A DNA stretch of 64,000 nucleotides. Origin: Bryoerythrophyllum caledonicum. Lineage: Eukaryota > Streptophyta > Bryopsida > Pottiales > Pottiaceae. Shown piece after piece: positions 1 to 64,000 of this stretch. The first letter of the stretch is position 1. Every line of letters starts with the position of its first letter. The notes beneath the pieces were generated by a model. It searched no databases. It had not been told where the DNA came from and worked only from the letters and a program-made list of their open reading frames with translations. Both the position numbers and the translations under genes were made by a program. The DNA lies in contig OZ020517.1 in NCBI GenBank assembly GCA_963971425.1, positions 12,278,501 through 12,342,500 of the forward strand, read 5' to 3'.

Positions 1-2190
1 CGTAAGATCTTTGCATATCAAATTTTTGGATTTATTTTATAAAAAATCAGATTTCAGATTTGGCCAATTTGGCCTTTTAAAGGCCTTGGCAGGTGCCCCC
101 CCTTTCCCCCCCATTGAGCCTCGTTAAGGGGCACGGCCATAAGGGTTTGAACCGTGGACCTCTTCCCAAGGGAGAGGAGTACCTTGTGAAGTGTGCCACC
201 AACCTTCTCTCCCCCCCCCTTTGTGTGACAATTTGACTTTCCTACCCTTTTACTATGCTGCCTTCAATCTTTAGGTCCCAAAATGAGGCCCTCCCGGTTG
301 TTTTTTGGACGTTTTGATGATCATTTCACTTCCACATGCTTGTATATGAATGTACTAATGTGTATTACTATGAAAATTCAAAGATTAATACATGGTTGAA
401 ATTGCAGAAAAATTGGGCAAAAAAATTTGGGCAAAAAATTTGGGCAAAAAAACCTCAAAAAACAAGCAAACCTATACCACTTCCTAGTCACATATGAGGA
501 AGAAAAAAAAGATGATTTCTAATGATCAAAGAGCTGTCTTTAAAGAAGAAAATCGGGAATGAATAGTAATAGTTGTTGGGTAGAAAACGAGTCAAAAATT
601 GGCCACTAGTAAAAGTGGCCGTTCTGAAATATTCTTTAAAAAATAAAAATGATTGGTTGTGAGAATTTTGGCCAAATGGCCTCTCGGATTTTGCGTCAAG
701 CCCACCTCTTTAGGTGGGCTTGACTAAAAATCCGGGGGCCTTGAAAAATGTTCCTTTTTGCTGCCACGAAGGACAAAAGTGTTGTCCATGTCATTTTCTC
801 CTCCTTTGTCCCTTGGGCTGAAAAAAATCTGGTGTAAAGTGACATTCTTTGGTCTTCTCGGTTTCTACGCCTCCCATTGGCTGAAATTTCTCTCCTCACG
901 GCCTCTCGCCTCTAGTGTAAAGAGGCCCTTAGGGGTTAAAGTAAAAGCCTTGTCAACTTTCTTGCTCTTCTCTGGATTCATGTTGAGCTTTACCCTTTTA
1001 GAACAACATACCTATAGGTAGTATCTCCTGAAGTAGTCTCCAAATAGTTTTTTTGATATTTCATTGCTACGTGATCGGTGTACTACAAAAACTTACGTGG
1101 ATATGTGTACCTTCGACGAATGCTGTGAGGCACTAAGTTGCGGTTTGGTGGATTTGCATGAAAGGATATTTGGTGCGGGCTGAGCCATATTTCTGTCGTA
1201 TTTTTACCTAGAAAGTGCTCTCCCAATTTGTGGTTATTGTCTTTTGTAAGTGGGCCATCCACATGCAGTATGTGTGGATGAGTATTCACGACTCACTAGA
1301 GGGATCCCGCATCGAACCATCGATGTTTTCAAGGAAAGGTGTATAGGCTGCACACACGTAAGACACCAATATGGCGTTGTCGTTGCAGGGTTCATCCCTA
1401 AAGACCAAAAATCACAAGATAGGCTTTTGCAAATCTAAGGCACGTTTCCATGATTGTAATGCATATTTCCAACTTTTGAATATTTTTCGTAGAAGATATG
1501 AGTTAGTTGGAAATGCAATTTTTTATTCTCATTGGACATGTTGAAAAGAATTATGCCATTTTTCATTGTGAAAGAATGTGGAGGGTGGATACTTTGGGCA
1601 ACTTCAAAACTTTTTCTACACCCTTCTATCACATATATATGTTTTTTTTAATTCAAACAAGTGACAATATTTTATTTGTGATTGTCAAAAATCGTATCCT
1701 TCCATAGTGTAAGACTTTGAATCCAAGACGAGTCAAAGTTTTGCACCTTCTTCAAACAAGGTGCACAATAAAAATTTCAAATTTTCATTTTCTTTCTCAA
1801 TATAATTTTTCTACTTTAAAGAGAAGCATGAACCTTAGTTTTGACCATTTGGATTTTCAATTTACGCAAGAATAAATTTATCAAAAATTCAAAATGTGGT
1901 TTGGCAATTTTTGAATCCCTTTTCATTTTTTTTATAAATAATTTTTGTATTCTTCATTTTCCAATGCCTCTATAAATAGGTGTACAACCAAGTAGCATCG
2001 TGTTGTAATGATATCAAATCTGGAACTGTTATAATACTAATTGTTGACACTTGTTGGATGTTATGAATTTTTGCCAAATAATAGATCATCCCATAATTTT
2101 AGATGTGGGAAGGTATAATCTAAATTTGGGTTCTTTATTTTCAGTAGCAAAAAAAATCAATACAAATCTAGAGAATATGGCGATACTTGA
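1..2190. other. AT-rich DNA, no gene recognised
   Basis: Only short open frames with no recognisable protein occur here. Visible items are a small hairpin near 679-741, a right-end-like motif of the TTAA element family at about 925-939 (ending AGGGG then TTAA), a sequence at about 1391-1460 resembling the left part of the copy at 30065, and a TATAAATA-like box near 1970-1985. None of these supports a gene. Confidence 0.6.
679..741. repeat. Imperfect hairpin, stem-loop
   Basis: The core is TCAAGCCCACCT followed by a four-base loop and its exact complement AGGTGGGCTTGA (about 697-724). Weaker pairing extends outward through GGATTTT/AAAATCC to GGCC-type ends. The role is unknown; it could be the centre of a small foldback MITE. 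Confidence 0.6.
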
Positions 2191-2194
2191 CCGG

Positions 2195-3476
2195 CACTAC
2201 ACTAATAATGTTCATTAGTGTTCGCAACACTATTTAGGAACTTAAACGCTAAATGTCATTTACCCTACTAATGTAACAACATTAAATGTCAATTTAAACA
2301 CTAACATATTGACATTTAGTGTTGGTTATGTATCAATTCATTGCAAGTCACCCAAATCTCGCCACATGTCAAAGCAAACCTTCCATGTTGGAATGATTTT
2401 TTGAAGGTTGGTTTTTTTTTTTTTTTTTTTGACACAAGTATAGAGAACCTTTACTGCAAAGGAAAAAGGAAGGGAAGACAGAAGGGCGAGGCAGACCCCG
2501 CGAGGTCCGGCGAGGCCAAGTGAGCGCCCGGACCGAGGTTAGAAGTTAGTAGGGGGGTTAGACCTAGAGACTGAAGTAAGATAACTCGGGAGCGAATGCT
2601 AGTGAGGCTTCATACCAACCCACGAGGCAAGAATGTCGTTGCAGCACCAAAGCTCTTTGAACCGCTTCGAAATTTTCATGCTCTTCTCAGGGGCTTGAGT
2701 ACATCTAGATAGGGTCCTGGACCACGCCACGCGTTCGTAGTCCACAAGGCTGAGCTAGACCTTAGTCCTGAGCTTTTGTTGGTTCCACTTGATCTCATTA
2801 AAGGCATCGTCGTTTCTTTCCCTCCACAAGTGCCACAAGATGATGCCTCTCAGAAGGAGCCAGAACCTGCTAACAATGGTGAATCTCCTTGAAATCCTGT
2901 GACCAAAGATTCCATGCTTCCACATCAAAATGAGTCCATGAGGCGTTTCCAGCTCCCTCGGCGTAGCCACACTGCTGCTATCATTGATAAGTCCTCCGCC
3001 CTATTGGAGCAGCGAGAGTCCTCGCCCGGACTAGGTTGGTTTTTCAAATGATGATTTTGGGGGCAATTTTTATCCAATTTGAGATTTTTTGGTGCCTATC
3101 TAAACTTATTTGAAAAGACGCTTCCTATGGCACCTTACCTATCTTCAAATTCGTCTTAAATAAAAAGTTATAGCAAATATTTTTGGGTAGATTTCTTGAG
3201 TTTTTGTTGAAAGTTTGAAGAGGCATATCTTTATCAATTTTGCACTAATTCTATCAAGTGAGGTGACTTGCGTATGTATTTTTTTCAAGAATATTCCATT
3301 GGTATACGATACATCTTCTAATTCATCGTTATGCAAAAGTTATGAGCAATTATGTTAGGCTGATTTTTTTGACATTAAACACTAAATGTAAACAAATTGA
3401 CATTTAGTGAAAGTGAGGTCATAAGGGTAGTTACACTATTGGTGCCATAACATTAATGAACATTATTAGTATAATG
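2195..3476. mobile_element. CACTA-like non-autonomous element
   Basis: The left end reads CACTACACTAATAATG and the right end, on the opposite strand, reads CATTATACTAATAATG, so the tips are inverted repeats differing by C/T changes. Inside each end are subterminal repeats of the ACTAAATGTCAAT type in both orientations (about 2240-2325 and 3375-3420), as is usual for CACTA (En/Spm) elements. No transposase is seen and no clear 3-bp target duplication can be read. The middle holds a LINE fragment, so the element is a carrier or has been invaded. Confidence 0.5.
2755..2970 (-). pseudogene. LINE reverse-transcriptase C-terminal fragment
   Basis: The minus strand encodes a short piece with the pattern W-LLLRGIILWHLWRERNDDAFN. 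This is the tail that follows the zinc-binding region (zf-RVT) at the C-terminus of plant LINE reverse transcriptases. The sequence PHGLILMWKHGIFGHRI just before it is matched by a second copy at about 8820-9005. The fragment has no start of its own and lies inside the CACTA-like element at 2195-3476. It is a dead transposon relic. Confidence 0.7.
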
Positions 3477-4780
3477 GATTAAAAATCCTTTGGAAGGATG
3501 ATTGATGAATGAATACACCAACCACAATTGGGCATGACTATTGTGTAAGCAAAAGATAATTGGAGTTTGATTTTCTATGTAATCAGATATGCTACCACTT
3601 CAATAAACATGTTATGCAAGGATGTGAGTCAATTTTAGATGGGTGAAAGATGCAAAACTAAATAGATTAAATGTGCAAGGGAGTCATTTATTTCCTAATT
3701 CAAAGAATGACACTTTGAGGAAATTTTCTATAAGAAATAGAGGAATAGATGCAGTGATCACAATTGAAGTTGGGTAGTTTTACAAAAGTTGGGTAGGTTT
3801 AAGAAGATATTAAGAGTTAGCAATCTCCATGTGATTGAAGATGATACAATTACAATAAATGGGTTCTATAAGAGAAGAGGCAACTTGAAATGAATAAAGT
3901 TCGCAAAACTTGGATGAATGAGATACATTTGAGAACGGGGGGTCATTTTTTTCTAATGAGGTGATAGTAAGTTCCAACTATTAAATTAATATAGTAAAAA
4001 AATAGGATTGTTAGAAATTTTATGAAGCCATAGTAAATTTTAGTTTTAGTATTGAAATAAATTAAATCATATAACTGAAATGATGAATATAAGATTCTAA
4101 TTGTATCTTATAAGGGCTAATCACTTTAGTGGTGAATTAAAACAAATATTTAATTATGATAGCTTATTGAATTTAGATTTAGTTGGATAATTTTTATTAA
4201 AAAAAATTATAATTGAAAAGAACTAGAGCTTATCCGGCATAGTAAGATCTAGGTTCATATATTAACAATGACTTTTTCTATTTTCTCCTTTCTAATGTTG
4301 GAAGAATGACCCATCCTTGGGCCTTTGTACTTTAAAAGTTGTAATTCAAATTTGTCTTATACTTTATATTATGATCATTGTTCTTCTTCTTGCATTAGTT
4401 GGTGTTTGATGCATTACAAAAGTAGAAGAAGTATGTCGTATTTTTTTTCAATATGCAAGGAACAAACGATTAAGAATTACTAGTAAGGGATATTTAACAA
4501 AATCTGGACAAACCAAAGTCCAGAAATAAAAATCTCCAATTTTATGCAATCGGCGGCCCGTTGAAGAAGGAGATCCACTCTTTAAAACATAAGAACTTGA
4601 GTATGAATTCCAAATGACATCAGAATGTTGCCAACAAGGAGGAAAGAAGAATATATGAACAAAAATATATTGATGAGAAAGGAATACAATGTTGGTAGGC
4701 AACGACGATAATTTAGTAGAGTACCTCCTAAAAAACTGGCCAATACTCCATGATAACTTAAACTACTCTAATGTACTCAT
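3477..4780. other. AT-rich DNA, nothing recognised
   Basis: Strongly AT-rich sequence with many stop codons in all frames. I see no gene, repeat array or transposon end in it. Confidence 0.5.
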
Positions 4781-4789
4781 TGTTATTCA

Positions 4790-7015
4790 TTACAAAATAC
4801 TTCCCGTTGATATTCTACGAAAACTTATGAAGGCCGTTGCTAACAGCCGATGAAAAAAGACACAGTCCCATTCAATTTCGTCCCATTGGACAACTGTACG
4901 GCCATACTTGTGCGCTTTGTAACCACCCAATGCGCTGCCCAGTTGTTGCGCTTGCTTCAAATATTTGGGAACGGTTGGAAATCTGTGGAGGGAGTAGATT
5001 AACGGAAGGATGTCGGTTGATAGGTTAGAGATTACTAGGTTTTTGTTTTGAGGAGTCAAATGACCCCGGAACGGTCAGGGAAAATAACATATGGAGTCAA
5101 GGTTACGTTGAAGGGATCTAGGGTTAACATCGACAAAAAGTACTTGATGAGCCTGGCAGACTTCACAAGAATGCTTCTTCTTATGAAGTATGGACATTGT
5201 TTTATAACTCCAAGGGAAATTTAAACTATCAGCTAAGTCATTTCCGCTATAAACAAATGACAATCTATCAATAATTCCTTTTGGAAGAATGTGAAGTGGG
5301 ACTTGTCCATTGGCATTGTCGAATGGAGCCCAACAATAAAACGGGGGAGTGACATCCCAAAAAGCTTTTTTAGGCCCAACCTAAGGACAACATTCTTTTC
5401 AGAGCTATTAGAGGATGTTGGAATGCAAGGGTCCACAAAGCAAAAAAGCCCATTGACCCAAAGTAAAACACATTTTTGAATTGGTGATGATGGAGCATGC
5501 ACTCATTTGAAATAAAAAAGATGTTCCCTAGAAAATGGTACAATGAACTCATCATGATGTGGAATATGGATGCAACTGAGACGATGGACTTTGTCGGCTA
5601 TTAGCAGACGGAGGAAGACTATGACGAGGACAATCAAATGAGAAAAAACTCACATGTGGAACTTAAGAGAATAAGTACATGCAATAAGCATAATAGCAAA
5701 ATGAAGTATGATTAAACACATTTAGAATGTAGAGATTTACCAATGTTTAGTGAGAGAAAATCTACAATAAAGAAGTAGGTGTTGGGAAGTGTAGCTATTT
5801 CAGGCAATGAGTGAGTCTAAGGTGGGGGGGTGATTATCAACTTAGCCAATACTTCATCTGCACAACTTGGCTTGTCATAGCCCTCTTGGTGAAAAGAGCT
5901 GACTTCTCTATACCTCCAATCAAACCATGTTTCCAAAAAAATACGACATTGACCCAAATTGGAGTTAAACCTGTAATAATCCTAGACGTTAAGTTTTGGA
6001 CTCCAAAAGTCCGTTGAGCCATGGAATTATCAAACTAACAAGGTACGGCTGCAATCCATTTGGTGTGATTTTTGGTCAAGTGTATCATGTATGTAAATAT
6101 TGATGGATGAATGGCATTAAAGAGATCATTGAGGATATTTTGGAGGCGGATGGTCAATCAGAAGGATGTTCCATTCAATAGCATATGGCCGGATAAGAAG
6201 GTGTTTATTTTTTAACATGCGAGCAACCTCTTGAGCAATGCGTCGTACTTCATTTTTTTGGAATTCAACCATGCAAAGGTATCACAACACGTAGGGCCAA
6301 TTCTTGGATGTCTTTGTAAAGATCAGGATACACCTGGCGCAAGTGAGCCATGTGTTTTATCATGGGTTTGAATTTCTTGGTAGAGCATAATACCAATGAA
6401 AAGTTGGACTAGTAGAATGTGAGGAACTGTTGAAGCCCTGACCTAGATTTGTCATGATATTGGGCCTTCTTATATTTTTTACGAAAGACATGACATTGAG
6501 CCATCAAGAGCCCTCTAACTTCTAGGGTGAGGTAATATCTTGATGGACCCACGTGGAAGTTTGCTGGAACAACGTCAAAGCTCATGCTGGTAGCTGATGG
6601 TGGGATTGATAAAGTTGTCGGGTGGCAGTCGACCACATGGACTGCCTCAGGAAAAGCCACATTGGAGACCATCAATTGGTTGTTGACCGCTTTCTTGATA
6701 AAATAGTTTGTGCTGAAAACAATAGAAACATTCCCCCGAGGCTTGGATGTGGCGTTGTCGTGATGAAAATTCTTCCATCATGTAGATATAAATATTAAGC
6801 TTGGTATGTCTGGATTTTAATGAGCTAGGAGTTGAGGCAAAAGGGGTTGGTTGTGGTGAGAAGCACGGTTTGAGGGTAACAGAGCGCATATTAGCATACA
6901 GATGCTGTACCGGTCCTGCTACATGCACAACAAAGCAGATAATTAGCAGATTGATTGGTCCAATTTCATGCCTTACTTGTGAGCCAAGCCGTAGACTGCC
7001 CAAGCCGCTCGACAA
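4790..7015 (-). pseudogene. Decayed coding region of unknown family
   Basis: On the minus strand several open pieces in different frames follow one another: about 7015-6647, 6675-6409, 6022-5837, 5502-5233, 5263-5075 and 5059-4790. Their protein-like composition suggests one ancient coding region broken by frameshifts and stops. Pieces include EVRGLLMAQCHVF, a Cys-rich KKKHSCEVCQAHQ and QAQQLGSALGGYKAHKYGR. I do not recognise the family and propose no function. A transposon protein is the simplest explanation given the surroundings, but a dead host gene is also possible. Boundaries are approximate. Confidence 0.4.
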
Positions 7016-7240
7016 GCCTGATTAGTTTTGAACCTAGACCGGGGGACGACCAATGACCATCGCATCTCCAGCCAACCAAGTCTACGACTTGGCGACTAAG
7101 ATTTGGAATTTAACATTTTTGGGCATCCATGAGAGGGCATGACTACTTTATGAGTCTAAGGTGGTTTTATTTTATGTCTATCTATTATCTTTTTTCTTAT
7201 CAAGATGTTTGGAAGGTCCATGTATTTTCCTTTCAATTAA

Positions 7241-7456
7241 CCCTTAGAGGCCCAAGTGTATCTACGGAATATAATTCTTTTCACTTTGACTGTAATTATC
7301 TTTCAATCCTCATGGTCAAGATTCACAAAATTTTAACCACATCATCTCGTACAAGTTTAGAAAAAAATCCTACGGTTACATTCTCAAAAATTTAATCTTG
7401 ACAAATTATAATCAACAAAGTAGAGATTCCTCTAAAATGCCTTAGGCCTTTAGGGG
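7241..7456. mobile_element. TTAA-family MITE, short copy
   Basis: The left end is TTAA followed by CCCTTAGAGGCCCAAG; the right end is CCTTTAGGGG followed by ATAA. The interior (about 7280-7395) matches the 26600-26700 interior of a longer copy, including a segment close to TCTTTCAATCC and TCCTACGG. This is an internally deleted member of the family described at 28792-29753. Confidence 0.7.
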
Positions 7457-8810
7457 ATAAACTAAACCACTAAGGGATTTAGGTGGTTTTATATGTGTGT
7501 ATAGGAAAGGGATAAGCATCTTTGTGGAGCTTAGGTAGGGGAGCATGGGCTGATGTGCCCCTCCTCCACTTTAGATAAGAGAAGAGGTTAGAGGGGAGCT
7601 TCCTTAGAAAGAGGTATGTGTGTGTGCGGGTGAGTTTTGAGGGTTTCAAGCCGAATTTGGACTGAATGTAGCTCATTGAGCAAAAATCTTTTGGAATTTA
7701 AATTTTAGAAGATTGTTTTTTGTGTTGAGACCTTTTCAAATTGTATTTGCAGATTGGATTTGGAACTGTATTGCAAAAGTTATGAAGGTTTGAAGTTGTG
7801 AAGACCCGAGGCCATCCATTGAGAGGGCAAAGGTATTTGACAAGCCATATCCTTTGTTGTGTTTTTCATCTTGCATTGAATTTTAAAGAGCGTGTGTATC
7901 ATTGTTATAGCTCTGTAAAAAGTTATCACAATTGAGATTTGCAACTTTAAAAAAAAAGTTATGGGGAACTGAATATCTAGACGAGGTTGAAATTTTGAAC
8001 GTCTATAACTTTTAGATTGTAGTTTGGAATGGTATGAAATTTATAGGAGTGTTAGTTGATTGCATTGATTTTTTAAAAAGCTATTGCATTTAGCATTTGA
8101 AAATTTGAACCGTCTGTGACATCAGTTTGAAGTTCACAGCTAGTGTAAAAGTTATATTTTTGGAGTTTCTTTTGTGTTTTGGAAACTTGAAGATTTGAAG
8201 ACTTGAAGATAAGAAGACATGAAGACTCATATGTTGTGGCTTGTTATTCCTAGCCGGCTTTGGAGGCCATTGTCTTTATTTGTTGTTATTCCTAGCCGAT
8301 TTCGATAGGTAGTTGTTTTCAATTCTGTTCAGTATACATTATTGCGGAGAAGTGAGATTGATCACCCATACGGTTGTATTTTATATCATTCCCACTGGTG
8401 AGGCACAATTGCTTCACACAATGGGTTTGAAATTTAGAAACCATCTTTTGGACAATTTCAGCTTGTGGTCGAGACATCCCGTTTTACACGTTTGAAGCCT
8501 GTGGGTTCCTATTACCTCACCTGTATCTTTAAACCTATGTAGAGCCAATACATGATAGACCAAAAGAGAGCAACTAGAAGTCTTAAAGACCAAAAGATTA
8601 AAAGACTTAAAGACCAGAAGAATTGAAGACACAATTGAACTCCCTAGCCATCTATACCCTGTCGCAACCAAATTTCTTGTGAATTTTTAAAACGCACTTC
8701 TCTCTATCCAACACCATTTCGAAAGTTTCTCACTCTTTACAGGGGCCTGCATGCCTCTGGAAAAATACTTAGTAATATAGATTGTTCTTCTACAATCAAT
8801 GAGCCTGAGC
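7457..8810. other. Intergenic, short purine-rich repeats
   Basis: No gene is recognised. Two purine-rich tracts made of short units like GAAGACTTGAAGAT occur at about 8185-8225 and 8565-8635. The rest is unremarkable AT-rich DNA. Confidence 0.5.
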
Positions 8811-8817
8811 CAAAGTT

Positions 8818-10190
8818 TCACTCTGACTTTCTGTTTGGACCACCAGATGTTATTAAAGGCAGCGTCGTTTCTCTCACTTTATAAATACCAAAGGATGAAG
8901 CCACAAATGAGGAGCCAAATCTTACCGATACGCTTAAAACGTGAGTGAATGCGGTGGACAAAGATCCTATGTTTCCACCTCGGGTTGAGGCCGTGCGGAA
9001 TGGAGGTGCCAGGAGTGGAGGTCTCATTTTCGCTTTCAAAGTGATTCTTAGGATTAGTCTCTCCATTAGGGGGTCTAATACACGGGCCGACCTATGACTG
9101 TTGGGCATTGCGTACCCTGTTGCAATCTGTCCATCAAGCGTGAGGGCGTGGGAGTTGTTTGGACACAAGCTCGATACAGCATCCGCATGCGTACCGGAGA
9201 GGGAGGCACTTCCAAAAACAATGAAGCACGCTTTTAGAAATGCCGCTGGCGCATACATGATCTTGTTGATTCTCTCCTGTCTTGTATCATGCTCCTCCAC
9301 ATGTTTATTGCCACTACTTTATGCTACATGAACCATATGAGTCCGACCTCTTTCCATGCTCTCTTGGAGTCCCACACATTGAGCAAGTGGAGCCTAGGTT
9401 GTTCAGACGGACGGGACGGGACGGGATGTCCGTCTAAGAGCTCCGCTAAACGTGTGTAACTTAGAGGTGTTTTCTTTAAAACATTTTTTAAACCTCTTTT
9501 ACTGCCGTTCGCCACGGCCGTGGCTTGGTTTCTGCCTGGTCGATGCGCGGTCACCTAGCGACTGCTCTCTGACCGAGCGGCGACTGGAGGTAAATTGGGC
9601 AGCCCCCAATTTATTTGCGTTTGGGCGGGGTCCCGAAGAGGACGAGTGTCCGGGGCCCCGGAGTTTGGAAGTACGTAATATCCCTAAGCGGAGCTTATAT
9701 GATAGTGGGAGGATTCCATACCACTTTTTCTCCACAACTGAAAGAACCTAGAGCCGACGCTTGAGATTGATAAGGCCAAGTCTTGCTGAGAATTGCATAA
9801 ATGGGATCCTACCATGCCATTGGTACCTTTCAAAATTCTAGACTAGGCTGTCATTGTGCCCATAATAGAGGTGAATAGTAGTCTTCTTATGTCCCCAAGA
9901 AACTTCAGTTACTTGCATTGTGCGGTGGAATCAAGCATGGATCGAAGCCAGGTCGTCTCCACTTGCATCCAAGGTAGCAAGATGCTAGCGCTCTTTCCAC
10001 GATACGGGTTGGAGACAGTGAAAAGCCATTATGAATTTGGGGGTGGCTGAAGGTATATATGAGGAGTGCCACTTGAGCCGTAGACAATATCTTTTCCAAG
10101 TCTAAATTATCACGTTGGGGATGAATGCTTTTGTTGAGCAGAAATTGCAATCCATTCTCCGTACGCGATAAGAAGAGATACATCAGTTAT
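8818..10190 (-). pseudogene. Decayed LINE remnant (minus strand)
   Basis: At about 9005-8820 the minus strand encodes PHGLNPRWKHRIF and later KIWLLICGFILWYL, then a stop, then SERNDAAFN. This is the same LINE C-terminal tail as at 2755-2970, with a stop in place of the tail's tryptophan. Farther upstream on the same strand (about 9735-9500) is a weaker LINE-like piece with GLINLKRRL and KKWYGILPL. The distal part is uncertain and may be unrelated debris. It carries many frame breaks and is non-functional. Confidence 0.5.
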
Positions 10191-11389
10191 GATCTCCCTT
10201 TACGCACCTTTGAGGGCATGAGTGAGAGTCTGTCAGACACTGCGCTTGTTTTCCTGTGGATCAAAGGAGTCTTGAGCTTCCTCGCAAAAGAAGAAGTCGT
10301 GGTCGTGCCACACATCCTTGTACTCTTGAAGACCCTTCTTATGTAGCGTTTGGGCACGCAGACGGCGGCGGAAAAATTCATGGCCAATCTATTGCATTGG
10401 AGGGCAGAATCAGAAGCTGCTGCTCAAAAGTTCCTCAATGTTGGATAGGCAAATGTAGTCTAGCACTGGAAGGAGGATTTTCTAGGTTGTCGTTACCCAA
10501 TTCCATACGTTGAATCCTTTCCAAGCCTAATGCTTTAGGAGGATGAAGTACTCCAAACTATTAAACCAACGCCTACAATGTATAGCAATGATGAACCGTC
10601 ATTCCGAATTCTAATGCTCGAGATGTAGACATTGTCTACATCTTGATCTTTCAACCACTCCTTCAACCACTAGGTACAAGGATAGTGCTCGCCTCTAATT
10701 TGCTCGGGATTTTGGGAAGTTTGAGTAATACTTTGCGCTATTGGATTGAAGTAGGTCTCTACTCAAACTTAAGCTATCAGACTTACACATGTACCCTATC
10801 GATTGAGATTGATGTCTGTGATTTAGATCCGGGAGTGTTGTACCCTCCATGTACGAGCTAGGGAGCTGTCAACATCTCCCTTGCATGTTGGTGTCATTGG
10901 TGTGTAAAAGGGCCAGGGGGTTGTCAAAAATTGTAGGCGTCCCAAAATCCACAATGGTTTGTACTGCTTCTGCATTGATTAAGTGACTTCGAGCCAGGGT
11001 TGTCATACTAGGCAGACGCCCGTCCGATCGATTAGCCCATCTAGTAGAGGTCATGCCCGTTTGATGTAGTCAACGTATAGTTGACTATTTGATTAGGTAA
11101 AAAAAATTAATATAGCTATCATGTTGGGGCCACATTGTTGCTAGGAAGGACATTGGGCGGGGACGCTTTTAGAGGCGGGGACATCAAACAGAGCGACGTC
11201 GGAAGATACGACGCGGACGGAAGGCTAGAGTGCGAACGCCTGGGTGTGGACGTTTAGGCAGGGCGCGGAAGGCAGGAACATCTGGACATGGCAAGGACGT
11301 CTAGGCACCGTAGGGTCGTCTAAGCGCGGACGTCTAAGCACAGCAGGGGCGTCTGGATGCGGACGTCTAGGCAGGGCGGGGAGGTGTGG
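10191..11389. other. Intergenic, unassigned; GC-rich tail
   Basis: No recognised gene. From about 11150 the sequence becomes GC-rich and consists of degenerate units like GGACGTCTAGGCAGGGCG, which run into the left arm of the foldback element that follows. A motif GGGTTGTCATACTAGGC near 10998 could be an outer transposon tip but has no proven partner. Confidence 0.4.
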
Positions 11390-14300
11390 ACCCAAACGTC
11401 TACGCAGGCGGTAGAATGGGGACGTCCGGGCGTGGACGTCTAGGTAGGGCGGGGACGTCTTGGCATGGTGGAGACGTCTACGCAGGCGGCAAGGCAAAGA
11501 CAATTGGGCAGGGCCCATACAAACGTGTAGGGTGGAGACGGATGGCCCTAGTATGGACGTCCTACTGGGCACGGACTTAACCCACTCACCAAAGTAGGCG
11601 AGCAAGGCGACCCTTTTGAATGCACTTGGGCCTTGGCAATGACATTCCTCCATTCTATAGATTGGGGAAGTCATTAAACGCAGGCATCACTTATTTTTAT
11701 TTTTGACAAGATCCTGACGTTCATCAAAAAACACACCGATTCTATCTTTCCCAAAAAGTGGGAAGAAAATCTATATTTAAACTAAGATTAGCCCCCCTAA
11801 AATTGACAAGTTAAGGAATGTGCATATATGGAGAGATGATGTAATTATACTATTATTTTTCAGTGATAGCCAATAGAATTACAATTCCAACCCAAATAAT
11901 TTCATATTTTTCCGATGAAAATTGAATCAATTATGAATTTTCAAATTTAGCAGCCATGTTTAGTGGGTGGCCAACAATAGGTACCCTCCATAACCAACGA
12001 CCAAAAGTAAGGGTTTGACTAATAGCAAATCTCCATTTGGAGTTGAGTTGGTGGTAATGGAATGGAAGAGGGTTGGCTATGGGTTTTGGTTGGTCATGAA
12101 GGGGGAGGCTTCATTATAACTTTGGACCTCTAACCATAAGCTCTTAAAAAAAAGCATCTCTTTTATCTCCCCATATTTTTCCGGGCCCATGTAAGTCACT
12201 AAAAATGAATCCAATGTTAACAAGGGAAATAAAAAGAGAAATGAAAAGGTTCAAAAAATTTAAAAGTATCGCACGTGTTAGAGAACTAAGAATAAAATGG
12301 AAACCATTTAACATCGGCGTAAAAATGACTTTTCTATGTTTCAAATAGACTACATATACAAAGACCAATTTTGATTGTTTAATATTGATCCATTAAAATT
12401 TTCTCAAAATACTATAACACTTACCATTATTAAAGCTTGTAGAATTTTTTCCTGACTAATATAAACTAGACTCGGCACAAACACATGGATATTTGATGGG
12501 GTCTTGACAACGACTGCATGTATTTAAAAAAAATTGTATTACCTGTGAAATATATGAAATACATATTAACTGAAGTATCTTTTTTGCCCAATATTGCATG
12601 TGTGATTTATGGGTCTACTCATTTCATAAGAGTTTGTACATGTGAATATAATATGAATTTGTGATCACAATTTTAGAAATATTCATTTTTTTTTCAAATA
12701 GCCTGTTATTGTTAACACCTAAGAGCCCAAGATATTTCTTAGTCAAGAAACAGTCCACAAATTTCACTTCCAAAAAGTGGCAAAATCATTCATTGGCAAA
12801 ATAATTGATGACTTTTGACCGTAGGATTTGAAAAATGACTTTAATTTGAACTTACAATTTTTTTTTGAGTTGCCATTCATTGCACGGATTGAAAGATTAT
12901 ATATAGTGTTTGAGGTCAAGAAAAAGGGATCATTCCTTCCCTGTGTTGAGTGGATTAGCAGAATTTGATTTCACTTGGTATCAAATTGTTGTCAAAATCT
13001 TTTACAATTGTGTTAATCATGATGGCAGTTCTATACACATCAATTTTTTGCAGTAATTAAGGGGTGTAGCATATACAAAAGAGTGTGCAAGGAGTGGAGG
13101 TTCAAAGGTTGCCAATTTACATTTTATTTTTTGTGAACTTGATGTGCGTTAGAATGATAATCCGAAGGATTAATACAAGGATTTTTACCACATATTTTTA
13201 TTAAAAAATGAAAAAGTAAAAAACATGAAGATCTCTATGTTTTATGTCAAAAAGATAAAGTTCTTCTCTTCCTTGCCCGAAATGTGTCAAAATATTTAAC
13301 TTGAATTAAAATGTTTCTTTACAGTACATTGGACAAGAATTATTATTTAACATCTTCAAAGAAGGTAATATTCTCTACATGTAAAAAAAACCTAAGTGTC
13401 AATAGAAACTTCTAGCAAAATTTCCAGCATTATAATACACAATTATTAACTTCTTTTTCATTTTATTTCTATGTAGAATACCAAGAGATCTTTATATCGT
13501 TTGTATTTAATTATTTTCCTAAATAAAAATAAATTTGAACATGTTTTGTACTACTCATATATTTCTTACATATAAAATGGGAAAGTCAATTTATTTACAT
13601 TTACCGTACCTAGTGGTCGCTTTCAACACCTCTTTGTTGAAAGAATTATTTTTCTATGAGGTAGTGATTTGGACACAATGGTTATCACCTAAGGAGCACA
13701 CGGGTATCACTTATGCATCATACACGTAGCACCTTGACATTACATGAGACCATGGATAATCACCTAGATAAAAAATTTATATTTTCATAAATTTTGGACA
13801 CCTCTCCTCTTTGAATTAATTATGTACAAAAGCAACCACTGCAATTGGAAGCTTTTACATTCCCTATTTATTGGTCTTTGTATATGTAGTCTATTTGAAA
13901 CATAGAAAAGTCATTTTTACGCCGATGTTAAATGGTTTCCATTTTATTCTTAGTTCTCTAACACGTGCGATACTTTTAAATTTTTTGAACCTTTTCATTT
14001 CTCTTCCTATTTCCCTTGTTAACATTGGGTTCATTTTTAGTGACTTATATGGGCCCGGAAAAATATGGGGAGATAAAAGAGATGCTTTTTTCAGGAGCTT
14101 ACGGTTAGAAGTCCAAAGTTAGAAGGAAACCTCCCTCCTCATGACCAACCAAAACCCATAGCCAACCCTCTTCCATTCCATTACCACCAACTCAACTCCA
14201 AATGGAGATTTGCTATTAGTCAAACCCTTACTTTTGGTCGTTGGTTATGGAGGGTACCTATTGTTGAGCATCCACTAAACATGGCTGCTAAATTTGAAAA

Positions 14301-14690
14301 TTCATAACTGATTCAATTTTCATCAAAAAAATATGAAATTATTTGGGTTGGAATTGTAATTCTATTGGCTATTACTGAAAAATTATAGTATAGTTACTTC
14401 ATCTCTCCATACACGAGCTGCATGCATTTAATGGCTTCCTCAATCTATGGAAAGGAGGAATGCCATGGCCAAGGCCCAAGTGCATTCAAAAGAGCCACCT
14501 CGCTCGTCTACTTTGATTAATGGGTTAAGTCTGCGACCCAAGAGGACGTCCACACCAAGGCCATCTATTTGCGCCCTGCACCTTCGTATGCGCCATGTCA
14601 ATCCAACCCTACTTGACGACCGCCCTACCTAGGCGTCCGCGCCCAGACAACCCCACCCTACCAAGACATCCGCACCCCAACGTTCCCTAT
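11390..14690. mobile_element. Foldback element with ~0.8-1.0-kb arms
   Basis: Sequence 11390-12369 reappears inverted at 13870-14690. The match is close: CACTTGGGCCTTGGCAATG on one side and GGCCAAGGCCCAAGTGCATTC on the other, and the same minus/plus reading frame beginning MVFVYVVYLKHRKV is found in both arms (12368-12144 and 13871-14122). The outer parts of both arms are GC-rich ACGTCC-type repeats. The 1.5-kb loop (12370-13869) contains a piece of the TTAA MITE family. Long inverted arms with repetitive tips suit a foldback or Mutator-like non-autonomous element. No transposase and no target duplication were found. Confidence 0.75.
12716..13430. mobile_element. TTAA-family MITE, truncated copy
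   Basis: TTAA is followed by CACCTAAGAGCCCAAG, then the family interior (a segment close to GGATTGAAAGATTATATATAG, the GTGCAAGGAGTGGAGGTTC block near 13085 and the AAGATCTCTATGTTTTATG block near 13225). I could not find the right end, so the copy seems truncated within the loop of the foldback element. Confidence 0.6.
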
Positions 14691-14829
14691 ACGAGAACTC
14701 CAAGGAGATGGTGTTGTACCGTTAGCGCCTTTCGGTGACGTCCCTGTCCAAGCCTCATCGGTTCCCTTCCACACACCCCCCCTCTCAAGCACGCACGTTC
14801 TCTTTTTGGCGCGCGTTTGGAGCCTTTCA

Positions 14830-15330
14830 GCCACTTAGGGCCTGAATTAGAGCACTTGGGGCTCCAATTGAGCAACTTGGGGCCCTAGTTGAGCTACTTG
14901 AGGGCCCAAAGTAGAGGATTTGGGGCCCATTTAAGCTACTTGAGGCCCCCTAATAGAGCACTTGGGGCTCAAGTTGAGTGACTTGGGGCCTTAGTTGGGT
15001 CATTTGGGGCCCCCAAGTAAAGCGCTTGGGGGCCTAGTTGAGTGTTTTGAGGCCCCCAAGTAGAGCACTTGGGCCCCAGTTGAGCGACTTGGGGCTTTTA
15101 AGTAAAACACTTGGGGCCTCAATAGATCGACTTGGGCCCCTCAAGTAGAGCAATTTGGGACCCCCAAGTAGAGCACTTGGCACCCCAATTGAGTCACTTG
15201 GGGCCCTAGTTGAGTCACTTGGGCCCCCCAAGTACACTGCTTGGGGCCCTACTTGAGCCACTTGAGGTCCCTAAGTAGATTACCTGGGGCAATTTTTGAG
15301 CCCTAGTTGATCCCTATAGAGCCCCATTTG
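14830..15330. repeat. Minisatellite, ~22-bp GGGGCCC/TTGAG units
   Basis: About 500 bp is built of alternating degenerate units of roughly 20-23 bp, such as ACTTGGGGCCC-AGTTGAG and AAGTAGAGCACTTGGGG. Open frames on the minus strand translate to a monotonous GPS-rich peptide and are not a gene. Confidence 0.8.
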
Positions 15331-15777
15331 ATCCCTCAATAGAGCATATTTTTGTTTTAACTTGACTAATATTGTACTCATTTATAGAATACAATTGACT
15401 TTTTCTTTTTCTTTTAGTTATTGTCTTGTTTACTTAAGGTTGTAGGTGCTTTTACTTAATAACTTAAGTAGGTTCAAATATACTGAAATTTTTATATGCA
15501 AATATATATAGAGGTGTTTTCAAACTTGAGTAGTATTGTGGTCATTTATAGTGTAGAATATTTTTATTTTTGTTTTTGTTATTGACTTGTTTAGTCAAGG
15601 TTGTATGTGTTTATACTTTAGAACTTAAGTATGTTCAAATAAACCAAAAGGTATATTTGCAAATATAAATAGAGGTATTTTCATACATATTTGTATTAAA
15701 ACATATAGATTTTTGTCTTTTTGTTCTTCTAGTTCTAAGTTATATTTCATTCTATTTTCTTTGATATATCATTTAGA
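15331..15777. other. AT-rich DNA with short internal duplication
   Basis: Two similar segments occur here, one around 15340-15500 and one around 15515-15690. They share ATTGTGGTCATTTATAG-like and GTTTACTTAAGGTTGTAGG-like stretches. No gene is seen. Confidence 0.5.
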
Positions 15778-16215
15778 ATGGCAAGTTCTAGTTTACAAGA
15801 ACATAAAAGACATGAAACACAAATTCAACAAGTAGTACAAGCAACATTTTTGGAGGCTCATAATGCTATTGAGCTAACATACAACAATGATGGAGGAAGA
15901 GGATGCAAAAGACTTGGTCATGAACAAAAACGTTTTTGAAAATTGTTTATCTTGCCATGTACAAACACATGCAATTGTGAATATCTTAAAGATTTATTTT
16001 TAAACACATCTATAAATACTTATTTGGTTATATTAAATGAAAAAAAATATTATACTCTATATTTTGTCATAAAGACCAAAGTATGTGAAAATTGTTTAGA
16101 CTACCCAAATCCAATCCAATGTCCTACATGTGAAAAGGGGAATATAAATTTTGAAAAACATGCAAAGTGGATTAATTTTTTTTCATTATCCAAGAATTTG
16201 AAATTCAAAGTTTAG
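15778..16215 (+). pseudogene. Hypothetical ORF with in-frame stop
   Basis: An ATG at 15778 opens a frame of 53 codons, ended by TGA at 15937-15939. The same frame then continues to 16215. The downstream part is rich in Cys pairs (CENCLDYPNPIQCPTCEKG), which could suggest a small zinc-binding region. I do not recognise a family. Base composition is as AT-rich as the flanks, so a chance frame is possible. A second open piece in another frame lies at 16299-16571. Confidence 0.3.
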
Positions 16216-16298
16216 AAAACTTTCATTATATATATAAAAGCCTCATCACTTATTTAAAAAATAATTTAGGTTATTTATCATCCAAACAATCTCCTTTC

Positions 16299-16571
16299 AT
16301 GGTTCTATATTGCAAATTTCAAGATAATAGAGTTTGTGAAAAATTACTACTGAAAAAATTTGGTGTCGAACAAAGTATGCATGTCATGATTTGTTTCTCA
16401 AATATTCCAAATGAGGTTAAAAAAACAAATGATGCATTACCTTTTCGGATTGATTCAAGTTATTATGAACAAAATTGGCAAGATATCTATATGGAGAGTA
16501 ACTTATTTCGAGTAATAAATGAAAGTTTAAATGGTATTTATACTTCTTATGCATGTCGAAGACATTGGTAA
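16299..16571 (+). other. Open frame, unknown; possible exon
   Basis: A 90-codon open frame follows the preceding piece in a different frame. It ends at a sequence resembling a splice donor (CATTGGTAAGT, about 16563-16573). It could be a second exon of the same unknown gene, but no acceptor or further exon is evident, because GC-rich repeats begin at once. Function unknown. Confidence 0.25.
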
Positions 16572-16589
16572 GTGCAATCAAAGGATTGA

Positions 16590-16910
16590 ATCCAAAAACC
16601 TTAAACACTGACGTTGACGCAGACATTCGCACCTAGACGTCCAAGCCATGACGCTAACGTTCGCGTCGAGACGCCAAGACGTCCCTGCCTCGACGCTAAT
16701 GTCTACGCCCAAACGCCCAGACATCCCTGCTCCGGCGCTGACCTCTGTGCCCAGAAGCAAAGAAGTCCCCTCCTCGACGTTGGCATCTATGCCCATATGT
16801 CCCCGCCCTAACGCTCACGTCCGCACCCTGACATTGACGTCCGCGCCTAAACCTTTCGTTTCTGCCAGGCCTCATTGTTCGTGCCCTGGTTCCAACATGG
16901 CCTGACACAT
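16590..16910. repeat. GC-rich degenerate ACGTCC-type repeat
   Basis: Irregular units of the kind CGCCnAGACGTCCCTGCCTCGACGCTnAC run through this stretch. They resemble the outer arms of the foldback at 11390-14690 (for example 14540-14690), so this is probably a stray arm of the same element family. The overlapping open frames in it are artefacts of the repeat. Confidence 0.55.
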
Positions 16911-17969
16911 CACATTCCGACTTGTCTTAATCAGTAAAATTTTCTTAACTTGGACAATTACAAGGCCTACAAAATCCTAAACCATCTGAGCTGTCCAGAT
17001 TGTGCGCTCGTGCGCACGTCCGATGACCCTTAACCGCACATTATGATAACCTTGTTTGGAGTTGCCTGTGATTTGCCAGAGAAAGTGGAAGATGTACTAT
17101 CTAGAATGACTGGGAGATGACGGAAGACTACATTGTTGACTTCGTAGATATCGCCTAATTGTTGTGGGGTACTGCTCACCACTGCACAAGCAGTTGGAGT
17201 TGTCTTCTTGACTTTATTTCCTTGCTTGGAAGTCACAGCCACATGCTGGTCGAGGTTGTGACAAAATTCCCGCGCCTACACGCTCCTACTATCCCGCGTT
17301 GTGGAGATCCGTTTTTTTTGTGTCCGCGATAGGTAAGTCCTTTCATGCCAGTCTTCCTACGTAGTATTTAGTTCATTGATTTTGGAAAATTTCAATTTGT
17401 ATTTAGAGATTAGTCATATCCACGATCTTACTCGCATTAATTCCATTCACATTATTTCGCATTATTTGAGTTGTAGGTCCGGCTTCTTCTCTCTTGTGTT
17501 GGTCCTTGTTTGTAGGTTCTTGAACGATGGCTTCTTCATTTGTTAGCGGCAGAGCATCTTAAGACCACACTATAGCTCTGGTATGTATTTGCTTTAGTTG
17601 CTGCAGTTGCGATACAACTATAGTCAGCGTTCCAATCCTAAGCAACTCTCCCACTTTGAGAAGTTTCTGATTTTTTTGCGTCTCTTCATTTGTACTCGTG
17701 CCCGGAGATCTCCCACAAAGAGGCGCAACTACTTGTTTCGGGGAGACTGTTGTTGATGGCTTGTTCGATCGTTGACAAGGTTGTTCATAGGACCTCCCAG
17801 TCCGAAAAACCATCCGGTCCGCATGTCCGTCCGTTAAGGGTCAAGGGAGGTCTGTTATTGGTCAACTAAGGGTTAACAATCCAAATAGTTATTACCTTGT
17901 CCACCTAGGATGCCAAGTGTTCCACATGTCACCAAATATTCCAAAGAATAAAGTAGACATGGAGGAGGA
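16911..17969. other. Intergenic; possible LINE ORF1 flank
   Basis: No clear gene. The minus strand has short open pieces (17242-17030 and 17813-17559) that could be the low-complexity tail of the LINE ORF1-like protein whose zinc-knuckle part lies at 21900-21490. In that case the two would be separated by the foldback insertion. This link is inference only. A terminus-like GGTTGTTC occurs at 17779. Confidence 0.3.
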
Positions 17970-18086
17970 GCACATTAGAGAGGGGGTGCGGACCTCTGGA
18001 AGGGGCGTGGACTCCTTGGGGGGGGCGCGGACTCCTTGAAGGGGCGCAAACGCCTCTTGTTTTTTCATATCAACAACTTTTGATGG

Positions 18087-18213
18087 CCATAACTCAGTCA
18101 AATATTGTACAAATCAAGCGTATGAGATGTTTTTTGACATCTAGGTTTTTTTGTAGATGTCAAAAAACATCTCATATGCTTGATTTTGACAATATTTGAC
18201 TGAGTTGTAGCCA
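18087..18213. repeat. Long near-perfect hairpin, left arm
   Basis: Two arms of about 57 nt pair with only a few mismatches around a loop of about 10 nt. The central stem contains GAGATGTTTTTTGACATCTA and its complement. If transcribed it would fold into a miRNA- or siRNA-precursor-like RNA. The same structure lies in the opposite arm at 21066-21192. Confidence 0.75.
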
Positions 18214-18539
18214 TTTCAAAGTTATGAGATGGCTTGACTGAATTATGGTAGCCAATTACAATTTTGTACTTTTCAAACACTAATTAGGGTGAATTAAATT
18301 TTGTTTGACAAAATATTTAGTGAAATTCACAATTAGTGTTGTATTTCACATTTGGGGTCTTTCTAGGGTCTTCGTGAACAAGTGCATCCAACTTATGACT
18401 AAATGCAATCATCACAATATCAGTTTTGAAGACCTCTTTGCTCTCGTCACCGTTCCATATCATCTTCGCCAAATATCCAACCAAAAATGCACAAGATTTC
18501 ATTTTATATGGATGCAATCCCTTCATGCGCTTCAAATTG

Positions 18540-18960
18540 CGCTCCTCATCATCGCTCCCCCTTGAGGCGTTCTTGCCCCTTCAAGACATTTGCCCCCCTT
18601 CAAGACGTTTGCCCCCCCTCAAAAACTATCCTTCTGCACCCTTGCCAACATGTTTGCGTCCCCTTTTAAATCAATTTGCACCCCGCTCGACACGTTTGCG
18701 GCCTCCAAATGACCCGATCGCTCACCAACTTCATGTCCGCACCTCCTAAAATCCTTCGTGTCCTTCGTGCACTCAAATGTACAAAACTCAATTAAAATTC
18801 TCAAACTAAAAGTCCTCAATGTAAAAGCCCTCAAAGTGAAAGCCCTCAAAGTATAAGCCCCCAAAGTAAAAGTCCTAAGAGTAGAAGCTTGTAAAATAAA
18901 AACCCTCGAAATAAGCGCATGTAATCTTTCCAATACAAAGATAAGCTTTATGGCACGCAC
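18540..18960. repeat. CTTCAAGAC and 16-bp minisatellites
   Basis: At 18550-18620 CCCCTTCAAGACnTTTGCC is repeated about three times. At about 18795-18915 a unit of about 16 bp (AAAGCCCTCAAAGTnAA) is repeated seven or eight times. Frames through the array encode artefactual TLRAF-type repeats. No gene. Confidence 0.7.
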
Positions 18961-19439
18961 TAAATTCTACTCTATTATTAATATAGAAGAAGAAAATAGA
19001 AGACAGAAGATAGATAGTTAGATACGTGTTATGAATTTTTTACTCTAGACTTATACCATTTATAATTTTATAGAGGTTAGAATGCACCCAATTGCACCTT
19101 CTTTTTGAAGATACATTTCTTCATAAAATGACTCTAGATAGGAGGACATTTGTTTGTAATAACAAAAATTAGATATTCCTTAGAAAAATTTATTAGAATA
19201 ATTCTAGTATCTTCTCATAAAGATAATTAAATAAATCAATTATATGGAGGTGTTGTGTTGAATTGACATTTGAATTGAACTACATTAAATTAAAGGTATA
19301 CAATGTATAAATTGGTAAGCGTTGATGGTAAGTACTAAATAATTGGTGTTATGGTCACACAATGGTGTTTTACATTATCGTCACTAAATGTCAATTTGTA
19401 TTAATTGATAGTTGTGTTGTTTAATTGCAATCTATAGCA

Positions 19440-19870
19440 CTTTAGAGTCTAGGAGAATAAAGTAACAAAATATTGACATGTGTTGTCATCAATAATAGTT
19501 GAGTGTCTAGACTATTGAACACAACAAATGAATTAAATGTGTTGTTATTTATAACACTTCAAGTTCTGAAATAATAAACAAATCAGAAGAAATACAGGTG
19601 TTGTGATTTATAACACTTCAGAGTCTAAAGTAATAAACAAATCAGAAGAATTACATGTACTGTTATTTATTAGACTTCATAGCCTAGAAGAATGACAAAA
19701 GAAAATAATTACATGAGTTTTGAGTTATAACACTTCAAAGTCTAGGTTAATTAACAAATCAAAAGAATTAAATGTGTTGTTATTTATTACACTGAAGAGT
19801 GTAGGAGATAACAAAACAAAATAATTACATGTATTTTCATCTATAATAGTTCCGAGTCTTAAATAATTTA
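19440..19870. repeat. 59-bp tandem minisatellite
   Basis: The landmark ATAACACTTC or a variant recurs at 19551, 19610, 19669, 19727 and 19786, a spacing of 58-59 bp. The unit contains AACAAATCAGAAGAATTACATGTGTTGTTATTTATAACACTTCA-like sequence (two overlapping parts). Diverged extra units lie near 19425-19500 and 20575-20690. Confidence 0.8.
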
Positions 19871-21065
19871 AAAAGCTAATCTCAAGTAAACTATTGATTG
19901 AAATGTATTACTAATCTCCTAGAAGTACACAATTAGTGTTATTGGATACCCTAAACATGAAATGTCATCTAACAATAATCAACCTTTTCAGTGTAGTTCC
20001 TACATTTTGAAATGGAGGATGTCTCAATTTTTTGCAAATTGTAGGGAGTTCTCTAAAATAAAATAAAATTTCTAATTCTCAATTGTCCAGATTTGCAAAT
20101 ATTATAGGTGCCGTTGTTAAATACAATTAAAAATAAAATTCTAAAATTAAAAGATATTTACATGATTAGAGAAATCAATGGAATCATGACAAAAATAAAC
20201 TAATATAATTCAAATGTATACTACGTGTTGGTCACGTTTGTACCTAATCAATTCAATATGGAGGTTGTCAAAACTTTTAGAAAATATACGCTTTGTGTCT
20301 AAGTTGAAACTTGATACCTACGTAATGCTAAGGTCATACCCATGTAATATCCAGGCAACACTCGTGCAATTCTAGGTGATACTTGGACTTATTGGAACCA
20401 CTATGTACATTAAAAAAAACAACACATTATTAATAGATAGTCATGTCTTGATCTAGATTGATGCATACAGAATATCCTAAACATAAAAGACAAAATGAAT
20501 GCCACTTCACTAATACACAATAAACTCTCAATACTAGTAGCAAGTGTTGCAATCTAATTGTTAAATTAAAAACAAAGACTTACAGGTGATGTTATTTACA
20601 TCACTTTGGAAATTAGAATAATAAACAAGACCAAAAACTTATATGTGATGTTATTTACAACACTTCAAGAATATAATCTCTACTATATAATAATAAGGTC
20701 ACTTTGACTTTGAGTATCCAGTATTTAGAGTATATACATCTACTTTTACTTTTTGGATGTTGAATAAAAACAAAGTATTTGAATTTTAACCTTTCGGTTA
20801 CCCCGTTTGAAACAACTACACTAACAATCCCATTTAGAGTAGGGCACACTAAATACAAACTCAAACACTACATGCACAAATGGCAATTAGTGTTGTGACC
20901 AAGCAGTACACTAAATGTGAAATACAACACTAATTGTGAATTTCACTAAATATTTTGTCAAAAAAAATTACTTGTAAAAAAAATTACTCCCTAATTAGTG
21001 TTTGGATAGTAAAAAGTTGTGATTGGCGGCCATAACTCAGTCAAGCCTTCTCATAACTTTGAAAT

Positions 21066-21192
21066 GGCCTCAACTTAGTCAAATATTGTCCAAATCAAGC
21101 GTATGAGATGTTTTTTGACATCTACATTTTTTGTAGATGTCAAAAAACATCTCATAAGCTTGATTTGGACAATATTTGGCTGAGTTATTGCC
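21066..21192. repeat. Long near-perfect hairpin, right arm
   Basis: This is the counterpart of the hairpin at 18087-18213. The arms include TCAAATATTGTCCAAATCAA, GAGATGTTTTTTGACATCTA and their complements, around a loop of about 6-8 nt. The stem is a little more perfect than in the left arm. Confidence 0.75.
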
Positions 21193-21489
21193 ATCAACAA
21201 TTGTCAATATGAAAAAAAGGAGGCGTTTGTGTCCCCCCAGGCGTTCGCATCCCCTTCACTAGCGCACACGCCCCTTGCACACATGGCGTTACGAGTCGTC
21301 CATGTCATCATGGAGTCGTCCATGTCATCATACCATTCTAACTTTTGGTAAATTGTGTAAAAAAAATGACCGCAGTAAATTTTTTTAGTGGATGGCTATG
21401 TCCAAAAAATGTCTAGGACCAATCGATTTGTCGGTCGGTCCGGTCCGCCGAATTTGGGCCATGTCTGTCTTTTTTGACAACCTTCATTG

Positions 21490-21900
21490 TTAAGTAGGGC
21501 GGCACGGATTCTGCAATGCTTTGAAATCTTTTACAAGGTACGAAGTCGACATGCAATAACGGCATCGAATGGGCAGATAGTTGAAATCTACCTCGATTGA
21601 GAAGACCTCTCCAGATACTCGGTTCTCAGTATTGACCTTTACAACAAAAGGCTCTCTTGATGTTACCGTGATGCAAAATGTATGATCCGTTGCGTGTGTA
21701 TTTGCCTTGTGCCTCCCAACCACACGCCCGAGGCATTGAGCAATATCTTGTACACTATTGCGGAACTCATCCTGAATGGCCTTTAGTATAATCTATACTA
21801 GCATTTGCGTGTTGATTGATTTGTTGGCGTTGAAGCGTACAACCCATGTGCTGCACTTGCATAGATGAGGTGTGAGTATGAGCAAGTGCTGTGTAGTAGC
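21490..21900 (-). pseudogene. LINE ORF1-like DUF4283/zinc-knuckle fragment
   Basis: The minus strand reads, in one largely open frame, FNANKSINTQMLV, a stop, then IILKAIQDEFRNSVQDIAQCLGR, and further on SGEVFSIEVDFNYLPIRCRYC with STSYLVKDF. This order (substrate domain, then V-V-Y-LP-RC-C and a KD motif) resembles the DUF4283 plus CCHC region of plant LINE-1 ORF1 proteins, which bind RNA. The last zinc ligand is degraded (KDF instead of KDC). The 21723-21490 section is the best preserved. It is part of a dead LINE and is probably interrupted by the foldback element to its left. Confidence 0.45.
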
Positions 21901-24290
21901 TTCACCTTTTGTGACCACCTAAAAAAAACGATGACCTAGGTACCGCCCAATTCTATACTCATTTTGCACTTCTTTAGAGATGGCGGTGTCGTAAAGGCAT
22001 TTAATAGATATTATAAAAAGACAGATTTATAAATAAAAGAGAGAATAATGAATTGTTAGGGGCCTAGGTAAAGACATGACTAGCGGATTTATTCTCAATT
22101 ACGCAGTCATATTATACTTCACCAAGCAACATCCTTATCTTAGAGGGTCTTTATTACATCTTGTCATTAGCTCAGGGGTTGGAAGCGTCCACAAGCAATG
22201 TCAAACACTTAATCTCTTCTAAGCATTCACAGAGTCAACTTGTGGAGTTTGCTGGTACAAGCCTTTACATCTAGCTTAGGAGAATACTAACATAAGCTCA
22301 ACATGCATCATTTACAATAACACACCTTGAATACTCTAATCATTTAGCCTCAGCTTCTAGCAAAATTTCGACAGCGCTTTTGTGTAACGGGGGCACCAAA
22401 ATTTTTCACAAGCCACCTAAGCCGCACAAAATTTGCAATCACAAGTAGGTGGTTGTATTCAAAAGAAGAGATCGATTCACCTCATCTCCACGTCAACACA
22501 TTCAACGGTAGGTTATTGATCTAGAAGGTTGAGCTCGTCCACATACAACACTCTGCGATGGCACTCCACCAGTCTCGGCAACACAACACCAGTAGAATTC
22601 AATTCTCGACTCTTCCTCGCAGCTCGCGCGCTCTCCTCAGCCGCTCTTCACAGCTCTTCGACAAATTGTCCTTCGCAACCCTCACACACGCTTAGAGACG
22701 ACTCCGTGATCGCTCTCCTGAGAACCTCTGGAGCAGAGAGGCGCCGATCCGCTCAAGTGTTGGGCTCCGCTCCGTGATGTCCACAATCTCCTTCCACCGG
22801 TACTGCTTCAAGGTCCCACCAGCGAGCGCGTAGGGCTCTTCCGCAAGCTCGGCAACGACGAGGCCACAATCCCAAGCTTCCTCTCCAGGCCTTCCCACAA
22901 GAACCCGACGCTCACACCGCCATGAACACCACGCGCAGCGAGCACACCGCTCCACAGACACACTCAGCGCAGGTCCGGCGCTCCACGATCGCACACCCAC
23001 GCGGTCTCCTCACAGTCTCGGCACTTACACGCCTACTCCACCTCCATCCCGCCAGCTGCAACAAAAAAAATCTTTCCCCCAAAAAAACATCCGTCTGTTC
23101 CACCAAAAACCATGGTCCTTCCATTCACACCCTGCACTCAGCCTTTGCAATTTTTACAATGTGTTAAAAAACACACGAAATACACTCCAAAGTCCAGAAA
23201 ACTCCAAAACATTCCACCTGACGGCACTTTCTCCAGCAACCTCAGAAAAATCTCCTACTACAAAACCCTATTCCGATTCACTCAACAATTATAATTCACA
23301 AAGTTTGTTCACAAAACACACGAAAAACACAAAAAAAAACTCCGAAAAAAAAAACCAAACATGCTCCACAAGTTGGTACTCTCCCAATCGTCTTCCCTTG
23401 CACGCAACACAAACCCAATTCCATTCTCCACATGCTCGCAAGCTAGACAAGCTCTCTCCTTAGACCCCCTTCTCCCGATTCTTCCCACGGCTCGATTGAC
23501 CGCCGGGGGTTGTCAGATGGGCCGCCTTTTTTTCTCTTTTCCTCATTGTTTTTTTTCTTTCTTCCCGACAGGACTGGCTTCTTTGCCTCAAGCAGCCCAC
23601 GGCCTCTCACAATAGTTCTAGATTGGTTGCTTTAACAGCTATCTTCTTCATAATTTATCATGAGCATTTAACTCGCCACCTTGCACCTGACATGCACCTC
23701 TACAACTAAATTCATTGTGGCTCTAGTTGACTAAATTCGTCATGTGTCATGTGCGTGGAGATGTACCTCCCACTAACTTTCCTTTTTAAAAACTAGTTCA
23801 ACTAGATCTAATCCTAAAATAAAATAGCATTCTAACTTGGAAAATTCCAGCAATTTCACCTCTAGTTCTACCTACTAGGAGACACTCTTCTAACTTTTTC
23901 ATAATTTTTGGCCCATTTCCCAAATTTTAGTCATTTTTTTCAAGGCCTTGTCATTTCATTTTTTTCCAATCTTTCACTTCATTTCCATTTCCACTATGCT
24001 TCCGAGCATGTTAGAAGGGAGGAGGAAGAATAGAGAATTTTAGTGTGACAACCATGGCACTTGGCCTATTCATTAGGAGTTTATCTCTAATTAATGGATT
24101 CTCCACCATTTTAACTTAAACTCGGTCAATTCTATAAAAAAACTAGAAAAATGAAGGAAAAATAGTGGGGGCCTTTTTGGCCACTCACACTTTCTTTCCT
24201 TCCTCTCTTGCTTGAACCCTTCTCCCAAGACTACAAATAGCATTCAGATCAAGGTTGTTCCGGCCTCCGTCTGTCCGATAGTGTCCGTTT
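21901..24290. other. Intergenic; C-rich block without gene
   Basis: From about 22500 to 23620 the plus strand is C-rich and GC-richer than its surroundings. It has several overlapping short frames (up to about 100 codons) but no recognisable domain, and all frames are broken. It could be a retrotransposon LTR or leader, or a non-coding transcript. The rest (21901-22500 and 23620-24290) is ordinary AT-rich DNA. Confidence 0.45.
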
Positions 24291-24559
24291 GTCCGATTGT
24301 CCGTCTAATAAAGGTTGTTGTCAGTCCGATATGAGTCAAGGCTAGTTTGACTACGACAATAGGTAAATCAATTTATCCACTGCCACAAAGGCAACTACGT
24401 GGGTGAGACGTAGATTGGAGGGTCGCCCGTGTGCAAACAGGGGGCAAATACGTGAAGGGGGCGGGCGCATATTGTCCGGGCTCGGCGTGTATCTAGAACG
24501 GCCGGACGGATTTTGTCCGCGTTAGGCGCTTGTCAAAAGGCATGGGCTGGGCGCACCCG

Positions 24560-25240
24560 TGGCTTAGAAGTTAAGATCATTGCAGACATAAGTTTCACTC
24601 CAATTAATACCACTAAATGGGTTAAGCGCATACCAATAAAGATAGGGCGCGTACAAATATGAGTCAGGCGCGTACGTAAAAGGATTGGCCGCGTATCAAT
24701 AGACGTAGAGCGCGGCGCAGAGGGGTCAAAAGCGCGCGCATAAGGGTCGAACGGGCGCGTACAAGGCTCAGGCGCACGCACACCTGGTTCAGCGGAGCGC
24801 GTACAAGGATTGGGCGCGCACATACAAAAGTTCGGGCGCGCGCGCTCACGGGGCTAGTTGCGTATCAATAGGGGTCGGGCGCGTGCGCATAAGGGCTCAG
24901 CGTACATGCTTGCATGGTTGCGCGTGTGCGCGGATGGAAAGTTGGTTCTTTTTGGGCATGAACTTCTCACCACTAACACCACTAAATGGGTCGGGCGAGT
25001 ACCTAAATGGGTAGGGCGCGCGCACAAGCCCACAAGGGGTTCAACGCACACACGCCTTAGAAATTAGGTTCATTGTAGACATAAGCGCCCCTCCATTTAA
25101 CACAACTAAATGTGTCAAGCGCGTATCGATATAGATTGGGCGCGTACGAATATGAGTCGGGTGCGTACCAATAGGGGTCGGGTGCGCTTGCACGCTTGTA
25201 GGGTCGGGCGCGTGTACAGGTTGGAAGTTTGGTTTATTGT
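24560..25240. repeat. GC-rich ~26-bp tandem repeat
   Basis: Units like GGGCGCGTACnAATAnGAGTC recur at about 26-bp spacing, interspersed with less regular GGGCGCGCGC tracts. Flanking 24260-24330 has GTCCGTTTGTCCGATTGTCCG repeats. CpG dinucleotides are strikingly abundant compared with the AT-rich flanks. No gene. Confidence 0.7.
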
Positions 25241-25669
25241 GGACATGAACTTCATACCACTAAAAGCATGTCCGCCCCTTGTACACCAACCCGGTGCAAC
25301 TAATTTTTTTAGAAGAATTCAAATCCACAAATTCCATCATTTTGACTAATTTCATATATTATACATTTTTTGGGACAATACACATGATAAATAGAGTACT
25401 TATTAATCCGACGCGAGACCATCACAAAACAAAAATATAAGATTAATGGAACGAGGTAATCTCTAGAAAGAGGAGACGAGAGGTATCCTCCTCTACTTTG
25501 GGAGAACAAGCCTTGTGCCTTTGGATCTAGGCCAAATCAAGTAGACTCCGCCCCTTGTGTCTGAAACCAAGAACCACCGTAGCATGAAGAGCGACGGACT
25601 CTTTTTGAGCTACACCACAAAATATGGTCGGGAAACTCTTAGACCATGACGTCCTCCTTCTAATGTGAT

Positions 25670-27070
25670 ACATAAGAAATGGAATGGAGTCCTCCCAAAC
25701 ACCTTCAAACTGAGGTGGAGGAATCTGTGGAACTTGGAGAGGGCAGACAAAGAAGCTGGTCTTATCTAGCAGCTTTGGCATAAAACTGTTGCTGTGAATT
25801 TGTGGCGGAAGCGAGCTTCCCTGGAGGTGGATGACAAATGTACGGTCTATAATATTGGTGAGCAAGAAAGCATTTTGTACAGGTTTTGGAGCTGTGAGCA
25901 AACACGGGCGACGTGGGATTAGGTGTTGAAGATCTTGCAAAAACTTCGCAACATCATCCATCAACGTTGGACAAAGCCGTCCTTTAACCCCTAAAGGATC
26001 GATGTCCCCTCGGGGGACGTTTTGAGTTTGGGTAAAGTACCGCGTTCTCAATTCTAGGCATTATTTTCTGAGATTTTTTAATGAATGGCCAACTTTTGAT
26101 TAGCTTTGCGTAGACACAAATTTCGTAGAATTCCGACTTACGGTTCAAAAGTTACAATTTATTTTCACTTACATATACAAATAGTGCAGCAGTTTAGTGT
26201 GACATACCACAAATACTGTCACCAAACTTTAATAACTTCTAAATTCAAAAGAAATTCGAGTTTTTGTCCTTTTAAAAGACTGAAAGTGTCCTCTTGGAAA
26301 AGAAATTGAGATCTTTGCATCTACCATACGGATTTGTGAATTTCAAATATTTGAGAAGGATATGATATATGAAAAATATAAAGTGTATTGTTGACTCTCG
26401 GCACATAGGTGCATTGCAGGATTTTTTAGGACATCTTCTACACCTCTTCTACTTCTAAAATTTGGTGCACAGGTGCCTAACATGATCCTTTTTAAGTTAA
26501 GACAATAAAATCACGGCCTATAGTGCAAAAAGTTGTCATAGGAGTTGGTAAGTTTGTTGAAGGTGTATAGTATGACCTGAAAAAGAGATTATGTCGCACT
26601 TCAAAGGCTAATATCTTTCAATCCGTGCGGTCAAACTCACCAAATTTTTCACCACACACTCTCATACAAGTCTAGTACAAGGTCCTACGGTAAATTTTCA
26701 AAAAAATGATTTTGTATCATTTTGTGTTGATTGCGCTGAAAATGGCAGTTTTGGAGTGTTTTTGAGGAAAAATTGCCTTGGTCCTTTAGGGGTTAAGCAA
26801 GCCATGTTCGCAGCAAGGCCTCCTCACAAATTTAAACCATTGAATAGGATTTGATTGTTGCTTAGAGGTATCACTCTCTGGACTCTTTGGTTAGATAGAA
26901 ATGATCGAGTGTTTAATTAGTACCATTGGGACCCTTGCAAGGTTGAGAATGTCATTTGGCAAGGCTTAACGGATTACGGGAGGATTGCGTGGGGCAGGAC
27001 CTTCATTGCCAACTCCAAAACGAAGAGGCTCAAAGCTACTGAACATTTTGAAGCCAATTGAAGTTGCCAT
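25670..27070 (+). pseudogene. LINE RT C-terminus split by a MITE
   Basis: The plus strand encodes a zf-RVT type tail in two parts. The first (about 25670-25983) includes ESILYRFWSCEQTRATWD, the usual H/C-rich pattern before the LINE C-terminus. The second (26797-27070) includes LLLRGITLWTLWLDRNDRVFN in two overlapping halves, LLLRGITLWTLW and LWLDRNDRVFN. An 805-bp TTAA element lies between them. If the element and one TTAA are set aside, the reading frame of the two parts is continuous across the join. Stop codons inside both parts show that the LINE itself is dead. Confidence 0.75.
25988..26792. mobile_element. TTAA-family MITE inside a LINE
   Basis: TTAA (25984-25987), then CCCCTAAAGGATCGATG; at the right CCTTTAGGGG, then TTAA (26793-26796). 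The termini are inverted repeats and the four-base target duplication is perfect. It interrupts LINE coding sequence whose frame resumes exactly after one TTAA, so the insertion site is proven from the sequence. It has no coding capacity. Confidence 0.85.
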
Positions 27071-27325
27071 GAGGTGTTGTGTAGGAGGCAAGTCACCCAT
27101 GTAGTTTGGGTTAGAGAGTTTCACTAGGCTTTTGCCCCTTCGCTGCCGGCTCTGGCGCATTGTGCTTTTGCAATCAAACTCCATTTGTTTTGTGCCCCAA
27201 AAAAAAACATTTTGAACATTGAATTGGTTATGTATTTCCATTGAGTTATAAATACTACATAACTCTAAAATTAAGTAAGTTTTAATTTAAAATTGAGGCC
27301 CAAATACAGTAAAATTTGTGCTTAA

Positions 27326-27540
27326 CCCCTAAAGTTCCTTGACAATTTCCCTCAAAAACTATAAGTGGTACTAACTTTCAAACCACAAATCCAAAAAATA
27401 AAATAAAAATATGTCCACAAAGCTCTTATCGAAGGCAATCTAGAATAAAAATTTCAGAGAAAATTGATTTTTTTTCAAATTTTAGGAACCTGCCCAAAAA
27501 TCCAAAAATCTCCCCGAAGGAGACTCTGGTCCTGTAGGGG
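27326..27540. mobile_element. TTAA-family MITE, 215-bp copy
   Basis: TTAA (27322-27325), then CCCCTAAAGTTCC; at the right TCCTGTAGGGG, then TTAA (27541-27544). The interior shares the family's CTCCCCGAAGG-type end region. It is internally deleted compared with the 0.9-kb copies. Confidence 0.8.
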
Positions 27541-27918
27541 TTAATGACAAGCTTCAATACTATGGGGAAAGAAGAAAGGATGGTTTTTATCACATATACA
27601 TATATTTATTATTAATTATTGGCTAGAGTGAAAGCGATGCTCAATGCAAAGCTTTATGAATATTATGAAGAAGGGAAAAATAGGTGCATCATGCATGTAA
27701 AATACACCTTGGCCCCAAGCTTTGGTTATTTGGAGGAAGAATTATATATCTTATACAATATTGAATAATTTTATATAATTTTGTCTTATTTCAAAAACTT
27801 TCTAGATAAAACATAGTAAACTTTATGCATGGTAATACAATAGTGTAAAACCACTTATGGCTAGTATAATTTGAGAAATTAGTATAAACTTTGGCACCTT
27901 TTGACGTTGAAGGGTTAA

Positions 27919-28070
27919 TCCCTTAAGAGCCAAGACATTTTAGAGGAATCTCTATTCCAGTGATTAAAAACTACCTAGATTAACTTTTTGAGAATGTAAC
28001 CGTTTTTGTGAATTTTAACCGTACAGATTGAAAGATAATCGTAGGAAAGGTGAAAAATTTGCCCCCCGTA
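27919..28070. mobile_element. TTAA-family MITE, left-end fragment
   Basis: TTAA (27915-27918), then TCCCTTAAGAGCCAAGAC, then the block ending near GTACAGATTGAAAGATAAT. No matching right end was found. Confidence 0.55.
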
Positions 28071-28742
28071 ATGGACACTTGGTCTTTCATGTGTTAAAAC
28101 AAAAACAGGACACAACCCACCAGAACTATAGTAGCAGCCGAAACAGAAACTGAGATTTTAGAGAGTTGGAAAGTTGCATGCCATGTTTTGTAGAAGCACT
28201 GAGGTGAGCAGTGGTAGGGATTCCACCCGACATGGAGGAAAAAAGTAGCCCTCAAGTGCATCAACATATCAACCTCCCACCTACATTAAGCTTAGTGCCT
28301 ATGGCATACTACAATTGCAAGCTACCAAGTACTACAGTCTACCATGACGTTCCAGGATGAGGTTTGTTTCACAACAATACTCCCATACTGTTGTAGTAGG
28401 TAAATCTTTAAACAAAACAATAGTAAATGTATTGGGAAAGCAACCGTACATCATCATTATAATCACTCCATTTCCACACACGATGGGTTCCAAACGGGCG
28501 CCTGCAATGTTGAATACCGAAAGTCAAAGAAGATCATCATTCGTCTCCTTCCCATGTGAGCTTTCGGGATTCAGGAAGACCATCATTCGTCTCCTGAATC
28601 CGAATCAGAAGTATGATACAATTACTGTTAAATCATGTGCACAACAAAACAAAATGATTCACGTCTTGGTTTCACCACAAATTTCTGTCACTGATCACCC
28701 ACAACTGTCCTGCACACAATGGTTATAAAATAGGAATCTACA
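28071..28742. other. Intergenic, no convincing gene
   Basis: A 123-codon open frame (28357-28728, plus) has no recognised domain. It contains a short direct repeat (ATCATTCGTCTCCT at about 28535 and 28581), so it is most likely chance. Confidence 0.4.
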
Positions 28743-28790
28743 CATACCCTAAAACCCTAAACCCTAAAATGCTAAACCCTGTAAACCTTA
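28743..28790. repeat. Interstitial telomere-like CCCTAAA repeats
   Basis: Four or five degenerate copies of the plant telomere unit (ACCCTAAA) stand in a row just outside the TTAA end of the next MITE. Confidence 0.75.
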
Positions 28791-28791
28791 A

Positions 28792-29753
28792 TCCCTAAAG
28801 GACCAAGTGTCCAAAACGGGCTTTTTGAAAATTCGGTCAGGTTCCTATGCTGTCAATTTCAAACATTCATCTTTGAAATTCTTACCATAGAAGGGCATTA
28901 CCAAGACCTTAGTGGGAAAACAATTTTTTCCTAAATTGGACATTTGATGAAAAAGTTATAGGGTTTTTAATTTCAAATGGGGAGGGCGGGCACCTCGGGC
29001 ACCTCCAAAAACTTTTGATAGGACACTCTATTGAAAGTGATATTTTTAGTACTCGCAAGTAATATTATTTCCCTTCATGTTGTCAAAAAAAAGTTCTTGT
29101 CTTTAGTGAAAAATAGCATACCAACCCAAGTCAAACATTTTCACACATTGTCACTCATTGTCGGGCAAGGTACCAAAAAAACTTCTTCTTTTCCACATAA
29201 AACCTAGAGATCTTCATATTTTTCACTTTTTATTTTTTACACAACAATATGTAATGTAAACCTTCTTATTAACCATTCGGATGATCAATCGAAAACATAT
29301 TAAGTTCAAAAAAAAATAAAGTGTGAATTAACAAATTTCGAGCCTCCACTCCTTGCACACTTGTTTTGAATATGCTACACCCCGTCTCTACCTCTAAAAA
29401 TTGGTGTGTAAGGAGCTAACATCATGCTTAACAAGATGGTAATAGATTTAGACCTTGTGTAGTAAAATGTTTTGACACCAACTGAAGTCAAAGTCTACTG
29501 ATCCACTAAACGCAGGGAAGAAAATGAACCATTTGCTTGACTTCAAACACTATAATCTTTCAATCCGTGCAGGTCAAAGTTTATGAAATTTTGAACATGT
29601 ATTACTTAATAAGCCTTTATTGAGATCCAAGGATCAGAACTAAAAATCAAAGTTTTTGTTACCTTCTTTATTCATTGCACTAGAATCCATTAATTTTGAA
29701 GTGTTTTTGGTGTAAAATTTTTAAGTGTTTTTGGTGCCTTGGTACCTTAGGGG
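28792..29753. mobile_element. TTAA-family MITE, full-length-type copy
   Basis: TTAA (28788-28791), then TCCCTAAAGGACCAAG; at the right CCTTGGTACCTTAGGGG, then TTAA (29754-29757). At 962 bp it is close to the common full length of this non-coding family. Typical internal landmarks are CTACACCCCGTCTCTACCTC, a CCACTCCTTGCACA block and an AATCTTTCAATCCGTGC block. TTAA duplications with CCC-starting inverted ends are characteristic of the piggyBac superfamily, and TTAA is also used by Kolobok. No transposase for either occurs in the window. Confidence 0.85.
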
Positions 29754-29757
29754 TTAA

Positions 29758-30060
29758 ACCTGCCCAAATCCACAGTAATTTTGCAATGAAGTAGATCATA
29801 ACTTTCTTATGTGATTATGCCAAACATGTCCAACTACGTTTCCAAACACGTGAAATAGTGATCCGGGTGATGAGATTGTCTTCAGAATCTCCTCTTGAAC
29901 ATCACACATCATATCCAATAAATTGAGCTAATTTTTGGACTCTTCAGCTGTAGACTGTATCACATACATACATTTCACTTCACTTAGAGTAGTCCCAAAT
30001 TCCTTAAGTTCTCCCAATTTTAAAAATATGATGTAATAACATGCACTACACTGGTAAGTT
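29758..30060. other. Intergenic spacer between two MITEs
   Basis: About 300 bp of AT-rich DNA lies between two TTAA elements. No gene or repeat is seen. Confidence 0.5.
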
Positions 30061-30064
30061 TTAA

Positions 30065-31001
30065 CCCCTAAATGAAAAAAGTCCCAAGGTGGGCTTTTGC
30101 AAATCTTGGGCACGTTCCCATGGTTGCAATTTATATTTGAAATTCTTGAAATTTTGTACAGAGATGCAAGAAGACAAGAGGTACGCGGGAGAATAACTTT
30201 TATTGTCATTAGACTTATAAAAAAAAAGTAATGTCATCTTAAGGAAAAAATTGTAGAGTGCGGGCACGTTGGGCAATCCAAAAACTTTTGCTAGGACATT
30301 CTAGTTAATTTGGGATTTTCCATTCTAGCAAATAATATTATTTCCTTTCATATCGACAAAAAACATTTCTTGTCTTTAGTGAAAAAATGCATTTTATCCC
30401 AAGTGTCGAAGATTTTCACACATTGCGACACATTGTCGAGCAAGGAACCAAAAAACCTTCTTCTTTTCCACATAAAACTTTGAGATCTTCATATTTTTCA
30501 CTTTTTATTTTTTCTATTACAAGACGTGGTGTAAACCTTCTTATTGACCGTTTTAAAATGATAACATATTTTGTTTGCAAAAAAGTATAAGGTGAATTGG
30601 CACTTTTTGAACCTACACTCCTTGCACAATTTTTTGAATATGCTACACCTTTTCTCTACCTCTAAAAATTGGTGTACAAAGAGTTAATGTTATGACCAAC
30701 ATGATGGTATAAAATTTAGACCTTGTGTACTGCAAACTTGTGACACTAAATGAAGTCAAAGTTCGTTGATCCACTTAACGCAGGGATAATAATGAAACAT
30801 TTTGTCTACTTCAACACTATAATCTTTGAATCCGTGAGGTCAAAGTTGTTGACATTTTGTGAATATGTTACTTACTAAGTGATAAATGAGATCCTACGGT
30901 TTAAACTAGAAATACGATTTTTGTTTTCCTTCCTTACTTATTGCAGTAGAATTAAAAGTTTCGAAGTGTTTTTGGTGTGAAGTGTCAAGGAAATTCAGGG
31001 G
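30065..31001. mobile_element. TTAA-family MITE, 937-bp copy
   Basis: TTAA (30061-30064), then CCCCTAAATGAAAAAAG; at the right GGAAATTCAGGGG, then TTAA (31002-31005). It has the same orientation and internal order as the copy at 28792-29753, and the duplication is perfect. Confidence 0.85.
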
Positions 31002-31592
31002 TTAATTGACTTGGAGAGGACAAGTATGTACGAGAATGTTATTATCATTTATTATGTTCAAACAAACCAAAAAAAACAAGTGTGGTACATGTTGATTGGC
31101 AAGAAAGCTTCTCCAGACATGCTGTCTGTTTGGCCTTAAATACATTGCCAATGCAACAAATTTGCTGCCGTACCAAACTTTAGGTTCACCATAACTGTTG
31201 TACTCGGGTTTTGTACTTATTACACTTACAAGAAGTAAAATATGGTGCAATCATAACATGGTTTCCACTAGACCTGGACCTCACACTTGCTTCTACACAA
31301 GAGAATCTCCGCGTGTAGTTCTACATATCTTCCCACTATTCAAGCAATGTTGTTTGCCTGTCAACATCACATTTGTGAAAAATTATGGAGAACCTCCATG
31401 TGTCAGTTGCACCTCTCTTCACCACACCATCTCCTTCTTAACTCCTAAAGGACCAAAATCCCCCATGACATAAAACTTGTAAAAATATTGGAGTCATTGG
31501 AGAATCAAATTGATAAAGAAATGCAATTTCTAAAGCGCTTTGTTGTGAACAACATTGCACATTGTTTTGTCACAATGATATTGCATATCATT
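31002..31592. other. Helitron 3' side or intergenic; MITE fragment
   Basis: No gene is recognised. A left-end fragment of the TTAA family (TTAA at 31438, then CTCCTAAAGGACC) lies at about 31442-31500. This stretch probably contains the 3' end of the Helitron whose helicase begins at 31593, but I did not find a convincing CTRR hairpin end. Confidence 0.4.
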
Positions 31593-32144
31593 TTATTTAT
31601 TATATTGTAAATCTCCAAGTGATTCTCCTTCCAAAAACATTGAAACGCATTCAGCAGCCGTCGCATGAGAAAACGCAACATACAATCTTCTATGGGAGAA
31701 AATATCTTCGGTCAAGTAATCACCAACTTTGGGAAGCATTTGTACTTGTGACATTTTAATAACCATCGCATACGCGATGCGAACCGGAAATTGCTTGCGT
31801 CGTATTGAAAAAGGAAGTCTGGCGCTCTCACTAACCAAAAGAATCCGTGATATAAATGCAACATACCCTGTACAATCACTTGTGAGGATGTCGGCCTCAA
31901 TCACTTAGGTTGAGCGGCAACGGACGATGAATCTGGTACCATTGTATATTCCATTTGATAGATCTAAGTTACGCAAAAGCATCACCACTGTATCAACTTT
32001 AAGCGTAAGCTTGTGCAGTAGATAGCCGCTCAATTCTAGCATATTCAAACACTTGGATGAAATTACATAGGCGCCATCTTCATCGTCCACCTTTTTAGGC
32101 TTCGGAGAATTTGACTTACCTCAAGCACCATGCCAAACACAACG
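31593..32144 (-). pseudogene. Helitron helicase, C-terminal part
   Basis: The minus strand encodes VDDEDGAYVISSKCLN, then LTLKVDTVVMLLRNLD followed by NGIYNGTRFIV, then in the next frame IEADILTSDCTGYVAFISRI, RRKQFPVRIAYAM and FSHRRLYVAFSHA. These are the C-terminal motifs (V, VI) of PIF1-type Helitron helicases, which drive rolling-circle transposition. The canonical SQGQT and SR residues are damaged and frames shift, so it is dead. The N-terminal part of the same gene lies 16 kb away at 48361-49280, because a TIR element sits between them. Confidence 0.85.
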
Positions 32145-32175
32145 AACACGCAATTAAGCAATTATGCACTTGGCC
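32145..32175 (+). repeat. Left terminal inverted repeat of 16.2-kb element
   Basis: Begins AACACGCAATTAAGC and ends CACTTGGCC. It pairs with 48330-48360 with one mismatch. A second GTGCACTTGG motif lies just inside. Confidence 0.8.
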
Positions 32176-32716
32176 ATTTAAAAGTGCACTTGGGTACAAC
32201 GGCGGCCATTGCGAATGAAAGTGGCAAAATTGAAAAAAAAAAAAAAATCAAAGAAAAAAAAAGTTTTCCAAAGGAAAAAAAAATTGAGCTTCTGCAACAA
32301 TATTACGTACAATCATGGTTGTTCATATTGGAAGCGATTTTTTGGCATTTTCAACTAATTTGTGGTGGCCCCTCGTTAGTACTAGATAAATGTGTATTTA
32401 ATATAGTTTCACAATATTTCAAAGATAGATTTGAAAGATTGTAGTGTATAAACAGGCGTAATTACAAAAAAACATACTTTATCCAAGGGTTGGCAGTTGA
32501 TTAAAAGATATTCTACGTAGTACATAATGCATACAATGGTGAAAACTAAATATAGATGCTTCAATAATTGGACTTAGCACCAATAGTAAACACAGCTTTA
32601 CTCTAAAGGATTAATGACATAACGTCTTACATCACCCTTAGAAAATACTACTCTTACACATATACTATATATCAATTACCATACACAACTAGTATACTCT
32701 CAAAAAGGCACACTAT

Positions 32717-35700
32717 CTACTCCATAGAATTTAGGGCTGCTTGCAAACGGTCGTCATCGATAGCTTCGGTTTGCATTGCAATATATTGTAGGATGTGAGC
32801 CTTTGCCGATTGAAGAATGCGAATCCTGCTTTCAACCTGCACTCCAAATACATTGCGCTTTCTCCACCCGCTGGCCCCGGACATGGTTATTTCCAGTGTG
32901 TCTATCCATGAAAAAATGCATGCATCTTTCTCTATCCAACTATGGCTCTCCCCAAATGGCTCCCAGAATGAATCCATGCAATTTGCATACCGTTGTGCAG
33001 AAGACCCATGTCCATCAGCAACCGCCCTTTGGATGATGGGCCAATACCAACAAACCTTAATCTTAAGTCTCCATTGGTTTTTTCCTTCCTCAATTACTTT
33101 TCCCACATAGAATGATACACCGCCTTCTATTTCTACTCGATCAACACTCAAAGCTACAAATTGTCCACAACGGATATCAGATTGTGGATTAAATGGTGGA
33201 AATGGGTTGTGATTATCTTCATACATTGCTCCTTCTTCGGGGCGTTCCTCAACATAATTGCGCTCTGTTTGTTGTGCTCTACGCACTGCTTGATTAGAGG
33301 GTCTTCCTCTACGAGGACCAAAGTATCCTCTAGCCTCGGCATTTGGAAGCATGGCCACTACCTGCTCTACGACATTTACCTCGCGATTTTCTTCACTTGC
33401 ACCATCCATTACATCCAAAGATGCGCTCCCTGTAGGTTCGGTGTTGGAGAACTCTGAAGGCCAAAACGGTGAGGTACGATGCTCATTGCTACGATCTTTG
33501 TGTGGAAATTGAGCTAAATAGAGTTTCAATCTTTCAGCCTCTACTTTTTCCTCACGATTCTTGTCCTCATGCTGCAACCTTTGAATGCACCTTTGTTTAT
33601 ATGCAATGAAGGCATCCAACGCCTTCAACTCCCGTTTGTCCGCTGCAAATACATCCGCAAACGATGGTCGCCCATCCCTATTTGGCAACGACCTCAAAGT
33701 TTTTGTCCCTGCCTCCGGTCCCCATGGATCCTTGCAATAAATGTTTGTGTTGTACTCGAATCCCACGAGTCCCTTCTCGATTGTCCATATAGAATCGCAT
33801 GTGGTGCGGAAATGTTATGCCCACCAATGAATCATGACCTGTCAGTAAGTGAGGAGTTATGAACAATTTCCAATCCCATACATTCTCTAGCAGCCGGGCG
33901 CTAACAAATGCCTCCGTAGGAGATGTTCCTCGTTCTATAAGACTAATCATTTCCTTCAACGAGTCGACATCCGACCTCTTCAACGTATTTGATATACAAC
34001 TGAAACGTTGATCAATATCTTCGTGGGTATGGCCCACTATAAGAAAAGATAGTTCCACCTCCTGAAAAACCCCCAATCCCACCAATGTAGTATATAGAGC
34101 AAACATATAAATGTTTTTGTTCTCACGCGTGCAGTTGTCGGCCTGAATTCGCACTGTTGGTGGCAAAAAGCCCCTCCTCCGCAGCACATCTCCAATCACG
34201 TACAACAATGTACTCACAACTTGATTGCTATCGTGTTTGTGGTGAGCCCCAAACCACACGTCGAAGTATAAACCAATCCCATGTACAAGAGCACCACATA
34301 GATGGGTCTTCACAAACCGGTGCTCAATGTTCTTCAGAGTCTGACGCATCGTCGGTACCAGGGTCGTGTTTTGGTCCATGCCATCCACTATGATGCACAT
34401 GTACAACTCAAGGCTAATATAAAACGACCTCTTGAATATCCAATAATGCCTACGTTCTTCCATCTGGTTGCGCAGATGCAACATAAACAACTCCTTTATC
34501 TTTATCCTTGCATCCGCATTGGTGGTTCCCTCCATGGCACATTTACGCTCCCAACAATTATAACACTTTGAGAATCTCGAGAATGGAGGTACCTGAACGT
34601 GGGGATACTTGATGCGCCACATCCTTCGGAACAAACTCATAGAAATCGTTTCTCCATTACAAATTCTCTTAACCTCCTTGTTCACGTAATTGAATACTTC
34701 AAATTTTGTTGTATTCAAAAGAAGGAGAATGAGAGGCACCACTTCGTTGTCACTCTTACGGCGAATACAACTATGAGGTTGAGGACAACCAGCTTCATCG
34801 ACAAACGATTTAAAGCAAGCCTCTGCTGCAGACATTCTAGTACTCTCTCTTATCGGATCTGAAAGGGTATTGCCATGAACCGATGTTACTCTTCCATATA
34901 TTAGACAGTCCTTCTTCAATTGCTTTAAGCGCCTCTGTGAATATCCAACCCCAACAGCGTAGCAAGCATTGCAAACTTATTTCCCATCTAACTTTGTTAC
35001 AAACTTGTCTCGACGAGTTCCTTCCGTCCTTGTGTAAAAAGAAACCAGCATCTGTCTCATCCACGTACTTCGAACTGAAAAATCATTATCCCATGTACTA
35101 TATCGCATGTCTAATAGATACATTGCTGGAACGTCCCTCAAACAATTGCGTTTGCATCCTCCTTCTGCCATTGCAATTTGTACACTTCTAAGCGATACCT
35201 TAGATGGTGCAGCTTCTGTCAATGATGGCTCCCTTGAATCTCTCATTTTCCTATTTTGCATAGAATATGGACGACGTGCTGGTCTGACATAAGCAAATCC
35301 ATCTACATGGGGCAAATCTTGGATATTTGAGGGAGTAGATTGGGAAAACGACGAATTTTCATCTATGGCGTTTGAAGCATGACTACTGCGTTGAGACCTC
35401 TGGGTGGATCCTGGTGTGTTGATGAACTCATGAAAATCAAATTCTGGGGCCATCACTTCTGTAGGCGCTATCTGTGATCCAATGTCACCATGGACACCTG
35501 TGATATCAGGTTCTACAGCCACTACACGTAGCAAAGATCGATGCCGACGAATGATCAAGCCCACACACATGCCAAGGCGTTCTCCTACAATCTCTCCGGT
35601 CCAATGCAATGCATCATCTACCCTAGTGATACGCACCGCCACCTCGAATGGGAACAACTTTGACCCATTCAATTCCATGCCACATTTGAATGCATGCTCC

Positions 35701-35852
35701 CTGGTTGCTAAGCCCACCACATCTCCTCTTTCTGAAAGCAATTCTACTGCCTTTTCCAATTCAGAAGTCATGATCCCAACAGATCTCTGTTGAATTTGCC
35801 TTGCACGTGCTGCTTGTACTAATCGGGCCCCTACAGAGCTATTAAAAGGCAT
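32717..35852 (-). pseudogene. DUF7869-type protein, putative DDE-like transposase
   Basis: One long minus-strand gene of about 1,045 codons from ATG at 35852. It is broken by a TAA at 34977-34979 (the frame then continues) and by a frameshift near 33770. The middle part matches the DUF7869 family seen in many eukaryotic repetitive genes: SKCYNCWERKC, then CIIVDGMDQ, IQADNCTRENKN and VGHTHEDIDQRFS. The spacing of these acidic motifs (D, D, then E/D about 40 residues later) is what an RNase H-fold DDE nuclease would show, so a transposase role is my inference. The C-terminal part has a GQFVALSVDRVEIEGG / WYWPI segment reminiscent of a BAH-like reader. The start is set after the CACTA insertion, which lies only about 34 bp upstream; codons upstream of it come from that insertion. 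Confidence 0.7.
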
Positions 35853-35885
35853 ATTGTCCCTTTCGATGTGTGGCCGTATCAAATT

Positions 35886-36745
35886 CACTACTAGGAAAAC
35901 AATAGAAATATGACTACGGCCATATGAATACAAGCTCCTTTTGGTTGGAATGCAGTCATCAGTAACCACTTTGATGACTAAAATGGCTGTAGTCATCACA
36001 TGACTATGATTCTAGTTATATTTTCTGGGGACCTCAATGGGAACTCCGTAGGGAACGTATTCTTCCTGTTAAATTTCGCGTGGGCAGCCATATGACTAGT
36101 ATTAGTCGTTATGTGACTACGGTTTCGAGCAACAATATGACTATATATAGTCATTATTTGACTATGCTTTTGGACAGCCAATTGTAAGAGGGTTTTAGAG
36201 TGGGGCCTTTATGATTTTAATTCAAATCTATATACTTTTGTTTATGTTTGATCTATTCTTTCAATTTGACTTTTCTTTCTTCAGTTTACACTCTTTTTGG
36301 AATTTATTTCGTTCCTTTAAGGTTTTAATCTTTTCTATATTGTATTTTTTTTTTCTAATTTCGTTTTCTTTCTTTATTCAAATTTCGTTTATCTTTTTCA
36401 TGTTTTTTCTCTACTCTATTTTTTCTTCATTCCATATTTTCTTCCTCTTTCATTTTGTTCTGCCTTTCTACGATTTCTTTTATTTTTTTAATTGTTTTCG
36501 TTACTCCTCTTTTCATCTTTTATCACTTATTTCCTTCTCTCTCCTTCATTTCAGTTTTTTTCTCTATCTTCTTTGCCTTTATTTCTTATTTTTTCTTTTC
36601 TCTCCCATCTAATATTTTATTTATTTATTTTAACTTTTTTTCCTTCTTCCTCTTATCTATTTTTTCCTCTTTCTTGTATTCTTCTTCTCCCTCTCGTCTC
36701 TCCCTCATCTTTTTATTTTCATTTTTGCTCTTTTTTTCCCTTCTC

Positions 36746-36784
<39 letters not shown>

Positions 36785-39338
36785 GTTTTTAGTTTTTTAA
36801 GATTGTTATTATTATTATTTCTTTTTTTTCTTTTTTTTTCAAATCTTACTTCTGTTATTTTATTTTTCTTTTAACAAAGTTGTAAATAGAATTAGTGTTG
36901 CACAAGTTTAGGGTTGAATTAAAGACGTTAGACTTGGAGGTAAGTCCAATTGTTTTATGGCAATGCTTTTGGCTTCCATTTATTTTTTCTAACATCATAG
37001 TTTTTTTTTAGTGAATTCTCAATTCATTTAGTTATCACAATTATATCAATTTCTTCAATTGAGAACACAAAACCATAACTTTTGTAAATTTATAACAATC
37101 AAATTTAGGAAAGATTGAAATAATTTGTTCTTGAAGTTTAAGGGCTAAGAGCTTGCAATCAATTTGTTTCTATTTTTGGTTTTTGAAGAGGGAGAGACTA
37201 TATTAACTTTAAATTACTATCATGATTAGATTCATTTAAAAAATGTTATAAAATTAAAAGAATTAATTTTCTTTACCAAGGGGTATTTTATGACAATTTT
37301 GACCAAAAAAATGGTTGTTTCTTGAGGGATTAATGTCAAAGGAAGTGAACCCAACATCCATTTGTTGTATTTTGGTCAATGACTCATTTTCAAAAATCTT
37401 CTAAATCCTCAACTCGGTCACTGACTCACTGATGCATTTCTTAGGAAGCATCCAAATATGTACAATTAGGTAAAGATGAAATACATGAATACATGTTGCA
37501 AAGGATTAAATATTTTTTAGCACTACAAAAGATTCAAAACAATAGAGATCCAACATTAGCATAAGGAAGTATACAAAATTTAATCCAAATGTCCCGGAGA
37601 CTAATCAAAACTTGAAAAGTCTGGAGAAGAAATTCTTCACTATACAGAGTTGGAAATAAAATTAGGTATACTACATACTTTTTGCCAAGAATATCTAATA
37701 TTATACACTCTACACTAATCATATAAAAGATTAAAAGACCTAGAACTTCCATCTAATTACACAATAAAGTAAATAGTTGACTACTAATAGTCATCATTGC
37801 AGTAAGCAATCAAAAAATATAGTCATTAATCAAGGAGATGTGACTAGAATTAGTTATACATATTGAACAACTATGACTAAATGTAGTCATTATCTTTGTA
37901 AATTGATGACTATATTTAGTCATCAAGAAGAGAAAACCCTAACTCTGATACCGCCGCCACCTAAACCCTAAACTTAGAACCACCATTTTAGTTGCCATCG
38001 CCATTTACTACCACGTTGGAGTTTGAGCAACTTCCTACCATCAGTGCTTCTAGAGTCTTAAGTGTTTTGGAGTTGGGTGGTGTCTTGTGGTAATGTAGTG
38101 CGTGGTAGTATTGGAATGAGGAGGTTGGATTAGTGTGTGTATTGTAGTGTTGGGTGGCTGTGAGGTGGTGGAGGCAAAGGATGTTGATGGAGGGATGTTT
38201 TGATTATCGCTAATGTGAGTCATTGGAATCTTGGATGCAGAGCTGGACGACTAAATCCAAAGAATGGCGTGAGCGATCGCAAGATTTTGGGTAGGCCTAG
38301 GCGTATGTGCATGCAAACACTATGGAGTGGAGGTTTTGGGTATGAACATGATGGTTTTGTGGGCATGGGGTTGTGGTGTGGGTTTTGTGAGGTGGGGTGG
38401 GAGGTGGTATTGGATCTGCGGTAGGTATTCATAGTCTTGTTAATGGAGTGTAGGTGGTGAAATAGAGAGTGTTTTCTAAGTTGTAGTTGTGATGTTCAGG
38501 TGAAGAGGATGGCAATCACAAGCAACTATCGATCGAGGGCAGTTTAAGAAGCAGTAGAGTTCAGTGGTCACTTAGTCACTTACGCTCATGAACGTTTTGA
38601 TTCTCATGACTATATGTAGTCATTAGCTGTAGTCAGATTTTTGAAAGCAACGACTATTCATAGTCATATTATGAGCATTTTTGACCGAAAATAAAGCTTT
38701 TATTCGGTCATATCATTGGGCGGATACTTGAATGTATGTGAACTTCTGACTACCAGTCGCTTGTTGTTACATATGACTAAGTCCAGTCATCCATGATTAG
38801 AATATACAGACATCACATCTCAAACACCTACTAGCAGATGTGAATGACTGACGAACCTTCACCAATATCTAAACCGAAAGAATGACTAATTCTAGTCATC
38901 ACAACCATATTATCCAAATACTGGTAGTCATATTATGACATCATTAAATTCCAGCATTTTAGTCATGTACTTGAAGAAGCTGACTAAATGTAGTCAATTG
39001 GTTCTGACTATCCTTAGTCATATACATATATACATATATGACTATTATTAGTCATGGAGTTGAATACGCTGACTAAATTTGCGCAGATGGTTCTGACTAG
39101 TCTTAGTCACATACATATGACTAAATATAGTCACATTTATTAGGCTGCCCAGAATTGAGGTCCCAAAAATCTTTTGGGAACGCGCCTGTGGGAACGCGTG
39201 CTCGCAGATTGGACTACAGAATCTGACTTGTCCGTTATGACTGGATTGAGGACTAAAATTGGTAGTAGTCATCACCCAGTCATATGTCGTTTTTTAGTCA
39301 TAAAACCCAGTCATATTTCCACTGTTTTCCTAGTAGTG
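35886..39338. mobile_element. CACTA element, non-autonomous
   Basis: Left end CACTACTAGGAAAACA, right end its complement TGTTTTCCTAGTAGTG. The inverted match runs about 30 bp with two mismatches. Both ends are packed with subterminal units TGACTAnnnnTAGTCAT in both orientations (35905-36170 and 37780-39300), the hallmark of CACTA (En/Spm) elements, whose transposase binds such repeats. No TNP-type gene is seen. The interior holds a pyrimidine tract and unidentified sequence. It has landed immediately upstream of the DUF7869 start codon. The flanking triplets (ATT, AAA) are not a perfect 3-bp duplication. Confidence 0.8.
36211..36880. repeat. T-rich pyrimidine tract with (TTTA)n
   Basis: About 670 bp of the plus strand is almost only T with some C and A, ending in a clean (TTTA) microsatellite at about 36745-36785. 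Open frames through it encode artificial Phe/Ser/Leu strings. It lies inside the CACTA element. Confidence 0.85.
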
Positions 39339-39589
39339 AAAGGAGTCTGAATCGTGCCGCTCTCCATTATCACTATTAAAAAAATAAGAACATTATCGCT
39401 GCACATTAGTAAAAATACATGTACCAATTGATAACCTTCAAAGCACCATTCATCTGACAATTGATATGTTTCTAAACACATATTCATTGTTCAAAATATG
39501 ATGATGATATTGGACCTTTTGATAAAATAGCTTTGAAATAAAAAAATTAAGAATTTGTAGAGCATGAACTCCTTACACGGAGTCTTTAA

Positions 39590-40531
39590 CCCTGAAGATA
39601 CAATGACAGTTTTACACCAAAAACACTTCAAAATTGTTGGATTCCAGCGCAATGAACAAAAAAGGAAACGAAAACTTTTATTTCTAGTTTTGACCTTAGG
39701 ATCTCAATTAAGACTTATTGAGTAATATAAAAACAAAATTTCATAAATTGTGACCGTACGGATTGAAAGATTATAGTGTTTGAAGTCAAGCATATGGTTC
39801 ATTTTCTTCCCTGCATGTAGTGGATCAACATACTTTGACTTCACTTGATGTCAATATTTGGCACTACACAAGGTGTTAAGCATAACCATCTTGTTAAGCA
39901 TGATGTTAATTCCTTGTACACCAATTTTTAGAGATAGAGAATGGGTGTAGCATATTCAAAACAATTGTGCAAGGAGTGGAAGTTCGGAATTTGTTAATTC
40001 ACACTGTAATTGTTTGTGAACTTAATATGTTTTAGATTGGTAATCCAAATGGTCAATAAGAAGGTTTACACCACATATTGTTGTGGAAAAAATAAAAAGT
40101 GAAAAATCAAAAGAATTCTAGGTTTTAATTGGAAAAGAAGAAGGTTTTTTGGTACCTTGCCCAACACTGACTGACAATGTGTGAAAATGTTTGACCTGGG
40201 TTGGTATGCTATTTTTCACTAAAGACAGGAACTTTTTTTGACAACATCAAGAGAAATAATATTACTTGCAAGTACTAAAAATCTCACATTCAACAGAGTG
40301 TCCTAGCAAAAGTTTTTGGACGTGCCCGACTTGCCTGCTCTCCCCATTTGAAATTGAAAACCCTAATTTTTTTTGATCAAATGTCCAATTTAGGTAAAAT
40401 TGTTATCCCACTAAAGTCTTTGTAATGCCTTTCTATGGAAAAAAATTCAAAGAGAAATGGTGGAAATTGACACCATAGGAACCTGGCCGAACATTCCAAA
40501 AGCCCATTTTTGACACTTGATCCTTTAGGGG
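39590..40531. mobile_element. TTAA-family MITE, inverted copy
   Basis: TTAA (39586-39589), then CCCTGAAGATAC; at the right GATCCTTTAGGGG, then ATAA. The interior is the reverse complement of the copy at 28792-29753. Length 942 bp. Confidence 0.8.
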
Positions 40532-41635
40532 ATAAATGCACTACACCTCTTTTGCATCCCTAAACATTGGGGTAAATGGAATTTATATCATTTCTGACAT
40601 GATGATAATGAACTCAGATCATGTGTCATGCGAGCTTTTGAATCCAAGTGAATTGAAAAGAAGGGAATCCACTGAACCTAGGGAAAAAAATAAACCATGT
40701 TGTCTACTTGCTATTACCGACACCATTGAAACTTATTACAATCGCTAATAAAAAATAAGGTTTGTACATCCACAATAAAGGTTATTCTACAAACAACATA
40801 GTATAGAAGATCAATCAACAATCAATCTTAAACTTGTATAAAAATAAATGTTTACCTGAAGATACGTTGCAGGTTTTAGCAATATACGCACTGATGCTTG
40901 ATGGCGTTCAACATTAAATCACCATTCCGTCGTCGTAGTTGAACATGTTTTTCAACCCTTCCCACTTTACCTGCAACACATGCATAAAACTTATATGGTA
41001 AACTATGCGATAGAAACTCCTAAGTATGTTCGTATTACATATAGCCCGAAATTTTAATATAATATGTAAAAAGTTTAAACATAAGGAAGAACAAAGCAAA
41101 AGGTCCAAAGTTCAAAAGTCAAATTTTGACTAGTAAACTTGAGGCACAAGGTTCCAACATGGATATAAGGTTTCAATGCAAATCTAGAGATCATTTCTCT
41201 TCCGAGTTTCTAAGGTGAGCTCTCTTGCAATCGAAACCTCGAGGCCATATGCATTTATACTCCATTCACTAATTTCTGTCAACTTTGTGTATTGTGTAGG
41301 TTGGAGGAAATCTGCACATCGAGGAGATTTTTGCGACTTTGATAAGCTACTAACTCAGTTTCAATTCTGCATAGAGGAAACTCCAGGGTTACGTACATGA
41401 TGATTGAAGTTCAGTCAGATTTACGATAGTGTTAGGTGAGTACCAATATTTGAATACAGAAATGAGGACACCAACTTGAGTATGTACAAAATTGCAAATT
41501 CAACAAAGTCGAATAAATACACTTGTAGCAGTGAACAACTAGTGAATTCAGCCTTCGTTTAACTGAAATAATTACACCAACACCACACAAATTAAAGTCG
41601 AGAGAGTAGCTGATAATATGGTACTAAATCCTCAG
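40532..41635. other. Interior of 16.2-kb element, no gene seen
   Basis: Short frames only. A further piece of the TTAA family (CACTACACCTCTTTTGCATC onward) covers about 40535-40745. The remaining sequence is AT-rich and unassigned. Confidence 0.45.
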
Positions 41636-41639
41636 TACG

Positions 41640-41830
41640 GCACATCACCGCACTACCTGAAACCCTAGCCGCCACACCCAGGCACCCAAACCCTAGCTGC
41701 CACACCGAAACCCTAGCCGCTGCCCCTAAATCCTAGCTGCCGCAACTAAACCCTAACAGCCGCCACCAAACCCTAGCCGCCACCACCAAACCCTAGTCGC
41801 CGCAACCCAAACCCTAATCACCACGTGTTC
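41640..41830. repeat. CCCTAGCCGC telomere-like minisatellite
   Basis: Units such as AAACCCTAGCCGCC(A/G)C recur about eight to ten times at 13-25-bp spacing. The core AAACCCTA equals the plant telo-box. It lies within the 16.2-kb element, just left of the assembly gap. Confidence 0.75.
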
Positions 41831-41871
41831 GTGGAAATCGCGTGATGCCTCTTGGAGTAACTGTGGACTAG

Positions 41872-41889
41872 GGGTGTGCGCGCACACCC
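41872..41889. repeat. 18-bp perfect palindrome, left of gap
   Basis: GGGTGTGCGCGCACACCC is its own reverse complement. A closely related palindrome lies at 42424-42445, on the other side of the assembly gap. Confidence 0.8.
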
Positions 41890-41946
41890 GCGGCTGCTGG
41901 TGCTCCTCCATCCAACATATCCGGATGAGATCCTCGACAACAAGGG

Positions 41947-42146
41947 NNNNNNNNNNNNNNNNNNNNNNNNNNNNNNNNNNNNNNNNNNNNNNNNNNNNNN
42001 NNNNNNNNNNNNNNNNNNNNNNNNNNNNNNNNNNNNNNNNNNNNNNNNNNNNNNNNNNNNNNNNNNNNNNNNNNNNNNNNNNNNNNNNNNNNNNNNNNNN
42101 NNNNNNNNNNNNNNNNNNNNNNNNNNNNNNNNNNNNNNNNNNNNNN
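41947..42146. other. Assembly gap, 200 N
   Basis: Exactly 200 unknown bases, a fixed-size scaffold gap. True length is unknown. All open frames crossing it are artefacts. Confidence 0.99.
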
Positions 42147-42650
42147 CTGCCGGCTCCCTCACCTATCTCCTCACCGAAACTACATTCTCCTCCCACCACA
42201 ACCTCCTCACATTTTCCTCCCATTCTCCTCCCACCCAAATCCTTGCGCGCTCACATTCTCTTCCCATCGAAACTCTACCTGCGCCAGCTCCCTCCCACCC
42301 TCATATTCTCTCACAACTCCTCTCTCTCCGCCCTCAAAAACCCCTCTCTCCCACACCTTCATTGTCTCCCTCCTCAAAACCCTCTCTCTCTCACACACAC
42401 AGCCTCCCTCACAACAACTACCAGGGGTGTGTGCGCGCACACCCCTCGTAGGACTACCCAAAGTTTCGATGGATTGATATCCGTCATAGATACCCTCATT
42501 CCCAAAACCCTAATACCAACCCTAATTGATACCCTGAGTTGATACCTTGGTTGTAAGCCGGGTATAGGTACCTACGCACTCATACCCTGGTGGTGATACC
42601 CTCGCTCTTGATACCCAAAGTACCTTGGTCCATAAATGATGTTGAGAATA
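42147..42650. other. C-rich block with GATACCCT repeats
   Basis: The first 300 bases are CTCC-rich and the next 150 contain about eight GATACCCT-type units. The palindrome GTGTGCGCGCACAC lies at 42429-42442. No gene. Confidence 0.5.
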
Positions 42651-42689
42651 TCTCAACCAAAAATCGTAAAAAATACTTGATTTAGTGCA

Positions 42690-43735
42690 TTTAGCAAGGA
42701 AAACAAAATAAGGTTTTTTTTAGTTCTAACCGTAGGATCTCAATCCTTACTTATTAAATAGTATACTAGCGAAATTTCATAAAGTATTACCGCACGGATT
42801 GAAAGATTATAATGTTTGAAGTAGAGGAAAGGCTCATTTTCTTCCCTAAGTTTACTGGATCAGCAGACTTTGACTTCAATTAGTGTCCAATTTTTGCACT
42901 ATAAAGGGTCTCAATTAATTACCATAATGTTAAGCATGATGTTAGTTTGCTATATACCAATTTTGAGAGGTAGACAAGGAGTGTAGCATATTCCAAAAAA
43001 TTGTGCAATGAGTGGAGGTTCAAAAATTCTCAATTCACGTTATTTTTTTTTGTGAACTTGATATTGTATGAAATGAGAATCCAAATGGTCAATAAGAAGG
43101 TTTACATGACATAATGCCGTAGGAAAAATCAAAAGTGAATCATACGAAGATCTCAAAGTTTTATGTGGGAAGGTAGAAGATTTTTTGGTACCTTGGCCGA
43201 AAATTTGTGACAATGTGTGAAAATAATTGACTTGGATTGATATGCTATTTCACCGAAGAACTAACAACATGCTTAACACGATGGTATTGGATTTAGATCT
43301 TGTGTAGTGCAAAAGTTTTTAGAGGTAGATAAGGGGTGTAGCATATTTTTTAAAAATGTGCAATGAGTGGAGGTTCAAAAATTCTCAATTCACGTTATGT
43401 TTTTTTGTGAACTCGATATTGTTTTAAATGAGAATCCAAATGGTCAATAATAAGATTTACATCGCATAATGCTGTAGGAAAAATCAAAAGTGAATCATAC
43501 GAAGATCTCAAAGTTTTATGTGGAAAGGTAGAAGTTTTTTGGTACTCTCCCCGAAAATGTGTGACAAAGTGTGAAAATAATTGACTTGGATTAATATGCT
43601 ATTTCACCAAAGAACTAACAACATGCTTAACGCGATGGTATTGGATTTAGATCTTGTGTAGTGCAAAATTTTTTAGAGGTAGACAAGGGGTGTTGCATGT
43701 TCAAAAAAATTGTGCAATGAGTGGTGGTTCAAAAA
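42690..43735. mobile_element. TTAA-family MITE with 354-bp tandem copies
   Basis: The interior of the TTAA family (CCGCACGGATTGAAAGATTA block and onward) is present, but its later part is tandemly repeated. The landmark AGAGGTAGA(C/T)AAGG recurs at 42966, 43321 and 43675, a period of about 355 bp. Neither TIR is clearly preserved. It ends about 65 bp before the start codon of the next gene. Confidence 0.65.
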
Positions 43736-43801
43736 TTCTTATTCCATACTAATAGTGACTACCGGTTTTTAATGATATACAGGTTTTTTGAGTATTGCGT
43801 T

Positions 43802-46800
43802 ATGGCATCACCAAATATTGATAGAATCTGGGAGAGCCACGGCTGGTGGATCGCGGAAGTGGATGAGTCGAGCGCCTTTTTATGGGTGACGGATTATCCC
43901 TTTGAGCTGGGGAAGCGTACATCGGCGCTGGGAAAGAGTTTTGGCAAAATCCAGGCAATCACTCTTCGACGTGATGATATGGTATACGTTACTTGCGTAG
44001 TGGGTCCAGGTCAATCAGAGGTAAAGACTTCTCTTTCGAAGAAGTTGCTTCTTGCACCTGTCCTTTTGAATCTTCTTCAAAATCCAGGTCAGGTGAAATT
44101 CCTCAAATCATTGCAAACGTTTTGGTTAAACATCTCTCTTGAGGTACGTACTGCTAGATACAACAACGTCTTAGCTTGTTTAGCGTTATCACCGGAGATG
44201 GTGCAGAAGGCTAAGAAGATTATGGAGGAACATATTAAATATGAGGCATTTCGGGAGAGGGATCCATCACGTGCGACAACTGAAGCCCCACCAGCGGAAC
44301 TAGAAGAAACATAAGTTTATCGAATTCTTGCTGAGCCGTTGCAACTGGATTGGCGACCAATGGAGGGGGGGAGGGGAAGTGGAGGCCATCATCCCACCAC
44401 AACTTCTGAGGTACAGACATTACCGAATCCTCCATTAACAAGTAGACGTCCTACGAAGAGGCCACGGCGTGTTGAGAGTGATGTAGCTTCTGGTTCAAGA
44501 GAAGGCCCATCAAGATTGGATCCAAGCGGGAGGAGGTTGATTGGGAGAAGTATAAGATCCGGTGGCAGGGTTCCAAGGTCAGGGCTCAGGACGTCTGATG
44601 GTCATCATAAGGCCCCTACATCTACACCGAGAGATTTAGCTGATTTGTCAGCCATGGCGTCGGAGGAAGAAGCATTTCACAACCTATTTGACAGTGTACC
44701 AGAGAATTTTGAAGACAATGCGGAGATACCGCAGGATGTTCCAACTTCAATGTATTTAAAAGCACCAGTGTCACAACGGAGGAGATTGCAAAAGGATCAG
44801 TGTAGGGGAATTTTGTGTTTAAGGCACACATAGACCGCATTGTCTCTGTGGAGAATCCGGAAACGAACCATCGGATTTTATCGCAGAAAAGGGTCAGAGA
44901 AGTATTTAATCGCCTAAGAGACCCTGAATCCGCGACTGAGGTGAGCAGATTGGTACTTCGACCGATCAGATACATTGTGCATATTACCACCGATGATGGT
45001 GTCGTTGAGAAGGAGGAGCTGTCATTTCCGTTGGTAGGAACCACACGAGAGTTTGAGCGCATGTTCATTGCACACGAGAGTGCTTCTACACAGGGTGCTA
45101 TGGGATCCCAATATTCTTGGCTTCAAGATCATATCATTTGGGAACCGGTGGATGGGCAACACATAGTAGTAGCTTGTAAGTTTGCACAACAGCAGTGGAG
45201 AGATGGTACTATGTCTTTAAATGAGTACCCAGACACGTTCGAGCGGCGGGAGGCATCTTTTGTGGTGTATGATGATCGTCGCTTTTACATTGAGAAGTCT
45301 ACGCGGATCAACGTGGCCGAGTTCCAGAGACATTCATATTCTACCATGGAGGAGGATTTGAGGAAGCTCTGTCAGATTTGGGATCTATACGGGAGGCCTG
45401 ACAGCACACTACGTGCGGACGATGCACGCAGGGTTGTTGTTTTGGTGAGTGTGGCAAGTGCAGTGCATAAATTGCCCAAGGGGGATAGAGTTGTCACGGT
45501 GAAGAGGTTGGCCAAAAACATGGAGGATCTGACCAATCATGCATGGAATCCGAGCAATGACTGCTTCGAAGCTATCATTCAAGTATGCAAGGACTACGAA
45601 GACGGCATTATCTTTTACAACAAGGAGGAAGAGGACAAGTGGAAGGACATGGCGGAGAAGAAAGAGCTGGATCCAAATGAAGACGTACGACCAACAAGAA
45701 AGGAGATGACCCAGAATTGGTTGAGGCCATTAGATAGGGTTCGGAATTCATATTATCTTCGATTGGCAAAGTCTACTGCGGCGAAGCCGGTGACGGAGGA
45801 TGGAGTAAGACCTCGTCAAACATATTACTTCGACGGTGTAAAAGACAAGAATTCACATCCTCGTACGATTGCCGGTGTGGTTGATCGATATCAGAGACGA
45901 GAAGCTGTGAAGAATTCCATCCGTTGGTTGATGGTGGAGAACAAAGAAAGTACACCTGATTCTATGGAGGAGTTCTTTCGTATCCGTGTAGGGAAGTATT
46001 TTCCAAGGAGTAACGCACAACTTGATACCTTTCAGAAGCTTTTGAATGCTACCACGAAAAAAACTTGGACTTCTCATGTGCGGGGGAAGGTATTTAAACT
46101 AGAAGACATAGGCTACCTCATCCCTCCTTCCATCAGGTTTCATTATGGTGATATTGCAGCAGAGGGGCGTGGATCCATTGGACTGACCGTGGATGTGGGA
46201 GGACTGGCTACTGCTAATTGGGAATGTCAGATGGAAGTCAACAGGCCACGCCAGAGCGACATAGAGAATCTTCTTCCGGTTCGGTGTAGAAGAGGGTTAT
46301 TCTGCACCGACTACATTGAGTTGCGGAAACTATGTTTGTGGGTGATTGATTGTCGACGAGGCGGTGGGAGGCATGGAGATGGTCATTGGGGAGACGCCCA
46401 GATATCTGCAACTTTTGCACAGCTGACATTATGGATGGCAAATATTGAACGATGGAACGTCATCTTCTTGTTACCAGCGGCCGTGTATGCCAACGAAGAG
46501 TTTTTCACGAAGGTGAAGCTTCCAGAGGGATGTACTATGCGACGTGGATGTTGGGCATATGATCCGAATTCGGTTAATTCCTATGCTCTCGATTTTACAG
46601 AGAATGGGCGTCTGGAGCAAGTAATACAACTGATTGGCGATGTTGTGATTTGTATGCAGCTCCATGTAGATACTTCTCCTGGCTCGAATTATGTTTCTGG
46701 AGACGTTCCACTTCCACTTGTTTTCTTGGATCATTGGAGTGAGGCATGCCAACCCTCTGAAGTTGATTCACTTGAGAGATCTCGATCAGAGCTGGCAAGA

Positions 46801-47763
46801 CTAGTGGGCTCATACTTGCCTCGTGGTTGGGGTTTAGTGGCGTGTAACATATCTACGGCCATTTCTACGATCCTTAAAGGAGATTTCCAGGGATCTGAGA
46901 TTTTCATCATTGAGGATTGTACGGACAGAGTTTCATTCCTGTACAATGAGTTGTCCGACAATTTCCAAGGACAACTGTTGGTCAGGACTGGTGGAACAAG
47001 TACTGGTTGCAACATCGTACCTGAGACCGAAGAGGCGGTTGGTGGAGTAAGGAATGAAGACGACAATGAGGATGGAGATGGTTTACATGAGAGATTGCCA
47101 CGTTCAGGTACCACTGAAGATTTCTCATGTCACAGTAGTTCAGACACCGTTGAAGATGGAGTGAACCAGTCTCCTCCAAGAGAGAGGATTCCATCAACGC
47201 AGCGGGCGGTGGGAGATACTTCAGAGGAGACGTCTGCAACACCTACAGAGAGGATGCAAGATACCGGTGTAGTAGATGTTAGTTTGGCGGCAGGGACAGG
47301 ACGGGGGCGTACATTTGATGGTCCTAGGGTGGAGATGGAGGAAGAAGAATTGGATTTATGTGAATTTTTTTCGATGCAGAGGAGGATTCCACAGCCTCCG
47401 ATGCCTTCTCAATAAGAGCATGTATCGGAGATACAAGAGACGTTCGGAGGTACTCAGAGTGATACCGGACCAGGTTTGCCTTCCATTCGAAGATCTAGCG
47501 TATCCGAGGACATCATTGCATTTCAGGGGGCCTACTCGTCAGAGCGAGAGATGTCCTTCAATACAGAGGATGGTTTTTTTACAATGACGATAGCGTAAGG
47601 CATATGCGGGAGGGTGTTCCTGGCAATTACCGATTTGTTGAGTGTGCGTCCATTGGCATCGAACATGTGGGAGATCGTCCAGTGCAGAATCATGAACTGT
47701 CCGCTATGGTAGGTAGCGCCATTGGACACGTGGAGGGAGTCGTTCCGCCAGAAGATGAGCTCT
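43802..47763 (+). pseudogene. Unknown large protein, ParB-like motif
   Basis: A long plus-strand coding region of about 1,320 codons starts at ATG 43802. Lesions are few: TAA at 44312-44314 with the frame continuing, a frameshift near 44808 in a GGGG-TTTT stretch, TAA at 47413-47415 with the frame again open, and a frameshift in a T-run near 47575. The longest intact piece (44815-47415) has 866 codons. Around residue 110 of that piece, HIIWEPVDGQHIVVACKFAQ is followed by RINVAEF. DGQHxxxA resembles box II of ParB/sulfiredoxin-type DGQHR domains; this is a weak motif match only. A DCRRGGGRHGDGHWGD segment lies in the middle and an acidic Ser/Thr-rich region near the C-terminus. No family is recognised. 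It reads towards the right TIR, divergent from the DUF7869 gene. Confidence 0.65.
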
Positions 47764-48329
47764 AAGCCATGGAGCTATATACTATAGTAGAGCATGCACG
47801 CAGTTTAGGTGGCAAGTGCGTTAGTATCATGCAGTTTGAGATGTGTCTATCGTTCAGTTGGTGGTATATATTTATATATTGGGTGGTCTATGTGATTTTT
47901 TTATTTTAGAATTCCTTAGCAATAGTGTGGAATTGCTTGATTAAGTATGTTTTTGCATCCTAAAATACAGTGAGGTACTTACATTGTCTTAGGAAATTGC
48001 ATATATATTTTTGTATCTCTTACATATTGTATTTGTAGTGCAGTACTCTAAAATCCTATAGTAACTCATAACACATTTATAATCTCTTTGGGCACATGAT
48101 CATAATTTTGTAGCAGGATTTGCAAACTAGATTAGAAATCATATATTTTCTAAAAAAAGGTAGCGAATGTAAAAAATATATTACTGATATGAACATGAAG
48201 ATGCCAATGTATGACACGACAAACACCAATTTTTTTGATAAAAAACATACTAAACTTTTGCCAAATTTTGATTATTTTAAAAGTTATAAGCAAATAACTT
48301 GCGGCTTTCTACCAGCAACCAGTGCACTT
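47764..48329. other. 3' flank of the large gene
   Basis: AT-rich DNA between the stop codon and the right TIR. It presumably holds the 3' UTR and subterminal sequence of the element. No further gene. Confidence 0.5.
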
Positions 48330-48360
48330 GGCTAAGTGCATAATTGCTTAATTGCGTGTT
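48330..48360 (-). repeat. Right terminal inverted repeat of 16.2-kb element
   Basis: The reverse complement begins AACACGCAATTAAGC and ends CACTTAGCC, with one mismatch to the left copy at 32145-32175. Helitron sequence resumes at 48361. Confidence 0.8.
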
Positions 48361-49280
48361 AACAACCTTAATTTTTTCCACGTTTTTAATGCGTGCGGCA
48401 AGAATATTGCGACTACTAAAAAGATCTCTTCCTCTATGGCCATTTGCAATTTCAATGAAAATTGCGTTGATCATGTCTTTTATAATCTGCTGAAGGAATG
48501 CCATGATATTGAATAGACAACCGACAAAATCTTCCAAACAATGTCTAGTTTGCCTTTTCCAAGCGCCAAAACCTATCCCCAAACGTCCAATTTTCCATGT
48601 CAACAAGCATTGTAGAGGTTGCAGTTACACACATTTTCTGATGTAAGGTGTACACTTCAACATGGCTCCATACGTAAGACTCTCTGTTTGATGTTGTGAT
48701 AATGTCTTGGGGCAAGTCCTTTGGAACAATAGCCATATCTTGTCTAAAATTGTTGCACATCACAAACGTAATTTCTCTAAAAGGCACATTTTGCTTGCTT
48801 ATGTTGCGGAGCGTATGGTCAACAACTTTAAAAGCAAGCTAGTTGACCATTGGTGCTTTGTCCTAGAGAACAAGCTTTGTTTGCCGTATCAATTCTGCCT
48901 TATCACTTTGTTTGTGGATGTTGCACATAGAACTCAATTGAAATTTTAAACCTTAAATGAACGGTCAAGGCTTTGTATAGCATCAACATGGCAATTTGAA
49001 ATGAAGCAACTGCTAACGCAATTTGATTTTGCATATGAGCGGACTTCAAAATGAGATTTTCAAAGTACGTCTTCTCGGTAACATTTGGTCTATCAACAAT
49101 ACAAATATTGTTGGAGATGTCAAGCATGCTCAATTGCATGACTCTTTTGCAAACGTCGCACTGATCGTTGTTTAACGCTTCAATTTGTAGTTGAAGCTCT
49201 TCTATCAATTGTGCAACATTGCTATTGAACTGCTCCAAAATTAGTCGATTTGTTTGCAATTCTTCTATGCACATGCAAGT
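48361..49280 (-). pseudogene. Helitron helicase, N-terminal part
   Basis: Minus strand, from about 49274 down. LILEQFNSNVAQLIEELQ and NNDQCDVCKRVM correspond to the entry of the helicase. A ruined Walker A (DRPNVTEKT instead of GxxGTGKT) is followed by IALAVASFQIA. Then, in another frame, PFREITFVMCNNFRQDMAIVP corresponds to motif III (GGDFRQxLPVVP), and NRESYVWSHVEVYTLHQKM follows. The last Helitron-like piece is RDLFSSRNILAARIKNVEKI. The gene then breaks at the 16.2-kb insertion and resumes at 32144. No Rep domain was found upstream. Confidence 0.85.
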
Positions 49281-49529
49281 TGTGGGAGACTTAAATTGTT
49301 CAAAGACTTCTCAAATGTTGCGAGCACTTGAGCAAAAACTAATGCAAGATCTCTCTTTTGATGGTTGCTCCACTTCATTCTATTGTATCCAATGCCCGCA
49401 GCCATCCAATTAACTTTCACAAAATTACTTCCATAATAATTGCGGATCTAGAGATGGTTCATGCATCAAGATGGTTACAAAAAGGGAATGGAGCAGAGTG
49501 CTTGATTGTGTCAAGGCAGCTTCACGGAG

Positions 49530-50138
49530 GTCTCTAAAGGACCAAAGTCCCCTATTACATTTTTTTTTTGGTGAACTTAATATTCTAAGAATGAAAATCC
49601 AAACACTTAGTAAGAAGGATTATACCACATCTTGTGGTAGAAAAAATTAAAAGTAGAAAAGAATAAAGATCTCTAATTTTTATATGGGAAAGAAGAAGTT
49701 TTCTTGATACCTTGCACAACAATGTATGAAAGTGTTTGACTTGGGTTAAAAATAAATTTAACACTAAAGACAAGAATTTTTTTGACAATAGCAAGGAAAA
49801 TATTATTATTTATCCATGTAGAGATCTTATTGTCAATAGAAACTTGTAGCAAAATTTTTAAAGCTGCCCGAAATCCCCACGTTTGCATTTTTAAAAGGTC
49901 TAGTGTGAGAAAGACTTACATTCCCATGAATCTACTCCTATGCCACATCTTTATTAAAAAAAAATGAGAGAGATCAAAATTGTGAATCTAGAAACGTGCT
50001 TGAAATGAAAAATGTCCATGATCAAAACAGAGAATATAGGAACCTGCTTGAAATGGAAAACTTCCCCATAGGAGAAAATGGTCCTTCTAGACTTAACCCT
50101 TTAGTAACCACGAGACCCAGAAAGGGACTCTGGAGGTG
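49530..50138. mobile_element. TTAA-family MITE, diverged copy
   Basis: The left end is CTCTAAAGGACCAAAGTCCCC without an intact TTAA. The interior shows the family's AAGATCTCTAATTTTTATATGGG and GAAAGTGTTTGACTTGGG blocks. A possible right end GGACTCTGGAGGTG is followed by TTAA at 50139. Boundaries are uncertain. Confidence 0.5.
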
Positions 50139-51126
50139 TTAAAACTCATGAAATCCATGAGGAATTAGATTGTGAAATGTGAAATTCAAATTTGCACACA
50201 TTATATGAATACTTGGGGTTGGGACCCACAAAGCCCTTGGGGAGATGACATGTCGGTTGTCTCTAAGGCAATTTGTGTAGGGAAGTACTTAGTGTAGAAA
50301 AGTGTTTATCCTCGAGAGGGGGGAGTAGTTCTATTACACAAGCCTATGTCCCATGGCCATATGCTTAGTGAAGAGAATTAACAAACACCATATTCACGCC
50401 AGTCTCCTTTGGAAACCGGAGTTTTTTGTTTTTTGTTTTTTTTAATACTTGACAAAAAATAGATTTTGATTTGGAGTAATAGAACTCCTAGAAAAGCTAG
50501 GAATACAACACAATATACATCAAATACACTGAAATACAATGAATTCCATGTTGCAGACTATGTTGTATTTCATACACATGCAAAATGATTTTGGCTTTCA
50601 ATTTTGATTAAAATTTGTCTGTTAGAGATTCTTCTTTGTTTTGTGATCGTTGATCTCTCTCATTGCATACAGAACTCACATTTTAATTAATATAAGTTTG
50701 GAACATTTTTGTATACAATCAAGTAGACAAAGGTAAAACAAATCATCAATTTATATGTATAAATGTTTTCTTCACGTATGATATGTCAATGCGAAGCTAT
50801 CGACCTAGTGCACATGTGAACCGATTTTATTCAAAGTACAAAAATTCTTGCAAGAATCTATTAATGGATAGAGTAGTATACCCTCCAAAGTCCACAATTT
50901 TCATTACGAATATACGATATCTTTAAACACTATAAATCAATCCATCAATTGTTGAATGTTGTGCAAATTTTCCCTAAAGTTTAGATCATGGTTTGAGTTC
51001 AATTTTGAAAGGTTGAATACTAAAATTAGGCACTATATTTCCATCAAAGTTAGTTCAAAGTTAGTTCAAAGAAAAAAATCCACACATATTTTGATTTTGG
51101 AGAAGCATGACATGAGTGCTAAAGGG
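50139..51126. other. Intergenic, nothing recognised
   Basis: AT-rich sequence with only short open frames. No gene, array or transposon end is seen. Confidence 0.5.
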
Positions 51127-51130
51127 TTAA

Positions 51131-51952
51131 TCCCCAAGAGCCCAAGGCATTTTCCCTCAAGAAAATTTCCGAAACTGCCACAATAAAAAAGTGGCAAAAA
51201 ATCTAATCTTGATGTACAATTTTGGACTTTTGACCGCAAGATCATTAAAAACACTAATACATAAAGATCTACAAACCTTGACTTCACTTGGTGTCAAATT
51301 TTTGCACTACACAAGGTCAAAATCCTTTACCATTCTGTAAAGCATGAGGGTAGTTCCTTGTACACCAATTTTTAGAGGTAGAGAAGGGGTGTAGCTTACT
51401 CAAAACAATGAGCAAGAAGTGGAGGTTAAAAAACTGCCAATTCACATTTTATTTTCTTGTGAATTTAATATGTTTAAAAATGATAATCCAAACAGTCATT
51501 AAGAAGGTTTTCACCACATGTATTTGTTAAAAAAATAGAAAGTGAAAAATATGAAGATCTCTAGGTTTTATGTAGAAAAAAAGAAGTTTCTTTAATACCT
51601 TGACCAACAATGTGTGAAAATGTTTGACTTGAGTCAAAACAATTTTTTACACTAAAGACCAACTTTTTTTGACATCTGCAAAGAAGGTAATATTTCCAAT
51701 GTGTGAAATATCTCAATGTTAATAGAAACTTCTAGCAAAAATTTTGGAACTGGCCGGAGTCCCCAATTTAACTTTGAAGGCTAATAACTTTCATACCATG
51801 TATCCAAAAAAAAAAATTAAAATATTTCCACGAAGACCTTATCAGGGAAAATTTAGTGTAATGATTTCAAAAAGAGAAGATTTTTTTTTCGAATTTGAGG
51901 TGTCTGCCCAAATTGAAAAACGTCCCCCCAGGGTTAGGTGGGCTCTTAGGGG
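51131..51952. mobile_element. TTAA-family MITE downstream of MPP-alpha
   Basis: TTAA (51127-51130), then TCCCCAAGAGCCCAAGG; at the right GGGCTCTTAGGGG, then TGAA. Length 822 bp. Its right end lies only 55 bp beyond the stop codon of the peptidase gene (which reads towards it), so it probably forms part of that gene's 3' UTR or terminator region. Confidence 0.75.
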
Positions 51953-52007
51953 TGAAGACCTGTACCTCCATTTTTATTCCTGGCAGAATATAACGAATCA
52001 AAACCAT

Positions 52008-54176
52008 CTAGAAGCGGTGAGCAACTGCATCAAATCGGGGAACTTGAACAACATCGCCCCAGGATGCCATTGTGAGTGGGGTGGAGATAATTTTGCGGGA
52101 GACATTAGCAATGTCTTCCAACGTCAAAGCTTGGACACCCCGAATAAATTCTGCGACAGGCTTGCGGTGTCCATAGGTCAAAATCTGACGGCCAATATCT
52201 TCCGTGATGACAACTCGTGACTCCAAGTTCATCAGAACTGCGGAAATAGTGCTGTTCTTTGCCCGCTGCAATTCGGCTTGTGTCACCTGCCTAGGGGTGG
52301 CAACCGCAAGAAACTCTTCACATGCAATGTCCACAAGCTTGGGAACAAAGTCACCAGACGAGGTGGCATGGATACCGAAGAGACCAGTGTCGTTGTAGAT
52401 GCTGTTGAAGGCTGTGAAAGATTGCACCTGCTCCCATTTGTTCAGAACCTGCAAACGAGAAATTTCCACATAAGAGATGAATGGAAAGCTTCATTACAAG
52501 GACGTGATCCTGCACAACTATGGTCTCGTATCACCTGTTATCCGTGACAGTGCATACTACTGTGCTCCTCTTACCCGAGTGTACAACCGAGAGTACATTC
52601 CCTTTCCAGGGCCACCAGCAGAGAACGAGCCTCCACCTCCGAGGAGAGTTTGCAGGACAGTCACAGCGTACGACTCCTCATTTCTCCACCCTCCGGGGAC
52701 TTCAAATGCAATAGCAACGTGCGTCTTGGGAGAGTCCACAGATTGCCGCCAGTCCCCGCCCACATACTGCGTTTCCACAGGAATGGGCTTGTTAATAGAT
52801 GGGAGATCAGCCAACAAAGGCTCTGCTACAGAAAGAAGGTCTTCATGATCCACACCGGAGGCTGCAAAATAATGGAACATGTTACTGACGGGGTCGATAG
52901 AAACCTCGAACCTTAACCCTACTGGAAGTAGATCGTCCATAAACCTAGAAAAGCGAATGTCTAAAACGGATGGTCTAGCGCTACCATAATCATCAATTAC
53001 CACCCATATTGAAAACCAAGAGGAAGTGCAAATCAGCCCAGCACTATGCCAAGGAGGTTCGCAATTACCCCTCCAGAAATCCATGATGATTATGCTGCCG
53101 AGAGCATATCGAAGGGTTGCACCTACTGCAGGAAACTCTAATTCGAATGCTTGCTATGAACTCTCATCCAATCAGATACTTGTCTAAGATACTCTCTATC
53201 TGCATGATATTAGGAGTAACATAGCCCAATCCCAGACAATAGATTGTACAATACCCTGAAAACGGCAGCAGCAGCACTACGTTGAAATTCTTGCAAGACG
53301 TGGATGCATTTCCAAACAACCGTCAAAAATCAACTCAAGCAGAGGATATCACAATTCCCCCACAGAACGAGTTTGCACACCTGCCAAGACGATCCTAGGC
53401 GCGGTGTAATTCTCCTTCACAAAGTCGTGAAGAACCCCGCCGTTCAGGCGCCCCAGGGAAGACTCAGGCGCCATGAGAGGTTGACCTAAGCCACCAGTGA
53501 ATCCAGCGGAGTGCAAGGCCTCATAAATGGTGACCTGCGGATTGTTCACCATCTCGGCGGTCTCGGCCTTGACCTTGGACAGCTGCTCCTGAATCTCCCA
53601 CTCATTGAACAGCGGGTTCCTGACGGTGTCAACCAGGAGCTCAACCATCTCCGGCATGTACGTCTTAATCGCGTCTCCGGTGTAGCACATCTGCTCTCGA
53701 GAGGCGTTCACCATGACATTCCCGCCGATGGCCTCCACCTCGCGCACGAGGCGGAAGTGCGAGCGGTTGGCGGTGCTCTTGAACGCCATGCGCTCCAGCA
53801 GATGCGACGCGCCCATGGACGACGGTCGCTCATTCTGGCTCCCGGAGTCGATGAAAATGCCGATCGTCGCAGTCGGCCCCGCTACATTCTCCGACGCAAT
53901 CTTCAGCCCGTTGGCTAGGGTTGTCACCTTGGTCTCGCTCGGCTTCACATCCTCAGGGAGCGCGGGCGGCAGATGCACGCCGTGCAGCGGCTCGTACAAT
54001 GCTGGCACGGGCGTAGTCGGGCGCTCGCCCAGAAACCACGACAGCACGCCCCCCGAGCTCGACGCCTGCGAAGACTCCGTCCGCGGCACCGCCTGGTTGC
54101 CCCATGCGCTCGTGCGCAGCTGCCGCTGCGCCAACTGCTTGGCCAGGCGCGCCCTCCGCACTGCCGCTCCCCTCAT
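52008..54176 (-). CDS. MPPA: Mitochondrial processing peptidase subunit alpha
   Basis: Three exons, complement(54176-53381, 52861-52575, 52448-52008), with GT-AG introns of 519 and 126 bp; 1,524 nt, 507 codons plus TAG. Plant MPP-alpha proteins are about 500 residues. MPP removes targeting peptides from imported precursors; in plants it is part of the cytochrome bc1 complex in the inner membrane. The alpha subunit binds substrate and beta carries the zinc site. Here the HxxEH site of beta is replaced by SHLLERMAFKST, as expected for alpha. Other hallmarks are FRLVREVEAIGGNV, REQMCYTGDA, the flexible glycine-rich loop GGGGSFSAGGPGKGMYSRLY and ILTYGHRKPV. The N-terminus (MRGAAVRRARLAKQLAQRQLR) is Arg/Ala-rich like a mitochondrial presequence. 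Exon 1 is GC-rich compared with the flanks. No lesion is seen; this is the only evidently functional host gene in the window. Confidence 0.93.
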
Positions 54177-54465
54177 CGCTGCTCGATGGTGCCCCGGCTC
54201 ACAGAGCCAAGCTCACAACCCCTGCAAACCTATAAAAGTACCATCAAACACTCAAGCATACGCTCTCTCTGTCTCGCGGGGAGCGGAGACGGAGACGACG
54301 ACGGAGCGAAGAACCGAAACTGATTTCGTTTGAGCCTCGTTTAGGAGGGAGACGGAGTGTTGATATTCGTTCGCTTCTGGTTCGTTTGTGGAGGCAGGAA
54401 GAGACAGAGTGTTGTCTGTTATGGATTTCGTTCATCTTCGAAGCGTGATGGACTGGAGTTGGGTT
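54177..54465 (-). promoter_or_regulatory. 5' UTR/promoter region of MPP-alpha
   Basis: Only about 290 bp separate the start codon from retrotransposon integrase-like sequence that ends near 54466. The segment is CTC/GAG-rich (GCTCTCTCTGTCTCGCGGGG on the plus strand). No canonical TATA box is evident on the minus strand. The promoter is therefore either very compact or extends into retrotransposon-derived DNA; this is inferred from position only. Confidence 0.4.
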
Positions 54466-54608
54466 TCGTTCGTTGGCGACCTGTTGATACATGCCGGTCC
54501 ACCAACACTGACTAGGTAACATGAAATGAGTCCATCACACAGCAAAATATCCAAGGCCTTTGTGTATTTGTCTTACCAACAAAGCCCTCTGATTTGGCCT
54601 GAGAACTA

Positions 54609-56078
54609 CAGTCTAACCTTGTTAATATCACACCCTCCGTTTCACCCAAAAGTGTGATATTATCAAGGTGTGACAATTTTGATAATATCACATTTGGCAA
54701 TTTTAGGCAAAATGTGATATTATAAAAAAAATCCCAAAAAAATCCAAAAAAAGTTAGAAAATTAAATAAAACAACAAACTATCATACACTTGGTTTTCCA
54801 ACTTGAATAAATCACCAATAGATGCCATAACTCACAAAAACCAAAGAAATGAATCACTTTTAGTTAGTGACATCCATACTAGGACATGACAAGCTAGTAA
54901 ATTCATTGAGACCTAACATAAATTATTTATCTCACCTCATGTGAAATAATCGTTGAGACATAGCAGGTGACAAGGTGTAACGTATATAAATTATGTTAGG
55001 TCTCAGGTTTAGCACTCTGGAAGGAGCGGCTTCTTCTTCATCTGAATTTTTGTTTGTTAAAACTCTGTACGAAATTCCGGATCAGAGCCTAAGCCAACAA
55101 CGCATATAATTTTTCATGGTGACCCACCGCTCAGGCCCATTTCTACCTCAAAGGCCTTCATAGCAATCCACAATCACAACCCGAGCTAATCAATCGACCA
55201 CTGCAGTACTGTACCACCCTGAAGATCACACATGATTCCTACACCTAGTAACAATTTGTTAGGAATTTACAAATTCAGGGACCGTTATAGTACCAGGGAA
55301 AAATCGCTACTCCCACATGAGCTGAATTGTAACTCAAGTCGTTGGGGGTGTGCAGCAGGTCGCTGCAGCATATGGGTCGCTACTTTGTTTCGGAAAACCA
55401 ACAATTGGTTCGCAGTGATCCAGGGGCTTTACAACAAAGGCACCTCGGAAACCAGACGAAAGAAGGTTCTGGATTCTCTGAAGAAAGACATCTGCAGGTC
55501 CCAGAACGACATTGAGATTTACTCTGATTGCTACGTGTTACCAGAAGCCATGATTGAGATGATGATTCAACCCAACGACTTGATCGCATCCTCCACACTC
55601 CAACGACCTGCGACCCAACTTGCGGACTTATCACGACCCCACCTTTACAATCCGGCACAGCTTGCAGATACCCTCGGGACAATGCCACCGCAAGGAACTC
55701 TCAGGAAAACGGCCGCCGCAAGGAAACCCTCATATTCTCCAGAGTCATGCTGGTTCGAGCTCGAAACCCTCGCACTTCCCAGAACTCTCATCCTCACCAA
55801 TACCTATGATTTGCCCACATTTTTCATCCACAAATCACCCTCACTTGTACATACAGTACAACATTCCAACGAGATAGGACATCATCTATGCTTATTCATC
55901 CATCCATTTTTAATATTGTCACACTTACACTACAGATTTTGAAAAAAAAAAGTGATATTATCAAGGGTGATAGTGATATTAACAAGGGAGTTTTACACTA
56001 CGAAAATCCGTTTCAAGGTTTTGGGTGACAATATCAAGGTGTTCTATTAACAAGTGTGATATTATCAAGGTTAGACTG
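54609..56078. mobile_element. Tc1/mariner-like element, non-autonomous
   Basis: The ends are CAGTCTAACCTTGTTAATATC and its inverted partner GATATTATCAAGGTTAGACTG (quoted in part: CAGTCTAACCTTG at the left, CAAGGTTAGACTG at the right). They are flanked by TA on both sides (54607-54608 and 56079-56080). Several internal copies of GTGATATTATCAAGG lie near both ends. CAGT-starting ends with TA duplication fit Tc1/mariner (pogo-like). The retrotransposon integrase frame on either side is continuous if the element and one TA are set aside, which supports the boundaries. No transposase. Confidence 0.8.
55232..55942 (+). other. 236-codon ORF inside mariner-like element
   Basis: An open frame from ATG 55232 to TGA 55942. 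Its first half (up to about residue 110, KKVLDSLKKDICRSQNDIEI) has balanced composition, while the second half is low-complexity and Pro/Ser/Leu-rich. I recognise no domain and no DDE motifs, so it is not an obvious transposase. It could be a captured host exon plus chance sequence. Confidence 0.3.
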
Positions 56079-56865
56079 TATACACTTAGTTCCATCCGGC
56101 CACACCCAATATAGAAGGTCGTTCTCCAAACGAAACCTTGTTGTTTGGTGAGCATCTTGATCACGCTCCATAGCATAAAAAGCTCGGGGAAGTGTCCTAT
56201 GTTGTAGCTTGTGTAAGACTGGAACGTCTTCTTACACATCACTAACAACTTGGGCCTTGTCTGGTTCCCCATCCGTGGCATGATCCGGCAACATAGATGC
56301 CGAACCATACATCAAAGTGAGGTAAACCGTTGCATGCTACCCGAGGGACTTAATCCTTGTCTTAGTCCTCATGCCACCTGGCACTAGTTAGATCCTCCTC
56401 CAATGGACTTGGATTGTGAGAAAGTCCATCCACATCCAAGTTTGTGATGTCGACCCGATGTACAATTTCAAAGTCATAATTTTGAAGCAACAAAGCGCAC
56501 CTGGTGAGTTTGCCAGTCACTTTGTCAGACTTTATAAGCCACTTCAAAGGTTGACAGTCTGTCATCAACGTAAATTGTTGCCCATACAAATAGGGCGTAA
56601 AATGACTTATGGCCCAAACTACAGCCAAAGCCTCTCCCTCATAAGACAAATAGTTGGACTCCGCGTTGTTATTGCTTCTAGAAGCAAATGCAACAACATA
56701 CTCTTATCCTTTTTCATCTTTTTGTGACAATGCCGCTCACTGATCCATCGCACTTCAAGTTGTGTGCAACAGAAAGGCTCATATAGCATCTGGACGATAC
56801 AACATAGACATTAAACCAAACTTCACTTTAAGTGCAACAAACTTTTGTTGCTACTCCCGTTGCTA

Positions 56866-57240
56866 TGTAACGGGACGTGGCGTCGAGGGCCTCTCCGTAT
56901 CGCAGTTTTAGCGTAGATTAATTTGTTACCAATCTACGTGTGTTTAGAGATGAACGGCGACGCACCGCATTCATCCGTGGATGATTTTCATCCACGTAGG
57001 ATTGTATGCGTGTGCATATAGCGCCGCACACGTCCTTGGCTTGACGTCTTTGTCAAATCAAGCTCTGTGAGTGAATTAGAGAGTGTTAGTGATTACCTTT
57101 GCTTGTAAGTGATTGTTTATCATTAGTGAAGGCTCTGCATTCTCTTGTATTACTTGCACTCGTTGATTCTCCTTTTGTGGAGTGCGAGACGATTGACTAT
57201 TTGTTCACTTGACAAATTTAAAATGTGCTAGTTGTCAGGT
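56866..57240 (+). repeat. Probable 5' LTR of the Ty3-type element
   Basis: Begins with TGTAACGGGACG, as plant LTRs often do. It begins exactly where homology to the older copy stops. The LTR end is not clear; three copies of AATGTGCTAGTTG follow at 57227-57295. No recognisable primer-binding site (for example TGGTATCAGAGC) was found, and the 3' LTR needed for proof is outside the window. Confidence 0.45.
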
Positions 57241-58526
57241 GAACAAGTATGAAATGTGCTAGTTGTATCCAAATGTGCTAGTTGGAGTTGGACATTAAAT
57301 TCGAGGGACTGCGGGCATTAAGGTCTACGGAGCCCGCAGTACTGAAGGCGAATTGATTGAGTTGCACGGCGTTCGGAGCTAGGCTGGCAACGGACTTGAG
57401 GAACGCGGGGGCAGCGATTGAGGGAATCGGGACAGCCCGTTATTAACTTGAAGGGGACAACAAATCAGAACGTGGCTGTGGGCGGGACCCAAAACGGGCA
57501 ATGAAGCTGTCGTGTTGGCGCACCTCGCACGAGACTTGTGGTGCTTTGCACCGCTAGGCCCTATCTCCGATTCCAAAGCTGGAGGGCACATAAAGGCATT
57601 GAGTTCAATTGCGTTAAGGGAACTTAAACACCTGAGGTACCCTATCCCGTGCCAAACTACCATAAACTGTGCATTTTGCTCAAGATTTCAGAACATCCCT
57701 GGAATGGATACTTGGAAAACTTTATTTTTGCAATTTTAATTATTTTTAAATTTCAATTGTGGATTTGGATTTGCAAGAGAAATCTAAGACTAGTGGTATA
57801 CAAATTTGCTAGTTTTAAAAAAATTAAAAAATTGCTAGTTTTTGTGACATCCAAAAACAATCACATGTTTATGTGACCTTAAAATTAAAAAAATTAGTGC
57901 TAAAATTGGAAGTAGATTACAAGGGCATTGTTACTCGGATGTGAGTGACATTTGCCCCTATAGTTTGAGATCCGCCATTTAATCCAATTTTAGTAGTGGA
58001 TTGGCGTTTGTCGCATTTCTCACCCATTGAATTGCATTTCATAGGGAGGTTTGTGTTTTTGAACACCACGGACAAGTTCCAATATTTCCATAGTGCTAGA
58101 CTTCGGAAAAACACTTCTAGTGTTTCTTTTTGAATTGTAGGTTTGCGACTGAGGCTATCCACTACAGGCGTGTGCCAGTGGCTCTGACCCCTTGGTTTTC
58201 CTACTTTTATGTTGTTAGGGAGAGGATCCGGTTTTGATGTATGGAATCTTGTGTGGTACATTCCCTCTGTTGCGGGCTTGTTACCGGTGTTTTCCGTTGG
58301 CCCCATTTCTTGTTGTACTAGATCGTGATAGGGTATCATAGGAGTGAAGTTGTGTTTATGGCCGGCAAGACCTTTCTATGTGGGGGGTTGTGGTTGAACC
58401 TATGCTAGTCGGAGGTAATGACCGGTGAACTACAAAGTTTAGTGGTTTTGCACGTGCAAATTGCCCGTTCGTACCCTTACCCCTTTTGATAGTACCCGTA
58501 GATAAGTCCCGAGTTGGTCATAGTTT
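57241..58526 (+). other. Leader region of retrotransposon
   Basis: Non-coding stretch between the putative LTR and gag. It contains an AT-rich insertion-like segment (about 57665-57910) and otherwise GC-moderate sequence with no gene. Confidence 0.4.
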
Positions 58527-59940
58527 ATGGTGAGTATACGGAGTCGGTATTACCGCTCCCCCTCATCAGACCACTCAGAGAGTGCTTCCACCACACACTT
58601 TGGGCTAGGGTCGGTACCGACGAGGCTTTTGAGTCTGTTTCGGCGTTGGATACGGACCGTAGGCTTGGGGTCTGGGGCGCGGGCACGTTTGACGACATGG
58701 AAGACGGCCTCCGTCATGTCGTACGAGACAGGTTCTCAAGACGGGGACATCTCCCTGCCCAATTCGCGGCTGCAATTCTAGACATGGATGAAGGAGAAGC
58801 GCCAACGGACGCCGTCGTTTAACGACTAGTATGCATTCGAGCTCTTGCCCCAACATTTGGAGTTGGAGGCATTTCAGTCATACGAGAGGTGGACCATGCA
58901 ACACGATGCACAATTGCGCCCCGTTGAGGAATACTGGCGCCAACGTGTGGAGTTGGTAAGTGCGTTTAAGAAGAGTGCGGTTGCCCAACTCTCGACTTCT
59001 AGCGAGGAGCCCAAGGTGGAAGAGGATTTTCTTCGAGATGACTTCAAGGGCAAGGGCATTACCGTTGTGGCCGAACGGCTGGCATGGGGGCCATATCACG
59101 TTTGGCCGTGGCAACACGTGTAGCATTGATGGCAGTTGGCAATTTGTCAGCCTTCAATCCTTGGCGCAATTCATGGAGCACTTAGAAGTGGAGTACGGGG
59201 GGTTCAAGCGTGATCAGATGCAGTGCATCCAGGATTTCCGCCGGGAGAAGGGCGATACCTCGCACATCATGTACACCGGGTGACACGATTGTCAGCGGAG
59301 GCCGGTGATGTGTTCATGGAGCACCAGCTGGTGAAGATCTTCATCTCTAAGCTTGATAAGCAGATAGTGGAGTTGATTAGTAGACATCTTCTTTTCCAAT
59401 ATCATGAGAATGCCACTTTGGCGGAAGCGTTTGCCGAGGTGGAAGCGCTTGATAGAGCGATGGGCGTCAGCGAGGCCACGGATTTGGTCACCACACTAAT
59501 GGACACTCCTAAGTCCCAGAAGCTTGCCACCGCAACCGGTAGTTTGGCAGAGGCACAACCTGAAAAGATTGTGCATTGTTGGGCTTGTGGGGAGGCGGGT
59601 CATACCAAGGGGAATCCCAATTGCTCCTAGGAGAAGGAGGCAGACACCGTGAAGGCCAAGCCCAAGATTGAGGTGGCCAAGACTGCAAAGAAGGCTGAGG
59701 GCATGAGAAAGAAGCCTGTGACATGTTCTCATTATGGCAAGACAGGCCACAGTGATGAGAACTGTTTTGCTCTTCACCCAAAGAAGCGCCCAGGGTCTTT
59801 GGCTGCTGAATTGAATGTCGTGAGACTCGTCGAGCCAAAATGGCGGACCTAAGGAAGTAGATGATCGCGATGGCTTCTTTGAAGCAAGTAGTGGACACTC
59901 AACCTCCGGTCAGGAGTCAAGGCACATCTTCAGCACTAGG
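58527..59940 (+). pseudogene. Gag with two CCHC-type zinc knuckles
   Basis: Nucleocapsid/capsid part of the element. Pieces: 58527-58781, then past two stops 58845-59090 (ELEAFQSYERWTMQHDAQLR), a shifted-frame stretch 59090-59280 (FMEHLEVEYGGFKRDQMQ) and 59280-59851 back in the first frame. Knuckle 1 is CWACGEAGHTKGNPNC, with unusual spacing after the His. Knuckle 2 is CSHYGKTGHSDENC, where Tyr replaces the second Cys (TGT to TAT). A TAG separates the knuckles at about 59628. Gag would package the RNA in virus-like particles; this copy cannot. Confidence 0.75.
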
Positions 59941-59948
59941 ATCGCTAT

Positions 59949-60920
59949 TTGTATGACGCTTCAGGGGAGGCCGTTGCAGCAGTTGTCACTGGTGCTCAGA
60001 CTACCGTACAGGCGGTGGCACCTTGTCCCTCTCTACCAAGGGGTAGTGGCCGTCTACGCTACACTGGATTGCCGGACCACATTGGTCAGTCCCGGTTACC
60101 TCTTTCGTTCAGCACCGCGGACACGTCAACTTCTATTGCCGCTCCGACTCCGACCCCGATCCCTCAAATTTCTTCTAGTCGTGGAGATGCCGCACACACC
60201 TTGGCGTGTAAGGTGTTGCAGTTGCCGATGTTTGCCAGTGTGGACTTTTTGACACCGGATTTTCAACCATCCGGTGTATTCCACTTGGCAAGTAGTATGT
60301 TGGAGGGCAAGGTGCCCATGTCATCGTTGGAGGTGTCGCACGCACTGACAGCTCGACCCACTGAGGAGGATTTGGTTGCAATGCGGGTAAAGTTGACGGC
60401 GGAGGCCATTTCCGCGTGTAAGGCCAATGCCACGTCCACACCTATGGAGGAGTCCTCCGGAGATTAGTCTTTAATCTTTGGAGTGGCTTATTTCTCTGAC
60501 GTTGCAGCCCGATCGGCAGGCGAGCGACGTAATGTGTGTCCAGGAGTGGTACGCTTCGTAAACGATGACGGAGTCATGGTGGTCAGTCGTACGGACGGCA
60601 ACCCCACCCGAGCTACCCCCCTCTGTGTTATGTAGGACTCCGGAGCTCACCCAATGATGATTGGCAAACAGCTAGCTTTAGATTTGAGTCTAGGTGCTTC
60701 GGACCTCGAGCCTTACCCATTTACAATTGTTACATCGGTGGGGGGCACGGAGAAGGCCATGGGCTACACCCGACATTCGTTGCAGTTGATGTTCGGTGTG
60801 GGATCTGGATCGGTGTTCTCTCACGTATCTCTCCAGTGCGCTATTACTTGCGTCACCAGCTACGGCATTTTGGTTGGTCAGCATGCGCTTTATCGCCTCG
60901 GTTTTGGGGTGGATAACTAG
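59949..60920 (+). pseudogene. Linker and retroviral-type aspartic protease
   Basis: The frame stays in the same register as gag and the methyltransferase. The first 170 codons are Pro/Ser/Thr-rich linker. After stops at about 60465 and 60633 comes DSGAHPMMIGKQLALDLSLG, the D-S/T-G active-site loop of a retropepsin, which would cleave the polyprotein. The protease domain ends near 60920 at a TAG (VDN, stop), after which the frame continues towards the methyltransferase. Confidence 0.7.
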
Positions 60921-61004
60921 ACGGAGGAGGCCTGGATTAGGCCTAGGTGGTCTGCCGGTGATGGTAGAAAGGAGCTTATTCTAGATGTCTTCGCACCTAG
61001 TGCG

Positions 61005-62265
61005 GTGACTTCCACAGCGGATGCAATGTTTGGGTGCAATGCTTTGACATCCGATTTGCCATGTAGTTCTACGCTTTTGGAGGAGACATATACTTGTATG
61101 TCAGGGGTAGCTAAATCACATGAGCACAGATCAATGGAGATCCCTGCACATCATTGCAGGGATCTCCTTCCTCCATGGAGAACTCAGTTGGAGCTCACAC
61201 GCCGTAGTCGGGAGATTGTGGATGCTATTGATGCTCCACTACTTTCAATGGACTCTTCCACTCCGTTGTTGGCTTGCACTATTCAGTGGCGACCACCGGA
61301 TGAGGATATTACCCTTGTGGAGCTATTTGCTGGTATTGGTACGCGGCTCGCGGTTGTATTAGAAAACGGGCTCAAGGTACGACGGTATATCCACGTGGAT
61401 AGTGGCTTTGCAGCCAATCGTGCCGCTCACCATCACATTCTGCGTCTTTTGGCGTTGTATCCGGAGCAGGTACCACCTTTTGCGATTCGAGGGTCTTTTG
61501 ATAAGTTGCCACGTGATGTGACGTTGGTCAGTGAGGATGATCTTCGCCGGTTAGGTCATGTGGACTTGGTGATTGTCAGATGGCCTTGCCAAGGCCCTTC
61601 ACGGGCAGGCAGTGGACGTGGCTTAGATAATCCACAATCGAGGCTCTTTGCGGATTTGTTGAGGCTCATCTAGTGGTAGACTACCCATCAATCGACACCA
61701 CCGGAGTACATTTTTGAGAATGTATCCCCATTAGGAGATACACGGATGAAGGTGCGTGAGGATAAGGCATACATCCATCACCTTCTTTGTCCCCCGACGT
61801 TTGTTGCTGCCGCGGCGTTGGGCTCTTACGCCCATCGGCCACGTTGAATTTGGACCAACATGGCATCCTCCACGGCACTCACCTCTGCATTTGCTGAAGT
61901 GCAATGGCCTGTGCGCCATGAAGTCAATGACATCTTGGACGACCACCGTGTTTTCACGGAGGATATCAAGGATGATGAGCTACCATTGGCCGTGGTCAAC
62001 CACATAGGTTTCACTTGGGGGGCATTTCCCACGTTGATGTGCTATCCGGGCTCTTTTGCCTTTAGGACACGTGGTCAGGGCATGGTTTGGGATTCTTCTA
62101 TCCAAATTTACGAGGAGTCTTGTATTGATGTGAGGAAGCAGGCGATAGGCTTTTGACAAGCACCACCGCTGCACCGGATCTCTATGAGGGCCAACATCGT
62201 TATTTGTTGAGTCTAGCCATTGACCTCAACACCCTCATTTGGATTTGTGGCTCTGTTTTGCCGTT
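61005..62265 (+). pseudogene. C5 DNA methyltransferase domain in retrotransposon
   Basis: Located between protease and RT, in the polyprotein frame. It would transfer methyl from SAM to cytosine in DNA. Motif I is VELFAGIGT (about 61317-61343). Motif IV is WPCQGPS, with the catalytic Cys codon at 61587-61589. Motif VI is the ENV triplet (61716-61724). Motif VIII is ALGSYAHRPR followed by IWTN. A target-recognition-like stretch follows with LPLAVVNHIGF and FPTLMCYPGSFAF. The motif IX/X region ends with IDLNTLIWICG after a one-base shift near 62155. Motif I precedes motif IV, the conventional order, unlike the rearranged plant DRM enzymes, so it is closer in layout to DNMT3-type. Lesions: TAG at 61671 and 61677, TGA at 61845, a frameshift near 62155, and Arg where Gly is usual before WPCQ. 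Confidence 0.85.
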
Positions 62266-62639
62266 CAGCGCCGTGTGAGTGACCATCTACGCATGCTGGG
62301 GCAGACTCAGATGGTCAGGGGGCAGCGGTGCCACATCTCACAGAGATTGAGGAAGCGGAGTTGTTATCTCATTTGAAGAGGCATGCAGCTGAGGAGCTTT
62401 GTGCTCAGCGTGTCTTTGCAACCTTGGCCAAGGACTTTGGTCGAGAGGATGCCCGGGATATCTTTGCCCGGTTTTACCATCACGACATGGGATTTTCTGT
62501 GGATCCCATGAGTGAGGAGTCTAGGGGCATCAATGCCCTCTCTGCTTCCAAGTAGCAATCATCGGTACGCGGTGAGTCTTCTAAGGTGGAAAAGGAGACC
62601 ACGGAGTTTGATGATTGACATTTGGATTTGGGGCCACAT
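62266..62639 (+). other. Linker between methyltransferase and RT
   Basis: An open piece (62328-62555) in the polyprotein frame is helical and charged (EIEEAELLSHLKRHAAEELC). No domain is recognised; it is probably a spacer of the polyprotein. Confidence 0.5.
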
Positions 62640-64000
62640 CTTACCGGTGCCGAGGCATGAAGGGTACGAGCGTTTATACGTTCGTATCGTAGTTGTTTTG
62701 CCTTTAGTGTCCATGATTTGGAGGGCTACAGAGGCAAACCGATTCACATTTTGTTGGAGGACGACCACCTGATCTTCCGACGACCGTACAAGCTCACTCT
62801 TTCTGATAAAGTTGGTGTTTATACTTCTTGTCAGGAGTTGTTGGACGCCAGCTTGATTGAGCTCTCCAACGGCGAATACGCTTGTGCCACGGTAATGCCA
62901 TCGAAGGACATCTTTGGCAACTGGACGGAGAAACAGATGTGTGGGGATTATAGGCCGGTCAATCGTATGACCAAGTCGGATCGATATCCCATGCCCACGC
63001 CGGAGGAGTTGTTTGATGCGGTGGGCCACGCTAGAGTATTTAGTACTCTAGATTTGCGGTCTCGTTACCACCAATTATCATTGATGGTAGATTACCACAT
63101 TGACTGGATGAAGACTGCATTTTGGGGAGTTGATTAAGATGAAAGATATCAACTCTATCATGGGAAGTTTCTCCCATTTGGCCTCAAGGATACACCCGCT
63201 GAGTTATAGAGGGTGATGGACCAGGTGTTGACCGGTTACTGTTTGTCCGATGGTACATTGATGATGTTATCATATTTAGTAGCAGCTCACAGGAGCATGT
63301 GAGGCATCTTTAGGCGGTATTTGGAAGGTTACGGCAATGGGATTGCACTTGCACCATGGCAAGTGCAAGTTCTTCCACGACCGGTTGCCATATTTGGGAC
63401 ACATAATTGTTCCAGGGGGTCTAGGCGTACAGCAGGCCAAGGTGGATGCGTTGCAGAAGATTCCTGCCCCAACCGACGTGTCACGGCTTTGATCTTTTCT
63501 TGAGTTGGCGAATTACTATCGCCAGTTTGTCAAGAACTTTAGGTTGATTGCTAAGTCATTGACTATTCTCACTGGAAAGGATCAACCATGGACTTCGGAC
63601 AGGAGTAACAGTAGGCGTTTGCTACTTTAAAGCTGAAGCTCGGTTCAGCGCCTGCGTTGCGGCGTCTAAATGTTATACGACGCTTTCAATTGCACATAGA
63701 CTGGAGTACAGTGGGATTGGGGGTTGTGTTGACTCAGAAGGATGATGAGAGACGGGAGTATGTTGTGGTGTTTGCTTTGAGGAGCAACAACAACGTAGAG
63801 TCCAACTATTCATCCTATAAGTGGAAGGCCTTGGCCGTGGTTTGGGCCATAGCCCATTTTAGGTCCTATTTGTATAGACAATGTTTTACGTTGGTGACCA
63901 ACCATCAGCCTTTGAAGTGGCTCATGGAGTCTGACAAGCTTACTAGCAAGCTTGCCATGTAGGCTTTGTTGTTTCAAGAGTACATCGACTTTGAAGTTGT
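62640..64000 (+). pseudogene. Reverse transcriptase and RNase H of Ty3 type
   Basis: RT: DYRPVNRMTKSDRYPMPTPE and FSTLDLRSRYHQL (motifs 1-3), then after TAA and TAG codons FLPFGLKDTPAEL, and in another frame the catalytic YIDD at 63254-63265. The connection region has AKVDALQKIPAPTDV and LANYYRQFVKNF, read in different frames. RNase H is 63657-63960. The expected acidic residues are altered: YKWKALAVVWA (the minus-strand copy at 56.6 kb has YEGEALAVVWA) and TNHQPLKW (TDCQPLKW there). The order RT then RNase H, with polyprotein linkage, is typical of Ty3 elements. Confidence 0.85.

Follow-up and report, generated by a model that had tools for sequence, protein, structure and literature searches.

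A 64,000-nt stretch of Bryoerythrophyllum caledonicum DNA (contig OZ020517.1, positions 12,278,501 to 12,342,500; hereafter the window) was found to carry one copy of a cut-and-paste DNA transposon that has been active recently. The transposon has terminal inverted repeats (TIRs) of 32 bp and 4-bp target duplications, and belongs to a high-copy family that is present hundreds of times in this genome. The reading regarded as very probable is that of an element with a putative transposase containing the domain DUF7869 (gene A) and an accessory gene (gene B), of which the window holds a decayed copy. The coordinates of this copy are collected in Table 1.

Table 1. Features of the element and of its flanks, in window positions.
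Feature	Position	Strand	Details
Whole element, decayed copy within Helitron helicase	32145..48360	.	Paired TIRs; family in genome
Left target-site position	32141..32144		aacg; 4-bp rule from 16 pairs
Right target-site position	48361..48364		aaca; 4-bp rule from 16 pairs
Left TIR, 32 bp	32145..32176	+	Inverted-repeat pairing
Right TIR	48329..48360	-	Inverted-repeat pairing; 32 nt, 97% identity to left TIR
Direct repeat TGCACTTGG	32165..32193	+	Copies at 32165 and 32185; further copy 48323-48331
Gene A	32717..35883	-	Pieces 32717-33766, 33678-34919, 34977-35883
DUF7869 domain	33774..34319	-	PF25273, 8.8e-50, residues 201-382
Nested insertion	35884..39340	.	Own 32-nt inverted ends (TTCACTACTAGGAAAA...); 3.46 kb
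Run of 200 N (gap or withheld letters) between genes	41947..42146	.	
Repeats between the two genes	42918..43746	.	~355 bp each; extend into start of gene-B frame
Gene B	43802..47415	+	Pieces 43721-44314, 44339-44833, 44815-47415
Helitron PIF1 helicase, upstream part of split gene	48361..49280	-	PF05970; limits from first reading
Helitron PIF1 helicase, downstream part of split gene	31593..32144	-	PF21530; limits from first reading

A genome-wide pattern search with the 32-bp TIR, tolerating up to 2 mismatches, returned 1643 matches (809 + 834), far above chance as given by the reversed TIR pattern (0 + 0), and this conservation of the TIRs at many genomic positions, as in TIR cut-and-paste transposons, rules out their confinement to one locus. 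The ends read AACACG..CGTGTT; the inverted termini, given as 31 bp in the preliminary description, are present and paired but one base longer. Ten copies were chosen by their left end alone and 20 kb was fetched for each. A matching full right end was present in 8/10, the fully paired copies measuring 10.1-15.7 kb, no full right end lay inside the fetched stretch of the other two (L013, L025), and fragments of both genes were found in 9/10. Of 16 end pairs, 9 have an exact 4-bp target duplication and a further 5 match at 3/4 bases, the remaining two matching at 2 and 1 of 4 bases (L027, L204). Because these duplications are exact or near, and are of fixed length as cut-and-paste insertion leaves them, the copies can be said to have transposed. 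In the window copy the duplication is imperfect, with three of four bases identical between left (aacg) and right (aaca).

Both genes are broken in the window copy: gene A has a frame change and a stop and is interrupted near its start by the nested insertion, and gene B is without an open C-terminal end. The divergent arrangement of two long genes reading outward was borne out, with the DUF7869 gene on the minus strand and a gene without Pfam match on the plus strand, as was the presence of a nested insertion, which has its own inverted ends and was missing from the corresponding place in 10/10 fetched copies (matches of at least 150 bp). Since this insertion enlarges the window copy, the 16.2 kb first reported for the element stands as the TIR-bounded span and not as its native length, the copy minus the insertion measuring ~12.8 kb. 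The repeat TGCACTTGG has 5 matches across both strands of the window, of which 3 lie in the ends of the element, and is a candidate binding site for the transposase.

As an open frame elsewhere, gene A has ~1,075 aa. Among 150 DUF7869 loci scored out of 3611 candidates, a hand count gave 65 with a stop-free frame of 1066-1087 aa, and these open frames may come from more than one family; the median dN/dS of a gene-A piece was 0.26 (55 pairs). The domain of the window copy contains the acids D (IIVDGMDQ) and D (IQADN) and the motif HTHEDIDQ. In the DUF7869 alignment the first D is kept in 82/86 rows, the second in 80/93, and the two D of HxHxDxDQ in 90/94 and 91/93, one of the latter being the putative third catalytic acid. 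A profile comparison of DUF7869 with the prokaryotic family ISAzo13 gave a score of 32.8, which was reached by 0/100 shuffles (mean 14.8, maximum 26.0), and the reversed controls scored 14.4 and 15.5 versus 31.8 for the match; the alignment places the acids in register, at a low hhalign probability of 4-9%. The other comparators showed no excess, their scores being reached by 32/100 (IS5), 23/100 (IS30) and 66/100 (IS3) shuffles. Before the shuffled controls IS5 had ranked second.

From the anatomy of the element, the conservation of key residues and the profile match to ISAzo13, the gene A product is predicted to be a transposase with an RNase-H fold and a D-D-D-type active site. Such a protein would bind the TIRs and the adjoining TGCACTTGG repeats, cut both element ends and, with a stagger of 4 bp, join them to the target DNA, and shorter copies with identical ends may be mobilised in trans. 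The uncharacterised Pfam domain DUF7869 thereby gains a testable predicted job, for which the ends, the target duplication and many open frames are available. The earlier proposal of a DNA transposon with a DUF7869 transposase and a second protein is thus supported by the TIR count, paired ends and 4-bp duplications, with the transposase role predicted from sequence. Searches of the PDB with DUF7869 returned weak KRas matches by phmmer (E of at least 0.31, among the 60 of 145 matches listed) and VapC by profile (E 0.73-1.9), all of which are taken as chance. DUF7869 was not found named in the literature searched, nor was a two-gene DUF7869 element found there among the titles and abstract openings listed.

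Several known superfamilies were considered for the placement of the element. Sola elements (Sola1-3) are described in excerpts of one source as having a DDD transposase, a 4-bp TSD and TIRs of 11-1124 bp, as measuring mostly 2-9 kb with some above 15 kb, and as present in the moss Physcomitrella (PMC10741241). There is close to an even chance that the element is a Sola member and that DUF7869 is the Pfam name for a Sola-type transposase, in which case its filing and not its mechanism would differ. The 4-bp duplication and the TIR length of the element agree with this description (PMC10741241), the conserved DUF7869 residues are compatible with DDD, and the occurrence in a moss is a further likeness. 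The fit on duplication length and putative DDD residues is a placement by description, and the earlier suggestion of an undescribed system is not confirmed. However, the mean of curated bivalve Sola1 elements, 5,445 bp, is less than half the length of the element (PMC10294476), which also differs in its second large gene, a feature not mentioned for Sola in the excerpts of PMC10741241 and PMC10294476.

A quite improbable placement is that of DUF7869 in the Zator/ISAzo13 branch of DDE transposases. Zator is stated to resemble ISAzo13 (excerpt of PMC10045372), and of four prokaryotic IS families ISAzo13 was the sole one to exceed its shuffled controls, with the acids in register. Yet both families have a 3-bp TSD (PMC10045372) versus the 4 bp of the exact duplicates found here (9/16), the match is weak by hhalign probability, the PF07592 (ISAzo13) domain gave no match in the DUF7869 proteins scanned, and the comparison with Zator is again one of description. 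According to excerpts of PMC12730594, EnSpm/CACTA elements have 5'-CAC..GTG-3' ends and a 3-bp TSD, and Zisupton (KDZ) an 8-bp TSD; the AACACG..CGTGTT ends and the 4-bp duplication of the element differ from the former, and the 4-bp duplication from the latter. Ginger1, with a Gypsy-type integrase and a 4-bp TSD (excerpt of PMC10045372), fits in duplication length, but the integrase was not found, either as a Pfam match or as an excess of IS3 or IS30 over shuffles.

Gene B, which in relatives with an open frame has ~1,340 aa, gave no match in Pfam or the PDB. Among 52 gene-B loci scored out of 1480 candidates, 20 frames of at least 1341 aa were stop-free within the match (hand count), and the median dN/dS of a gene-B piece was 0.41 (45 pairs); gene B was under purifying selection. 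A DUF7869 locus (of the 150 listed) lay within 20 kb of 22/52 scored gene-B loci, and all 22 scorable pairs were in divergent order. The preliminary description had named, as a finding that would tell against it, other DUF7869 genes that lack the second gene and these ends. The two genes lie together at these 22 loci, in a comparison that covers a minority of the 150 DUF7869 loci, and the same genome may well also hold DUF7869 families that have no gene B.

Gene B could instead be a captured gene of one successful lineage, outside the transposition system, which is judged unlikely. Its relatives number 19 at E <=0.01 among the 8000 best candidates scored, whereas DUF7869 relatives reach lancelet, sea urchin and mussel; the animal proteins (Branchiostoma, Lytechinus, Mytilus) share the Pfam domain and align to a part of the query at 30-36% identity, and none of the 19 gene-B relatives was attributed to these animals, so gene B is seemingly not general to DUF7869 proteins. 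However, the purifying selection, the long open frames, the gene-B relatives that other sources contain at 35-65% identity and the probable location of one relative together with a DUF7869 protein on one 457,206-bp contig (P0047, P0136) argue that the partnership is seemingly not recent. The favoured interpretation is of an element-borne accessory protein that has been maintained by selection. It may tentatively be suggested that its target is most likely the DNA or chromatin of the element itself, where it would serve in DNA binding or as an anti-silencing factor. A bolder arrangement, considered somewhat unlikely, is that DUF7869 elements form their own DDD transposon superfamily, to which this lineage added gene B as a requirement for its success; gene B could then act on DNA marks or chromatin of the element and allow hundreds of copies to escape silencing.

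Fungal TET/JBP-carrying DNA transposons likewise pair a transposase with a second gene, for a DNA-mark enzyme (excerpt of PMC12730594), and differ in that gene B, being without a Pfam match, has no match to a TET/JBP-type enzyme. It is distinctly doubtful that gene B is a fusion of a ParB-like part and a degenerate N6/N4 methyltransferase. By eye, NPETNHR, LRPI, DGQH..A, R.N...EDL..L and a late DCRR + GWGLVAC occur in order, and a loose hhalign alignment sets the gene-B DGQH on DGFHR of the ParB-like YbdM. Against this, the score was reached by 22, 51 and 86 of 100 shuffles for ParB (three test forms), by 11/100 for the methyltransferase set and by 54/100 for phage ParB-methyltransferase fusions; pieces from five relatives gave no ParB_N match, and the single sub-threshold PF01555 match (E 0.056; one of the five relatives) falls in the part read as ParB-like. 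A YhdJ-based profile set (32 sequences) gave nothing above its reversed control, and gene B was rejected as an N6/N4 DNA methyltransferase; as a ParB-like protein or ParB-methyltransferase fusion it is without profile support and remains a by-eye lead. The element exposes a ~1,340-aa protein family without Pfam match as a travelling companion of DUF7869, and a selected second gene in a very successful transposon is a promising lead towards a new anti-silencing or transposition helper function.

The insertion site of the window copy was assessed with three helicase pieces from the flanks. A second left-flank piece gave no Pfam match; the right-flank piece matched PF05970 (PIF1) at profile positions 119-195 (3e-10) and the first left-flank piece matched PF21530 (Pif1 2B domain; 1.1e-11), which places Helitron helicase on both sides of the element in the order originally described.

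The 31-bp inverted ends claimed for a 16.2-kb element in the preliminary description are real and measure 32 nt, and the Helitron helicase that the element was said to split was likewise recovered, both flanks being parts of one PIF1-type helicase on the minus strand. In Pfam, a piece of the right flank matched positions 119-195 of PF05970. Of two pieces from the left flank, one matched the 2B domain, which comes later in the protein, and the other gave no Pfam match. With up to two mismatches allowed, the TIR pattern occurs in the genome (437.4 Mb, 894 contigs) 809 times in forward and 834 times in reverse orientation; the backwards-read pattern, searched for in the same way, was not found. 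The left 201 bp gave 41 matches including the window (40 of them at 96-100% and the other, a partial one, at 91%; best 40 of 1313 candidates), and the right 201 bp gave 40 at 94-100%, window included (best 40 of 837 candidates). Provided that most members keep two ends, the family would comprise about 800 elements, short ones included. Ten copies were picked on the left end alone and 20 kb was fetched for each; a piece of gene A, the DUF7869 gene, was present in 10/10 and a piece of gene B, the second large gene, in 9/10.

The target duplication, sought in 16 end pairs (the window, eight full copies, three further and four short or medium ones), is 4 bp long and exact in 9/16; three of four bases are alike in 5/16, window included, and the remaining pairs, from the genome copies L027 and L204, are alike at two and one of four, respectively. 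A full right end was found in 8/10 fetched copies, giving lengths of 10.1-15.7 kb (six of them 10.1-13.4 kb); that of copy L013 is partial and that of L025 was not found within the 20 kb fetched. One segment of the window copy is a nested insertion, as it is missing at that place in 10/10 fetched copies (matches of at least 150 bp). It has its own inverted ends and is presumably CACTA-like; no clear target duplication was seen at those ends. Two copies of 2.2-2.3 kb, L203 and L204, have the common TIRs and, over 70-310 bp of subterminal sequence, also match at 67-93%, and no gene-A or gene-B matches were found in them; they are probably non-autonomous relatives and were probably moved in trans.

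Coordinates of features in the window and of two short genome copies
Feature	Position	Strand	Details
Left TIR / right TIR	32145-32176 / 48329-48360		32 nt, 97% complementary
Nested insertion	35884-39340		3.46 kb, own 32-nt inverted ends beginning TTCACTACTAGGAAAA
Peptidase gene	52557-54176	-	PF00675, 1.5e-38; PF05193, 3.9e-14
C5-cytosine DNA methylase ORF	61005-61673	+	PF00145, 1.2e-5
RNase H domain	63615-63959	+	PF17917, 5.1e-26
L203	C1:12772630-12774950
L204	C3:2785944-2788383

Where uninterrupted, gene A is one long minus-strand frame of about 1,075 aa, starting close to the window copy's interruption point, and gene B is a single frame of about 1,340 aa; since each reads as a single frame, both seem to be without introns. 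In the window copy, each gene is broken into three pieces, and gene B lacks its last part. The claim that the element carries a DUF7869 gene and a second gene divergent from it held: gene A matches DUF7869 and, when the best 52 of 1480 gene-B candidates were compared with the best 150 of 3611 DUF7869 candidates, 22/52 gene-B loci had a DUF7869 locus within 20 kb among the matches listed, in divergent order in 22/22. Partners of the other 30, which include the window's own gene-B locus, may simply fall outside the best 150 of 3611. Median dN/dS over 45 pairs of the gene-B piece was 0.41; over 55 pairs of the gene-A piece, whose last ~30 codons, past the window's frame change, were read out of frame with small error, it was 0.26. 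Both genes therefore evolved under selection. Frames free of stops within the match, counted by hand, reached at least 1341 aa at 20/52 gene-B loci (best 52 of 1480) and 1066-1087 aa at 65/150 DUF7869 loci (best 150 of 3611), which may represent more than one family; these many open frames point to recent activity. DUF7869 open-frame lengths differ (1066, 1074-1077 and 1087 aa, best 150 of 3611 candidate loci genome-wide), and these several lengths, together with the 3611 candidates, make several related families of DUF7869 elements probable in the host genome. Outside it, at least 117 DUF7869 relatives reach lancelet, sea urchin and mussel, and 19 gene-B relatives were found among the matches listed, none in a named organism; the relatives P0047 (DUF7869) and P0136 (gene B) probably share a contig, as the contig of each is 457,206 bp long.

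DUF7869 was the sole strong Pfam match of gene A. In a 118-row DUF7869 alignment, a first acid is the D of IIVDGMDQ (82/86 rows having a letter), a second the D of QADN (80/93), and HxHxDxDQ is conserved at H (91/94 and 92/95) and D (90/94 and 91/93). For an ISAzo13-type profile, 107 motif-matching stretches were reduced to 80 loci, 41 with a usable frame; one member checked matched PF07592 (5.6e-111). DUF7869 scored 32.8 against this profile, a value reached by 0/100 column-shuffled profiles (mean 14.8, maximum 26.0), whereas shuffles reached the score in 32/100 cases for IS5, 23/100 for IS30 and 66/100 for IS3. The second D of DUF7869 aligns with an ISAzo13 D and the last with the ISAzo13 E, and the first aligns with a D under a looser setting. 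As hhalign's own probability was 4-9%, the match supports, and does not prove, DUF7869 as a putative transposase. Among described superfamilies, compared by description only, the best fit is Sola, through a 4-bp duplication and putative DDD residues (excerpts of PMC10741241). Zator fits by the ISAzo13 likeness of DUF7869 but differs in its 3-bp duplications (excerpts of PMC10045372). On this comparison by description, the element is rated a TIR transposon of unassigned or Sola-like type with a large gene added. EnSpm and Zisupton are excluded by duplication length as described in excerpts of PMC12730594.

For gene B, neither the window frames nor the proteins of four relatives matched anything in Pfam, and there was no PDB match. 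By eye, ParB-like motifs are followed by a degenerate methyltransferase-like region; profile tests did not support an identity as either, and gene B is for that reason claimed only as a selected accessory gene. Plant Hiun/VANC is a transposon whose additional gene acts on DNA marks. By analogy, our tentatively preferred role for gene B would be to act on DNA marks, as does the second gene of fungal TET/JBP elements (excerpts of PMC12730594).

Elsewhere in the window, an ORF that matches C5-cytosine DNA methylase is followed ~2 kb beyond by a retroelement RNase H domain, and the two possibly belong to a retroelement bearing a DNA methyltransferase; such retroelements occur in some algae. A host-like gene, which points to a green plant as the probable host, has Peptidase_M16 and Peptidase_M16_C domains and presumably resembles the alpha subunit of plant mitochondrial processing peptidase.
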